Below, one piece after another: positions 1-64,000 of a stretch of DNA of 64,000 bases (positions are counted from its first letter, which is position 1; each line of letters begins with the position of its first letter). The notes beneath the pieces were generated by a model that was given only the letters and a program-made list of their open reading frames with translations, was not told the DNA's origin and did not search any database. This DNA is from Chrysophaeum taylorii. Lineage: Eukaryota; Sar; Pelagophyceae; Pelagomonadales; Pelagomonadaceae. Where the stretch lies: the NCBI GenBank assembly GCA_029834535.1, contig JAQMWT010000052.1, positions 59,559-123,558 on the forward strand, written 5' to 3'. The translations under genes were made by a program, and so were the position numbers.

Positions 1-230
1 GGCACCAGCTACTGCTTCTCCCTCAGACCTTGAAATCTTATCACCCCATGTGACTCGGCTTGCACAGCAGGTTAAGACGCTCCATATGTCACGTGACCTT
101 CTCACCTGACGCCTTTTATTCCTTGACTACTATCGTCTCGTAATCTACCCTCGAAGCTGAGTTCAGTACACTACGTATTTGTGTTGACGAAGCAGTCTGG
201 CTCCGCAAACTCCTCTTCGAGCTCTCGTTT

Positions 231-584
231 TTGGTTAATCCAACATTCTACATTATCACGCAAGCTGATCCTCCCTCCGATTTTTATGCAGACAACAATC
301 CTATTGCCGAGAACATGCGCTTCATCAGAAGCCTATCTCTCTTGTCTGACAACGCTGCTGCCGTGCACAACCCCTATAATCCCAACGGCTCGTCGTGCAG
401 CAAAGCCCTTTCTACACGATGGTTCAAAACTCGCGTGTGTGTCGCATTACAGAATATTCGCGCCCATCATGTCCCTGGCAAGTTAAATGTAGCTTATGGT
501 TTTACAACGCCACTTTCAGCCGACTTTGCTACGTTTCGCTCTCTTCTAGGTATGCCGCGTGTTACTGACTTAGTCCAATACTAG
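231..584 (+). pseudogene. Ty1/copia RNase H C-terminal fragment
   Basis: The open frame here resembles the last part of a copia-type RNase H. It has an Asp-Asn pair followed by alanines (SDNAAAVH), a Ser-Lys step (SCSKAL), then a HHVPGKLNVA stretch followed by a Phe-Thr-Thr-Pro-Leu step, and an ending with FRSLLGMP. These correspond in order to the family's DN-A-A, SKH, HVP-N-AD-FTKPL and F-LR-L-GV positions. The canonical Ala-Asp before Phe-Thr is changed. The element runs off the left edge of the window, and positions 1-230 in front of it have stops in every frame I tried. I infer the 3' end of a decayed LTR retrotransposon on the + strand. Confidence 0.6.
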
Positions 585-592
585 ACTTAACC

Positions 593-2650
593 CCTAACTC
601 TGGTGACCGCAATGTCGCTAAACTAGTCCTTCTGTTTATCACCAATACCTCTTTCTTTCCCTGATAAGATCACTGATTCTCCTTCAGTCAGCATGGTGAA
701 CAGTACTACTCTCGCAGACACTCCACGTACTCAGCAACACTGGATCTGCTATCTAAATTTCCAATCTAACTTTCCGATCTCAAGCTCGCAGTTTGACATT
801 TGGACTTTACCAACCAACCCAGCAACATACGATCCATATCCCTGTACACTCCCCTTTTGCATGTCTTCATCATCATCGGATAAAGATTACAGTATCATGT
901 GAGTATTTCATCTTGATCCTAACACCATGACCAATAGCTTACTACCGTGGCTACATTACCAACACCCAGTTGTCATGGTCACATGCAGTTTAATCTCCAT
1001 TTGTACCCGTGCATCGCGTGCATGTAGACTCCTCTGATCACTACACTTTACGGACTCACTGAACTCTCGTTGCTCTTCGAGTTGACAAAATACGCATGCC
1101 ACGCTTTGACTTAGCTGCCTTCGCGCTCTCATTTCAACGTTTAACATCATGAACGAGTATTGCGGGTGACCTACCTACCTTCATCTGCGTGAGTCAGCAT
1201 CTTGCAAAGCTACGGTTCGTCTTGTTCAGTGCACACTACTTATGTATTATGTACACCATTATCGATCATGATCTACCTAACATACGACCATCCGAATACC
1301 ACTGTTCGCCCTGTATAACTAACTATATGCATTGGCGGCTTCTTAGTACTTCTGATGCTTTGACATCTGATGACGCTATCACCAAACATCACAACAACAA
1401 TTAATTCACTCGGCGCCCACTGCACACTATCAATCTTAAAGAGTCCACTTCACATTGGGTATCCTTACCGCCCAACATTACTTCCTAATGGCTAAATGCT
1501 CAGTGCTGGATAACGTATGGCTTACGGACACCACCCCAGTGGTACCGTATCGTCCACACTCATGGTCTACTATGTGCATGAGATGAACACCTTACTGTTT
1601 CACGATTACACCTCAGCTCGCTATACATTACCGACAATATCCGACTATGTGTCAGATCACGCTTCTTTGTTTCCTTCATGGTCTCAGATAGGATTCTTAC
1701 AACACCCTCCTTGAGTCCAGGGTACATCGACATACTCATACTGGTCTTCAGTCTTCATTCTCTTTATCATCACGCCATATGTCTTCCTGGGCTTATCCTC
1801 TACCCATATAACGTCCAGGTTAGCAAGCTGCTGATGATTCTACGACTGAACATGATATGCAATGTGTTTCTTCATGTGACCTCTGTAGTTTCACTTCTTT
1901 TTTGCTGTTCACTAACAGTTCACAAGTTTTTTTTTGTTTGGCGGCTCTCACTATGAGGACTACAACCTCTACCTTACTTACAAGTTTCATCTCTTTGACG
2001 TTGCATTATAATAAAACAACGACGCTGCATGGAACATGATGCTGATACTCAGGTTGAAGTCTTCCATCCTCGTCCTTAAACATCATCGACTTATGTCACA
2101 ACACAACTCTGCCCGGAGCGTTAACCGCTACCCAACTCACACGCTTAACGTGTTGATGTCTCTGCTCTCTGCTATATGTGAGATATAATGCTTCCGCGAA
2201 GAGCATCAATCATCCTTCTGAACCTGAAGATGATGACATTCCCGCCATATGTGAAGTGCAAAGGGGAACAAGCAATCTCCTCACCGTTATCATTAACTTC
2301 TGCCTCACACTCACATTCACTTCCATCTTTCAAAGTCTCCCGTGATAAAGGCATTCAGAGTGTTATCACCAAGTCCAAGCCGTGACACCTGTCTGCTGAT
2401 GAACCTGTTGTGCCACTTAATATGACCTCGGAAGTGCACTTCTTGTTTATCCTGATCTCGTCCTCCATCACATGTCTCAAGAGATGTCATGTTCCTCAAC
2501 CACAAGACATCTCGATTTGGTGCAGAGAAATCTGCTAACTCCGACCCTTATTGAGAACACGATCTCTTCCTTACCCTTTTCCGTCCTTTCTACACAGTCA
2601 ATTAGTCCTCTGATCTGTGCTCGCGCTCATCATCATGGTCTAGCGCGTCC
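593..2650. other. no gene seen; retroelement-like spacer
   Basis: About 2 kb of lower-GC, pyrimidine-rich sequence with only short open frames, none of them recognisable. Its texture (CT-rich, low GC) is like the inside of the copia element at 40.3-44.8 kb and unlike the GC-rich genes. I take it as decayed mobile-element DNA but could identify no domain. Confidence 0.4.
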
Positions 2651-2710
2651 CGTAGGTACGTAGTAATTACATGTTACACTGATGTGTTGCTGTGTATCGT
2701 GCGGTAGCCC

Positions 2711-2780
2711 GGACCAGGTGAACTTACTGGGGTTAGAGATTGGGACTAGGTGAACTTACTGGCCTGCACTTGTCTTGAAC
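2711..2780 (-). repeat. interspersed repeat, copy 1
   Basis: On the - strand this reads AGACAAGTGCAGGCCAGTAA, followed by two AGTTCACCT units flanking a CCCAATCTCTAACCCCAG core. The same order of words occurs on the + strand at 44.93-45.05 kb, where it forms part of a longer array. The two copies lie about 42 kb apart in opposite orientation. Confidence 0.8.
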
Positions 2781-3524
2781 AAACGCACTCTGGACAGGGC
2801 CTCCGATCGCCCCGAACGCGAACGTCCGAGCCCCGACTCGGCACTGTCGATGCATAACGTCCGCCCCGAATTTCCGTTAAAAGTCGCTGTCGTTAGCCTA
2901 AATCGCTAACCGTCAGGTTGTGATGGATTACGGCGCCTAACACGCTTGCTCCCTGCGGCGGCCCCTGCCGTCCCGAAGTGAGACGGTGCCTGCTCACCTC
3001 CCGGGCTGGCCGGTTAGCACCCGGAAAGTCCGGGCCGGGATGGGGTTCGCTCGGTTGGGCAGAACGCGACGGACAGGTCGATTGTTCGTGGACCAATACG
3101 TCCGCGGCCTGCGACGCTCTTGCACGACCTCGCACAAGACCGCGCGCAGTGGCGGTCCGCCATCAACAAGTCCTCGTCCCTCGCCTCTGCCCCAACTGCG
3201 TGATTTTCCTCCGTGATACCGGACCGGCTCGTGTCCGGCCTGGCTCCCATGGTCTCGGTTGAGGTCTGAAGTTAGTTAGTTAGTTGAACTACCATTACTC
3301 GTCAAAAGACCCGTTACCGAATTAACGTTCGTGTAGGAGCACAAATTGTCATTCCAATCAATTCCCAAAAAAATCAACAAGCGGCGCGCTCGAGAAACGT
3401 ACGAATCTTTGCCACAGTTGTCACTGTGGCCGAGAAACTGAAGGTGAACACTGTGCGTACCCAAGCATAGGATGGTCTCGAATCATGTAGAGAGCGACCA
3501 GGCATAGAAGGTGACGAAACTGGT
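2781..3524. other. upstream region of the lipopeptide synthase gene, no gene seen
   Basis: GC-rich from 2,790 to 3,260 with short overlapping open frames of arginine- and proline-rich composition that look like chance. A short TTAG tetranucleotide run sits near 3,272-3,286. The last 200 bases are the presumed 5' flank of the gene starting at 3525. No core promoter motif stood out. Confidence 0.4.
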
Positions 3525-6500
3525 ATGACGTCGAGCAAGCCGCGATGGTCCCGTCCCTGGAGCGAGGAAGTGACCTGGCAGGCGCAGGCACGCGAAACGG
3601 CCGCGGCGCTCAACGAGGAAGTTTTCCTAACGTGGCTTGACGGAGATGGCGCAGAAAGTGCCAAGCTGTCGTTTAAAATGGTCTGGAGCCGCTCGGCGTT
3701 CGTTGCGAACTGGCTCCTCGGGGACGTCGGTCTCGCGCCGGGTGATCGCGCCATGCTCGTGTACGCTCCGGGTCCCGAGTTCTTCGTCGCCTTTGTCGCG
3801 TGTCTTCGCGCTGGCGTCTTGGCCGTGCCAAATTACCCTCCCGACCCCTCCAGCCTTGGACGTGGCCTCAGGAAGCTGGATCTCGTACGCACCACCTGCG
3901 GCGCCGAGGTGGGCCTCACCGACAGCATCGTGCGCAAGTTGCGCGCGGCGACGAGCATTTGGCACGCGTGGCCCGCGATACGCTGGTACAACACGGACGG
4001 CCAGGGCGCCGACTCGCCTGCACAACTGTTTTTTCATCGGCTGATGAGCTCGGAGCAGCAGCAGCAGCCGGATGACCCGATGCTACGAGTCTCGCGCAGC
4101 TTGAACTCGAAGAAGAAGAACGACCAGGGAGCCGCCGCGCAGTCGTTTGTTTTGCACGACGATGTAGCGCGTCGATCGCTCGCGCGCGTTGACGGTGGGG
4201 ACGGGGACCAACAAGAGAACATCGGCGGCGGCGGCGGCGGCGGCGGACGCCTCGACCAAGCCACGGATGACTCGATCGCCTTTCTTCAATTTACGTCGGG
4301 CTCGACGGGGTGCGCTATCGAGGAGTCGTCAAAAAATCGATTTGACATGCCCCGCAGGGACCCCAAGGGCGTCATGATTTCGCATCGCAACATCTGGCAC
4401 AACGTCAACAATATCTACATCCCTGGCCAGCACAACTTTCTCGGAACCCGCATCGGCGAGGCCGCGGTGAACCGATTGCACGACTTGGCCGAACCGTCCG
4501 AGAGAGTCGTCGCGGTTAGCTGGCTACCCCAGTTTCACGATAGTGGTCTGATGCTCATGTTGCTCGGGCCATTTCTCGCTGGCTAGAACCAGTGTGATAA
4601 GACATACCTCGATTGAAACGACGATAAGTTCCGACGCAGGTTACCACATGGTCAACTTCTCGCCGCTTTCGTTCCTCGCCGACCCCTTGATGTGGCTGCG
4701 CGCCGTCTCCAAGTATCGCGCCATCTGGACGGCCTCGCCAGACTTTGGCTATCGGCTGTGCACGAAGCGCGCCGCCGATACCGATGTCAGCTTCATCGAC
4801 CTCAGCTGCCTGGTGTACTGCGTGGGCGGCGTCGGCCAGCGTTGCGTGCCGTCGCTCCTCCGCGAGTTCGCCGCCTACTTTGCAATCCACGCACGGCTCC
4901 CCGACGACGGCAGTCGTGGCATATTCGTGCCCAACTACGGCCTCGCCGAGCACGTCGTCGCGACATGCGGCGAGAACGACGGCCTCGTCGCGTCCCGTCG
5001 ACGACCCGATCTCATTTCGTGCGGTTCAGACTTTATCGTCGACGTCCGAATCGTCGACGCCGCGAACCGACGACGCATCGTCGCCGACAACACGCCCGGC
5101 GAGCTGTGGTTGAGCTCGGACTCGGTCGCCCAAGGATACTGGGGTAAGCCCGAGCTGAGTGACGAGACCTTTCGCGCGCGACTCGAGCCAGACGACGGCA
5201 AGGTATACCTGAGAACTGGCGACGAGGCCTTCGTGGAGCGGGGCCGCCTCTTCATCTGCGCTCGAATCAAAGACTTGATCATCATTGGCGGCAGAAATTA
5301 CTACAGCGATGACGTCGAAGTGGCTGCGACCGAGGCCATAGTCGACTCGGTGAGACCAGGATGTGTCGCCGCCTTTGCCGTCGTCGACGACGACGACGAC
5401 GACGAGCGTCTGTGCGTCGTGCTCGAAGTTCGAGACAACGCCGAATCGGAATGCGAGGCTCTCGCGTCCGCGCTCGTAACGAGGGTTGGCGAGGCTGTCG
5501 GCCTGCGACCGCGCCGCGTGGTGTTCATCAAACAGAAAACTATTTTGAAGACGACGAGCGGAAAGCTAAGACGCCGAGCGATTCGAGATGCGCTACTCTC
5601 TGGCGAACTCCGCGTTCTCTTTGACTCGAATTCAACCACTTCTGAGGCCCTTGTTGGGGGGCACGACAACGACAACAACACTGCTGCTCGGAACTACGAC
5701 GACTCGGCAGAGGGCGGCTACGTCCAGCGGCTATGGCGGGTGCTCGTCGGCGGCGGCGGAAATTCTAAGGAGTCTCCCTCGACATCACTGAAGGATACTT
5801 CCGTCGAGTTGTTGAAGTGGTCCGAGCGCTTACTCGCGGATGCTCGAGAGCGAAATTTCGAACTTTCTGATTTTCTGGGAGAGTGGGAAGTCCTCGACGA
5901 CCATTACGCGATTCGACGATTTCGCATCGAGACTGAAAATTTAATCGAAGATCGCGAGAACTTATACCGCCAGCATCACCTGGGATGTGGTCGCTACGCG
6001 CACGAGTCTGCCGTCGTCGCAAAAATCAAAATTACGTTGAATGACGTCGAGCTGAGGCCTCGCGGCGATTCAGAAAAAGACGCGGTTGCGCGACTCCCCC
6101 GAGACCTCTACGTCCTCGTGCTCCACGCTACCGGCCTCGTCAAGTTCGTCCCACACTCTGCGAGCTCGCTGCGTCAGCTTGCTTTGCTCGAAAGCCGCGA
6201 CAAACTCGACGCCGAGATGAACTTGAAGCACGCAGAGGATTATGGTTGCTTTCGGTTTGGCATCGTCGTCGGAGACGGTCGGGAACGCAGGTTTCTGCGT
6301 CTTAATCGCTGGGCCACCGACAATCGCTACTTCTGGTCTGCTGTCAATATCACGCGCGACTTTCCCGAGGGAGTCGTCGACGAGCCGCGCGAGCTGATCG
6401 CGGCCGGGCTCGCCGCGCACCCCGGCGTTGACGGAACGAGCCCGTCCGGTGCTCTTCGCGACACGATCTTGGCATTACGAGGCGAAAACGACGACGGTGG

Positions 6501-8038
6501 TCGAACCACCACCACCACCACCACCACCGCGTTGCGACATCGGGCAGCGGCCGCGATTGCGGCGGTACCACGCGTCGATGATTTCCTACTTGCTGAGATA
6601 TCCGGGAGCGAGTCGTCGTCGCCGTCGTCGTCGTCGTCGTTTTCTGGCGGTTTGGCACTCGTCGATCGCGCGGCAAAACAGATCATCGACCTCTTCCCTC
6701 CAAACACATCCCTCAAAGACCACCCCGAATTGCCCCGGGTACTTAAGCAGCTCGCCGTTACAGATGAGCTGATGCGACGTCTTCACTACGACGAGTCTGT
6801 CGCCGACGTCGCGACGTTCGTCGAGGCGGTCAGGTCGAACGTCGTCGAGATGCCCGTGCTCTTGCAGGTTGCGCAAGAGCTCGAGAAACAACGACCCGGC
6901 CGCGGACTGCCCATTTCTGACGAGCGCGCCGCTGCAGACCTGCGAGGCGCCGTCATTTATTGTTTCGCTCTCCACTCGATCGGCATCTCTATGTTGAGCG
7001 CGTCTTCGCCAAAAACAGCCGCCGCTGCCGACTCGGACTTCTTGCTCGATTATTTGAAGGCGCAAAAAGCCGCCATAAATCAAGCGAAGGATGCCGTCGA
7101 CACCTGTTCACCCTTCGAGTATGACTATCTCGCGTGACTGATTCTAAGAAAAAACGTAGGCTCATGAAACACGAGGCCGTGCTATCGTCGGCGCGAAGCA
7201 TCGCAGAGACGAGACGCGACCCGAGTCGGCTCGCTATTGCCCGAGCAGCCGGCGGACCTCTCGCAGAGAATATATTGATGGCTGCTATTGAGGACGTATC
7301 CAAAAACTATGACCGCAACGCTCGCACCAAGGCAGAGTCCGCACGTTCCGTGCTCTTAGTTGAAAATCAACGTCTTTGCGCGAAAATATAGCTGATCATC
7401 GCTGTCTCTCAGGTGCTGGCTTCGAACTCGCCTACTGGAGCTGTGTGCTTCACCAACCGACCGCACGCGTTAAAGTAGCGTCGAGCAGACTCTACCACTC
7501 GGGCATCACAGATTTGGTAGGCTTTGAGGTGTCCCCAGCAATGATGTCTGAGTGGGTCCAAGTGTATCTCGTGTGGAATTTGTCCTTCGGGTTCACGGAG
7601 CCGCGCCCATTTTTGCCTCATGTCGCGAAGCTTTTGGTGCCGTGTTTACTATCTTTGACCAACGAAGACCCGACCTTTTTTTTGTGGATGCGCGTTATGA
7701 CGCTCAACGCGCACGTCAGTTCGCTGGTTTGTCACCCCGAGCTCAGTTTGATTTCTTCGGCGACCTACGACTGGCGATCGACAGACACAAGTACGGTCTT
7801 TGGCGAACTGACCGAGCGTCTCGCTTTTCAACTGTCGAATTCTATTTCGGCAAAACAACTTGTCGATAAGATATCGTCTCGGCGCAAGGAAGAACAAGGC
7901 GATCCGCAGCTTGCGACATGGTTCTCCAAGGCGTGGCATCAAACACTCGAGAGATACCGGCGCAGGACCGATCGAGATGCGCTGTTGGCCGTCAAACTCC
8001 AATCCGCCTTTGATTTTAACGATCCGACGACTACTCCT

Positions 8039-8071
<33 letters not shown>

Positions 8072-10976
8072 GAACGACGACGACGACGCCATCAGCTTCT
8101 CACACTTCCCGAAGCGAAAGACCTCGTCGTGTGCACATTGCGCTCCGTGATGGAATCAAAGGCCGAAAACTTCTCGGTCACGACAAACTTTTTTGACGCG
8201 GGAGTTGACTCGCTCGTGATGTGTAACCTCACGGCGGCACTTGGCGACAAACTCGGCGGCGTAAGGATTCCGCTTAGTGCCGCGTTTGAGAATCCAACGA
8301 TCGAGTCGTTTGCAGAGTTCCTGGTGAAACACGTCTCGTCGTCGTCGTCGTCGTCGTCGACGGGTACGAGCGAGCGAAGCGGAACCCGCGCGGACCAAGA
8401 GGTTGGCGCTGTCGACGGCTCTTCGACGACGACGACCACCCAGCCTAGAGAAGACGTACCTTTCTCGTGGAACCAGCTGCAGTTGCTGACAGAGTGTGCG
8501 TCCATACGAAAAGCCGGGCAACGTGGCTCGGGCGTGTTGGCGTTTGCCGCGTGGGCACGGGGGAGTTTTTCTGTGGTCGCGTTTCGAAGGGCTTTAAACG
8601 CTCTCGTTCGGCGACACGCCGTTCTCCGGACGACGTACGGAATCGACATGGACGACGGCCACTTCACGCAGAGCGAGCACGACCACATGGAAGTTGTTGC
8701 CTTGGTCGAAGCGGTCGCGAAAACAGAAGCGGAGGCGGTTCGGCGGGCAAAAGACGAAGCGCGCGCGCCACTGGATGTCTTGCGAGGCGACCCGGTGCTT
8801 CGCTGTTTGCTCGTGCGCGTCGACCCGGGATCAGAGGACGTCCTTCTCGCCATATTCGTGCACCACGTTGCCTGCGACGGGACGTCGACGCGCGTCGTGG
8901 CCCGCGAGCTTCGCGAGCTTTACGTCGCCGCGACGCACCAACGAGACCACGCCGCCGGCGCCGCCGCCGCGTCAATCGACGACGCGTGCTTACCCAAGGT
9001 CGATCGGACCTACGGCGACTTTGCGCGCCAACAGCACGCAATGCTCGAAAATCATCATCTCGAGGAGCAGAAGCGATACTGGAGCGAGCATCTTTGCGAT
9101 GGAAAGCTCGAAGTTTTGAATCTTCCGGTTGATCATCCTCGGCCGACAAAGCTGACGTACCGCAGCGATCACGTCGAGCTGCGCGTTCCGACTGACCTCG
9201 CATCTGCGCTCGCTCGGCTGGCAGCCGAATGGAACTGCACGCTCTTCCACGTTTTTCTCGCAACTTGGGCGCTTCTATTGGGAAGACACAGCGGGGCCGA
9301 GGAAATTGTGGTGGGAACCCCTTACCAAGGCCGAGAAGACTGCGACAAAAACCTCGTTGGCTATTTAGTCAATATCTTACCTCTTAAAATACACGTCGGC
9401 CGAGGCACGTCCGCGCGGAGCCTCGTCCAGCACGTCCGAAGAGTCGCAATCGACTCTCTTTCGAATGCACAAGTGCCGTTCCAATACGTCGTCGAGAACC
9501 TTCTCCCGAGTCTCGCCCGCGATCCGTCTCGCAACAGCGTTTTTCAGACGCTCCTCGCCTGGGAGCCACGGGACGGGTGGCACGCCACCAACTCGACGAC
9601 GACGACGTCAACGACAACGACAACAAATTGGACCCCCGATTTGAATATGGAGCCGGTTCTGCCTCAGCAGCACAATTCAATGGCAACGTGCGACGTCAAC
9701 TTCACCGGCCATCCCACGAGCGACGGGTGCGTCGAGGGCAGTATCGAGTTTAACGCCGATCTCTTCGAGCGCGAGAGCATCGAGCAACTCGCCAGGCACT
9801 TTCTCGTGCTGGCTGCCGCCCTTCTCAATGACCGCAATGCAGACATCTGGACTCTTTCGATGATTCACGCAGCGGAACGCAACCGCGTCCTACGCGAGTT
9901 CAACGATAATCACGTCGACTTTCGAGTTCGAGACGTCTTCGTTCACGACCTCGTCTGGAATCAGGCTCGTCGTCATCCCTCGGATGGTGCCGTCGAGTGG
10001 CAAGGCTCGCAGATGTCGTATGCCGAGTTTGAGGACGCGGCGTCGACCATCGCCGCCAGGCTGCGAGCTCTCGGCGTGAGATCGGACGTCGTGGTAGGAT
10101 TGCGCCTCGAAAAGTCGCTCGCAATGGCCACGGCAATCCTGGCTGTGCTTTCGGCGGGGGGGGCCTACCTGCCGCTCGATGCGAAAGCCCCGATCGACCG
10201 CCAACGCCTGATGCTCGAGGACGCTCGCTGTTCTCATCTCGTTACGCACGATCTCGACGACGACGACGACGACGACGACGACACTTTTTTGTCAGAATTA
10301 TTGGTTTCAAGCATGATCCAAGTGCGTATTGGCGTCGATGGTCGCATTACCATATCCGATGATTCTGATGATGATTCAGCCTCGACGACGCCCGCTCGGG
10401 AGGAGGTGGTTCGCGATAACAAAGATCTCTGCTACGTAATCTACACCTCTGGTTCCACCGGTCGACCGAAAGGAGTGTTGGTCGAACATCGCGGCGTCGT
10501 GAACTTGATGCACGCATTTCGACCTTTCTTCGAAGCCTTTTTTCCCGAAGCTTTCCGCCGCGAAGACGGCGAACGTCTCGTCGTGCGCTACGCCGTAACC
10601 TCGCACTACGTCTTCGACTTCTTCGCTTTGAACCTCTTCAACTGCCTGACCATCCTTGGAGGCACGTGTGTGCTTCTGCCTAGCGGGCTCTCTCTCCTGG
10701 AGCTTGGAGAAGCCGACAACATCGGCTGCATCGGCGACATCCCGAGCGTCGTCGCGTTAGCCCAAGCGCTGCCGTCCACTGTTCGTGCCATTATTACTGG
10801 CGGCGAAAAGCTAACGAATCGAGTGATTTTGAACTGTCTGCCTCGCCATCTCTTAAACATGTTCGAGACTTCGACTCAGAGTCCGAGCTTTCGTTTTTTT
10901 TTTTCGTCGTCGTCGTCGTCGTTTTGCCTGTCGCGCGCGTCGAGGTTGTTGTTGTTGTTAAGTTTATTCTTTGCCG

Positions 10977-11011
<35 letters not shown>

Positions 11012-12988
11012 CCGCCTCGTGAAGACATGACGTACTAACAGCTTGCTTTCACTCTGAAGGTATGGGCCCACGGAAGCCTCCATAGTGTCCACGTCCACCG
11101 TCGTGACTGTTTCGGACGACGCGACGCTGGCTTCAATCGGCCGACCGCTAGCGAACGTGACGTGCTACGTCGTCGCTCCAGATACGACGGAGCTCCAACC
11201 GATCGGCGTCTTCGGGGAGCTTCTAATAGGAGGAGTCCAGGTTGCACGCGGATACTTGAACCGACCCGATCTGACAAATGCCAAGTTTGTGAAAAACCCT
11301 TGGCCAGAAACCGACCCGTCGGGACGTGGCGTCGCGTATCGCACGGGCGACCGCGTTCGGTGGCGCTCGAACGGCGAGCTCGAGTTTGCCGGCCGTATCG
11401 ATAACCAAGTCAAGCTCCGAGGGCATCGAATTGAGCTCGGAGAGATAGAGGACGCGCTGCGCGCTCACGATTTCGTGAACGAAGCTGTGTGTTTGCTTCG
11501 GGACGACAACAACGTCGAGCCGCAGTTGGTCGCTTACGTCAACCCGCCAATCGCGGATATCGAAGCCTCGATACTTCCGGGCTTGCGGCAAAGGCTCCCC
11601 GCGTACATGGTGCCTTCGATCATTGTCGGAATCGAGGAATGGCCGCGCACTGGAACGAGCAAGATCGATCGAAAGCGGCTGCCCGCGCCGCCGCCGTCGC
11701 GCCGAAAAACGGGCGAACGTCGGCCGCCGAGCACTTTCACGGAGAAGAGAGTCGCGAGAATCGTTGCAGAAACGATCGGGTGTTCGCTAGATGACCTCGA
11801 CGCTGAGACGTCCTTGTTCAAACTGGGAGCGAGCTCGCTGTCTGCAGTGCGAATCAGGGTCATGCTTCAAAAAGAGTTTTCGGGCGTCGAGCTCGACCCG
11901 ATGCTCCTCTTTGACAACGAAAGTATACGCGAGCTGGCTGCGGTGCTTGAGGCAAAGGGCGTGGCTTCCTCCTCCGACGACGACGATAAGAGGTCGTCGG
12001 AAGACCTGACGCTGGACATCACCGAAACCCCCGAGAACGAGGAGGAGTCTGGCGGCGGAAACGAAAAAGAGGGGGACCTCCTCCTCTACTCCTCGGTGTT
12101 GCGCTTCGTGTGCTGGGTTTTCGCTTACTTGTACGTCGCCACCGTCTTCGTCGTGCCCGCGTGGGTGGTCGCATGGCGGCTGAACGTATCACAAGTCGAG
12201 TCGTGGCGCGTCGCGATTCTCGTCCACGCGCCTTTGGCGTGGGCATCGCTGTGCACTTTGCTGAGTCTCGCGGCCGCTGCGACGCGCCTGCTTCTTGCCC
12301 CGGGCGCGATTGTCCCGGTCGTCGCATCGTGCAAGTTCATCGCCTGGTGGACAGTCGAGCGCATCGATCAAATGAATCGTTTTTTGTTTCTCGAAGAGCT
12401 TCGACGGACGCCGTTCCTGCCGATGTACTTTCGCTTGCTGGGAGCACACGTCGGGATCGACGTGATTCTCGATACCGTCAAAATTCACGAGCCGCGATAC
12501 GTTTTTATCGGCGACAATTGCTCTCTTGGACAGCAAGTGGTCGTCTGCCCTCGCGAGTTCGACGCCGCGAGGCACCGGATCATCCTTCGGCCCGTGGTGC
12601 TGGGGGCCTCGTGTCGAGTCGAAGCCCGAGCTGTAATAGGGGCGGGAGCCAAGCTCGGAACAGGCGCGACCGTCGGAGCATTGGCGACTGTTGCGGGAGA
12701 AACGGTCGGCGGGAACAACGCTGACGCGAGGTTGCTCGAACCGACCGCCGTCCGGCCGACCCTCTTTCGGTCCTGGTTCATTTCTCTCGTCGCGCTATAT
12801 GCAACAATTGTTATCATCACCGCTTCCATGTATCCGGCCTTTCTCAGCTTGTCGCTTATCCTGAAGAAAGAGGGACTCTATCCGCCGCCAAACTCAAGTA
12901 TTGCCACCGATGCTCTGCATTCAAACCCCGAGGCGTTCGCGACATTCACTTCGACGTGCAGGCAGTGTCCCCTTAATTAAAAGCCCTG

Positions 12989-13028
<40 letters not shown>

Positions 13029-14654
13029 GACACACCGTCTGCGGCGGCGGCAGGTACCTCGTCTCTCCAATTCTTCCGACTATGAGCATGATTTTCAGCA
13101 ACGCGGACCCGAAACTGCAACGCAAGTTCTTCCTTGAACGGTTTGGCAAAATCGCGCGGCTCATCCCGCTCGTTGCCGGTGTGCTCGTGCAGCACGAGCT
13201 CACGATGCTCGTCGTTGGTGTCGCGTCTTTCTGGATCGCCCACTGCATAAAGAAGACTTGCGCGAGGAGGCAGTGGCGACGCGGGGATTACGAGCTGCCC
13301 GCCGTGAACGCCGATGATCGTCAAGCTGCCCTCGAAGAGGGCATCACCTTCGTCTACGACAAAATAGCCGACAGTATCTATCGCCGAGCGGTCTTTCAGT
13401 TCGGCGCGACGTGGATAATACGACGATACTATATCTGCCTCGGCGCGAAAATTGGTGAGCGAAGAAGAAGACGCGGTCTCTGAATCCTAGCTCTGTGCAG
13501 GCGCGTGGACGCACATCGACTTTCTCCTGGAACGCATCCCCAACCCGCGACAGCTTTGCATCGGGCAGAACGCTCACCTCGGGTCCTTTTGCTGTGTTTT
13601 GCCAGCTCGAATATCGAAGATCACGATCGGCGACAAGAGCATTATCGGGTTTGGCGCCGTCGTTCTTGGAACTACGGACGGCTCGTCGGTGGTGAACATT
13701 CCTTCGACGATGCTCGTTGGCGGCAACACGTTGATTCAAGACGGCCACTCGCAGCTGAGAAAGTCCAGCATGACTATCGACGCCGAGGCGATGACCGAAG
13801 TTGCTCGAGAACTCCAAGTAGTCTCGGCCGAAGGACGCACGATCCGTTCTCGTCAGAACTCGATGACCTTGTCGTGGGACGGCAACCGGGAGCTGATCGA
13901 CTACGACCATGATCTAACGTTTTGCCACAAAGTACTGTACGTCGTCGCGCCGTTCGTCCTCTTACTCTGGGCTCGGCTACTCTTGGCAGTCGCACTCTAC
14001 GCCGCTGCGGCGACCGCGAACTTTACCTTCGAGTGGCTCGCGTATGATGTCCAAAACAATAACGACGACACGAACAGCAATAAACCTCGCTTCAGAAATT
14101 CGAAGCCGTTTCTCGCAATCCGAGCTTTCGCGGCGCTCGTCTTCCTCTTTTCGTTTCTTCTTGGCTTCGCCTGCCTGGCCATCGCCAACAAGTGGTTCTG
14201 GTTTGCCTTGGATGCCAAAGGGCGCAGAACAAAGCGATGGGCGCAATTCGGGGTCGGTTATTGGATGCGGCAGTTTGGAGACGCGGGTCGAGCCGCGTTC
14301 ACCGCGATCGGATTCTTTTTCGTCAGCTCGACCGCGCCGTACGCGTGGTTTGTTCGCGCGCTTGGCGCCCACGTCGAACGCGGCGCCCTCGTCGCCGCGC
14401 CCGTCTACTGGGATGTCGATAACCTGATTATCCAAAAAAACGCGGTGATCGACGAAGATGCCGTCATTTTCTGTCATCGGTACGAGAGCGAGCACGTCAC
14501 CGTCGGCAAAGTTTTGATAGGTACCGGGGCGGTGCTGGAGCCTGGAAGTATAACGACTGTTGGCTGCGAGCTCGCTCCTCGATCGAGGCTGCTTCCAAAC
14601 AAGCTCGGAGTTCTTCCGGTCAAAAAGATGCCGTCCTTCGTTTCGTCGCCGTGA
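3525..14654 (+). CDS. lipopeptide synthase: FAAL-unknown-ACP-C-A-PCP-terminal membrane region
   Basis: Predicted to activate a fatty acid, load it on a carrier and condense it with one amino acid. Proposed exons: 3525-4309, 4358-4581, 4640-7118, 7160-7371, 7413-10860, 11060-12850, 13054-13454, 13501-14654. They sum to 10,494 nt, an exact 3,498 codons. Residues 1-670 are a fatty acyl-AMP ligase (FTSGSTG/DPKGVMISH, WLPQFHDSGL, TSGKLRRRAIRDALL). Residues 700-1460 are unrecognised. A carrier has DAGVDSL (Ser near 1499). A condensation domain has HHVACDG (near 1716). An adenylation domain spans about 2080-2590 (YTSGSTGRPKG, NMYGPTE across an intron, YRTGDRVRW, KIDRKRLP). A second carrier has LGASSL (near 2641). 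From about 2720 come membrane segments alternating with hexapeptide left-handed beta-helix stretches, as in the NRPS terminal domain of epsilon-poly-lysine synthetases. No thioesterase or reductase is seen. The order of domains is read directly; the product is inferred. Intron 6 boundaries are the least certain. Confidence 0.88.
4310..4357 (+). other. intron 1 of the synthase gene (48 bp, readable)
   Basis: GTGCGC donor and CCCGCAG acceptor. Removing it joins the ligase P-loop FTSGSTG directly to DPKGVMISH, as in all family members. Its length is a multiple of three and it has no stop, so unspliced transcripts would carry a 16-residue insert inside the ATP-binding loop. Confidence 0.8.
4582..4639 (+). 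other. intron 2 of the synthase gene (58 bp, GC-AG)
   Basis: Exon 2 ends in GPFLA and exon 3 resumes with GYHMVNFSP, the expected continuous motif of acyl-AMP ligases. The only boundary that restores it uses a GC donor (GCTAGA) and the acceptor GACGCAG. Reading through would hit a stop at 4584. Confidence 0.7.
10861..11059 (+). other. intron 5 of the synthase gene, with TGCC array
   Basis: Donor GTTCGA, acceptor CTCTGAAG. Splicing rebuilds LLNMYGPTE, the adenylation core motif A5. The intron holds a T-rich run, a TCG array and a TGCC tetranucleotide array at about 10,977-11,013. Confidence 0.8.
12851..13053 (+). other. intron 6 of the synthase gene, with CTAT array
   Basis: The acceptor GGCGGCAG before TACCTCGTC is clear and requires a phase-2 donor. 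The GT at 12851 fits and keeps the total length in frame. The intron carries a CTAT tetranucleotide array at about 12,991-13,028. Another phase-2 donor nearby cannot be excluded. Confidence 0.55.
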
Positions 14655-15156
14655 CGATCTTCTAGCCTCTGTTTTTATTTTTTTTTAAGTCTCCTCCCCG
14701 TTCTCGTGCTTTTTTTGCTCGCCGCCCTAAGCGTTGGCCTCTAGTTTTTGAGTTCCTTGCCCCGTTGGGACTCGCCGCCGCTCCCTTGGCTCTCCCTGCT
14801 TTTTTTTTACTCTGCGTACTAGGAGTTGCTTGCCATTCTTCTCTCGGCGTCGTCGTCGTCGTCGTTTCTGACGTTTTCTAGCGCGATGTCTCCGCGATTC
14901 GATAGCTCGAAACATGTTTGAGAAGAGAAGGAGATGCGAAAAGAAATAGACACCACCACGACGCGCTCTCGATGACACGCGCGTAAATGTAAACGCGCGC
15001 CAGGGACTCTTACACGACGACGCCTAAGTGCCATTTATAGCTAATAAATATACCCAGGGAACACCGCGCGGTCGAGACGGAGGGCGGTGCTACCCGTGGC
15101 GTAGGTTCCTGTTTAGCTTTTCGAACGGGCCGGTTGGCATCCTTTCGGAGCCTTCT

Positions 15157-15189
<33 letters not shown>

Positions 15190-15430
15190 CAAAAGTCATG
15201 GCCGGGGGATAGAACGTTGACGACAGTCTCAAAAGCATAAGAGTAAGAGGAGCGGACGTAACAATTGTGCGTGGTTTGTTCTGGTCTTCTTCCTGCTGAT
15301 GTTATTAAGAGTCGCAGAGGCCGTTAATAGGGCGTCGCAGTCCATTGGCGGCGAGGTCATTATGGCAAGACAACAACGGGGTCTTAGAGATGATGCCCCT
15401 CATTCGGGACTCGGCTCCCGTATCATGGGA
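14655..15430. other. 3' flank of the synthase gene, no gene seen
   Basis: T-rich runs directly after the stop, then mixed sequence with a GACA tetranucleotide array at 15,157-15,189. Short open frames are unremarkable. The LINE remnant begins near the right end. Confidence 0.5.
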
Positions 15431-15439
15431 CTACGACAC

Positions 15440-15745
15440 TCGTCGCGAAAAGTCGTGACGTCGGGTGAGTGGTCCAATTGGGGTCCGGCACGTGAATGAT
15501 TAACGCGCCGGGTGTACTGTACACCTACCTGTCTCGTGAGCTGGCAGCCACTTCTTTGCGAAACCGAAACATGGGTACACATCCTCGTTAGCACTACAAC
15601 CCTACTAACTCGACCATCTCGTTGTGGACCAATCTTGTTAGGATTTTGGATGTAGCGCTTGTTACCCTACCCTACCCACCAAGAGCATTTTGATGCGGCC
15701 AGTTTTTTGTCGCGTCGTGAGTATGATAACGACTACTATCGCACG

Positions 15746-15783
<38 letters not shown>

Positions 15784-16340
15784 GGTTACGACGGCACCGT
15801 CAGACATTTGACACAGCGTACCCTAGGTTGGATCGAGAAAGCGGTGCGCTCAACGTCTAGCTTCTGCCACGCTCGACGCAACGAACCAGGATGGTTCGCA
15901 GCTGCAACAGAGAAACTCAATCATCTCTCTTTCGCAATTTTGGCTTTCACGACAGCACAACCTCTTCCTCCGCGCGTCGCGTGCTTCTCCGCGGGTCCGT
16001 TGCTGCTCTTCGCGCCGTTACAGGCAGATTAATGATGGATCTGCTGCTCGATGTATGATGCCGGCGGCTGTGCGTCGCTTGGTGGATTGTCGCGGTTTTA
16101 GTGGGAGATTATCAGCCGTTTTAAAAGCGATATGCGCGTGTCCAAGGATAGGTCGTCGCCTTGGATGCCAACGCAAAGAGTCGATGGTACTCGCTGTTCT
16201 TCACCTCGGGAAAATGAACGCGCAAAGTTTCCCGCGCACATACATACGTAGTCGTCAACCGTCTTCATCTTCTAGGATCTCTCATATTATTCGTGATGAA
16301 GAGCTTGGGGGAGTTGCACCGTCGGATGACGAAGCAGCTG
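15440..16340 (+). pseudogene. LINE (non-LTR retrotransposon) remnant, copy 1
   Basis: Nucleotide similarity to the LINE remnant at 46.7-47.75 kb runs in the same order along both. Shared words include a GGGGTC(C/T)GGCACGTGAA segment, ACTCGACCAT, CGACGCAACGAA followed by GGTTGGTTC-like bases, a GTCCAAGGA(T/C)AGGTCGTC segment, and a CCGTGATGAA-like segment. In copy 2 these fall in the endonuclease tail and the start of the reverse transcriptase, so this is the same element, more decayed and with stops in all frames. A TTG trinucleotide array (15,745-15,785) interrupts it. Confidence 0.6.
15745..15785. repeat. TTG microsatellite
   Basis: Uninterrupted GTT/TTG trinucleotide run of about 40 bases inside the LINE remnant. 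Confidence 0.95.
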
Positions 16341-17571
16341 CTGAAGCATTTAAAGTACATATGCGGAAAGAAACTACGAGTGGTCGGAGCATGAACTGTA
16401 GTGCATGATTCCTGATCCGAGAAACAGTCGGAAGAACGAATGGGATATCGGACTTCTCGGCGGCGTTTTACCGACGAAGAGAGTTTGACCTTTTGCTGCG
16501 TCCGCGTGATTACAGGGACCACCCACAATGCAAAAGACGGGTCGCACTCGAAAAAGAAGAGCCAGTGTGTCTGTCCAGATGGTGTCGTCGCACTGGGAGC
16601 GAGCGAGGAGAATGCTGTTTGGAAGTCCGTCCACACCGGTGACTTCGGCAGCCAGGAAGGAGTCGATACTTTCCGTAAGCCGGACATACCTACGAAGATG
16701 TCGGCCTTTCCGGCGCCGCAGGCGTTTTGGTCGAACGGCCGCCGTGTTCTTCGAAGCCCCGTATCTCGCAACTTACGAGCCTGTCGACTCCTTGAATCAC
16801 ATATATGGCGGAATCATGGTTCTTTTCGATCGTCTACGGCGGTATGACGCGCAGTGGTCGCGCGCGATGTGCCGCGCGTTGCACGACGGCAGTGGCGCCA
16901 GCCCTTGCATCAGAAATTTAACCCTCCATCAGCGCCTTCGTTTTGGCCTGGAGGCTGTCGGTGTTTATGGTAAGCAAATCCTAGGCTGCAGCCAGAGAAA
17001 GGATGATCGCAGAGGAAAATGAAGAAAGGACCCCACCAGCGACTACGAAGAAGTTCAAATAAAGCCAGAAAGCGCGAAGGAGGAGATAGAAACAAGTACC
17101 ACGGAGAGGACCCCAGAGGGAGGGAGAGAGAAAGAAGAAGAAGGGTGAGAAAGGAAAATGGCTGGGAAACGTGAAGAGTGTCTGGGGCTTCTTGATACAG
17201 CAGAGAGAGACAGGGCCGCCGTACCGCCGCCGCCGCCGCCGCCGCCGTCGTTACCACCCATATGGGGCAGCCGCTTCGCTTCTACACGCTCTGAGGCTGA
17301 AAGAGAGATTATTAGAGTCCTCCTCCACTCCGCTTTGTCGAGAAACACATCTTCCACGCACCACCACCACACGTTCGGAATGAGAATTTTTTTGCGGGCC
17401 GAGTTTTTTGGTTGCGGTTCCACCCACCGCCTTGGGGGAGGAATAAAAGTGGTAATAAAGAGCGAGGAGTACAAGGCAACTACTTTGTCCTGGGCTTGCG
17501 TGCGCGAGAGTCCGGTCCGAAGAAGAAGAAGCATGACCGCATAAGATAAAGAAGAAGAAGAAGTGTGGGAA
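16341..17571. other. no gene seen
   Basis: Open frames of 100-170 codons occur, for example + strand 16,528-17,022, but they are arginine- and serine-rich, overlap each other and show no family motif. 17,030-17,170 is purine-rich (AGA/GAAG) and 17,220-17,250 is a GCC trinucleotide run. This is the 3' flank of the bestrophin gene on the - strand. Confidence 0.4.
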
Positions 17572-18708
17572 TTAGGCGTAGACGGGGATCGGGCGCTCGA
17601 CGACGGGCGCGGGTTCAAATTCCGCGTAATCGTGGAGGGCCTTGAGGCCGTTGCAATAGGAGTCCATCGGGAGAACGGAGAAGGGCTCTTCGATCTGGAT
17701 GCCGAGCTCGTCGATGCCAAACATCAAGGTAGCAATAGCGAGGCTGGCGATCATAATAGGCGCCGGTCCGAGGCCGGTCGAAAGGAGGGCAGAAGGGACG
17801 AAGAGGAGCCAGCCGAACAAGAAGCGGGCCGTGAGGCGCGTATAGACGAGGGGCATGGGGGTCTTCTGGATACGGTCGCACATGCCCCCAAAATCCGAAT
17901 AGAAAGCGATAGTTTCGTCGACGCGAGCCTCCATCTGCGGGGTAAGACCCTCCTCCGCGAGACAGCGGGTAAGGAGACGGCAGACTTCGACGGGGCGGTG
18001 GGGGGCTGCCAGGACCTCGGCAGTCGCTTGCTTGCCAATGAGCGGCGCGAGCTCGGCCTCCAACTTGTCGTCGACCGTCGAGTAGGATCCGATGTGATCC
18101 TTCGGGTTTTGGAGAGTGCCCTTGAGGCAGTGTGCGTTGAGAGCATAGCCAAAGGCGATCGCAAGAGCCGAAAAGCTCCGCGCGCGCGCCGTGTCGCGGA
18201 ACCAGTGCGACTGACGCGTGAGGTCGCGGGTTTTGTTGATCACCGCCCCCCAAATCTTGCGCGCCTCCCACCACCGGTCGTAAGCCTGATTCGTCCGGAA
18301 GGTGATCAACAGCCCAACGGCAGGGGCGGTCAAAGTCAGCGGGAGCGCAGGCATCGCGAGCGTCGCGACTCCCCCGACGTGCAGCCCGACGATCGCGCCC
18401 GCGACCGCCGCGACGAACAGCAACTCGAGCGCCAGCCCGCGTAGCACCCCCGACAACAAACCCGTCCAGATCGCACGGAAGTACCGCTTGGTGCTCCGGT
18501 GCTTGCGCCACTCGTCGGGACCGAACACCGTGCGACGGTACGCGCGCGACGACTCCTTGTAGTTGTCGAAGGCGTCGATCAGCGTCGCCTGGACCGCCGG
18601 CACGCGCGCCGCCGCCTTGCTCCTCGTCGCCGCCCTACCGGCAATCGGCGCCGGGACGCGGAGCCCCGACGCGCCAAGCGCGACCAACACCACCTTGATC
18701 AACATCAT
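17572..18708 (-). CDS. bestrophin-like anion channel, probably plastid-targeted
   Basis: 378 residues, intronless. Family marks are FRTNQAYDRWWEARKIWG near the middle, SDFGGMCDRIQKTPMPLVYT, and GIDELGIQIEEPFSVLPMD near the C-terminus, the signature block of the bacterial/plant bestrophin-like group that includes thylakoid and pyrenoid channels of plants and algae. Four hydrophobic segments are visible: about residues 84-105, 110-130, and two between 285 and 330. The N-terminus starts with a short hydrophobic stretch (MMLIKVVLVALGAS) ending in ASGLRVPAP, followed by a basic, alanine-rich region. That resembles the bipartite signal plus transit peptide of heterokont plastid proteins, although the +1 residue would be Gly-Leu rather than the classic Phe. 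The family conducts chloride or bicarbonate; the substrate here is not determined by sequence. Confidence 0.85.
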   Translation of the reverse strand: MMLIKVVLVALGASGLRVPAPIAGRAATRSKAAARVPAVQATLIDAFDNYKESSRAYRRTVFGPDEWRKHRSTKRYFRAIWTGLLSGVLRGLALELLFVAAVAGAIVGLHVGGVATLAMPALPLTLTAPAVGLLITFRTNQAYDRWWEARKIWGAVINKTRDLTRQSHWFRDTARARSFSALAIAFGYALNAHCLKGTLQNPKDHIGSYSTVDDKLEAELAPLIGKQATAEVLAAPHRPVEVCRLLTRCLAEEGLTPQMEARVDETIAFYSDFGGMCDRIQKTPMPLVYTRLTARFLFGWLLFVPSALLSTGLGPAPIMIASLAIATLMFGIDELGIQIEEPFSVLPMDSYCNGLKALHDYAEFEPAPVVERPIPVYA

Positions 18709-21039
18709 TGCGTCTGACGTTTGATCTTACGATTGAACCTTGGAATCAATCGATGTGGTTTGATGTGGTGTTGCTGACGGCCTTTCGGGTTCTGAACTGT
18801 CGTCAGACAGACACACGCGCATCAATCAGGGTTGCGTTATTTCTTTCTTCTGGGTGCGATCCCTTTTACGCTATCGGAATTTATGGGCTTCGAAGCCAGG
18901 ATGATGATGATGGAATGGATGAGCGCAGAAGGAAGGAAACAGGGAAGCAAGAACGCACAGGGGATGAGCGCAGCAGAGGGAGACAAGAACGCAAAGGGGA
19001 GGAAGAAGACACGATGATAAGGCGACGCTACTGGTGGAGACGGTCGCAGCATGATGCCAGACCTTCAAAATGTTGTTCAGGTAAATTTTATGTCCGGGCG
19101 AGGCGGCCTAATTTATGTCGCGAGAGCACATGGTAACCACACGTCATCAGCATCATCATCATCAAAGTCACAAAGCAACAAACTACAACAAGGATGTCTG
19201 TCAATACCGAAGCTCCGCCGCGGCGAACGACCGAAGTCATAAGCAGCGTCGGTGGTGCTCCTACTACACGAAGAGCAGACGAGCTTCGTGGTCGTATATC
19301 AGGATTAAGGTAAGTTTGGGAATGTTCTCAGAGAGACGGGGAGTCCGCCCCAGTCCTCGACCAAACGCTATGCGCGCGCGTACAACAGGATGGAGCAGCA
19401 GCAGAGTGGCTACATCTAAAACTCTGTCTCGCCGTCGTCAAAGTGGGACGCGGACATGTAGAAAGAAGATGGTGTTCAAAAAGCGACTGGGAAGAAGGAA
19501 CCAGGACGGCGACAACAACAGCGTCGCGTGTGATCAGGGACAACAAATCCGCGAGCAGCAGTGCGCTGTCGGGTGGCTAATTCTTCTTGCGCCATGAGGA
19601 AACTTATTAACAACCTGCAGCGTCACGAAAGAGTCGCACGGGCAGAAAAAAGTTGTCCGAACGAGCAAAGTGAGAGGATCGACAACCGCAGGCGCGCAAC
19701 TTCAAGCTGCGTCAGCAGCAAAGTGGAGCAAACCCCATAAAAAAACAGATGACGCTGCTGGAAAAGAAGGTGACGGCAAACCAACGCCGGCCATGACAGA
19801 AATGCCCGCAAGAAGGGTCGTCATCCGCACCGGCCACGAGCCGCAAGGCCTTCAGCACGATGTTGGAAGGACTCGACAAAGGAGAAATTGGAAGAGGACT
19901 TGCGGCGTTTGGGTTGGCCACTCGAGGTCAAGGTCAAATTATGTGTGCTGCTCGGCGCGATGTAAAGTGCGCAATCTCATCCTACATTAATATCGCCGGA
20001 TGTGACTGGCACGCGCTGCGAGAGGCCAGAATAATGTGCGAGCACAGCGAATTCTCATTACAAAGGGCAGCTTTCACGGGTAACCGAGGGATTACATCTC
20101 GACAAAGTGCGGCTTGGGCGGCGGCATAGGAATCCTGCGCATATGACCTCACTAGCGCGGAGAGAGTCCAAGAGCCGGGAGTGACGACCCGCAAAGCGAA
20201 GGTGTAGGGGCGTGGGGCGACAGGATCGAAATCGGACACAGCAGCTCCGCCCTCATCTCTGGACACTGGATTCGTGTCACTGGCCGAGTAAAGATGGTCG
20301 ATGTGCGGTCGAGCATCAACGCGCAGAACGCTGTGTAGCCCTCGCCGAAAACCGGGCGGCGACAGTCGCGGAGTAGGTGCCCGAACCGAGGTCCGGGGGA
20401 GAGTGGGGGGGCGTGGATGTTTCGTATGGAAACAAGCAATTTCGTTACTCATCGCAGCTGGGACTAACAGCAAAGGCCCCCGATAAAACTCGCGTGCGAG
20501 GTGGCTGCTTTGTTCAGAAAAGGCGACGACGCATACCGACGACGCGAGAGAGCGTCACGTCCGTGGCAAATTTCAGGACGACAAAGTACGCTGTATGATC
20601 CCTGTCAATAGACAAATCGACGAAGACCGGTGTCTCACGAAGGGTACTTGATGCCATCAGCGGATGTGTCTACCTCGGCCCGTGAATGACGCCGTGGATA
20701 CGACCCTCATACCAAACCCCTTCGATTTTACCGTCAGCTGCACCTTGATGCCGCTAAAAGGTTGTTGGATGTCCGGGATTCCAAGTCACAGACCAGCCCG
20801 TCATTACCGTCCGTGTCTTGCACCTCTACTACGCGCGGGTGGCCGTCAACCACGCAAAAGGCAACGTCACCACGGCACGCCTGCCATTGCGCGATCAGCC
20901 CGAAACCCGAGCCCAACAAGATTCGAAGCACCCAAATGGAAAAATGTCTTCAAGCGCCAGACGAACCAAGCACGGTCCACCGCCGGAGGAGGGAAACAGG
21001 CATCGTCATAGAGATATATTCGTCCTCCGGCGAGGAAGG

Positions 21040-21107
21040 AGGTTTACCACAATTCTCGTGGCACACCCGCTGGAGGTTTACCACAATTCTCGTGGCACAC
21101 CCGCTGG
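21040..21107. repeat. 34-bp tandem duplication
   Basis: Two adjacent identical copies of a unit starting AGGTTTACCAC and ending CACCCGCTGG. Confidence 0.95.
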
Positions 21108-22429
21108 CTGCAACTTGATAATATTAGGGGTGTCAGCCAACCAACAGCGAGCTCAAGATATATATGACTGTTCGATCAGATGCAGCGGCGGAACCAGGGA
21201 GCGAACCACCTCCAAAACGTTGCGCATCATTTGCGCTGGCCCGATATACAATGGTGACCCGAAACGTACGCGTGTGGTCCGTGGCAATAGAGGTGAGCCT
21301 TTTGCTGCAGCAGCATGGCGGGATTCGAAGACAGGGGAAGTGGCGCCAAATCGCCTTTGAGCTTGACGCACGAGCGCCTCAATCAACCATATATGCCGCC
21401 AGGCCACCCCGACGCAACAAACGAATGCGCCATCCGTTATTCCAAACGACTCGCTTGAAAAATTCTGTCAACCCGGGATGGTAAGCCGGAACATCCGAGG
21501 GTTGCGGGTGGTGTTTGTAAAACCAACCGATCGGTTCGTTCGCTCGCTCGTAAAAAACATTCTCGCTTCAACAACAGAGCAACAGAGACTCGACTTCGCG
21601 TTGAAATGAATCCATAAAACGCTGTTCGAAACATTCAAATTGAAAAAAGCGATGGGTAAACAAACTTGAGCACTTGGTCAAGAAGGTCGCACGTGCTATC
21701 CGGAAATACCGGAACGGCGCGGAGCTTAGAAGCTCAGCCTTAGCCACAAAGTCGTCGTCGACAAACAGGAACGCTATCTAAGGCCTTCGGAGTATCTTGG
21801 GTAACTGCAAGCCAGGGCAAGTGGCCCGAATAGGCCAATTCAGATGAGAGCAGCGATGGCAAGTGGCGTCTGACCATCAGTACCAGCACGCGAGCCATAT
21901 TGCCCGAAAAATGAAACAAAACGGTCCCAGATAGGTGGTCGACGGAGGATTAACGCCCAGTAAGCCTTCATGATGGTGTCCAATAGCTTGCTGGGACGCG
22001 GCGACATCTTCGCGCTTCGGGTTGATTGCCGGGGATCTTAGCTTCTGGATTGGAATAATTTCAAAACAACGGGAATATACGACGAGGAGCGCAAGCGGCA
22101 TTGAGTTGACGCAAAAGGTCGTCGTGTTGCGCTGGATGAAGGACCATGCCAAGCGTGACACAAGAGAGGCCTTGCGTTTTGCCCGAGCGCTGCGTAGACC
22201 AGCAAAGGCCCCACTCCTCTCGTGGAAGAGGAGCCAGGACTCTTGGGCACAGCCGACGTAGAGGAAGAAGAAGAACGGTTCTGGCTGAGTATGATCGGCC
22301 GTCTCGAGTCGTCAAACTGTCATGCGTGCAGAAGACACCCTCGTGGTCGTCGACGTCTATCTCCTCCGATGAGATAATAACCGCGGCGAAAAAAGGGACT
22401 CCGTCGTCGACGCGGTCCGCAGACCGACG

Positions 22430-22458
22430 TTCGTTCGTTCGTTCGTTCGTTCGTTCGT
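22430..22458. repeat. TTCG tetranucleotide array
   Basis: About seven perfect TTCG/GTTC units. Confidence 0.95.
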
Positions 22459-22799
22459 GGAGGGTATCGTGCGAGACGACGCAGAGTGTCTCGCACGAAT
22501 AAGCATTCGCTCGAGTGTCTGTCTTTCTTTGAAGGTCGACTGCTCAGAGGGGTGTGTGTGAGTGGTGCCTGTCTTCCTTTCACGGCTCTTTCCGGTCTCC
22601 CCCCGCTATAAGTGTTCCCCAGCTTCACCTTCCTGGCAATAAGAACAAGAAACCGTCAAACGGTCACCATTTAGGGTAAGAATACTTCAGACCTAGTCGG
22701 AAAATTCTCCTTAACTGTTCCTTCGTGTGGAATTCGGGCTGTTGAAAATATACATACCTTAAAAATAAAAGTATTTTATACCAACCAAAAAATAAGAGC

Positions 22800-23531
22800 C
22801 TAGGCGTCGTCGATAGTCTGGCTCGCCGCGTCGAGACGGAGTGGGGGGTGGGCTTGGGGCAGCACAAAGCGTTGGGGTCCGAGGGACGCAGCCAAGGCCG
22901 CCGCCATGGCGAGCTGGGTGTCCCTCAAGACGCGGATGGCCGCATCCTGGGTGTCGAGGCGGAGCTCGAGGGGGCCGCGGATGGCGGCGTTGGCCGCCGT
23001 GTCGGCGGCGACGTGGGCCTCGCGCTCAGCGTCCAAGGTCCTTTGCACGCGGCCGTGGGTCTCGGCGAGGTGATGCAGGTTTTCGTGAAGCGCCGCGAGT
23101 TCCTGGTCCTGGGCCGCGAGCTGGGCGTCGAGGTGATCGGCCGAAGGGAGTACCTGGTCAGCGATCGCGTAGCCTGTTTGGACGCTCTTGTCGGGCATTC
23201 TCACTTTGCACGGTACGGCTCGGCGGCTCGCGATGCCTCCTGCCAACCTCTCCCGATCTGCGTGGGTCAGCCGTCGCCGTGCCGCGATCACGGCGACCTC
23301 GGGCAACTCGGCGGGCGCTGGCGTGTCGAGGGCTTCGACAATACGACTTCGTGTCTCCGCCGGAAACCTCCTCAAAATCTCGTCGAAGCCCCCCTGCCGG
23401 AGGCCCGCGGCCACGACACCCACCTCCGTCTCGCTCAGCTCGAGGCCCCGCGCCGCCAACCGCAGTTCGACGCGCCGACGCACGTCGACATCCTTGCGTC
23501 CTCTCGCAGCCTTCCTCTGCAATTTGGGCAT
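22800..23531 (-). CDS. hypothetical coiled-coil protein
   Basis: 243 residues with no family I recognise. The start MPKLQRKAARGRKD is basic. Residues about 15-110 are alpha-helical and charged. Residues about 125-210 have heptad-like spacing of Leu, Ala and Ile (QLAAQDQELAALHENLHHL, then RVQRTLDAEREAHVA), which suggests a coiled coil. The tail is proline-rich and ends in SQTIDDA. The composition is balanced and codon use matches the neighbouring real genes, whereas the opposite-strand frames over the same bases are arginine- and proline-rich, so I take the - strand as coding. Isolated in a gene-poor stretch; no domain-based function can be offered. Confidence 0.55.
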   Translation of the reverse strand: MPKLQRKAARGRKDVDVRRRVELRLAARGLELSETEVGVVAAGLRQGGFDEILRRFPAETRSRIVEALDTPAPAELPEVAVIAARRRLTHADRERLAGGIASRRAVPCKVRMPDKSVQTGYAIADQVLPSADHLDAQLAAQDQELAALHENLHHLAETHGRVQRTLDAEREAHVAADTAANAAIRGPLELRLDTQDAAIRVLRDTQLAMAAALAASLGPQRFVLPQAHPPLRLDAASQTIDDA

Positions 23532-24699
23532 CGCGCGCTAAGGATACTTACGAATTCAATCGAAGATACAAACTACCCCCGAATTCTTTCATTAGGCGAT
23601 TCACCTGCCCAAGGAACTAGGATACTTATATCATAACCGAATTATCTCGACAGCCGGCTCCACGTCAGTCCTAACTTCTGACGTCGGTTCACTTTTTTCA
23701 AAATATCCCATCCTCTCTGATAGATTAATAATAACCCGTATTATTACGAGCCGCCGCCGCCGCTGCTCCTTTGAGCTTTTCCACTTTTTTTTTTCCCCCC
23801 CCGCGACGGCCAGGCCCCTGGCATTTTAAAAAGATGTTACTATTCGACAATTATATTACGTCTATTTCGACGAGTTACGCCCTCCCGTGCCATGCGGATG
23901 ACAGACACCCACCCAACATAAGATGTGAACAGTGTTGGTTCGGCTCGCGCCGCGATAGGATGGGTTATTAAGGAGGTTTGGTTTAGGTGCGGGAGTAGTA
24001 TAATATGCACGTCTGGCTTGGTTCGTTCGAGGTGAGTGGTTCTCCGAGAAGGACACTCCCCCCTCGAGGAGAGAGGTGCGAAATTTTCGGGGGGGACCGA
24101 TTATCCGTCCGTGAGCAGAATCAAGGCGTCGAAGACGCTATTCGGCGACGAACATAACTCAAGGCGCGCCTTAAGTACGAGGAAAAGCGCCGCTAATGCC
24201 CGCAAGAGACGACGACAGTTGGGGCCACGCACGACCTCAAAGTCCGCGAGTAGGTGGGACCTTGTCAAATAGCGGGTGTTGGACACGTCACGCTCCAACG
24301 CCCGGGCGACGGTGCGAGCCCGCGGTACCGTGGCTTGGTTGATCACGAGCGCTACGAGGCGAAGGAGATGACCGACCGCCCCAAGGGACAAAGAAAAACG
24401 ACGCGATTCGACGTCGGCAGTCCCTGAAGTAAACATTATCGCAGCGTCCGGTCTCAAATAAAAAATAAGAATGTGTGTCACCGACAGACTGACGGGGTCC
24501 TCTCCTACGACACAAGCAGCAGCACCAGCAGCAGCAAGGGAATAAAGTCCATTTTCCTCTAAGAAAAGGCGGAAGACAAGACTAGGGGTCGTCGGTCGAG
24601 ACCGATCTAACATCACAAAGGTGAGAATAGGCTGACCGATCATGAGTGAGGCGAAGAAAGAAAGAAAGAAAGGAAGAAAGGGAGGGAGGAGAGCATGAA
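23532..24699. other. intergenic, no gene seen
   Basis: Contains a T/C run near 23,790, AT-rich stretches, and an AAAG-rich purine stretch at 24,650-24,690. A - strand open frame at 24,101-24,643 has no recognisable motif and lies just beyond the PI3-kinase 3' end, so it is left out. Confidence 0.4.
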
Positions 24700-27600
24700 T
24701 CAGGCGTGCTTGGGGGCGTGTTTCCTAAAAAAAAAAAGATTGATAAAAAACAACAAAGCACAAACCTGTTGTGGAAGTAGTTGTCGACTCGTCGCCATAT
24801 GTCGCGATGCGCGTTTTTGATGTCTGCGCGGAACTTCTCGGCGGCTTTGGCGGGCGACAGGTCGAGGGCGAGCTGGTCGATCATGTAGGTGATGTCGTCG
24901 GGCTCGAGGAGCTCGGGCATGCCGGCGGGCAGCATGAGGGTGAATAAAACGACAAAGTTAGCCGAGCGATCGCGTAGCGCGTTGTAGGCGTCGCAGCAGA
25001 AGTTCTCAAAGTCGCGGTAGCCGAGCTTGGGGAGGTTGTTGGTGGCGGGCGCGGAGGCTTTGACGATCTGGGCTAAAAGCCTGCGCTGGCGTTCGTAGGG
25101 CTCGGGCGTGACGGACATGACGTTCTTCATGTCGGGCGTGAAGACAAAGGGCGACCTCTCCCGACGGATGCCGAACTTGCTTTTGAAGTTTCCGAGGAAG
25201 TGGCCAAAGTCGATGTGGAAGAGGCGGCCCGTCGTGGTGACCATGATGTTGTCGGCGTGTCTGTCGCCGACTCCGAGGACGTGGGTCGCGACGCAGTAGC
25301 CGCTGCAGCTCGATACGAAGGTGGAGCGGGCGCGCTCGAAACTCCGGACGTCGACGTTGTGGTTTTCGAGATACAACGAGACGACGTTGTCCTTGAAGGC
25401 GCCGCGCGCTCCGCGGCCAAACTGGACCTGGATGTCGGCGGTCGTGGAGGCTTCTCTGACGACTTCGATGACGCCGCAGGCGTCGCCGCTCGCGACGCAG
25501 CGGTAGGGCCACATCTGGAGATCCAGACCCTGGCGGCGCCAGAGGTCGTCCATGAGACGCACGAGCTGGAGGGTGAGCTGGTCCTGGCGGAGGTCGTCGC
25601 CGTGCTTGTATATGATGGGAAAGTCGTCGCCGGCGGGGTCGGCGTTTTTCAATACCACCGAGAGGGGCTGCTTCTTGCTGCTCAAGACCCTGCATTTCGA
25701 GACGTCGATGCCGCGGCACCGGAAGGTAGGGTCGAGGCAGGTGGAAATGCCGGCGGCCGAGGGGTGGTGTTTCGCGGCCGATCCGAAGACGTTCGCGAGG
25801 AAGGATTTCTTGTGGTGGTGGTGGTGGTGGTGTTGTTGTTGTTGTTCGGGGTGTGGCGAGGGCGGCGGCGGTTCCGAGGCGCGGCGTTCGTCCATGTAGC
25901 GGCGGAGATCGCGATCGGCCTGGATCAGGAAGCCGCGGGCCTTGTGGCGCGCCGTCTTGAGGGATTCGGCCTTGAGCTTGCGGGCGACCTCGCCCAAGAC
26001 CGCGTCGACCTTGCACTCGGCCACGAGCTCGTCTCTCAATTCTTGCCCGCAGGCCGAGAGAAAAGCAGCCAGAACGACGCCGTATCTTTCGCAGACGCCG
26101 GGAGCGTGCATTTCTGACCTCAAAAGCCAGAAGAGCCTGTGTCCGAGGACGAAGGGCGAACACGCGCCGCGACGGACCAGAAGGCGGGCGAGGGGCGCGT
26201 CGTGCTCGAGCTCGAGCTTGAGGGCCTGGACGAGCTGGGGGAGGACGTCCAACAAGTGATCGTCGCGCATCTCGTCGAGGCGGCGGCACGCGTAGGCCCT
26301 CAACACGCGGTCGGCGTGGCGGTACCCGAGGAGTTCGAGCGCGACGCGCGCGTGCGTGCTGAGCGCGTCCTTCGGCACCGGCGGGTGACGACGGGCTTTA
26401 TTACTACTACTACTGTTCTGCCCCGGCCAGCCGGGCACGTAGTCGTGACTCGTGGGCGTGCAGGCGGTCGTGCTGCCCGATATGGTCCGGTGGAGCTGCT
26501 GGCGGGGCTTGAAGCGTCGGCGGAGGCTCGCCTCGTCGTCGCGGCGAGCCCACGTCGCCACCAGCGCTCTCGCCTCCTTCAAGGCGTCGAGATCGCCTTT
26601 CGGGACCGCGAGCCACCATGCCGGAAGGAGACCCGGGAAGCGGGATGCGTGTTCGCGCTCGCGCCAGAGGGCGTCCCTGTCCTCCGGCGACGAGGGGGCG
26701 AGCGGCTGGCGCCGAGCGACGCTTTCGACTATCGACCGCATGCTGACGCGTCTTTCGCGCGTTGGTTCGTCGTCGTCGCCGCCGCCGCCGCTTTCCGCGA
26801 ACCGCGGCTCGTCGGGTTCCAGACTAGCTCGGAACTTTGGGGTTTCTGGTGGCGAGGAGGCCTCTTTCTTCGAGACCGCGGCGGTCACCGCGGCCGCGAC
26901 GCGCGCCGAGAGGTCTTCCGAGCGGCGCCGCGGCCGCCGCGGCGAATACGCCGCAGCCTTCGCCGCCAGGATGATCTCTTCCTCGTCGTCTGAGAAGGCG
27001 ATGATATCGGAAGAACTCTGGGACTTGCGGCGGCCGAAAACCAAGGCTCGGGGGTTGTGCTTGTCGGGCGACGACGCCAGCTTGCGTCTCCTCGTGCGAA
27101 AGCGTTCCTTGGCGCTCACCAGAAAGTGCGCGAGTTTCGAGGGCCGCCGTTCGCGAATGTAAGAGTCTTCTTCTTCTTCTTCTTCTTCTTCCCGCGCCGC
27201 CGCCGCCGCAGGACTCCCGTCGAAGGCGACGTCCGGGCTCTCGGCAGACCTGGCCCTGGCGAGCTCGACGGCCGCCGTGAGCTCCGACTGAGTCTCGAAT
27301 CGCATTTCCTCTTCTTCCCCATGACGCGAGGAGGCCATTTCTTCGGAGGATGACTCCTCCGACGAGTCCTCGCCCTCCGGAGGGGGATCGCACTCGAAGA
27401 AGGACCGCGCCCGAACCTTTTTCGAGGGCGCGAGAATAGCTTTCTCGGATACGATCTTCGCCGTAGCCGCGTCGATCGCGTCTTCTAGAGTGGTGTCGTC
27501 GGCCAAAAAAACACCGTCCTCGTTCTCGAAGACGACCGTGAGAGCCCCCGCGTCGTCGAGCGGATTGTCGCCGACCATAGCCCAGTCGTCGCGCCGACCC

Positions 27601-28898
27601 GCGGGCCACAGCTTGAGCTGAAGTTCGCCCGATCGCACCACGCCGCGGTCGAACAACGGCAGAGCAACCGAAGCTAACTCGAGGCGGTCTTCCTTGTTAT
27701 CCGCGAGCGCGAAAACAGTCATAATCAATTTCGCGTCCCGCGGCGCGTACCGCAAGTCGGGACACAGTTCGAGCGAGTCGGGGGGAACCCATTTAGCCAC
27801 GTTGCCCAACGGCTCGGGCCTCGAGCTCTTGCCCGGACCAAAGAAGGCGACCGTCTCGAAGACCTGGAGATGCACCTGGACCCGCACCGACGCCCCCGCA
27901 ACCAGCTTCAAGGCCTCCTTCCCGATCCTAAACCGCCGGATCGCCACTCTCAAAGGCACCGGCTCGGCCGCGATGGATAGCTTTGGCGCGAACCCGAACC
28001 CGGGGTCGTCTTCTTCGTGATATTCTTCCGCCGAAAAAAGGGACGGAAGGCTCGCCCACAACTTTTCTTGCTCCAAACGGTACGCGTCAAGTCGCGGCCC
28101 CCATTTCTTCGTAAACATCGACTCCTCCTCCTCCTCGTCTTGATGATGACGCCGCTGGTGCTGGTGGTGGTGGTAATCTCCCTCGGGAGCTCTCGAAACC
28201 ATCGCCAGCGACCGCGCGTCCTTCTTGGTCAGACTCCTGATCGGCGCCAAGGCCGCCGCCGTTTCCTCGTCGAGCCGCAGCAGCTCCAGCGCGATTTTCG
28301 TCCGCTTCCGCCGCGCGAGCGTGACGTACTCGTAATCCACCAGCCGCCAGTCGCCGTGAAGCAAGTACTGAGCCCTTCCGATCGCCTTAAAGACGTACCT
28401 GTCGTCCGCGGCCGGAAGCGCGCTCCCAAACAAACGCGCGTACTGGTCGGCCGCGGCCTCCACGAGGGCCCGCACCGTGCAGGGCTCGCCGCACCGCACC
28501 GTAATCGAGGTCACGCGTTGCCGGACCAGAGTCCCCAGACTTACGGTGACTTCGAACTCGGTCGTCCGAGGCGTCGGGCTGAACACTTCGTCATCGAACA
28601 CCGCGCGAAAGTCCAGCCGTTCGTGGAACTTGAGCCGCGACGCCTCGTTCTCGATGGCCGCCGCGAGACCCCACCCGGCCCCCCGCATCCACTCCCGCAT
28701 CGACCGCCGCGCCCTCACCGCTTCAACCGACGAGTGCGTCTTCCGCACCGTCTCGGGCGCCAGCTCGAGCCCGCACAGCTCCAAGAAACTCTCGTGCTCC
28801 TTCACCAACAGCCGCCTCTTCGAGGCCCACCGCGGCGTCAAAAACCTTCTCTTCGGCGGCGTCTCGAGAGGCGCAGGCGGCGGCACCTCCTCATCCAT
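24700..28898 (-). CDS. class I phosphatidylinositol 3-kinase catalytic subunit
   Basis: Phosphorylates the 3-position of phosphoinositides at the plasma membrane. 1,385 residues in two exons: 28898-24766 and an 8-codon exon 24724-24700, joined across a 41-bp GT-AG intron (24725-24765). Splicing gives the tail FHNRKHAPKHA. A Ras-binding-like ubiquitin fold lies around residues 105-200, a PI3K C2 domain around 300-435, a long Ser/Glu-rich low-complexity insert around 440-830, a PIK helical domain around 830-985 and the kinase around 1040-1370. Kinase landmarks: IIYKHGDDLRQDQL, catalytic loop GVGDRHADNIM, and activation loop HIDFGHFLGNFKSKFG followed by RRERSPFVFT, the class I pattern. I start at MDEEVPPPAP because the upstream in-frame Met lies in the short spacer shared with the divergent gene at 28979. 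Class assignment rests on the activation loop plus the Ras-binding-like region. No p85-binding domain is evident. Confidence 0.9.
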
Positions 28899-28978
28899 TA
28901 TTCTCTCCCAATAAATAAATAAATATTGCCCACCCACCAGGTTGGGGTTAGTTATCTCGACAGGCGGTGGAAAGAAAG
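28899..28978. promoter_or_regulatory. 80-bp divergent promoter region
   Basis: Separates the ATG of the PI3-kinase (-) from the ATG of the PH-like protein (+). It contains an AATAAATAAATAAAT run near the kinase side. The arrangement implies a shared bidirectional promoter; no specific factor site is identified. Confidence 0.5.
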
Positions 28979-29479
28979 ATGCCGCGACACCAAGCCCTCC
29001 TCGCCGTCAACCCAAACGCCGCCCTCGCCGACGCTGGAGGCCTCCCAGCAGCCCCCCCCCGCAGCACAGAGCGCGTCAACATGGTCGAGCTCGCCCTCGA
29101 AAACAAGGTCCACGCCGACCTCCTCTACCGCGTCACCTTCGCCGCCTCCAAGCCAGCGTGGCGACCCTGCTTCGTCGTCATCGACGACGGCGGCGACCTC
29201 TTGGTCTTCGACGACAAAACAGACTTCGTCGACTTTGTCTTCAACCCCTACCTCGACGACCAGCTCAAGGAACTCCTGCTGCGCCGACGGGTCAAGACGC
29301 CCGCCTGCGGACCCATCGTCACCAAGACCTACAACCGCACCCCCGTCACGCACTTCAAGGTCTTCAGAGGGACCTCCCTCCAGTGCAAGCTCGGCGGACC
29401 CGAGCCCGCCTTGGCCGCCCTCCGTCAGGCAATTTCCGCCGACAACAACCGCGCCCAACAACACCACCGCCTCGGATGA
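28979..29479 (+). CDS. small protein, possibly PH-like
   Basis: 166 residues, intronless. After an unstructured N-terminus comes a beta-rich stretch: DLLYRVTF, then WRPCFVVIDDGGDLLVFDD, then a variable part, CGPIVTKTYNRTPVTHFKVF, and a terminal amphipathic helix PALAALRQAISADN. A Trp-Arg-x-Cys-Phe-Val-Val strand followed by a turn and Leu-Val-Phe, with a final helix, is the outline of a pleckstrin homology fold, but sequence similarity is weak and I am not certain. Head-to-head with the PI3-kinase across 80 bp, so the two may be co-expressed. A PH-like domain beside a PI3-kinase would make sense as a lipid sensor, but that is only inference from position. Confidence 0.6.
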   Translation: MPRHQALLAVNPNAALADAGGLPAAPPRSTERVNMVELALENKVHADLLYRVTFAASKPAWRPCFVVIDDGGDLLVFDDKTDFVDFVFNPYLDDQLKELLLRRRVKTPACGPIVTKTYNRTPVTHFKVFRGTSLQCKLGGPEPALAALRQAISADNNRAQQHHRLG

Positions 29480-30069
29480 TGAATGATGAATGATGATGAT
29501 GCTTCTCATTTTTTTGTTCTTTTGATGATCCTGCTTCTAGCTAGCTCGCTCGCTCGCTCGCTCCTTGGGGACCGCACGCGCCCCCCTTTTTTTTCTTGTT
29601 GTTGTAAAATAGAACATCGGTGCCGCCCGCCCCGCCATAATAATAATATTATGGTGGGATGAGAGAGCTTAAAATTAGACCCTACCCTCCTTTCTCGAAA
29701 CCTAAGAAACCCGCCTTTCATCTTCTCTTGGGCGGCGGCCGATGGGAATTCCTCTATGCGCGCCGGGGATCAGCCTGCCGACGCTCCCAACGCGGCGTAT
29801 CCGCCGGGGAAGCGCTTGAATGCGCTGCCAGGCGCGAGAGACGCATAGATGATGCCCTGGGTGATAGATAGATAGAGAGCAGCGTTTGTTGCGTTGTGCC
29901 AAGCTTGAACGACGTTTTTGGGAGAGCCGCTCTCTCTCGACCTAGGGCGCGTCTCGAGCATCACGGGACTCGACGGCAGCATCGACTTTAATGTTTGCTC
30001 GCCCTCTCGTAGGCGAGACTTCGCACCCGCGAAGCAAGTTAAAGGCTGTCCGGTGCGAGTTATCCTCGC
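29480..30069. other. intergenic, no gene seen
   Basis: Begins with ATGA/GATG repeats, then a CTCG tetranucleotide run near 29,540-29,565, a T-run, and AT-rich bases near 29,640. No supported gene. Confidence 0.4.
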
Positions 30070-32345
30070 GTGCGTTGTGACCAAGCATCTCAAGACGCGG
30101 CCGTTGTCGATAAGACGGCGGTCAACGTTGGCCTCGGCGGAATTCGCATCAGCGCAGAGAAGGAGAACAGTGGTCCCTTGGCGGCGCGCACACAGGCGCG
30201 TTGCCGCGGAGCGACGACCGCTTCAACCACGACAAACCAACGACCCCAGCTCCTCGCCAGCACTTCGGAAGCACAGAAGGACGAGATCATCAACAGTCTC
30301 CTCAAGGTTGGCCAACGGACGCAGCAGCGGCGCGCTGTCGTTGCCGAGCACGGGACGGAGATATCCCACGCCGGCGCCTTCGCGGCCGAGGAGGCCTTGG
30401 CTACGGAGATGGACGCGCCGCCGATGGCCGCCGAGAGGATGAAGCCCGGGATGAGCAACTCCGGGTCCTGATCGAGCGCCACGATGCCGCGAGGCAAAAG
30501 TAGCGCGAGCGCGACGTGGCGAAACTTCAAAGCGCGATAGACAAGTGAGAGGCGACGAAGGAAGGTGCCAACGCGGTGGCGGCCGACACGACAGAACGAA
30601 CGAAGGAGTTGTGCGAAGCAGCGTGACCCTCAGCCAGAATCTCTGCCGACTCGAGGACCGCCACGCTGCTGTTAATCGCAACTCGGAGCGAATGACACCC
30701 AAACTCGCCGCTGCCCCCGCCTCGAGGCCCTTGACGAGGAAATCGAGCGGCTCCGAGAGCGCGCGTCGAGGAGCTCGAGGAGGATCGCGCTAGCCTCTTC
30801 ATCACGCTCGCAGCAAATGAGGTCATTGGCACCTTACGAGGCCAGGGCGTCGTCCAAGACACGCTCATTGTACGTACCCTTCCGCTTCTTCGCCGCTTCC
30901 CACGACCTCGGCGACTGGTCTCGAAATGTGGCTCGAATCAACGAGCATTACGTTATTCGAGACTTGCCTGGACGACCCACAGATCGTGGCGACAGCGGAC
31001 TGAGAGCCGTGCGACGTGTCCGTGGAGCCTACGCCGAGTTTCTCGCGCGGCGGACGGCGTCGATCAGACTGTCGGTCGACGGGTCGGACGAAGATCTCTG
31101 ACGTCGCTGCCGTGAATGCGCTGCTCTAAGATGTTCGATGCGACGAGAATCCAAAAACCAAGACCATGCTCTCTCCTCCAGCTAATCGAAGCCTGGGGCC
31201 GGGGCTGCATCCGCACTTTCGAGAACAGTCAGGCCATGCGCTACGTCGACGACGGCGACCTCGCCGCGACCGACAAGACACAAGAGCTCGCGTCGTGTCA
31301 CGAATTGGGTAGATTACGAGTTGAGCTCCCTCGATTACTACGCCGGGATGTTCTCCAGCATGCGTGTCGAGAGCGCGTCCAGCGTCGTCTCGTGTGAGCT
31401 CGACAGCGTCTTCGGTCGCGGCGCCGATACTTATGCCGTGAAGCGTCAGAAGAGTGTCTCCGAAGAACCGAGCTGGACATCTAAAAGGATATCGGCGCGG
31501 ACGTGGGCGTCATCGAGGCAGCTTGTCTCGGCCGCACGGAAAACATGGAGGAGGAGGAGGCTGATGATGCGCATCGGAAAGCCACCATCGACCACCACCA
31601 GGCTAGACACGCCGAGGCCATCGAAAAGGTGCTCGAGCGGCATATCACCGACTCTGCCAAGGCTCGCGATGCCACGCGCGTCAAACCCGAGGCCGGGGGC
31701 TCGCGCGCCGGGGGGCAACGAGACGAAGACCTCGACCGTCAAGCGCGAGCCCCCGGGGGGCAACGAGACGAAGACCTCGACCGTCAAGCGCGAGCCCCCG
31801 GGCAACGAGACGAAGACCTCGACCGTCAAGCGCGAGCCCCCGGGCAACGAGCGAGCACCTGCCCATTGACGTGGATGACGGAGCTCAAGCCGAACTTTGA
31901 ACAGGACAGCATAGGCATGCGCATGCACGGAGGACCTCAAGCCTGAGTCCTATACACATCCACGCAGGACGCGACTATAGCCAAGGCCGGCATCGCCGAG
32001 AGCGTGGACTCTTTGACCGCGCACCTGAAGCACATTTACGACGTCATTAAGTCGGAGCGCGGCGAGCTTTTGAGCGAGGCGTTTGTGTCGGAGACGCAGA
32101 CGGTAACTGCCAAAACTGGTAACCGCGACGGCGCATCATAGACCTAGAGTCTCGCCGCGCGTCGAAGAAACGGAGGCAACAAACCGAATCGTCGCTCACA
32201 ACTTCCGACGATGATGATAACGCGTTGGTTGATACGCGGTTCGTTCGAGGTGCTCTGGGCGTTGGCTGCCGAGCCAAGCGCCTCGGCGTCATCGAGACGA
32301 TCTCTTGGAAGTTGAATTCCAAAAATTGTTCGCCGGATTCAAGAT
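30070..32345 (+). pseudogene. decayed coiled-coil-like gene in several frames
   Basis: Plausible protein-like stretches continue along the + strand but switch frame and hit stops repeatedly. Examples are EAQKDEIINSLLKVGQRTQQ (near 30,270), ATKEGANAVAADTTERTKEL (30,550), VEELEEDRASLFITLAANEV (30,770), EEEEADDAHRKATIDHHQAR (31,550), and SLTAHLKHIYDVIKSERGEL (32,010). Many have heptad-like helical character. The pattern suggests a once-continuous helical protein now broken by frameshifts; a multi-exon gene with tiny introns is the alternative, but I could not find a consistent splice solution. Family unknown. Confidence 0.4.
31714..31850 (+). repeat. 45/42-bp minisatellite
   Basis: Three full units and the start of a fourth, beginning GGCAACGAGACG at 31,714, 31,759, 31,801 and 31,843. 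In one frame the unit encodes (G)GNETKTSTVKREPP; unit lengths of 45, 42 and 42 bp keep that frame open across the array. Confidence 0.9.
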
Positions 32346-33348
32346 GGTGCTAGGGTGAGTATTTTGTCAAGTATATATTATGACGGCTTCGCTGGATGCC
32401 CCAAGGCGGATCGTTCAATGTTTTCTTCAACGGTGCAAAGCCCGGCTCCAGGCGCTTTGAGTCGGAAGACAATGAATGCGGTTTTTTATGGACGACGAGA
32501 GCTAAGAGGGACTCTCTGGTTTATGAATGGATGGATGACGACGCTGCTTGACGAGAGTAGCAACTGCGGATGTCCTCACCAGTCGAATTGGTCGAAGTTC
32601 GATGCAAGCGACGTCACGTTGACTCCTACAAACCACCCTTAGATGTGCATACCGCTCCTCTTGAGTCATATGTTTTGATTTCAGTATGTGACAACACCGA
32701 CGTACACGAGATCCATTATAGGCAAGCCCCCGACAAATTTTCTCAATTTTGCAGCTAGTTACGGAGATCGGGCCAATCCTTGGGGATCCCCCCCCCCCCC
32801 GCGCGCGCGACCGTGTAGTTCGGATCCTGGCCATCCACGCCCGCGCTCGCGGCGGCCTCGGCTCATAACACTGAGCTTGCAGTCTCGGCCGTGGTGTCCG
32901 AATAAAGGAATCGCGCAGACGAGAGCTGGAGTGCATCGTTGCATTCTGGCGCGACCACAACGTCGCCAAGCTGAGCTGGGTGCCTGCCACCAGAGCTGGG
33001 CATATGCTTGCCGCGCAGAAGAGAACACCCAGCTTTTTAGACTCCGGCGCTTTTTAGACTCCAGCGCGTTCGTGAGGTGGAGGCTCCTGAGAAGCAATGG
33101 TCTTACTGACTTTTCCGGAGCCACTTCGACCGGGTCATCGCGTTAAAGGTGTCCTACTGATGATGATGATGATGAGGCTGCTGTTGTTGTTTTTGACAGA
33201 CGGTCTCGTGTGACGCGATGATGATGGTGCTCGCGGAATAGAATAAAATAAAATAAAATAAAAAGGAATATAAGACAGCAGTCCTGCGCGTCGTCGTCGT
33301 CGTCGTCGGTAGCGCCGATGATGATGATCGATCATGATTCGTATGCTA
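32346..33348. other. intergenic, no gene seen
   Basis: Contains a C-run followed by CG alternation (32,791-32,812), ATG trinucleotides, an AAAAT pentanucleotide run (33,239-33,262) and a CGT run (33,286-33,308). The right end is the 3' flank of the giant gene. Open frames on both strands are short and unsupported. Confidence 0.4.
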
Positions 33349-36300
33349 CTAGAGCGAGAAGAGGGCGCGGGTCTTTCGTGGTGGCGTCGCGGGGTCCCGA
33401 TAGGGCAGGCGGTCGTAGTCGTAGTCCTCGATCCTCTTGACGATCGCGCGGGCGTGGTTTGCGTAGGGCGAGACGAGGTCGGCGCCGGGTCGAAGGGATG
33501 CGGTAGCGGTGTCGATCTGTGCGCGGAGGGCGAGGGAGACCGTGTCCGGGTCGCAGGCGTCCTCGACCAATAGGCGGGAGGTTTCGTAGAGAAGATCGTA
33601 ATCGGAATTATTATGGCGCCAGCATTTGTCGCAATACCAGGCTTTGGTTCCTCTCGCGACGGCGCCTCGCGAGGTGACCCGGGTCTCGCGGCAGGAGGGC
33701 GTCGCGCAGGCGGGCGCGATCTCTCCCGCCCCGGCCCTCAGCCACTCGGGGAGGTTCGCGCCGGGGTAGAACGACGCCGCGAAGTCACGGAGCGCAGCTT
33801 CTGTCCTCGGAACCGCAGCCTCTAGGGCTTTTTTGCGGCGCGTCGCGCGCGCCCAGAAGAGACGGCGCGCCTCGACGGCGAGGCGGACGAGGGCAGCCGT
33901 CTCGGGGCGGTCGTCGGGCTCGTAGGCGGCGAGGGCCGCGTCGAGTTCGTCGACGTCTGCCGTCGACAGCGCCCTGACTATTGCACACACCGTGTTGCGG
34001 TCCTTGAGGGCGGCCTTGACGCGTTCGAGTTCGGGGGTCGTGCCGGGGCATCTTTCCAAAGCGGGTCCCACCGCGTCCCAGAGACCCCTGGAAACGGCGG
34101 CTCGAACGGCCGCGACGCGACGGCAGAGGAGGGCGAGGGTCGTGGCTCGGGGGGAGGCCGGGTTGCCGCCGGGGAGGGGGGTCTCTAGGGCGTCGGCTGC
34201 TTCCGAGAGACCCTCGACTGGTGCCGCCGGCCAGCCTTGATCCAAGAGGGATTCGGCTTTGCGTCGCGCGGCGCGGTCGCAGGTTTCGTCGACTAATAGC
34301 CGAATTTCCGGGGTGTCCGGAAACCCAATAAAATCTCCGGATATGATAAAGTCCTCGACGGGTTCGATTGGCGCGTCGAACGTAGATTTTCCCGTAGCAC
34401 CGAAACGCGATGCTGCTGCGACCTGGTCCGTCGTCGCGGCCGCGAGGATGTCGGCGACGAGACTCCAATTTCCGGCGCCGCAGGCCGCGCGAAGCTGCGA
34501 AAACAAGGCCGCCTCGCGCGCAAATCTTCGCGCCTCCTCCGTGCCGACGCGCGGCGCCCATTTCGCGGCGTGGGCCGCCGCGGCAAACAGACGCGGGGAC
34601 GCGATGACTTTGAGGTTGCCGACGGTACCCCGGACGCCGCCTTCCTTCAAACCCTCCTGGACGAGCCGAGCGACGAGTCGATTTTGGGCTTCCCTCTCCA
34701 CCAGGAGGAGCTCATCTTTTTTTCTGGCGGCTTTTCCGAGCGCCCGGACGAGAGCGTCGAGGTCGTCGAGGACGATCAACGCGAAGCGAACTTCTCGAAT
34801 TATTTTTGCGGCCGCCTTTAGTTTTCCGTCGAGTCGCCGGTTCGCGAGAGCCGCGTCGAGCAGAGGGAGCGACTCCCTCGCAGCCTCCAAATCCAAACAA
34901 CCCGGTTCTCCGGTGACCCGCATGTCGTCCATCGCCGCCGCGAGATCTGCCGCAGCCTCTCGGGTTTTAGCATTTTCGAACGCGGCGTCGAACTCGCGGA
35001 GAGCGTTCGCGGTCGTCTTATCCGATCCGTCGAGTTTTGGCAAGAGCGTTTGCCTGATTTCGGCGAGCGTCGCGACGCTCGGGTCGTCGTCGTCGTCTTT
35101 TTTCTCGCGTCGCACGGGGGCCAGGGCCTCCGCGCACGCGAGGAGCCGCTTCGCCCGCGGGGACGAGCACGTCGCGGAAGCCACCACCACCGCGTCGTCG
35201 AGGAGGTGGTCTCGCGAGAGGAGAGCGCGCTCGAGCGCCGAAATCGCGCGGTCGTCGAGGCCTTTTGCTCGAAACGCAACGAGTTCGAGAAAAAAAGCGT
35301 CGGGCGGCACGAAGTCCTCCTCCTCATCATCATCATCATCATCATCTCTCGGAGGCACGCCGACGAGGTGGGCGAGGAGATCGAGGCACCTTGGATCTTT
35401 GGCTGCCGCGAGCGCGAACGCTTCGTCGAGGTCCGGCGATAATAATGATAATAGAAGCGTATCGTTGTCGTCGCCGCGCCGCCTCCGGATTTTCGCCGTC
35501 AGCCGTAAACAGGTCGCGAGCCTGCCGTCGGCAGCAGCGGCAGCGGCAGCAGCAGCGTCGTCTAGGGCTTCGAGGTCGCGGGGCGATCCTGCCCCCCCCC
35601 GCAAAAGCGCGAGGCCGCGGCGGCGACGCAGGCCGCTTTTTAGCCTTCGCTCGAGCGGCGCCAACCGACTCTCGAGCGCAGGAATGTTCGCCGCGCACCG
35701 CCGCGGCGCCTCGAGGTGGTCCGCGAGAACGTCCAAGTCAGCCGTAGTTTCCGCCGACTTGAGATGCGCCAGAGCGCCCGCGAGGGTCCGCACTTCCTTC
35801 GGTGGCGCGGAGCACGCCTCGTAAGCCTCCAAGGCGTCGTCGGAAAGCCGAGCGTCGGCGATTGCTGCTTTGAGCTTTTGAAGGACGCGATACCCCCGCG
35901 CCTCGTCCCGCGCCGCGACGAGCTCGCCCACGGGCTCTCCGTCGAGCTCGAGCTCGGCGTCGGAGGGGTCCACGCGCTCGCCGCGCCGCCGGCGTCGCAC
36001 GAGCTCGAGGACGCGCGCGTAGTGCTTCGCGCGAGGCGTGCGGGCCTTTTCCTCCTCCTTCTCGAGGAGGAGGAGGTGGTGGTCAAAAAACTCCTGGTCA
36101 GTTTGTTGGAGCGCGCGGCGTACCGTCGACACCACCGCCTCCTCGTCGGCCGTTCTCGCAAGATCCCGGAGCTCGTCGGCGAGAAACGAGAGCGAGGACG
36201 CGGGTCGAGGCGGGTCGGCCTCGGCGACGCCTTGCGCTTTTCGCGCGGCGTCGACGAGGCGCTTGAGCCGCCCCCAGTCGCGCTCGTCCCTGGCTTCTCT

Positions 36301-39300
36301 CGCTTGCATGATCAGACGCGCGGTCGCGAGACGGTCCGGGGATTCGCCGCGGATTGCCTCGCGGATCCTGATGGTCGAGCCGGATCGAAGCGCGTCCTCT
36401 AGCCGCCGACCTCTCGCGGCCGCAGCTTCCTTCGCTCTCGCTTCGAGCTCCTGTTCGACGTCTTCTTCGACGGGACACGCGTTCAAAGCGAGTCGCGCCG
36501 CAGCGACTTTTTTTTCTAATAAAAGACTGTCCTCCTCCTCCTCTCTTAAAGCCCCAAAGGCGCGGCACGCGTCCGCGAGCGGCCGCAGAAAATCGCGCAC
36601 TCGTCGCGGTTCGCGATCGTAGGTCTCGAGCGCCGATTTTAGAAGAAGAACACCCCGCGACCTGAGCGCCGCGAGGAGAAGGGCTCTCACCTCCGTCTCG
36701 GCAGCGCTGTCGGCGAATTCCCTGAGCTCCGCGGTCCCGAAAGGCTTCGCGCAGTCGTCGTCGTACGTAAAGGGGTCTTTCTCCGCGCGTTCGGCGATCA
36801 GCCTTATCCTTCGCGCCTCGTCGAGGGTCTTTGGCGGCGCGGCGCGGCACGCTTCGATGTGCCGGATTGTCTCGAAGAGCCGCAACGCTCGGGGGGCCGC
36901 CGCCCACTTTTTAGCCGCCTCGAACAACGGATCGTCGCGACTGTTGGCGCCAGACAAGATCCTCTCGCACGCGGCTCGGGCCGCGCGGTCCGCCGCCTCT
37001 ATCTTCAACGGTTCGGCGGTCTCGTGCTGCGACTCGAGGAACAGGACTTGGCCCCAGTCTCCGTTGCGGAACGCGGTCCTGCGGCGCGCCTCTGTGTCGG
37101 CGGCGCGGGCGAGCGATACGGCCTCGGCCGTCCCGCACCGCGGTCCCCACTCCCGCGCGTGCGCCGCCGCCTCGTCCAAGTTCGCCTCGACGTCCCGGAG
37201 ACACCGCGGCACATTCCTCAAAATTTTCCTGTGCTCCAGCTCGAGCTCGTAGGCCTTGACCTCCCTTTCGATCGGTCCAAACTCCGCGATACTCTTCAAG
37301 ACGCGCCGAGCGACGGCTTCGTCGCCCGACGCCATCGCGCTCCGCAGCGCCACCATCGCCTCGCCAATCTGCCGGAGACGCGTCGTCTCGCCACCACCAC
37401 CCGGCAGCTTGAGGGCGGCCTCGAGCCGACAGGTCGGAGGGACGCGGAGCTTGCCGACCTCGAGATTTTCTGATGTCTCTTCCTCCTGGAGCGCAGCCCG
37501 GATGGCCGTCGACGCGACGCGCGCCTCGCGCTCCGCGAGCAGCTCGCGAAGCTCGTCGTCCAGGAGGTTTTCTTCAGCTAAAAAAATTCCGTCGGCGCGG
37601 AGGTCGGCGGCGCGGCGCCGGTAGTCCTCGAGGGCCTTGCGCAGCACCCGAACAACAACCGAATCATCATCATCGTCGTCGTTCCCGCTTCTTCGACCCG
37701 CGGAGACGGCGGCGCAGGTCGCGGCGACGTGGCGGGCGACGCGGCCGCGCGGCTCGTAGGACGGAAACGACTCCGCGCGGTCCCGGAGCGCGGCGACGGC
37801 CTCCCGCACATACCGGCGATCCCGCGCGAAGGCGTCGAGCACACTCCACTCGTCGGCGAGGCGCGCGCGAATTTCGGGGGGTAACTCTGGCGGCGGCGGC
37901 GGCCTCCGAGGCCTCCTCCCCGCGGCGGTGGTGGTGGTTGTCGTCGTCGTCGTCGTCGGAAGCACCGCCGCCTCGAGGGCGTCCCAGTCCCGCCGCAGCA
38001 CGAGCCGCCGGGCCGCCAGAACCGTCGAGGCCGTGGCCGCGAGGGCCTCGGCGCCGCACCGCGCTGCCCAGATCCCGGCGCGCTCGACTCCGCGCTCCAA
38101 AACAGTAATCGTCGGCGGCGCTAGGACCGGTCCCTCGACCACCGTCGCTTCGCCGAGACCGACCGCGAGCTCCCGCCGCAGCCGGGAACCGTGCACCCTA
38201 ACCTCGGCTGCCGCGAGCCTGGCTTCCAGCGCCGCCCTGATCCTCTCGTCGGACAACGCGGCCGGGAGCTCTTTATCCTCGAGATCGTCGTTGTCGAAGC
38301 GAAGAGCGAGTCGAGCCGCGGCGGCTAGCGTTGCCGTCCGCCGCGAACCGAGGCGCGCGTGGTGCTCGAGGGCCGCAGAGAGGGATTCTTGTCCTAACAA
38401 CGCCTCCCGGAGCGACGCCGTCACCGCGGCCGTCTCGGCCGCCTCGGCGAGCTCCTCGAGCTCCCGGATGCCAGCCCCGGCGCCCCCCCTGTCGTCCTCC
38501 CCCTCCAACTTCGCCTCGAGGTCGAGCTTCCGCGCGACTTCCACGCCTTCCCTCAACTCCGTGCTGTCCAAAAGCGTCCCCGCGGCGAGCTGCGACCGCG
38601 CCGCGAAGAGCGTCGCGGCGGTCGCCGCGAGGCGCCGCGCCGTCTTCGAGGACGGCTCGGGGGGAGGATCCACGATTCCCCGGGAGTAGTACTCCGATGA
38701 TGACAACAACCGAGAGTGAACGAGGACGCAGTATCTGCGGTCGGCAACCTCGGCGCGGCACAGGGCGACCTCGGCCCTCACCCCGGCGATGGCCCGGCTT
38801 TCCGCCCGCGACGTCGCATCCTCTTCTGCTGCTGTTTTCGCCGCCAAAACGTCGTCGTCGTCGTCGTCGCAGACCTCGGAGACGGAATCCCAGTCGCGAG
38901 CCGCCACGACTCCGCGCAGCCGGAACGCCAGGTCCGCGGCCGCCTGGAGCCTAGGCCTCCGGCTCTCGGGCACCGGCACGTCCGCAAAACACCGCACGCA
39001 CCCCACGCGCCCGACGCACGCCCCGGCCGCCAGAGCTCTCGCGACTTCTCTGGTTTCTCTTCTCTCCAAATCCGCGTCGAGGGTTTCGCGCAACAAAGAT
39101 CTGAGCCTCGAAAGCGCCGTCTCGACCTCCGACGGAATGTAGGACACCCCCGTCGCCGGCCGGAGGACCACCGCCGCCTCCTCCAACGCGAGCTCGAGCG
39201 CCTTGGCCTCGATCTCCACCGACTCCTCCTCGTCCTCCCTCTCGGCCCTGGCCGCCTTTGCCTCGAGCCGCGATCCCGCGCGCAGGGTTTCGGCGAAACA

Positions 39301-40086
39301 CGACAACACCGGGGACTGGACGTCGAGGCGCACGGCCACCCCCGCCTCGGCGAGACCCCGCGCGGCCGCCCGCACGGCCAGCGCCTTATTCGCGCGACGC
39401 ACCTCGTCGTTGTCCACCTCGACGATCGCGACAGCATCCCAGTCAGGCACGGCGCGCCGCAACGCGAGAACCACCTCGGCCGTGCGCCGCAGCTCCCGCA
39501 CCCGAGGCGACGCGGCGCTGCTCGAGACTATACATCTCTCGAGCTCGGAAGTCTCGCGACGTGATATATCGAGGCTCCCCGGAACGCCGTCCTCGATTTG
39601 GCCGCTCTCGAGCGCCGCCACAAGACCCGCGTATTGCCGCCGCTCGTCCACGTCCGCGCGCAGCAGCGCGACCTCCTCTTCTGCCTCCCGGACCGCGCGC
39701 CGCGCGAACGCCGCCACGGCGCTTTCCGGCACGCTTTCCTCTTCTTCCAGCGCTTCGCGCGCCTCCCGCTCGGCCAAATGCACCTCGGCCTCGGCGACCC
39801 GCGCGGCTGTCTCGAGAGCCCCGATAATATCGTCGTCGCCCTCGTTCTCCCGCGAGTACGTCACCCAGCACGCCTCGCAGTACCACGTCGAATCCACCAG
39901 CGAATACGCGCCGCGAGATTCGCGCTTCTCGCACGCGCTGCACACCTTCTTTCCGAACACCTTCTCGACGTACGCCTCGCGGGTCGACCAATCCAACACC
40001 CCGGGCACGATCCCCCCGTTCTCCTCTACGGCGAACTGCTCCCGCGCGGCCACGTCCGCCAACATCGGGTTCGCCTGCCAGTTCAT
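33349..40086 (-). CDS. giant helical repeat protein with terminal zinc motifs, unknown function
   Basis: A single open frame of 2,245 residues with no intron. I start at MNWQANPMLAD because the upstream extension is a lysine/arginine low-complexity leader. Near the N-terminus is a zinc-ribbon-like motif C49-x2-C52-x17-C70-x2-C73 (ending WYCEACW). Near the C-terminus (around residue 2130-2155) is a related motif, CATPSC followed by WYCDKCW. Between them the protein is Ala/Arg/Glu-rich and helical, with a recurring pattern of about LR-x-A-x3-GDWD-x-V-x3-L. I find it near 39,440, 38,890, 38,000, 37,050, 36,280, 34,450 and 34,075. A companion pattern, A-x-W-x-PRCGT-x-EA, precedes it in at least three repeats (38,060, 37,140, 34,550). 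Poly-Asp and poly-Thr runs interrupt it. This looks like a helical-repeat scaffold. I do not recognise the family and assign no function. Confidence 0.8.
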   Translation of the reverse strand: MNWQANPMLADVAAREQFAVEENGGIVPGVLDWSTREAYVEKVFGKKVCSACEKRESRGAYSLVDSTWYCEACWVTYSRENEGDDDIIGALETAARVAEAEVHLAEREAREALEEEESVPESAVAAFARRAVREAEEEVALLRADVDERRQYAGLVAALESGQIEDGVPGSLDISRRETSELERCIVSSSAASPRVRELRRTAEVVLALRRAVPDWDAVAIVEVDNDEVRRANKALAVRAAARGLAEAGVAVRLDVQSPVLSCFAETLRAGSRLEAKAARAEREDEEESVEIEAKALELALEEAAVVLRPATGVSYIPSEVETALSRLRSLLRETLDADLERRETREVARALAAGACVGRVGCVRCFADVPVPESRRPRLQAAADLAFRLRGVVAARDWDSVSEVCDDDDDDVLAAKTAAEEDATSRAESRAIAGVRAEVALCRAEVADRRYCVLVHSRLLSSSEYYSRGIVDPPPEPSSKTARRLAATAATLFAARSQLAAGTLLDSTELREGVEVARKLDLEAKLEGEDDRGGAGAGIRELEELAEAAETAAVTASLREALLGQESLSAALEHHARLGSRRTATLAAAARLALRFDNDDLEDKELPAALSDERIRAALEARLAAAEVRVHGSRLRRELAVGLGEATVVEGPVLAPPTITVLERGVERAGIWAARCGAEALAATASTVLAARRLVLRRDWDALEAAVLPTTTTTTTTTTAAGRRPRRPPPPPELPPEIRARLADEWSVLDAFARDRRYVREAVAALRDRAESFPSYEPRGRVARHVAATCAAVSAGRRSGNDDDDDDSVVVRVLRKALEDYRRRAADLRADGIFLAEENLLDDELRELLAEREARVASTAIRAALQEEETSENLEVGKLRVPPTCRLEAALKLPGGGGETTRLRQIGEAMVALRSAMASGDEAVARRVLKSIAEFGPIEREVKAYELELEHRKILRNVPRCLRDVEANLDEAAAHAREWGPRCGTAEAVSLARAADTEARRRTAFRNGDWGQVLFLESQHETAEPLKIEAADRAARAACERILSGANSRDDPLFEAAKKWAAAPRALRLFETIRHIEACRAAPPKTLDEARRIRLIAERAEKDPFTYDDDCAKPFGTAELREFADSAAETEVRALLLAALRSRGVLLLKSALETYDREPRRVRDFLRPLADACRAFGALREEEEDSLLLEKKVAAARLALNACPVEEDVEQELEARAKEAAAARGRRLEDALRSGSTIRIREAIRGESPDRLATARLIMQAREARDERDWGRLKRLVDAARKAQGVAEADPPRPASSLSFLADELRDLARTADEEAVVSTVRRALQQTDQEFFDHHLLLLEKEEEKARTPRAKHYARVLELVRRRRRGERVDPSDAELELDGEPVGELVAARDEARGYRVLQKLKAAIADARLSDDALEAYEACSAPPKEVRTLAGALAHLKSAETTADLDVLADHLEAPRRCAANIPALESRLAPLERRLKSGLRRRRGLALLRGGAGSPRDLEALDDAAAAAAAAADGRLATCLRLTAKIRRRRGDDNDTLLLSLLSPDLDEAFALAAAKDPRCLDLLAHLVGVPPRDDDDDDDEEEDFVPPDAFFLELVAFRAKGLDDRAISALERALLSRDHLLDDAVVVASATCSSPRAKRLLACAEALAPVRREKKDDDDDPSVATLAEIRQTLLPKLDGSDKTTANALREFDAAFENAKTREAAADLAAAMDDMRVTGEPGCLDLEAARESLPLLDAALANRRLDGKLKAAAKIIREVRFALIVLDDLDALVRALGKAARKKDELLLVEREAQNRLVARLVQEGLKEGGVRGTVGNLKVIASPRLFAAAAHAAKWAPRVGTEEARRFAREAALFSQLRAACGAGNWSLVADILAAATTDQVAAASRFGATGKSTFDAPIEPVEDFIISGDFIGFPDTPEIRLLVDETCDRAARRKAESLLDQGWPAAPVEGLSEAADALETPLPGGNPASPRATTLALLCRRVAAVRAAVSRGLWDAVGPALERCPGTTPELERVKAALKDRNTVCAIVRALSTADVDELDAALAAYEPDDRPETAALVRLAVEARRLFWARATRRKKALEAAVPRTEAALRDFAASFYPGANLPEWLRAGAGEIAPACATPSCRETRVTSRGAVARGTKAWYCDKCWRHNNSDYDLLYETSRLLVEDACDPDTVSLALRAQIDTATASLRPGADLVSPYANHARAIVKRIEDYDYDRLPYRDPATPPRKTRALFSL

Positions 40087-40256
40087 CAACCCAAGCCTTC
40101 TTTCCTTCCTTCCTTCCTTCCGACGTCTTTTCCTCCTCTTATTGCCACTACTAAAATTTTTCTTCTCTCTCAAACAACTTTGTCCTCATCAATCAACGGC
40201 GGCTTTTTTTTTGCACTCGGTACGAGTGCCTTTTTTTGCAACGAATGTAACAATCA

Positions 40257-40311
40257 TGTGAGGAAGCTATGACACTTACCCCTGCACCACGTCCCCATTA
40301 TAGTTCTCACA
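40257..40311 (+). repeat. 5' long terminal repeat (55 bp)
   Basis: Begins TGTGAGGAAG and ends AGTTCTCACA, with 6-bp inverted ends TGTGAG/CTCACA. Identical base for base to 44,756-44,810. Confidence 0.9.
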
Positions 40312-40324
40312 TGGTACCAGGTGG
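40312..40324 (+). other. primer-binding-site-like sequence
   Basis: TGGTACCAGGTGG starts directly after the 5' LTR. The TGG start complements the CCA end of a tRNA, as expected for a minus-strand primer site. It resembles but does not equal the initiator-Met site usual in copia elements. Confidence 0.5.
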
Positions 40325-41489
40325 TCGTTCACGATCGAGCCTGTGCTTGACTTGGTGGCGACTCCTTCTCGGCTTCAGTTCATTGCTACGTGTTCGGTTC
40401 GTTGTCGTCTATCATGTCCTCGATCGAAATTCAAGCTAGCAAGCTTTCGCACAAACTTAATACCTTCAGCGGTGAGCGACATTTTTTTTTTCCCGCCAAT
40501 GCCACGTCGTCTTGAGAACATGATCATCTCCACCGGCGATCACATTATCTCGACCAACGATCTTTGGACTAGCATCTCAGCATCTCGCTGCTCTGAAGAA
40601 GGATTTCTCAGCATCTCGCTGCTCTGAAGGCGAATTTCGCGTCAAGCAACAACGTTGATATCCATGAAAACCGCGACATGAACTTCACGCGACTTTCTTT
40701 ACAAGCGCATTACCGATGTCTACATGCGCCGTGGGGATCGCGTAGCGAACTTCCTCAACAAGTTCATCATCGGAGTATACGAGTTGCTCGGCATTGTACC
40801 TATCACCGGAGTTCAAGTTGCTCGGCATTGTACCTGATCCGACGCACCCTCGAGTATGTCCTCGCATTTGACTACGTGCATTGTGCTTCAAGCCTTACTG
40901 GCTTTGTTTTATCGTCTCGCGTTTCGTACCGACAACTGTGGTTGTACCCTTGAGAAGTTCAACAACAATCAATTTAGATGGCATGCGCAGCCACTTCCGC
41001 CGCGCTATCCGCCGCGTCGTCAGCCACGACTTCAGACTCTTCCAACTGACCTACCCTAGACGCTCCCCTTTCCCAACAACCTGGCTCTACTCGATTCCGA
41101 TGCACTACCCACTGTCATTTTGGCGGCTGCAAGGATCACTTTGCCGCAAGTTTCAAACTTCCTAGCTATTCCACGACAACGCGCTACCCACAACACCCAC
41201 CAACACCAACCCAAACCCACCACCACTAACACTACCTTTTCTGCTCCTATGCCTACTCCCACCTTGACTGATTCTAGTTCCACTCCGCCGCTTTTCTTAG
41301 TACCACCATCTATTCCACCCCCTTCACCGCCTCAAACGGCCACACCCACCGTCCCACATACCCCTCCCGATACTCTGTCTCATGCCAATCAAGACAATTC
41401 CAAGTCAGCGTGTGTACCGCCGAATGTCTGATGCAAGCACATCAACAACCCCATCCCACGGAAGCCCCTCGTTTTTGTTTTTAGCTCCC

Positions 41490-41700
41490 ATTGCACAGGC
41501 GCCTCGTTCTGTATTTTCCGCTATTCGTTGCTCAACCCCTCGTTCTGTATTTTCCCCTCGTCGTTGCTCCTCTCCTCGTTCTGTCCTTTCACCTCGTCGT
41601 TGCTCCCCTCCTCGTTCTGTATTTCGCCTATTCGTTGCTCCACTCCCCGTTGTGCTTTTTCTGCTATTCGTTGATCCACTCCTCGTTGTGCTTGTCGGTT
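41490..41700 (+). repeat. 36-bp-class tandem repeats in the element interior
   Basis: Four to five imperfect copies of a unit containing CCTCGTTCTGTATTTT and CGTTGCTC. One frame reads PRSVFSPRRCS repeatedly. Similar smaller duplications occur at 40,577-40,627, 40,779-40,836 and 41,945-42,005. Confidence 0.8.
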
Positions 41701-43199
41701 TTGGTAAAACCAGCGAATCACGTTCCATCGCGCATTTCACCTGCCACAACTAAGCTGTGCCTGTCAATTTTTCGCGTGCGCAGTTTTCGTGCTTCCTATG
41801 CGGTTGGATCGCTCATCTTCGGGATCCTGGACAGACGCTTCTTTGCTGTCTGATTTGTGGTTCTCCTTCGCGCACTCTCGCCTTTTCGCCGTCTTTCTGA
41901 CCTTTAAAATCCGGTTTTGCTATCGCAGTGAATTCCGTGCTCAGCACCCGCGACGCTATCTGCAATGTTCTTACGTACCACTGCGACGCTATCTACAACG
42001 TTCTTACGTGCCACAGCTGTTTTGCCACTGTCGCCAACTTATACCGCAGTCTATTCGAGTATGACGAGCGAAGCTCGCCGCTTGCTCCTCCAACGTTGGC
42101 CCATATGGCAACTTCGTTCTTGCGAATGCGAAAACGGGCCACTTTCTTATCTGCCACCGCAGGCTGGCATACAGCAGCCTGGTCTACCCGTGTTCGTTCC
42201 TTACACCGCTGGCGCGTCCGAAGTCTTCCATTTTCGCGTACCGGACGCGGTCGTGCCCATGGCAACTTGCTCGCACCACAACAACCAAACACCCACGTTC
42301 GCATCAAACCTGTTTACGCCTGTTTTTGCTTCTGTCGACTCCGACCATCGTCATAACCTGGTTACCATGCACCATGCAACATATCTGCCCAAAGGCCACG
42401 TTCTCATCAGACGTCTGGTACACTGCCATCATATATACCAGCCTGTGTTCCCACTATCTTTACCCCGCTGCGATCCTCAGTGGCAACAATCGCTTAACGC
42501 AAGTCTGCCCAGGCACTTTTGTCGCTATTGTTCTTCAGACCTCGATTTTGCTGACAGTTTCGCTTATCAGATTTTTCCTGCAATGTCAACCACCGGAACT
42601 TCAACGTTGTTCCGACTTCTCGAATCACGCGCTCTCGTCTACTGTTGCCCCATTGTCACCTGTTCCTGCTCTTGCCCGATTGTCACCTGTTCTTCCGCTG
42701 TTGCCCCCTTGTCCCCTGTGTTTGATGAGAATGCGCCGGTTTCACTGGGACTGATCACCCCATCACGTGAACCGACCATTCTACGAGCTCATGAACTCCG
42801 ACGAACCAAAGAGAGAAAACAACAAAAAGTGCACAGCAAAGTCGAGCCAACCAGAGCCGACAAAACAACAAGCATGCAAAACAAATTCGAGCCAAACGGA
42901 GCCGACCGCGCAAAGTCGACAAAAAGCGCACATTATTCAGAAACAAATGGAGAACCAACTCAGACCCACAATACTGGCGTTTTACCACGCACTGTCGATT
43001 CTGTGTCATCTTGTCATTCCCTTCGATTCTGTGTCATCTTATCCTTCCCTGTACGTTAATTATTCTAGCTTTCGTTTGTTAGTTCATTATGTCTTCCTTC
43101 CCCTCTGTCTCGCCCAGCCCATCCAAATCCTGCACGTTGGTTACAAGCCCTTGCCAAAGAATATCATATGTTGTTCGCGTTCCTTCTCCTTTTTCTGGC

Positions 43200-44576
43200 A
43201 CCATCTGCCCTTTGAAGTGGGTCCACCGCACGAAGTATGAATCTGGCCGCTTCAAATCGTACACTGCTCATCTCGTTGTCCGCGGTTACACCCAGGTTCA
43301 CGGCATTGCTTACCACGACACGTACCGTCCTGTAGATGTCATCTCTGCTTTCATACAAGCCCCTGTCTGGCGTTGCTGTTCACGACTGGGATTTGCATAA
43401 GTTGGCTGTCAGCTCCGCTTTTATCCAAGCTCCCATTGACGAAGACATCTATGTCTGGCCACCCGAAGGCTATGCTCCTCGCCAACCCACCGATGGTTCC
43501 AGAATCATTTACACACTCCGTCGCTCTTGGTATGGTTGCAAACAAGCATGTCCCCACTGGTGGCTTTACTTCGAACGCTTCCTTGTCAATGATTGTAGCT
43601 TTGTCCGCGATTCTGGTGCCACTTGCAGCTACACACTCATGCTTAAGTCTACCGTTGTCCTACGTCTCGTTCTCGTCGTTGATGATCTTCTTGTGGCGCA
43701 CCCTCGTCCTTGCCTTGGTCATTACCCAGCCTTCTTCCTCCGTTTCCGAACCTTCACTGATGTCAACGAGCTTGATCTGACCACTTACGTTGGTCTCCGC
43801 TTTACGCGTTCTCGCGCACAACCAGACTTGACTCCCGCTCCCAAAGTTCTTCCTCTTTCTGCGGCTGTTTCTCCTGCACCTGACTCCCCTGCTCACGTCT
43901 TCATGGCACGCATCCCTTTTCGTCGTATTGTTGGCTGTGTTTTATTTATCTCCATCACGACCTCGCCCTGATATCACTTGGTCCGTCAATCAGTGTGCGC
44001 GTTTTTCACACAATCCTGGTAAACCCCACTGGCGCGCCTTATCTCATACCCTCCGTTATCTCCATGGTACTCAAGATCTTGCCCTTGTTCTTGGTCGCGA
44101 TTCCACCCTTCGTCTCTGTGGTTATTCCGACTCCAGCTGGACCGACGACCCTGATGACCGCCACTCCACTACTGACTTTTGTTTTCTTTCGCCTTGCTGG
44201 CTCTATGATATCCTACTGCTCACGCTCGCAGTACCTCCTCGCCCGCTCCTCTTTTGAAGCTCAATTGCTCGCTCTTTATGCCGCTACTGCTGAGCTCTCT
44301 TGGCTTCTCAAACTTTTTGATGACTTTGCTCTCCCTCGTCACACGGTACCAATGTATGTCGATAACAGAACCACCGTCACCCAAGTCCGTCTCCAATGTC
44401 TCACGCGGCGCACCCGCCATATTGATATTCTTTTTTACAGCACCGCCAAATATCATCGCAACCACATCATTGATCTCCAACACATTCCCCACCTTGACAA
44501 CCTTAGCGATATCTTCACCCGCAGTACGGAAGCTCCTTCCTTCCTCCGGCTTCGTGCTCGTTACCTCACCTCGTGA
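43200..44576 (+). pseudogene. copia reverse transcriptase and RNase H, frame-broken
   Basis: Reverse transcriptase landmarks in order: LKWVHRTKYESGRFKS with VVRGYTQVHG (43,210-43,310), SAFIQAPIDEDIYVWPPEGY (43,410-43,470), YGCKQACPHW (43,530), and the active-site stretch LVVDDLLVAH (43,670), in which the usual Tyr is Val. RNase H landmarks: HTLRYLHGTQDL and YSDSSWTDDPDDRHST (44,045-44,175), SSFEAQLLALYAATAELSWL (44,250-44,310), MYVDNRTTV (44,355), and HIPHLDNLSDIFTRSTEAPS (44,480-44,540). These fall in different frames separated by short duplications and frameshifts, so no full-length polymerase is encoded. Confidence 0.85.
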
Positions 44577-44669
44577 CTTCGCCCGATATCTCATGTCTCT
44601 TTCTGCCACAATGCCTCTCCTGACGTGTTCCTTCAAGCTTCTCCTCTGTAAGCGTCTCACTTACCCCTT

Positions 44670-44757
44670 TTTCCTTCTTCATTTTTTTTCTTCTCTTTCT
44701 TTTCCAGCGCCTGTGTGTTACCCCTTTTTTTCTTCTCTTTCTTTTCCAGCACCTGTG
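44670..44757 (+). repeat. pyrimidine-rich tandem duplication before the 3' LTR
   Basis: Two copies of a T/C-rich block, each containing TTCTTCTCTTTCTTTTCCAG followed by CGCCTGTGTG or CACCTGTGTG. The second runs directly into the 3' LTR, where a purine-rich priming tract would normally lie. Confidence 0.85.
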
Positions 44758-44810
44758 TGAGGAAGCTATGACACTTACCCCTGCACCACGTCCCCATTAT
44801 AGTTCTCACA
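44756..44810 (+). repeat. 3' long terminal repeat (55 bp)
   Basis: Identical to the 5' copy at 40,257-40,311 and followed by the second AATCA target-site copy at 44,811-44,815. Confidence 0.9.
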
Positions 44811-44930
44811 AATCATGTTGGCCAGCAGCTCCATACGCCGTCACACTTATAGTAATAATAATACTGGGATGAGAATAAATAATTGCGGCGCGACTCACTC
44901 ACTCACTTCGCACATAGTGTTAGGATAAGA

Positions 44931-45330
44931 CAAGTGCAGGCCAGTAAACTAGTTCACCTAGTCCCAATCTCTAACCCCAGTAAGTTCACCTGGCCCCAGT
45001 AAGTTCACTCACCTGGTCCCAGCAAGTTCACCTAGTCCCAATCTCTAACCCCAGGAAGTTCGGCGTAAACCCACTCGTGCTCACGTCACCCCACACTCTC
45101 CTTTGAGCTCGTCGCTCTCACCCCCGCCAATCTAAGCTGCTTTGATCCGCACACGCCGCTAACCTTTGAGTTTACTCTAATAAAAACCCCAGTAAGCTCA
45201 CTTGGTCCCATTAAGTTCACCTGGTCACTAACTGGTCACTAAGTTCGCATAGTCCCAATCTCTAACCCCAGTAAGCTCACCTGGTTCCAGCAAGTTCACC
45301 TCTAGCCCAGTAAGTTCACCTACAGTGCGC
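44931..45330 (+). repeat. interspersed repeat, copy 2, expanded array
   Basis: An irregular array of AGTTCACCTGGTCCCAG-like units with CCCAATCTCTAACCCCAG cores at 44,931-45,062 and again at 45,185-45,325, separated by about 120 bp of other sequence. The left end (AGACAAGTGCAGGCCAGTAA) matches the - strand copy at 2,711-2,780. The array lies directly downstream, in the - strand sense, of the helicase remnant. Confidence 0.85.
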
Positions 45331-45334
45331 GTGT

Positions 45335-45899
45335 AGACGCCGGGAGGGGGCTTATCGGTATTGCGCAGCACGTGTGGGGGAGGGTGGAGTCGTCGACCCA
45401 GAAGAGGACATCCTCGGGGTTGCCGCTCGACAGAGAGCCACGTAGAGCTGGACGTGGCAGAAGAAGACGGGCTTGGGCAAGAGGACGCCGACCTTGCGGG
45501 GCGTCTGCCCCTGGCTCTTGTTGATCGTTTGGCGTCGGTGGGGCTTAAGGGATACTGGTTGGAGGAGCCTCGGTGACACGACACGATCGATGATGTATCG
45601 GGTGCCGTTGCAGTGGCCGTGCGACGTGTCGAGGCTGCGAAGACTTTAAGCTCGAGATCAAAGTCAGCATGCCGTTGGTTGTCAGGGAGTTGAAAACTCG
45701 ATTATAAAGAGCGAGGCGTCGTCTTCCGACCCAACCTAGTCGGCCAAAAAGAACTCCGACGCCTCGTCTTCGAGAAGGGCCGCGGTCGTGCGCGCGTTGT
45801 CAGCATCGACGACATCGTTTCGACGGGGCGTGAGAATGGCGCGCTGAAAGAGCCGCCGCGGGTCGTGGAAATAGTCTGCGAGGTCGCCGTAGACGGCTT
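45335..45899 (-). pseudogene. PIF1/Helitron-type helicase C-terminal remnant
   Basis: Reading down from 45,899 on the - strand, one frame gives YGDLADYFHDPRRLFQRAIL, then LTPRRNDVVDADNA and LLEDEASEFFLAD, then a stop. Further on come NGTRYIIDRVV, TINKSQGQTPRKVGVLLPKP, and FFCHVQLYVALCRAA, then a VDDSTLPHT-like end. These match in order the RAILTP-N-V-N, L-GE-Y-S-D, CNGTRL, TINKSQGQ-VG-LP-PVF-HGQLYVALSR motifs of PIF1-family and Helitron helicases. At least two stops and frame changes break it. The N-terminal helicase and any Rep domain are not visible. Autonomous Helitrons carry this helicase type, so Helitron origin is likely but unproven. Confidence 0.75.
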
Positions 45900-45913
45900 G
45901 GAGGATCAATGTC

Positions 45914-46234
45914 TGTCTTTAAATGTCTGCTAAGAGGGGGGGGTGCGTGTGGGGAGCATGAAGGATGTGGGTGGGTTTGTGGGGTATGAGGGATGTGCCT
46001 GACGGGCGGATCAATGTCTGGCTCACGCGCCTACCTGATCCTTACCCTGAATCGGAGGGACAAGCGGGGCCCGTCCTCTCTTCGCCTGCCCCACGACTCG
46101 GCGATGACCCCGACTAGGTCCCGCGTACTTATCTCCGCCCGTCAGGCACATCCCTCCTACCCCACAAAACCACCCACATCCTTCATGCACCGCACAAACA
46201 CCCCCCCCCTCTTAGCAGTCGACCTTTAAAGACA
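45914..46234. repeat. large inverted repeat (MITE-like)
   Basis: Left arm 45,914-46,010 and right arm 46,134-46,234 are imperfect reverse complements over almost 100 bp. They start TGTCTTTAAA, pass through GCTAAGAGGGGGGGTG and GCATGAAGGATGTGGGTGG, and end GATGTGCCTGACGGGCGGA. The loop is about 123 bp. No target duplication is obvious and there is no coding sequence. A miniature inverted-repeat transposon is the simplest reading. Confidence 0.8.
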
Positions 46235-46306
46235 AAGAAATAGACAGACAAACATCTGCCGATTAGTAGTAAAGACCTCACCCCCCCTGATCGCGAACCA
46301 CAAGGT

Positions 46307-48060
46307 TTGTTGCGATGGAGGATGGCGCCTTCTGAACCTGCGCGTTGCGCGGGCATCCGTCCTCCCGGGGCAGGTTCGCACCTGTTCGCCTCCCGCGGTC
46401 TCAAAAACGAGGCGAAGATGGAAGAGTTGGTGGCGAATATGCGGAGGCGACGTATTTATGGGGGAATGTACCAGGAAACTTGGCTCTCGGGGAATCAATC
46501 TAACGAGAAAGAGGGTGGACTCACGAGCTGGCTTGCTCGGGCATGGCGAGACAAGAGCGAAGAGCTGATTCGGGCTTTGGCTCGCGTCCTGGTGTTGCGA
46601 CTTGTTGCGAAAGATGATGCGAAGGGTCGTGATGTCGGGCACGAGTCCTCGTCAGTGCCTAGGCGCCGGTCGGTAATGCCTCTGCCGAGGCGTGGGCCTC
46701 TTTCTACGATTATTTAGATACCGCGCTACAACTGCAATGGCGTTCGGGCTGATAAAGAATGACGGACATGTATGTGGTCCACCCACATGGGGTCTGGCAC
46801 GTGAACGACGCGGGTCGCGGGATGCACAGCTTTCTCGCCACGAGGGAAATGGCAGCAGCTGGCACTTCTGCGCCAAACCCAACCACGGGGCATATGGGTG
46901 CATCCTCGTTCGGTTCACCCCACCAACTCGACCATGTCATCGTGGATCGTCACAAGTTGGGTCATTTTTCAATGTAAATGTCACTGAGAGCATAACCGAT
47001 TCTGATCCCCGAGCGCTCAAGAGCATCGTCCGAATCCAGATGCGACTCGCGCGGCCCCTAACAATGGAAGAAAAAAAGCACCTCCCGCATGCACTACTCT
47101 CCGCTGCAAACTCCCGCTGGTGCGGCCAGTTTTTGTCGCGCCGTGCATGCGAACTACCACACGTTAGCAACGATACTGTCGGACGCGGGCTCTGTGTACT
47201 CCAATTTGGAGACAGCGGCGCGAGCAACAGCTTCTGCCACGCTGAACCGCATCCGACGCAACGAATCGGGTTGGTTCACTGCTGCAGCTAACATTATTCA
47301 AGCTCGCAACTCGGCTTTCGTAGCGTCCACGGCCAGCATCCTCGGCCGCCGCACGCCGCTTGCTTCTCACTCCTCTGAGAGTTGCTCGTCGTGAAGTCTA
47401 TCAGGCCTTGGCAAAGGAACGCTGGATCTGCTCGATGCGCGACAGGCTGAATGCCGGCTGCGAGTCGCTTGGTGGCAAGACGCCATGTTGGGGGATTGAC
47501 GGCCGTCTTAAGAGCGGCTTGTCCAAGGACAGGTCGTCACGTCAGACACTCCTGCGCAGCAAGCCGGATAGTGCGCGCTTTTCAACAAAAATGCCGTGAG
47601 CGTTCGGTTCACACTTTGTGAAGCTTTATCACGGCCGGCCTTATTTTGACGCAGAAGTCATTGAGGATATAGCGCCGTGGTCAATCCGTGATGAACTTGG
47701 TGCTGTACCGTCATATGACGAGATTCGTCGTGCTGCGCGGCAGCTCAGCCTTTCGGCTGCTGGAGCATCGGGCTTTCGTGCGGAGTTTTGGCGGACGCTC
47801 GCTGGTTTTTAGAGCACGTTAAGGATCCTCAAAACAAAACTGCATGATTTCTGGTCGTCGTCATAGAAACAACCGGAAGCATGGGATGCGTGGACTTTCC
47901 GCTGCTCAGCAGAATTCAATTTCTTCGTCGTGCTCGATTTATAATAACGTTGCGCAGTCCTCCTCGACGGACATTCTTTTGCCGTCGGGAATCATGCGCG
48001 GCATGATTCACTTTCTCACGACATATATTATCGCACTTGATGGTGCGGACGGGTTGGGAT
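46307..48060 (+). pseudogene. LINE remnant, copy 2 (endonuclease and start of reverse transcriptase)
   Basis: The N-terminal endonuclease part reads KMEELVANMRRRRIYGGMYQ followed by ETWLSGNQ, matching the K-x2-L-x-M-x-QETWL start of AP-type LINE endonucleases. The endonuclease tail near 46,790-46,970 has HVNDAGRGMHSFLATREMAA, then TGHMGASSFGSPHQLDHVIV, matching N-GR-FLAT, GTW-P-QIDHI. The start of the reverse transcriptase near 47,690-47,810 has IRDELGAVPSYDEIRRAARQ, then SAAGASGFRAEFWRTL, matching the KA-G-DG-x-E-F-K-L step. A PEAWDAW-like piece near 47,870 may continue it. Frames shift and stops intervene, so it is dead. Confidence 0.7.
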
Positions 48061-48406
48061 GTTGTTTGGCAACCCAGCTGCGTCCCTAGCGTCATCTTCC
48101 CGTGTCTTAATACATCGCACTACGCTTCTTTTCCTTCACCTGTGCTCTTGTTGAGTCGTCGCCCCTTCTGCACGCTCCTTGTTTCTCTCCCTTTTCGTTG
48201 CACTCTTCTCATTCTTCTTCTTCGTCATGTCCTTCTGCTGCTTCTTTTTTCTTTGCCGTCCTCACCCTTTCTCCTCTCCACCCTGCAGCAGCAGCAAGCA
48301 GGCCTTCGCGTGTTTGCATCTACGTATCTTTCTTCGTTGCCATAAACAATAGTACTTGTAGTAATAATAATTCCTATAGGAACTCAAATAAAAACACTCG
48401 CAGTTG
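48061..48406. other. spacer and 5' flank of the sulfotransferase gene
   Basis: CT-rich bases (48,120-48,280) grade into AT-rich sequence with AATAATAATT and AAATAAAAA just before the start codon. No gene seen. Confidence 0.5.
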
Positions 48407-49342
48407 ATGACGCTCCGCAGTTTTCTTGTGTGGTTGGTGTTGGGAGGCGCGGCGTCGGCGGCGAGAAACGAGACGCTGTGCTGCGAGCCGTCGCGGTGCT
48501 GGCCCCGGGTGTGGGTCCTCGGCGCCGCCAAGGCCGGAACGACGAGCGTCGCGCTGGCGTTGGCGGAATGGGTGTGTCGCGCGAAGGTTGCGGGGGTGAA
48601 CTCTGGCGGGCCGGCATGGATGGCGAAGGAGACATATGTGTGGCACCGTGTGGTCGACGGCGAGATCGACCCCACGGCGTTGGGGGAGGTGATGGGCGAG
48701 CTGTACCCACCGCGACCGCAGTGTTCGCACGGATTTTTGGAGGCGACGCCGACAAATCTGATGGTAGGCCGAGTCGCGGCCGTCGCGCGTCGTGCCGTGC
48801 CGGCGATCTTCTGGGAGAGTTTGCGATTCGTCGTGATTTTGCGCGAACCCGTGGCGCGCGACGTGTCGGCGTACGCGCACCAAAGAAAGAAAGGCCACGT
48901 ATGGGTGCCCGGGTGCCCCGCGGCCAAATTTTCGTCGTACGACGATTACGCTACGTGCGTATTGGGGCTCCCGAGACGGGACGCCCCCGAGTTCCGGAAC
49001 GGGTTGTGGGCGGGCATGTATGCGGCCCAGTTGCGAGCCTGGTGGGCCGTTGTCCCGCGATTCCAGTTTTTGGTCGTCGGTTTTGAGCAGCACCTCGTCG
49101 AAAAATCGGCCGACTTTCTCCCCCGCCTATCCCGCTTCCTGGAGATCCCGGAGATCATGACGTCGCTGCCGCGAAAAAACCATCACGCTCCCCCATCGAT
49201 CCCGCGGTGCGAGACCCGGGATCTCCTCGCGGCGGTCTTCGAGCCGGAAAACCAAAAGCTCTACGCAATGCTTGGAGACGCAAAACGCCACCCCCTCGAA
49301 CCCCCGTTTCGGCCCTTCGACCCCTGCCCGTGTCGACGATGA
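48407..49342 (+). CDS. secretory-pathway sulfotransferase
   Basis: 311 residues, intronless. It begins with a signal peptide or anchor, [19 protein letters not shown], so it should act in the Golgi lumen. The 5'-phosphosulfate loop is [20 protein letters not shown] (residues about 35-54), with the Lys-x-Gly-Thr-Thr core of PAPS-dependent sulfotransferases. The 3'-phosphate motif is [19 protein letters not shown] near residue 145, with the Arg and Ser in the usual places. Cysteines near both ends (CCEPSRC, PCPCRR) suggest disulfides. The family transfers sulfate from PAPS to carbohydrates or proteins; the acceptor cannot be told from sequence. Its TGA overlaps the ATG of the next gene. I use the ATG at 48,407, the first in frame and directly before the signal peptide. 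Confidence 0.85.
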
Positions 49343-50562
49343 GCGGTAGGAAGCGCAAGAAGGCTACTCCTCCTACTACCGTAACAACAAACGCCGACGA
49401 GGTCCTCGCGGCCGTGCGTCGCGAGCGCGAGTCCCGGCGGGCGGCGGATGGTACCGTCCCGGCGGCGTCATTAGACATGTCGGGGCTGCGGGTGGTGCAG
49501 GAGATGGGGTCCGAGGAGGTCGGCGAAGCAATCGAAGAACTGTTCGTCGCTGCCGCCGAGTCAATCGCTCGGAAGGAGTCGTACTCGTTCGCCGTGCCCT
49601 CGCGGAGCGCCTCGAATCAGGCCTACGTCCCCGAGCTGGATCGCGTCGTCCTCAAGGCGAACTCGTCGAAGCGATCTCTCGCGAACGTCGGCCAGGCCCG
49701 AAAGACGGCAATCATGACGCGCGTGCTGTCGCTGGTCCACGAGGTCGTCGGCAAGGGCATCCACGTGACGAAGCGCGACCTCTTCTACACGGACGTCAAG
49801 CTCTTCAAGAAGCAGGACGAGTCGGACGCGGTCCTCGACGACGCGGCGTGCACGATCGGCTGCCCGCGGTCGTGCCTCAACGTGGTCGCTGCGGACAAGG
49901 GTCTTGTTGTTGGCCGCCTCTCGTTTCTCGAGGACGGCGACCCGATCGACTGCACGCGCATGGGCGTCACCGGCAAAGCGATCCCGAGCTACATCGACAA
50001 AATCACCGACGTCCGTTCCGACGCCGAGTTTATCCTCTTAGTGGAGAAGGACGCTGCCTACAATCGCCTCGCCGAGGACCGGTTTTACAACCAGTTTCCC
50101 TGTATCCTGTTGACCGGAAAGGGCCAGCCCGACGTCGCGACCCGCATGTTTCTGCGTCGGATCGCCGCCCAACTTCGGCTTCCCGTCCTCGCCTTCGTCG
50201 ACTCGGACCCCTACGGCCTCAAGATCCTCTCCGTCTACATGAGCGGTTCCAAGGCCATGTCCTACGACTCCAATTCCCTCACTACCCCCAACATCAAGTG
50301 GCTCGGCCTCCGCCCCTCGGACCTCGACGCCTACGACCTCCCCGACCAGTGCCGCCTCCCCATGACCCCAAAGGACATCGAAATGGGCAACCACCTCCTC
50401 AAGGAGGACTTCGTCCGCAAAAACCCGAAGTGGGTCGCCGAGCTCGAAACTATGCAGCGCACCAAGCAAAAGGCCGAGATCCAGGCCCTCTCCGCCTTTG
50501 GCTTCCAGTTCGTCACCCAAGTCTACCTCCCCACCAAGCTCAAGCAGGGCGACTGGATTTAG
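49339..50562 (+). CDS. TOP6A: DNA topoisomerase VI subunit A (SPO11-3/TOP6A type)
   Basis: 407 residues, intronless, close to plant SPO11-3 in length. It makes the transient double-strand break in the A2B2 topoisomerase VI, which in plants acts in endoreduplication. The winged-helix domain carries the catalytic tyrosine in [12 protein letters not shown] (Tyr150). The Toprim domain has Glu236 in [12 protein letters not shown] and the metal pair Asp288/Asp290 in [15 protein letters not shown]. The C-terminus [20 protein letters not shown] followed by DWI is typical of the plant/alga TOP6A branch rather than meiotic SPO11-1 or -2. The N-terminal 45 residues are basic and disordered. The start codon ATG at 49,339 lies in the ATGA overlap with the sulfotransferase stop. 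No TOP6B is present in the window. Confidence 0.93.
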
Positions 50563-50626
50563 TATATACACTACTACACTTTTAGGATTTCTTCTTCATC
50601 TTCCAAAGATACTAGTATAGAGTTTT

Positions 50627-52297
50627 ATGGATGCGCGCAGTCGGCGGCAGACGCGTGTCGCGTCCGAGCTTGTGACGACGCGGGGGTGGCGGCAGTCGTT
50701 CCTCGGCTCCGACCTGATCACGGCCGATTTGGCGACGCGACATGGACTGCGGGCCTCTGACGTAGAGGTAGTCGCGGCCGCAGTTGCGAGTTTGCTACGG
50801 CGGCGCCACGGCTCGCCCGGCAGCGTCGCCCTGACGACTGCCGTCGGGATGTGCCGGAACCTGGTGGACCGGCATCCCGTCGTCTCCTTTGGCGCCGCCG
50901 TCGCCGCGTGCGGGGCGCTGGGGATCGAGCTGCCGTGGTCCTCGGCGCGAGAGGACCTCGCGAGGCGGCTCTCGCGCCGGACGTTTCGGGTGGGAGCGCA
51001 GCCGAGACGAGAGGATGTCGAGACCTACGTGGTCCGCGTCGAGGACCTCGTGGAGGTCCTCAAGTCGGCCTGGCGATCCGAACGGAATAGACTCGAAAAG
51101 GCGTTAGTAGCGAGCTCGGGGGAATACGACGACGACGACGATGACGACGAGGAATGCGACAAAAATCAGAGCGAGGACGACCCGCCGCCGGAACGACCCC
51201 CCGAGGAACCAGAAGAGGAGGTCGTCGTCGTTTCTGGGGTGACCGAATTTCGGGGGGAGGACCAACGCGCGTCGTGGCTCTTGGAAGCGTGGGCGCAGAG
51301 CGGATGGCCCGCCGAGGGGACCCCCGAAGTTGCCGCGCGCTACGAGCACCTCTCCGGCGGCATCAAGCGGCGATGCGACGACCTCTCGCGCGTGCTCGCC
51401 GAGGGCGGCGGGAGATTCGAGGAGGAGGAGGAGGAAGACTGGTGCGACGACTGGGAGTGGCAGTGGGGCGGGAATGCCGCGAGGACGCCGACCCCCCGAC
51501 ATCTCGGGGAGCGCCCGCAATACGACGACGACGACGATGATCCTAAGGAAAAAAAAATATCTCCTCCTCCCTTGGAAGAGGAGAAAACGGTCGACGTGAC
51601 CCATTACTCTCTCTCCAACTCCGGCGCCGCAAAGCTTGCCGCACTGCTTCCGGCAGGGGTCAGGACGGCGCGGTTCGCCGACTGTCACCTGAGCGACGCG
51701 GCGCTCGCGCGCCTCGTCGAGAGCCTCCCGACGACGGTGGCGCGACTGGACGTGTCTCGGAATAGAGCTGGCCCTTTAGCGGCCGCCGCGCTCGAAACGT
51801 GGCTGGGAAAAATGTCCCGCCAGGCCCTCGACGTTTCCTATTGCGGCCTCGGTGCTCTAACGGTGGTGGTCTTCGAGCGCGCGAGGCTCGAGGAGGACCT
51901 CAATCTGGCGGGCAACCGCCTCGACGCGCCGCCCGTCCTCCCCTCGGTCCAGACCGTCAACCTCGAATGGAACACCCTCTCGTCCCCGCCCGCGCTCCCC
52001 TTGACGCTCCGCACCTGCAATCTCGCGTGCAACGCGCTCCTCAAGGACGGCGGTTTGACGGTCGCCAAGGCCCTCGCGACACACCCGGCCATAGCCTTTC
52101 TTAACCTCTCGCGCAACCGCATCCGCGGCAAGAGGGTTGCCAAGGCCCTCGCCAAGGCAGCCCTCACGGCCCCAAACCTCAAAAGACTCGTCCTCGACTA
52201 CAATCTCTTCGGCACAGCAGGCTGCGAGGCGATCCGATCCATACTCGCCGATTCCTCCTGCCCTTACGTTTCCTATTCGACCTGCAACGTCCTCTAA
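50627..52297 (+). CDS. leucine-rich-repeat protein (ribonuclease-inhibitor-like)
   Basis: 556 residues, intronless. The N-terminal half (1-165) is helical and of unknown family. Two acidic, low-complexity stretches (about 165-200 and 265-320, with Asp and Glu runs) surround a short conserved-looking part. From about residue 325 leucine-rich repeats run to the C-terminus, for example VTHYSLSNSGAAKLAALLPA, LDVSRNRAGPLAAAALETWL, LNLAGNRLDAPP, VNLEWNTLSSPP, LNLSRNRIRGKRVAKALAKA and LVLDYNLFGTAGCEAIRSIL. The N-x-L/I-G pattern with helices resembles the ribonuclease-inhibitor type. No signal peptide or membrane segment, so probably intracellular. It follows TOP6A on the same strand after only 64 bp. 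Binding partner unknown. Confidence 0.8.
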   Translation: MDARSRRQTRVASELVTTRGWRQSFLGSDLITADLATRHGLRASDVEVVAAAVASLLRRRHGSPGSVALTTAVGMCRNLVDRHPVVSFGAAVAACGALGIELPWSSAREDLARRLSRRTFRVGAQPRREDVETYVVRVEDLVEVLKSAWRSERNRLEKALVASSGEYDDDDDDDEECDKNQSEDDPPPERPPEEPEEEVVVVSGVTEFRGEDQRASWLLEAWAQSGWPAEGTPEVAARYEHLSGGIKRRCDDLSRVLAEGGGRFEEEEEEDWCDDWEWQWGGNAARTPTPRHLGERPQYDDDDDDPKEKKISPPPLEEEKTVDVTHYSLSNSGAAKLAALLPAGVRTARFADCHLSDAALARLVESLPTTVARLDVSRNRAGPLAAAALETWLGKMSRQALDVSYCGLGALTVVVFERARLEEDLNLAGNRLDAPPVLPSVQTVNLEWNTLSSPPALPLTLRTCNLACNALLKDGGLTVAKALATHPAIAFLNLSRNRIRGKRVAKALAKAALTAPNLKRLVLDYNLFGTAGCEAIRSILADSSCPYVSYSTCNVL

Positions 52298-52865
52298 CTT
52301 CAAGATACGAACAATTTCCCACTACTTAAATTCGCGTCGAACGACGTAGGAAACTCTGTTTGCAGTTGTTGTGGAGAGGTGCATATTATTCAAGGGTGGT
52401 GCGATCACCTATCTATCGTGTTATCGGCGGCGCGGCGGGCGCCGCCCCATGCTGCACAAAAAAACAACACCACCACCTCGAAATCATTCATCATTCCCCG
52501 CGATCTTCGGATCCCCGCGTCGTGGGTGCTAGTGTCGACGGCGTGCGACGACGACGACGACCTCGCCGACCTACACACCGTCCGCTCGCCCGGGGGAAGA
52601 CGGCCTCCTCGTCATCATCAAACGACGACGACGACGACGACGTCGTCCTTCCCCCTGTCCCTCGCGCGACAAAAAAAAAACAGAATCACGTTGTGTTCTT
52701 GTTGTTGTTGTTTTTGTCAATTATTAATAATAATGGGCTGGTTGCCCAGCAAGCTTCAGGGAGCTGAGTTTATTAGACGACGATGACGCCAGAAAACGAG
52801 AGAAAAATACGTAGTATTGTTGCTGTTGGATAAAAGGCAGCCAGAATTGAAATAATCGTAGTCAA
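52298..52865. other. intergenic, no gene seen
   Basis: Contains GAC/CGT trinucleotide runs (52,540-52,650), an A-run near 52,670 and a TTG run near 52,700. Overlapping open frames of 135 codons are driven by the trinucleotide repeats and are not supported. Confidence 0.45.
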
Positions 52866-54857
52866 ATGATGATGGAGGACGAATGGCTACCAACGCAGGC
52901 CGTGGCCGACGTGGTCGCCGCCCCGCCCGACATGTGCCATGGGGTGCGACTGGTGTTCGAGGGACCCAAGGGCGAGCCGCTCGGTGCCGTCGACGCCGGG
53001 CCGCAAGCAACCCTGAAGATGATCGCCTCGCACCTTTCCGAGGAGATGCCGCAGTTCTCCAAGCCCCAGACCTGGTACGCGTTGGAACCGTCGCGGTGCT
53101 TGGGGTCGATCAAAAACGAGCTTGGGCTGAACGGAAAGGTGCGGTGCTCGAGCCTCTGCATCAATTCGGCCCGCAAAACGTGGACCCAGCGCATTCTCGT
53201 CGTCGACGGCGAGAGTAGTAAAGGCGTGCTGGTCGTGGTGCTCAACGACTACATTTCGGCGACGCTCCGGGTGGACGCGCGGTCCTCTATGGCGGAGACG
53301 GTGGCGGCCTACTGCGCGCTGGCATGGGCTGGCTTGGTCGCGCCTCGCCACGTCTCGTGCGAGCGAAGGCTGATAGGGTCCACGTTCGAAGAAGACGTAG
53401 AGGGCGCCCACGTCGTGCTGGCCGCCAAGGTCATGACCACCACCGACCCCGCGGCCGCGGGCCGCCACGTGGCGTCGTTCCGGACGCGGCCGCCAGAGGC
53501 GATCATCCCCGGTTACTCGAGAATCCGAAGCAACGACCGCGACTGGCTGGTTGGCGCGGTCGGCCTGGACATTCTCGTGCGCCTCAACGCGACGGCGAAC
53601 ATGGAGGAGGAGGAGGAGGAGGAGGAGAAAGAGCCCGCTCCGCCTCCTCGGGAGCCGCGACTCGAGGCCGCGCGCGACGTTCTCCGCCTCGAAGACGTCG
53701 CGCCAAACTTGGCGGAGCTCGGGGCGACGTTCGCCTGGGCCCACGCCCTCTCGCGGCAGTCCTCGGCCGACATCGACGCGTCGCTCGCCGAGCGCTGGCG
53801 CCGCGGCGTCGTCGGCTTGACGACCGTCTTCGTAAACGCTATCGAGGCCCGCGACGCGGACGCGTTCTCCGCGATGCTTCTCGCCATGGTTGGCCTTTCC
53901 TACTGGTCCCACCTCCCGCTCTTCGACGACTGCCTCGCGATGAACTACAAGCTCGCGATCGCCCTCGGCACGGCGGGCGACGATGGTTTTATCTCGCGAC
54001 TCGACGGCGCCTACCGCCTCAAAACACAAATCTGGGACCTCGTTCGCCTCGTCCAGCCCGCCGTGTCGCGCTTCGCCGAAGACATGTACACGCGCGAGAT
54101 CATCCGCTTCGGACTCCTCAAGCTCCCGAGCCCCATCGTCCAATTTCCCGACCGACCGGTCGATACGGCACCACTCCTCGACGGCATGGTGTCTGCCGCC
54201 CAAACGTGGACCTCCTCTTCTTCTTCTTCTTCTTCTTCTTCGAGAGCCGGCCGCTCTGGCGCCGACGCCCCGGCACCTCCCGCGCTCCGCCGCCTCCTCT
54301 CCCACCTCAAAGTCATGCGCGCCGCCACGCAGCCGAGCGACCGCGCCTACGGCGTCACTCTCGAAGACCTCTACCTTCGCTACTCGGTCCACGAACGCGA
54401 GTATCGTTGGCTCGTCCAGTGGGTCAGAATCGACAACCAAAGAGCATTTGTCGGCCGTTTCTCTTGCCCGCCCTTCGTCGAGGACCCCCACAGGGACGCC
54501 GCCAACCTCTTCGTTCTCCGACACGCCTGGGATCTCAAGTTTATCTGCGGTCTCGCCGAGACCGCGGCCGCCTGGTGCGACGAGGCCAAGGTCGTCCTTC
54601 GTCCCGACGACGCCTGTCGCGCCGTCTGCGCCGCCCTCCTCCACGTCCTCAAGCACTCGCCCGACAACACCGGAACCTGGATCTGTGCCGCCGTCGAAAC
54701 CCAGATCCGAGACCACTTCAACCGAATCCTCGACGACTTTCCCGCCCCCCCTCAAAAACCACAACGTCCACGCAAACGAGGACCACCACTACCGACGGGA
54801 CTGACTTCGGACACTTCTTGCCGGCCGCCGCCGCCAACCTCCTCGAACACGCCATGA
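52866..54857 (+). CDS. hypothetical 663-residue protein
   Basis: I do not recognise this family. Residues 1-245 look like folded alpha/beta sequence (HGVRLVFEGPKG, WTQRILVVDGESSKGVLVVV, HVSCERRLIGSTFEEDVEGA). Residues 248-265 are a Glu run, and about 275-440 are helical and rich in Trp and Tyr (FAWAHALSRQS, LAMVGLSYWSHLPLFDDCLA). A serine run (about 450-461) is followed by another helical part (LRYSVHEREYRWLVQWVRID, FVLRHAWDLKFICGLAETAA). A proline/arginine tail ends it. The opposite strand and the +2 frame are also open over most of the gene, but only this frame has normal hydrophobic and aromatic content. No signal peptide or membrane segment is seen. Confidence 0.65.
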   Translation: MMMEDEWLPTQAVADVVAAPPDMCHGVRLVFEGPKGEPLGAVDAGPQATLKMIASHLSEEMPQFSKPQTWYALEPSRCLGSIKNELGLNGKVRCSSLCINSARKTWTQRILVVDGESSKGVLVVVLNDYISATLRVDARSSMAETVAAYCALAWAGLVAPRHVSCERRLIGSTFEEDVEGAHVVLAAKVMTTTDPAAAGRHVASFRTRPPEAIIPGYSRIRSNDRDWLVGAVGLDILVRLNATANMEEEEEEEEKEPAPPPREPRLEAARDVLRLEDVAPNLAELGATFAWAHALSRQSSADIDASLAERWRRGVVGLTTVFVNAIEARDADAFSAMLLAMVGLSYWSHLPLFDDCLAMNYKLAIALGTAGDDGFISRLDGAYRLKTQIWDLVRLVQPAVSRFAEDMYTREIIRFGLLKLPSPIVQFPDRPVDTAPLLDGMVSAAQTWTSSSSSSSSSSRAGRSGADAPAPPALRRLLSHLKVMRAATQPSDRAYGVTLEDLYLRYSVHEREYRWLVQWVRIDNQRAFVGRFSCPPFVEDPHRDAANLFVLRHAWDLKFICGLAETAAAWCDEAKVVLRPDDACRAVCAALLHVLKHSPDNTGTWICAAVETQIRDHFNRILDDFPAPPQKPQRPRKRGPPLPTGLTSDTSCRPPPPTSSNTP

Positions 54858-56021
54858 CGACCGCCACCTTCTTCCTGCGGGACGACGATCACTTTTTTTT
54901 TTTTGCATTCTTCTTGCGCCGCACAACGACTTCGCCTTTCTTGACGCACTTCATCATCCATTCTCGATCACATGGCAAAATTCATGATATGGCGCGTGTG
55001 CTACCATGTTGACACTCGCATTCATCACTTGGTTCCAACATATATATACCCCCCTCGGCTCGGCTCGGCTCGGCTCGGCTCGGCGGTACCACGGATCTTG
55101 TTATTTTCCTACTTTAATGCACACAATTTTAGATGGACAAACACTGACGAGGCGGCGTGCGGCATCTTAACGTAGGCAAAGGGGTATCAAAGATGATCCA
55201 GAGCAAGTCGAGAAAACGCCAAGTAACGACACAAAAAAAATTGTCGCGCAACAAGCACCGTAGCCCCCGACGGCGGAATCGCACAACAACGCGCTATGGA
55301 AAAGGGCAAATTTTTCCCACAGGCGCCGTTGTCAAATCGAAAGAGTCTTCATTCACCGAGATAAGCAGTCTCGACAATATCCACGTCGAAAAGTCAACAA
55401 GGCTCGCGAGGTTCGTTGCCCGCCCGTGAAGTTTAGTAGCCTCCAGAACACGTGTTTTATCGCCAAGAGCTCCGCGGCTGAAGGAACTCTGGCGCGATTT
55501 CATTGTCGCGGACAACACAGTCGCCGATCACAACAATCTGCTCGCGCTGTAAGTAATCCACCGCCCCGTCTCCCGATTATACCGTGCATAACGGCAAGCT
55601 GGTCAATCCTATTTGCGTGCGACCCTCGAGATCAAGGGGCGCATCGTGTCCGCATCTGACGAAAAGGACGGTGACCCAAGCGACCATCCGACCAACGGAT
55701 GCGGTCACGGATGCAGGCAGCGGAACCAGCGGATGCGGAGAGCTAGCCAGCAGACACGGATAATTAGCCGGCGGATGCAGGCACTTCGCGGATGCTTAAC
55801 ATCGAACAGACGCCCGCACAACGCGGAGGGCTTTCTGTGAGGGCTTACAGAAAGCGACAAAATGAATCAGCAGATGACACGACGCTCAAATCGAACTGGC
55901 CAAGTTGAATCCGGGCGATGACTACGAAATTTTATCGTCGATTTCGTCGTCGGGCTCGGCGTCCGGGCCGAGCGTTCCGGTGTCGGCCAACTGGACCGCG
56001 CTGAGGGCGTCAGGTTTGGCC
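54858..56021. other. intergenic with simple repeats, no gene seen
   Basis: A TATATATA run precedes a CGGCT pentanucleotide array (55,055-55,084). Irregular GCGGATGC-type repeats occur at 55,690-55,800. Open frames are below 100 codons and unrecognised. Confidence 0.45.
55055..55084. repeat. CGGCT pentanucleotide array
   Basis: About six perfect CGGCT/TCGGC units, just after a TATATATA stretch. Confidence 0.95.
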
Positions 56022-57294
56022 TCAATGGCGTCCTGCAGTGCCTTGACGTGGGTTGCTGCTTTGTCGCCCGCGGGCTCGGCTACGCCGAAGTAGCGGCCGA
56101 GGATGGAGGTGATCTCCCGGTAAAACCGTGATCTTTGTGACGTCGTTACCTTTGGATTTGAGTTTGGCGACCGACTTGGGCGCGAGGTCGAGTAGACTGG
56201 CTTGCTGAGCTTCCTTTTTCAACTTTCTCTCCGTTTGCTCGATGTGCGTGATTTCGGAGACCGAAGAGGCGAGTCTCGCTGCGCGTTCGACCTGGGCGAT
56301 ACGGTCTGGATCGTTGGCGACGCCGCAGTACTCCTTGACGATGCCGAGGGCGTCGAGCTTGCGCGCGGCGAGCTTCTGCGTCGCCCCTTCGCCGCCGGCG
56401 TCTCTCGTGATCTCGCGGCACGTCAGATCCCGGGCCGTCGGCTCGAGGATCTTCTTCTGCACGTCGGTCATCTCGAGGCCGAGGCGCCCGACCGGCTCGA
56501 AAATATCTTCGGTGCGCCGGGCGAATCTGGACATGTGCTCGAAGAGCGCCTCGCCCTCGAGACCTTCCGGCTTGAGCTGGAAGCTCTCGAGACCACGCGT
56601 AACGGGCTTCTGCGCCGCCAACGCCGACTTTGGGCGCGACCCTCGACTCGGACGACGGCAACAAAGGCGCCGTCATCTGCAGGTGCCCGGGATGCTTCTT
56701 TGCCGCTTCGAAGCAGATGCGGACGTGCTGCACGTGCATGTCCGCCAGGGTGACGTGGCACTTGTCGACGAGCTCCTGGACGCAGGTGACGCTGAAGTCG
56801 CCGTGCTTCTCGATGGTGTTGTAAACTAGTCCGCATTGCCTTCGCCCTGGCCGTCGCAAGCGCGGGCGTCGTGGGCGGCGGCGCGGCGTTGGTGTTCGGC
56901 AGCGCGTCGTTCGCGACGGCTTCGACGGTTGTAAGCGGCCTGCCGCGCTTCGACTTCTTCGTCGCCGACCCCTTCGGACGGACGACCCAGCTCGATCTTG
57001 GGCTTCTTGAAAAAGCTCGTAATCAACGAGTTACCGGAGGCCTTCGCGGCGCTCGCGCTTTTGAACTTCTTCGACGGTCTGCCTACTTTGCGCGCCTCGG
57101 CCAGCGCGTCGTCGTCGTCTGAGTCGTCGAGGCTATTGGTGTCTTCCTCGCCTCTAATCACCTCTTCGTCGTCGTCGCCGGCCGCAGCGCGATTGGACCC
57201 GTCGATACGTGCGGCCTGGACGACGAGATCAGCGTCCGACGGGATCGGGCGCAGGAGCAACACGAAAGCAGCCTCCATTCTCCATGTCTGTTAG
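56022..57294 (-). pseudogene. frame-broken gene of unknown family
   Basis: Three protein-like segments follow one another on the - strand in three frames. First (57,278-56,870): acidic, with LAEARKVGRPSKKFKSASAA and NSLITSFFKKPKIELGRPS, like a nuclear-localised N-terminus. Second (56,850-56,640): YNTIEKHGDFSVTCVQELVD, KCHVTLADMHVQHVRICFEA, AKKHPGHLQMTAPLLPSSES. Third (56,625-56,100): helical, LESFQLKPEGLEGEALFEHM through KKEAQQASLLDLAPKSVAKL. Junctions near 56,860 and 56,640 lack GT/AG pairs that would join them cleanly, so frameshifts are more likely than introns. The His/Cys-containing middle could be the start of a transposon zinc finger, but I would not press it. Confidence 0.45.
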
Positions 57295-57657
57295 TTCGCA
57301 CACAGCGCTTTCCTCGGCGCACCTCCGCTCGAAAGCCGAATAAAGCGCTGCGCGCATCCACAAACGTCGCCGTCATTGTCCCGCACTTCCGGCATCAGCT
57401 TTGCGCGCGCAGCGACGACGTCCAGAGCAGAAGGCATGTACCCATACATGATTCAAAATTATTACGTCCACCGTCTGTCCCCGGGGGGTGGGTGGGGGGT
57501 TGATTGGGGAAATAGGTTTGGGCCACAACGGATAATTTCTTGTTTTCTTCTGGTGACGGAGGTTGAGTCACTGAACTGGGCTTAGACCGAAACGAGGAAG
57601 CCGATAGACATACGTGGCGCTACTTTCGTTGTGGAAAACAGCCAGTAGATAGAAAGT
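57295..57657. other. 5' flank of the tyrosinase gene
   Basis: No clear gene. A G-run (57,482-57,500) is followed by AT-richer sequence. A missing first exon carrying a signal peptide could lie here, but I found no convincing hydrophobic leader with a matching splice donor. Confidence 0.4.
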
Positions 57658-59043
57658 ATGCCGTGCGGTCCGCGCGTGCGAAAGGCATGGACGGCGTGGT
57701 CGAAGGAAGAGCAGGAGCTGTGGATCGAGGCGGTGAATACGGTGGAAAAGCAGGGCCACTACTGGACGTTCGTGGCGATGCACCTCTACAACGCGGACTT
57801 CACGCACGCGACGTCTTTTTTGTTTTCGTGGCACAGGCTGTACATCTGGGAGTTCGAGAACGTGATTCGCGCCGCGGCCCCCGAGTACGCGTGCCTGACG
57901 CTGCCGTTGTGGGACTGGGCGCTGGCGTCGGAGCTGTACACGAATTATAACGAAACATGGGCGGCTACCGACCAGTTCTTGAGGGATATGGGGGGCGCCG
58001 GGGTGGAGACGGAGCTCGTGCTGCCGCACCCCCAGAACGCCAACGCCGTCCGGGTCGACGAAAAGGTGAAGGAGCGAATGAACGCGTACGGCGGCTACGC
58101 CGAGTGCGACAACAGCACGGTAATGAACGCGGTCGGGAGCATGCCGGCCCCTTTCGACGAATTCCGGGATATCACGCAGCGATGCGACTACGACGTGAAG
58201 ATCGTCGAGTGCAACTGCACCTTCGACGCCCTCACACCAGTCCGCACGCGCGACATGAGAGGCAATTCTGGCATCTACAACGCGTCGAGATTAACAAACG
58301 AAGTCTTAAAATGGCCGCAATTTGTAAGATTTTTCGAGAAGTTTTCGTATCCGCACGCCAAGGTCCACGGGGCAATCTATGGCACGATGGGTTCCCACCG
58401 ATCTCCCGCCGATCCTCTCTTTTGGGGGCACCACGCCTTCGTCGACTTCATCTGGGACCTGTGGATGCACCGGCACGACTGCGGCGGAGTTAAATACGCC
58501 GACGTCCCCCCTGATAAGATCGAGGCCATGTGTCCGCCAAACACAATTTTTAACTGCGTCGTCTGCGGCAACACGGTCGAGGCCGACCGCGAATTTGGCT
58601 CCGAGAGTGGCTCCTACCTCGGACTCTACGACCCTCCCTTTGCCGACGGCATCGACGATCCGATACCCTTCTACGGACTCAAGACATTGTGGTATCACTT
58701 CGATCAGCGCAAACTCCTTACCAAACCCCCGGGTTTCAGCGACCAAACCTGGTACGGCACCTGGACCACCAGGGACGTCTACTCCCTCGAAGCCTGGGGC
58801 GCTTACTCCTACGACTACGGCACGATCTCCTTGGCCAACCCCGATCTGTCGTCTCTTTTTTCCACCCAAACCACCACCAAGACGTTTCGATCTACTATGA
58901 TGGCGCTCTTGTTCTTCTTCGCCATGTTCGCCGCGTACGCCTTGCGCCGCGTCTGCATCGAAGCCATTCGTCGTGACATGGCGAAGAAGAAGGCCGCGCC
59001 CCGCAAGCCGGACGAGCACACGTCCCTACTCCTCGGCTCCTAA
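57658..59043 (+). CDS. membrane-anchored tyrosinase (type 3 copper oxidase)
   Basis: 461 residues, intronless. Copper A ligands: His42 (AMHLYN), His50 (FTHAT) and His59 (SWHRLYIWEFE). Copper B ligands: His233 and His237 (YPHAKVHGAIYG) and His259 (DPLFWGHHAFVDFIWDLW). It starts CGPRVRKAWTAW, matching the usual CxxPRVR beginning of the mature domain. A Cys-rich middle (residues 150-190) and NNST/NCT/NAS sites suggest a lumenal or extracellular protein. Residues about 413-432 (MMALLFFFAMFAAYALRRVC) form a transmembrane segment followed by a basic tail ending DEHTSLLLGS, with an acidic-dileucine signal (EHTSLL) like that of endosomal or melanosomal proteins. Family members oxidise monophenols or catechols. 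No N-terminal signal peptide is present in this frame, so a first exon may be missing. Confidence 0.9.
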   Translation: MPCGPRVRKAWTAWSKEEQELWIEAVNTVEKQGHYWTFVAMHLYNADFTHATSFLFSWHRLYIWEFENVIRAAAPEYACLTLPLWDWALASELYTNYNETWAATDQFLRDMGGAGVETELVLPHPQNANAVRVDEKVKERMNAYGGYAECDNSTVMNAVGSMPAPFDEFRDITQRCDYDVKIVECNCTFDALTPVRTRDMRGNSGIYNASRLTNEVLKWPQFVRFFEKFSYPHAKVHGAIYGTMGSHRSPADPLFWGHHAFVDFIWDLWMHRHDCGGVKYADVPPDKIEAMCPPNTIFNCVVCGNTVEADREFGSESGSYLGLYDPPFADGIDDPIPFYGLKTLWYHFDQRKLLTKPPGFSDQTWYGTWTTRDVYSLEAWGAYSYDYGTISLANPDLSSLFSTQTTTKTFRSTMMALLFFFAMFAAYALRRVCIEAIRRDMAKKKAAPRKPDEHTSLLLGS

Positions 59044-59778
59044 CTCAAGCACAAGCAAGCATTCATTCAAATACTAAGACGCCTCTCCTCAAATAACAAA
59101 GGCCTAGGGACACGGACGGCTTCTTTCCTTTTCTTGACTTGCCTTGCCTTGTCTTGACTTGACTTGACTTGACTTGACACCCCCGAGTCCACCACGCGCC
59201 TGACGGCCAGTATTCTCCTAAATAATCAGCACCCAACACTCTCAGTTGCGCGCGTTATAAGGAAGCCAGACCACCGCAAGGAAGGCTAGGTGCGCAGCTG
59301 GAAATGCCGAAGTTCTCGAGAGGACGGCCTTCTTCGTTCGTTCGTCAGAGGTATGCATCGGGGTCATCTAGAGTGTTGTACCTTTGCTTTGATCGAGCGC
59401 CTTTCGTTGCCGCGTTTTGGTTTTGACTCGATCGAGTGTCCCTCCTAATAGTAATAAACCCAGGCGGATTAAAATTGATTTGGCCCCCGAAGACAAGACA
59501 ATGGCGTAAACAAGCTTGTGTGTTGGAAACAAAGAATGAGACGAAGTCGATCCCTCAAATTGGGCTGTTCGAAAAAAGATGGCCCCAGTTGGGCCTTCAA
59601 GGTCCAAATTGGCTTTCGGCGGCGGCGGCCATCGCGCAAAAGAGCCTCATTTGCACTTCCGAGGTCGGTCGCTCCCTCTCGGTCGGAACGCGAAGAGGCT
59701 CCTCTCTCTCTCGAGCCAGCCAGCCAGCTCTGGGCGTCCTCTTAGTACCATGCCACGGCTAGCACACCCCAGCATAAA
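59044..59778. other. intergenic, no gene seen
   Basis: A CTTGA/TTGAC pentanucleotide array lies at about 59,139-59,179. The rest is unremarkable short open frames. The right end is the 3' flank of the OPR-like gene. Confidence 0.45.
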
Positions 59779-61371
59779 CTAAGCCGCCCGATTTTTGCGC
59801 ACGTCGGAGGTTTGGTTCACTCTCCTCGAGAGGCGCCGCCGCCGCCGCCGATGTTCTCGAGCTCGGCGTCTTAAGGAGGTTGTGTGCTCTGCATTCGACC
59901 AGTCCTGAACCCGGAGTTTCCTCGGAATGAAATTCGAGGAGAGGCGACGCGGCATTGGCAAGAGCCTGCTCGCCCAGCCGCGAGCCCGCCTCGTCGCGAT
60001 TGCGGCGGCAAGCTCTGGCGCCTTGACGCCCGCCCTCGCCAAGGCCGAGGCCGTCTTTGCGAGGTTGTGCGCGTTGAAGAATTTCAATCGCAACAGGGTC
60101 ACGTCGGCGATGGTCGCGTAGAGGCGCGGCGCGTCGACGCCCGCCGTCGCGAAGGCCCACGCCGTGTTGGCGAGCTCGCGAGGTTTGAATTCGTACAGCA
60201 TTTTTTTCCCCTTGGTGGTCGTTGTGATCAGCCAAGCGATCTTGTCGAAGAGGTGAGGCGCGCTTCTTCCCGTCGTCGCGAAGGCCCACGTCGTGTTCGC
60301 GACGTGCTGCGAGTTCGCGAGTTCGCACCGCGCGGGGAAAGCGTCGGCGATCGCGTCGAAGAGCTCCGGCGCCTCGATGCCCGCCGTCGCAAATGCCCAC
60401 GCCGTATTCGCGAGATCCTGCGCGTTGAACTCTCCGAGCCGCGGCGAGGCCGTTTCCGCCACCGCCGCGAAGAGCCGCGGCGACTCGACGCCCGCCTTGG
60501 CGAACGCCCACGACAGGTTCGAGAGGGCCTGAGGCGTGAACTCGGCGCGCGACGGATCCAGGATCCCTGCGATTGCCTCGAAGAGCCGAGGTGCCTCGAT
60601 CCCCGCCGTCGCGAACGCCCACGCAATGTTCGAGAGCTCTTGTGGTTTGAAGTCGGATACCCGCGCCGTCGCGGCGACGGCGTCGAAGAGCCTAGGGGCC
60701 TCGACGCCGGCCGTCGCGAAGGCCCACGCCATGTTGGAGAGCTCCTGAGGCCTAAACTCGCTCAATCGTGGGATTGCCTCGTCGGCGATCGCGCCGAAGA
60801 GAGATTTTGCCTTGAAGCCAGCCGTCGCAAAGGCCCAGGCCGCGTTCGCGAGCTCCTGAGGTTTGAACTCGCCGATTCTCGAGCGCGCCTCGTAAGAAAT
60901 CGCGCCATAAAGCCGAGGTGCCTTCACTCCCGCCTTGGCGAAGGCCCATGCCGAATTGGCGAGGTTTTGTGGGTTGAAGTCCTTCGCTCTCGAAGGAACA
61001 GCGTTCGCGATCGCGCCGAAGAGATCCGGAGCCTCGACGCCCGCCTTCGCAAAAGCCCAGGCCGTGTTGGCGAGCTCCTGCGCGTTGAAGTCTTCGACGC
61101 GTCTTCGGCATGCGTCCGCGAGGGCCATTACTCGCCCATCATCACTAGACTGCGACTGTTGGTTTGGATTGCCGCCGCCACGTTTATTATTAGCAATAGC
61201 AAATCGGTGCGCGGCCGTCGCCAAATTCCGCGAGCTGAATGCGTCGCCTCGCGCCGAGAACAGTTTCAGTATCGTCTCGGGCGTCGTCGTCGACGCGCAT
61301 ATCTGCTGGCTCCACCGTATTTGCTGCCGTCGGGGCGCCTCGGCGGCGGTCGTGAGGAACCGCCGCAGCAT
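59779..61371 (-). CDS. octotricopeptide-like repeat (OPR) protein, organelle-targeted
   Basis: 530 residues, intronless. From about residue 85 to 450 there are roughly ten tandem units of 36-38 residues built on FNPQELANTAWAFAKAGVEA followed by P-x-LF-x-AIA. They include FNAQELANTAWAFAKAGVEA, FKPQELANAAWAFATAGFKA, FRPQELSNMAWAFATAGVEA and FTPQALSNLSWAFAKAGVES. The Q-x-L-x-N-x-x-W-A-x-A core is that of OPR-type RNA-binding repeats, which in algae act on specific plastid or mitochondrial transcripts. The N-terminus MLRRFLTTAAEAPRRQQIRW is arginine-rich and hydroxylated with no acidic residue before Glu11, which fits a mitochondrial presequence. No RAP domain is evident; the arginine-rich last 60 residues may be degenerate. 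Its start is 78 bp from the divergent BCAT gene. Target RNA unknown. Confidence 0.78.
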   Translation of the reverse strand: MLRRFLTTAAEAPRRQQIRWSQQICASTTTPETILKLFSARGDAFSSRNLATAAHRFAIANNKRGGGNPNQQSQSSDDGRVMALADACRRRVEDFNAQELANTAWAFAKAGVEAPDLFGAIANAVPSRAKDFNPQNLANSAWAFAKAGVKAPRLYGAISYEARSRIGEFKPQELANAAWAFATAGFKAKSLFGAIADEAIPRLSEFRPQELSNMAWAFATAGVEAPRLFDAVAATARVSDFKPQELSNIAWAFATAGIEAPRLFEAIAGILDPSRAEFTPQALSNLSWAFAKAGVESPRLFAAVAETASPRLGEFNAQDLANTAWAFATAGIEAPELFDAIADAFPARCELANSQHVANTTWAFATTGRSAPHLFDKIAWLITTTTKGKKMLYEFKPRELANTAWAFATAGVDAPRLYATIADVTLLRLKFFNAHNLAKTASALARAGVKAPELAAAIATRRARGWASRLLPMPRRLSSNFIPRKLRVQDWSNAEHTTSLRRRAREHRRRRRRLSRRVNQTSDVRKNRAA

Positions 61372-61449
61372 CAGAATCTGATTCTCTCAAAAACGAAGTA
61401 TATCCGTTTCGTAATCAAAAAAACGGAATCTACTCGTCATCATCGATCG
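61372..61449. promoter_or_regulatory. 78-bp divergent promoter region
   Basis: Separates the start codons of the OPR-like gene (-) and the aminotransferase (+). An 18-bp perfect palindrome, CATCATCGATCGATGATG, spans the right edge and includes the first BCAT ATG. A bidirectional promoter is inferred from spacing alone. Confidence 0.45.
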
Positions 61450-62562
61450 ATGATGATGATGATGATGACGCGAAGATCATCATCTTTGCTAAAAAAGATT
61501 GTGGTGCGACACAACTACGCGAGCGTGGGGTCGGCGAAGATGGACTGGGAGCGGCTCGGGTTTGACTTCCAAAAGACTCTGGGTCACGTGAAGTTCACGT
61601 GGTCGAACGGTTCTTGGGACGAGGGCGTCTTGGACGCCGAACCGTATCTTAAAGTGCACACGATGAGTTCGGCTATTCATTACGGTCAGGGGATCTTCGA
61701 GGGCGCCAAGGCCCACCACTGCGCCGACGGAGTCGTGCGGCTCTGGAACATCGATGCGAACGCCCGGCGACTCGCTTTAGGTTGCGAGCGGATGATGATG
61801 CCGGTAGTCCCGAAACAGACGTTCGTCCAGGCGTGCGAATGGGCCGTCGCTGCGAATTTTGCCTTTGTTCCCCCCTACGAGACCAAGGGGGCCATGTACT
61901 TGAGACCCTTTGTCTTTGGGCACGGCCCCCAACTCGGTCTCTCGCCGGCACCGATGTTCCACTTTTGCGTGCTGGCTATTCCGGTCGCGTCGTACTATTC
62001 GAGCGGACTGGCGCCCATCGATGTCCTCGTCGTCGATTCGAACGACCGCGCGGCTCCGCAGGGAGTTGGCCACGTCAAGGCCTCGGGAAACTACGGCTCG
62101 GACATTAAGGTATCTATCACCGCTCGAGCCGACGGTTTTTCGAGCGTTTTGTATTTAGATCCCAAGGAAAAAGCGTACGTTGAAGAATTTTCCGTGTCGA
62201 ACTTTATAGGTATCAAGTACGACGGCCCCACCTTTGTCACCCCCGACACCGACACGGTCCTCGAGTCCACGACGAACGACCTCCTCATGCAACTCGCCCG
62301 TAGTCTCGGATGGACCGTCGAGCGCCGCCCGATCCACGTATCCGAGCTCGCCGAATTCGACGAGGTTGCGGGCTGCGGCACGGCCGTCATCATGATGGGC
62401 ATCCGATCCATCACCCACAAGCAGACCGTCTACCACTACGACAGCATCGACTACGTTTCCCGCCTCTATCACCACTACCGTGCGATCCAATTCGCCGAGA
62501 ACCCCGACATCTTCGGCTGGGGCACCCCTTGTGCCTCCCTTCAAGACCTAGGAAAGTTATAA
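61450..62562 (+). CDS. branched-chain amino acid aminotransferase (fold type IV)
   Basis: 370 residues, intronless. A PLP enzyme that interconverts Leu, Ile or Val with their 2-oxo acids using glutamate. The N-terminus, a Met run then TRRSSSLLKKIVVRHNYASV, is basic and suits an organelle presequence. Family blocks: HYGQGIFEGAKAHHCADGVV, NARRLALGCERMMMP, YLRPFVFGHGPQLGLSPAP, the catalytic Lys210 in VGHVKASGNYGSD, VEEFSVSNFIGIKYDG (family E-x-G/S-x-x-N), and VAGCGTAVIMMGI near the phosphate-binding turn. An open frame continues far upstream on this strand, but that part is the antisense of the OPR-like gene. I start at the first ATG of the Met run. Confidence 0.93.
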   Translation: MMMMMMTRRSSSLLKKIVVRHNYASVGSAKMDWERLGFDFQKTLGHVKFTWSNGSWDEGVLDAEPYLKVHTMSSAIHYGQGIFEGAKAHHCADGVVRLWNIDANARRLALGCERMMMPVVPKQTFVQACEWAVAANFAFVPPYETKGAMYLRPFVFGHGPQLGLSPAPMFHFCVLAIPVASYYSSGLAPIDVLVVDSNDRAAPQGVGHVKASGNYGSDIKVSITARADGFSSVLYLDPKEKAYVEEFSVSNFIGIKYDGPTFVTPDTDTVLESTTNDLLMQLARSLGWTVERRPIHVSELAEFDEVAGCGTAVIMMGIRSITHKQTVYHYDSIDYVSRLYHHYRAIQFAENPDIFGWGTPCASLQDLGKL

Positions 62563-62902
62563 TTAATACAAGTATATTCGACCATGCGGGCCTCTCGAAG
62601 GGAGGGCGAGGGAGGGAGCTGAAGGTCCGAGTGACTCCGGGCGAGCCCGTATGACTTATTTATATACACTATGTTGGCGACCATAAGTCCAATAATTTCG
62701 GCGCCCTACGTGCCGCTAGCGATTCAAGTGGAACCGCAGAGCGACCCCGATACGCGAGGGGAGTGTTCCTTGTCCTCTCACCACGCTTTTCGCGTGCCGC
62801 GGTCATCACCAGAGTCATGCGTATAGCTAGTCAGCGTCGTTATCCTCCAGAGTCACGACGGCGGATAGAAGTGACGCGTCGATCGATCGCGCGATGGGTG
62901 GA

Positions 62903-63041
62903 GTGTTTGCGCTCGAGACGCGCAGCCTCTCTTCGTCGTGTTTGCGCTCGAGACGCGCAGCCTCTCTTCGTCGTGTTTGCGCTTGAGACGCGCAGCCTCT
63001 CTTGTCGTGTTTGCGCTTGAGACGCGCAGCCTCTCTTCGTC
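62903..63041. repeat. 35-bp tandem repeat, four units
   Basis: Units start GTGTTTGCGCT at 62,903, 62,938, 62,973 and 63,007 (the third unit is one base shorter) and contain GAGACGCGCAGCCTCTCTT. Confidence 0.95.
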
Positions 63042-63776
63042 GCTCGATTTTGGCGAGTTCGAGCTCCGTCCTCGGAGCGGTAGACGAGTTTGTATTCGCG
63101 GGCGACGCGAGAGAACCGCACGAGCCGGAGAGGCGAAAAGTTTTTTGGGGCCAATGCTGCTGTCGAAGACGCGCCCACGTTGTCGCCGCGCCAACTCACT
63201 TTCTATTCCGGCGTTATTTATTTATGTCGGCGGTAGTGCCGCTTTGACTGGCCCCAGCCATACTCAACGCCATCGACGAAAAGAGCTCAGGTTGGCATTC
63301 CGGCGACGAGACTACGGCCAAGGACGAGCTGCTGGGGGAGGTTGAGTTCGTTCTTCAAGTCCGGGCAATTGAGTCAGTCCCGAGGATCTCGTTGGTTGAG
63401 GTTACCGGAACGACCGAACTTGTCGAGCTGGCCGCGGAGCGAGCGATGCGTGTCCCAACGAGAGGTCGACCTCAATCAGGAACTGGTGACGAAGGAACCA
63501 AATCTCCATGACAGGACGAGGACGTCCTCGCCCGCAAGCCTTGGTGCTGCTTCCCAACCTCGAGCGTCTAGAGAGTCGCAGATAGGGACCACTTGAGGCC
63601 GCCGCGCTCAGATATGAAGACCTTTTCAAAGGGGCTTGATTGTCGGATCGATCGTGAGGTCGACATTGTCGTCTTCTAAACGTCGGGATATGTCACGTTG
63701 GTCGCTACGTGGCGAAAATTGTGTCATGCTTGTCACCCGAGTTGTAAAACCCGTGGAGCTGGGTTCGAGTGAAGCG

Positions 63777-63821
63777 CGTTTCGTTTCGTTTCGTTTCGTT
63801 TCGTTTCGTTTCGTTTCGTTC
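63777..63821. repeat. TTTCG pentanucleotide array
   Basis: About nine perfect TTTCG units in a row. Confidence 0.95.
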
Positions 63822-64000
63822 GTGGAGGCCATCAACAGTTGCAGGAGTGTCCAGCACCACTTCCAGTACATGCGCTGCCGACATGTTGTCGCGCTCGGCG
63901 GGCTCCTCAGAGACACCGCACACTCTAATCCCTGAGCTTACTCCTAAACCCTTCATTTTTTTTTCTCCCTCACCACATTAACTCACTCCCTAGCCCTCAA

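Follow-up and report, generated by a model that had tools for sequence, protein, structure and literature searches.

Known members of the Pls/PosA family (TIGR02353), the synthetases of epsilon-poly-L-lysine and delta-poly-L-ornithine, consist of an adenylation domain (A), a carrier (T) and a Pls-type end. In the available text of PMC10522769 this end follows the carrier as three pairs of transmembrane (TM) segments alternating with left-handed beta helices, for which there was no structure at the time, and a Glu at the third pocket position of the PosA A domain binds the side-chain amine of the substrate. FAAL-initiated bacterial lipopeptide synthetases (PvdL-type and others) have a different order, in which a fatty acyl-AMP ligase (FAAL) is followed by an acyl carrier protein (ACP), a condensation domain (C), an A domain and a peptidyl carrier protein (PCP). 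Multi-domain NRPS are rare in eukaryotic algae; those of Aureococcus and Bigelowiella have three C domains and 10 domains, and the available part of that account mentions no membrane end (PMC4661987). For Chrysophaeum taylorii, Davison et al. 2023 (PMC10366177) counted nine NRPS and 13 PKS, and in some of the latter named N-terminal adenylation-like domains and a 'left-handed beta helix'; as far as its text is available, that paper neither gives an NRPS architecture nor mentions Pls or a family of FAAL-x-ACP-Pls genes.

Here we describe a gene from a C. taylorii window, a stretch of 64,000 nucleotides, that resembles both bacterial systems and departs from each. It shares the alternating TM pairs and beta helices with Pls/PosA; however, FAAL, a region without assigned domain (x), ACP and C stand ahead of A-PCP-Pls, in place of an A-T-Pls arrangement with no condensation domain, its A pocket lacks the Glu, and its TIGR02353 match lies below the cut-off. 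It has the FAAL-ACP-C-A-PCP order of the FAAL-initiated synthetases, and PRK05691 matches exons 1, 3, 5 and 6, but it differs from them by the extra x between FAAL and ACP and by the absence of a thioesterase.

A spliced gene with a lipopeptide synthetase layout

The gene starts with an ATG at 3525 and stops at 14654, and removal of seven introns yields 3,537 residues without a stop (Table 1). The sequence-only reading had placed both limits identically and proposed one spliced gene, which the eight exons and their open frame bear out; its length of 3,497 residues is 40 below that of our model. For introns 6 and 7 many other splice sites would also leave an open frame, and the intron 6 donor at 12956 is favoured by a near duplicate of the gene at another locus (C315, read by eye).

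Table 1. Features of the gene, in window positions.
Feature	Position	Strand	Evidence
Whole spliced gene, 8 exons, 3,537 aa	3525..14654	+	gene model, C315 comparison
FAAL domain, aa 20-665, exons 1-3	3582..5625	+	Pfam AMP-binding, NCBIfam PRK05850, PDB FAAL/FadD matches of C-half
Intron 1, GT-AG, 48 nt, splits SGSTG from DPKG	4310..4357	+	same place in C315 (by eye)
Intron 2, GC-AG, 58 nt	4582..4639	+	same GC donor in C315 (by eye)
x1, region without assigned domain, aa 715-945	5773..6465	+	unmatched in Pfam (E up to 10); PDB best at E 0.61
x2, region without assigned domain, aa 1004-1441	6640..8020	+	matches in 27 genome clusters, that of this gene included
Intron 3, GT-AG, 26 nt	7134..7159	+	C315: same place, longer
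Intron 4, GT-AG, 41 nt	7372..7412	+	gene model
ACP, Ser in GVDSL	8126..8326	+	Pfam PP-binding E 4e-11
Condensation domain; HHVACDG at 8861-8881	8465..9847	+	Pfam E 1e-59; nearest PDB chains Txo1 and Txo2
Adenylation domain; pocket code read as DFLGIGMIVK	9911..11696	+	Pfam, NCBIfam, code reading
Intron 5, GT-AG, 199 nt, ahead of YGPTE	10861..11059	+	gene model, C315, pocket-code reading
PCP, Ser in GASSL	11739..11939	+	Pfam PP-binding E 3.5e-15
Pls-type terminal region, three repeats of TM pair + left-handed beta helix	12069..14651	+	TIGR02353 E 5e-23; hhalign E 4.3e-25
Intron 6, GT-AG, contains tetranucleotide repeat	12956..13053	+	gene model, C315
Intron 7, GT-AG, 46 nt	13455..13500	+	gene model

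Pfam and NCBIfam profile searches were run on each exon separately. In Pfam, AMP-binding (across exons 1-3), PP-binding, Condensation, AMP-binding with AMP-binding_C, PP-binding and Hexapep were matched, and no terminal thioesterase or reductase was found in any of the eight exons (E 0.001). Exons 1-3 match NCBIfam fatty-acyl-AMP ligase models (exon 3: PRK05850, 7.9e-52), all under the whole-protein cut-offs, and the PDB matches of the C-terminal half of FAAL include FadD23, FadD32, FadD28 and 3pbk. Searches with the x region returned nothing from Pfam, even at E 10, and nothing significant from PDB (best E 0.61 and 1.3), and a model of x1 alone was too poor to use (pLDDT 36.1). The core motifs are intact (FTSGSTGDPKG at residue 256, GVDSL at 1502, HHVACDG at 1722, YTSGSTGRPKG at 2249 and GASSL at 2644), and the gene thus carries the C (HHxxxDG), A and PCP of an NRPS, each with its motif. 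Profile, PDB and motif evidence together agree with the previously proposed order of FAAL-x-ACP-C-A-PCP and a Pls-type membrane end, the latter as three repeats of a TM pair and a beta helix.

The C315 copy has the same layout, matches the window gene along its whole length and has, at matching positions, some introns that differ in length. In the 3,460 codons that could be aligned, which hold no stops in C315, dS is 0.17, dN 0.061 and dN/dS 0.37 (given without a significance test); by exon, dN/dS is 0.84 in exon 1 and 0.11-0.56 in the others (0.46, 0.56 and 0.28 in exons 6-8). Because the copy matches throughout and at this ratio, the layout is not a product of chance, and the gene, as proposed before, is probably functional.

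The Pls-type end and the amino acid pocket

The best match of the spliced C-terminus is TIGR02353 (81.2 bits, E 5e-23), found in exons 6 and 8 when these were searched by exon; the score is far under the curated cut-off of 423.1. An hhalign comparison of the algal end with nine bacterial Pls ends gave E 4.3e-25 over 575 columns and all three repeats (reversed control 0.43). Judged by these alignments, the terminal region is genuinely, though distantly, related to the Pls/PosA end, in line with the likeness to epsilon-poly-lysine synthetases seen earlier. A crude hydropathy scan found exactly six segments in 3/5 algal C-termini, seven in the window gene, six in the incomplete C315 and 4-7 in the nine bacterial ends. 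The hexapeptide models that match the end are acetyl- or acyltransferases, the count of hexad runs is only mildly above chance (reached by 12/500 shuffles), and exon 8 modelled alone gave a model too poor to use (pLDDT 45.2).

Bacterial Pls was found in 3/40 NRPS-bearing genomes, in 25/396 genomes from the phylum to which a Nocardia genome belongs and in 2/386 from that of an Acaryochloris genome, no more than two candidates per genome being scored in the phylum surveys. In these 29 distinct genomes the frames that held it never exceeded 1,565 aa, and a few of them (393-946 aa) held Pls alone. Single-protein queries of viral contigs with part of the Pls-type end, the FAAL half and a piece of x, able to detect close relatives only, returned no relative, and a plasmid search with exon 8 gave no match. 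A recent bacterial donor of C-A-PCP was also sought; the best 80 bacterial loci listed are 29-34% identical to the module of another C-bearing locus (C529) and come from many phyla.

Five genes with a Pls-type match carry a C domain (the window gene, at C52, and those at C315, C529, C390 and C370), with six A domains among them. Five pocket codes were extracted by script and that of C390 by eye, from anchor positions. None of the six has Glu at the third position, which is Leu in the window gene, C315 and C390, Lys and Gln in C529 and His in C370. The code of the window gene agrees with the Thr code (DFWNIGMVHK) at 6/10 positions, which is too weak for naming Thr as the substrate. The amino acid that this A domain would load is probably neutral. 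In one further comparison, limited to a single A domain, the PDB chains nearest to that of the second C529 module are A domains of ordinary NRPS, with epsilon-poly-L-lysine synthase further away.

An expanded family in the genome

A TIGR02353 search of the genome (64/94 first-look candidates scored, E limit 10), joined at a 3.3-kb gap with all listed rows for the other domains (72 x, 82 PP-binding, 45 KS), gave 45 clusters with a Pls-type match, counted from exon matches rather than gene models. FAAL is present in 34 (before Pls in 33), FAAL with x in 20 and a C domain in five; the corresponding tallies are 33/19/5 at a 2.5-kb gap and 33/18/5 at 4.5 kb. KS is joined with Pls in two clusters at 3.3 kb and in five at 4.5 kb, and some loci form near-identical pairs, which may be alleles or assembly copies. 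The frames that hold FAAL matches and those that hold Pls matches are equally long at C488 (4,042 aa), C451 (3,113), C349 (2,090) and C45 (1,115), which fits fusions.

In 15/20 FAAL-x-Pls loci only 697-1,236 nt separate the end of x from the Pls match, a space too short for C-A-PCP, so a FAAL-x-(ACP)-Pls unit that activates no amino acid is common. The distance in the other five is 4,044-4,397 nt (three loci, one module), 7,240 nt (one locus, two modules) and 2,572 nt (the last, of ambiguous layout). An ACP was found at 8/16 module-free loci, each time 504-661 nt before the Pls match, and gave no match at the other eight. Among the C-bearing genes, an ACP ahead of the C domain was detected in C52, C315 and C529 only, C390 has no x match, and C529 is dimodular, its two A domains differing in code. 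This spacing suggests a FAAL-x-(ACP)-Pls unit to which C-A-PCP has been added at five loci.

A predicted membrane-bound acyl transfer

We propose, at a probability of roughly one half, that the gene product is a lipo-amino-acid synthetase of the FAAL-x-(ACP)-Pls family, anchored in a membrane, whose Pls-type end transfers an N-acyl-aminoacyl chain to a diffusible nucleophile. Domain order, motifs, constraint, kinship of the end with Pls and the spacing of the family can be read from the sequences; the substrates, transfer reaction, acceptor and location below, like any role of x, are predicted. FAAL would make a fatty acyl-AMP and then put the acyl chain on ACP, the A domain would put one, probably neutral, amino acid on PCP, and the C domain would join the two into an N-acyl-aminoacyl-S-PCP. 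The Pls-type end, in the place of a thioesterase, would then move the chain from the carrier to an amine, an alcohol or a lipid head group at the membrane, and in the module-free relatives the same end would have to act on carrier-bound acyl chains without an amino acid. An N-acyl amino acid, one of two product classes named by the sequence-only reading, is thus supported as a prediction.

It is unlikely, though the best of the alternatives, that the terminal region serves purely as an anchor, which holds the synthetase at the membrane while the product is released by an external esterase or hydrolysis. Catalysis by the Pls end being a prediction, such a role is possible, and the end is remote from Pls, with its 81 bits and about 21% identity in a profile alignment in which two of the nine bacterial rows are wrong. 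Nevertheless, all three repeats align with Pls, hexapeptide models match, and exons 6-8 look constrained; hexad runs exceed chance only slightly. We consider it rather improbable that an N-acyl amino acid or short lipopeptide is freed as an acid, with the end releasing it in the manner of a thioesterase; the end does stand in the thioesterase position, but the hexapeptide models it matches are transferases, not hydrolases.

The other product named earlier, an acyl-capped homopolymer, would arise if the end repeatedly added one activated amino acid onto an N-acylated first residue, as epsilon-poly-lysine synthetase does. The end does share homology with the part of Pls/PosA that polymerises, and the window gene has a single amino-acid A domain. 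However, in the known enzymes it is side-chain amines that are joined (PMC10522769, in its available text), and the pocket Glu is missing from every A domain of the C-bearing genes; the A domain of the second C529 module lies nearer ordinary NRPS, the same end occurs at 15/20 FAAL-x-Pls loci with no room for a module, and a homopolymer is not expected from the two differing codes of C529. We therefore regard this product as quite doubtful and do not favour it. That the gene is an assembly chimaera or a pseudogene, as its non-canonical GC-AG intron and 26-nt intron might hint, is scarcely credible given the C315 copy, with its shared layout, some differing intron lengths and dN/dS of 0.37, and the dozens of family members in the genome.

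The large family of similar genes suggests that the membrane part moves acyl chains generally, beyond polymer making. We advance, more tentatively than the transfer reading of the window gene itself, a wider proposal, in which the Pls end is a general membrane acyltransferase for carrier-bound chains rather than a polymerase as such, multiplied in this alga to about 45 loci (most with FAAL, 20 with FAAL and x) that would make fatty-acyl conjugates of a class not known until now, with amino-acid modules added at five loci and ketosynthases at others. The Pls-type end has so far been tied to polymerising cationic amino acids; its occurrence after FAAL and ACP without an amino-acid module, and after a FAAL-NRPS, makes its bond formation directly testable with one acyl-ACP. 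C. taylorii has natural products without known genes (PMC10366177, in its available text), and, if our proposal is true, this bloom-forming, mucilage-making alga would offer many enzymes that make acyl conjugates.

The gene at 3525-14654 and its open frame

The gene at 3525-14654 (+ strand) is real. As the sequence-only reading had proposed, it is a single spliced gene, which in our model stays open across seven introns; its length, however, comes to 3,537 residues rather than 3,497, a 40-residue gap because intron choice differs. Searched exon by exon against Pfam and NCBIfam, it matches, in order, FAAL (fatty acyl-AMP ligase), PP-binding, Condensation (C), AMP-binding (A), PP-binding and hexapeptide/TIGR02353 (the NCBIfam model of the Pls terminal region; Pls, epsilon-poly-L-lysine synthetase), and the domain order proposed earlier was thus recovered. 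A copy on another contig of this alga, C315, has an identical layout and 79-97% identity by aligned piece; read by eye, its junctions lie at the window gene's positions, with some introns differing in length, and favour 12956 for intron 6. Between the two copies dN/dS was 0.37 over 3,460 codons, with exon 1 looser (0.84; Nei-Gojobori, point estimates). Relatives and other open frames are listed below; the frame at 33352-40173 may not be a gene.

Coordinates of features in the window and on other contigs of the genome
Feature	Sequence	Positions	Strand	Details
Intron of window gene	window	7134-7159		26 nt, unusually short; longer in C315
Bestrophin frame	window	17575-18708	-	
Phosphoinositide 3-kinase	window	24585-28937	-	kinase, PIK, RBD, weak C2 match, one frame
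Open frame	window	33352-40173	-	2,274 codons, no Pfam match, GC up to 70%
Tyrosinase frame	window	57658-59040	+	
FAST-kinase-like frame	window	59782-61371	-	overlaps aminotransferase frame on opposite strand
Class IV aminotransferase frame	window	59887-62559	+	
Dimodular relative	C529	248572-262815	-	FAAL-x-ACP-C-A-PCP-C-A-PCP-Pls, mostly one 2,948-aa frame
Four consecutive FAAL + Pls-type matches	C488	13696-25620		one 4,042-aa frame length
Two FAAL + Pls	C451	10856-19252		3,113-aa frame length
Ketosynthase stretch, Pls-type match downstream	C24	62549-72688		
Same	C5	13227-24918		
Same	C10	112614-119732		
Same	C297	112639-119759		
Same	C390	52474-59380		

Relationship of the terminal region to Pls

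TIGR02353 was the top NCBIfam match of the terminal region (E 5e-23; 81.2 bits vs. a cut-off of 423.1), and profile alignment of five algal with nine bacterial Pls C-termini extended over 575 columns (E 4.3e-25 vs. E 0.43 with the algal profile reversed), additional alignments offset from the first making the internal repeat visible. A crude hydropathy scan counted exactly six hydrophobic segments in three of the five algal C-termini; the window gene had seven, the incomplete C315 C-terminus six, and the bacterial set of nine between 4 and 7. In PMC10522769, Pls is described with three beta helices and, around them, three pairs of TM helices (six in total). By these comparisons the predicted poly-lysine-synthetase-type end holds, and the region is related to the Pls end yet outside the curated TIGR02353 family.

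Eukaryotes are already known to have Pls-type ends, since the same paper reports homologues of PosA (delta-poly-L-ornithine synthetase) from fungi, Metazoa, Alveolata and Amoebozoa; what is new here is the domains accompanying the end. Among the papers listed by our literature searches, no title or displayed abstract described FAAL joined to a Pls-type end, and the literature searched did not mention TIGR02353 by name. We found Pls in 3/40 bacterial genomes taken from the 80 best NRPS relatives, and, with at most two candidates per genome scored, in 25/396 genomes of a Nocardia genome's phylum and 2/386 of an Acaryochloris genome's phylum (29 distinct genomes, one being in two sets). Among the matches listed, bacterial Pls frames reached at most 1,565 aa (a few, of 393-946 aa, with Pls alone), which leaves room for A-T-Pls but is too short for the algal window gene.

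A family built on FAAL, x and Pls

In the assembly (70.8 Mb, 697 contigs; 84 light-harvesting protein matches), TIGR02353 gave 75 matches at E <=10, from 64 of 94 candidates scored, alongside 72 for x (the region between FAAL and ACP), 81 for the FAAL C-half, 82 for PP-binding, 9 for Condensation and 45 for ketosynthase (KS). When all matches were clustered by strand, with gaps up to 3.3 kb, Pls or x was present in 51 clusters and Pls in 45 of these; tallies were nearly stable at 2.5 and 4.5 kb. All 14 control genomes also gave TIGR02353 matches at E <=10 (one above cut-off), so weak matches may be ordinary hexapeptide enzymes. FAAL accompanies Pls in 34/45 clusters, upstream in 33 and, on C488, joined downstream; for 33 of the 45 it is this linkage that lends support. 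Some loci form near-identical pairs (C10/C297, two on C24, C351, C330), which could represent alleles or copies created in assembly.

Among the 45, x occurs in 21, FAAL with x in 20, and a C domain in five (window gene, C315, C529 with two modules, C390 without an x match, C370). FAAL-to-x distance was 973-1,276 nt in 18 of the 20 FAAL-x-Pls clusters (316 nt in C370 and 1,552 nt in one C133 cluster), and x-to-Pls distance 697-1,236 nt in 15, 2,572 nt in one, 4,044-4,397 nt in three one-module clusters and 7,240 nt in one two-module cluster. An ACP was found at 8/16 module-free loci, always 504-661 nt upstream of Pls. FAAL and Pls matches share equal-length frames on C488 (4,042 aa), C451 (3,113), C349 (2,090) and C45 (1,115), and AMP-binding, ACP, KS and Pls one 4,052-aa frame on C24, which supports fusions; C488 and C451 would be tandem-FAAL genes with a Pls-type end. 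C-A-PCP thus forms a cassette ahead of Pls within a unit FAAL-x-(ACP)-Pls.

The genome paper (Davison et al., 2023; PMC10366177) counts nine NRPS and 13 PKS genes in the pelagophyte Chrysophaeum taylorii; it lists a left-handed beta helix among the domains of some PKS and, in the sections available, gives no NRPS architecture; our ketosynthase-Pls loci are perhaps those PKS.

Substrates and the predicted role of the Pls-type end

At the anchor positions, the A pocket codes read DFLGIGMIVK (window gene), DLLCLAAILK (C315), DGKSTSVIDK and DFQSVGVIIK (C529) and DGHHEGTITK (C370); that of C390, read by eye, is DFLGLGMIAK. Codes are unlike even for the close copies in the window and on C315, so their substrates may have diverged. 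Glu at the third position, which in PosA serves the side-chain amine, is absent from every one of these A domains, and the second A domain of C529 scored 252 bits against GrsA (1amu) vs. 147 bits against epsilon-poly-L-lysine synthase (7wew).

Domain order, motifs, constraint, Pls relationship and family are established at the level of sequence. Amino-acid polymerisation is an unlikely common function of the Pls-type end, because 15/20 FAAL-x-Pls units are too short to include an amino-acid-activating module. In the known families FAAL loads ACP, the C domain links acyl and aminoacyl thioesters, and Pls ends make amide bonds from a carrier-bound thioester; in the algal family the Pls-type end would transfer the carrier's acyl or N-acyl-aminoacyl chain, at a membrane, to a nucleophile.
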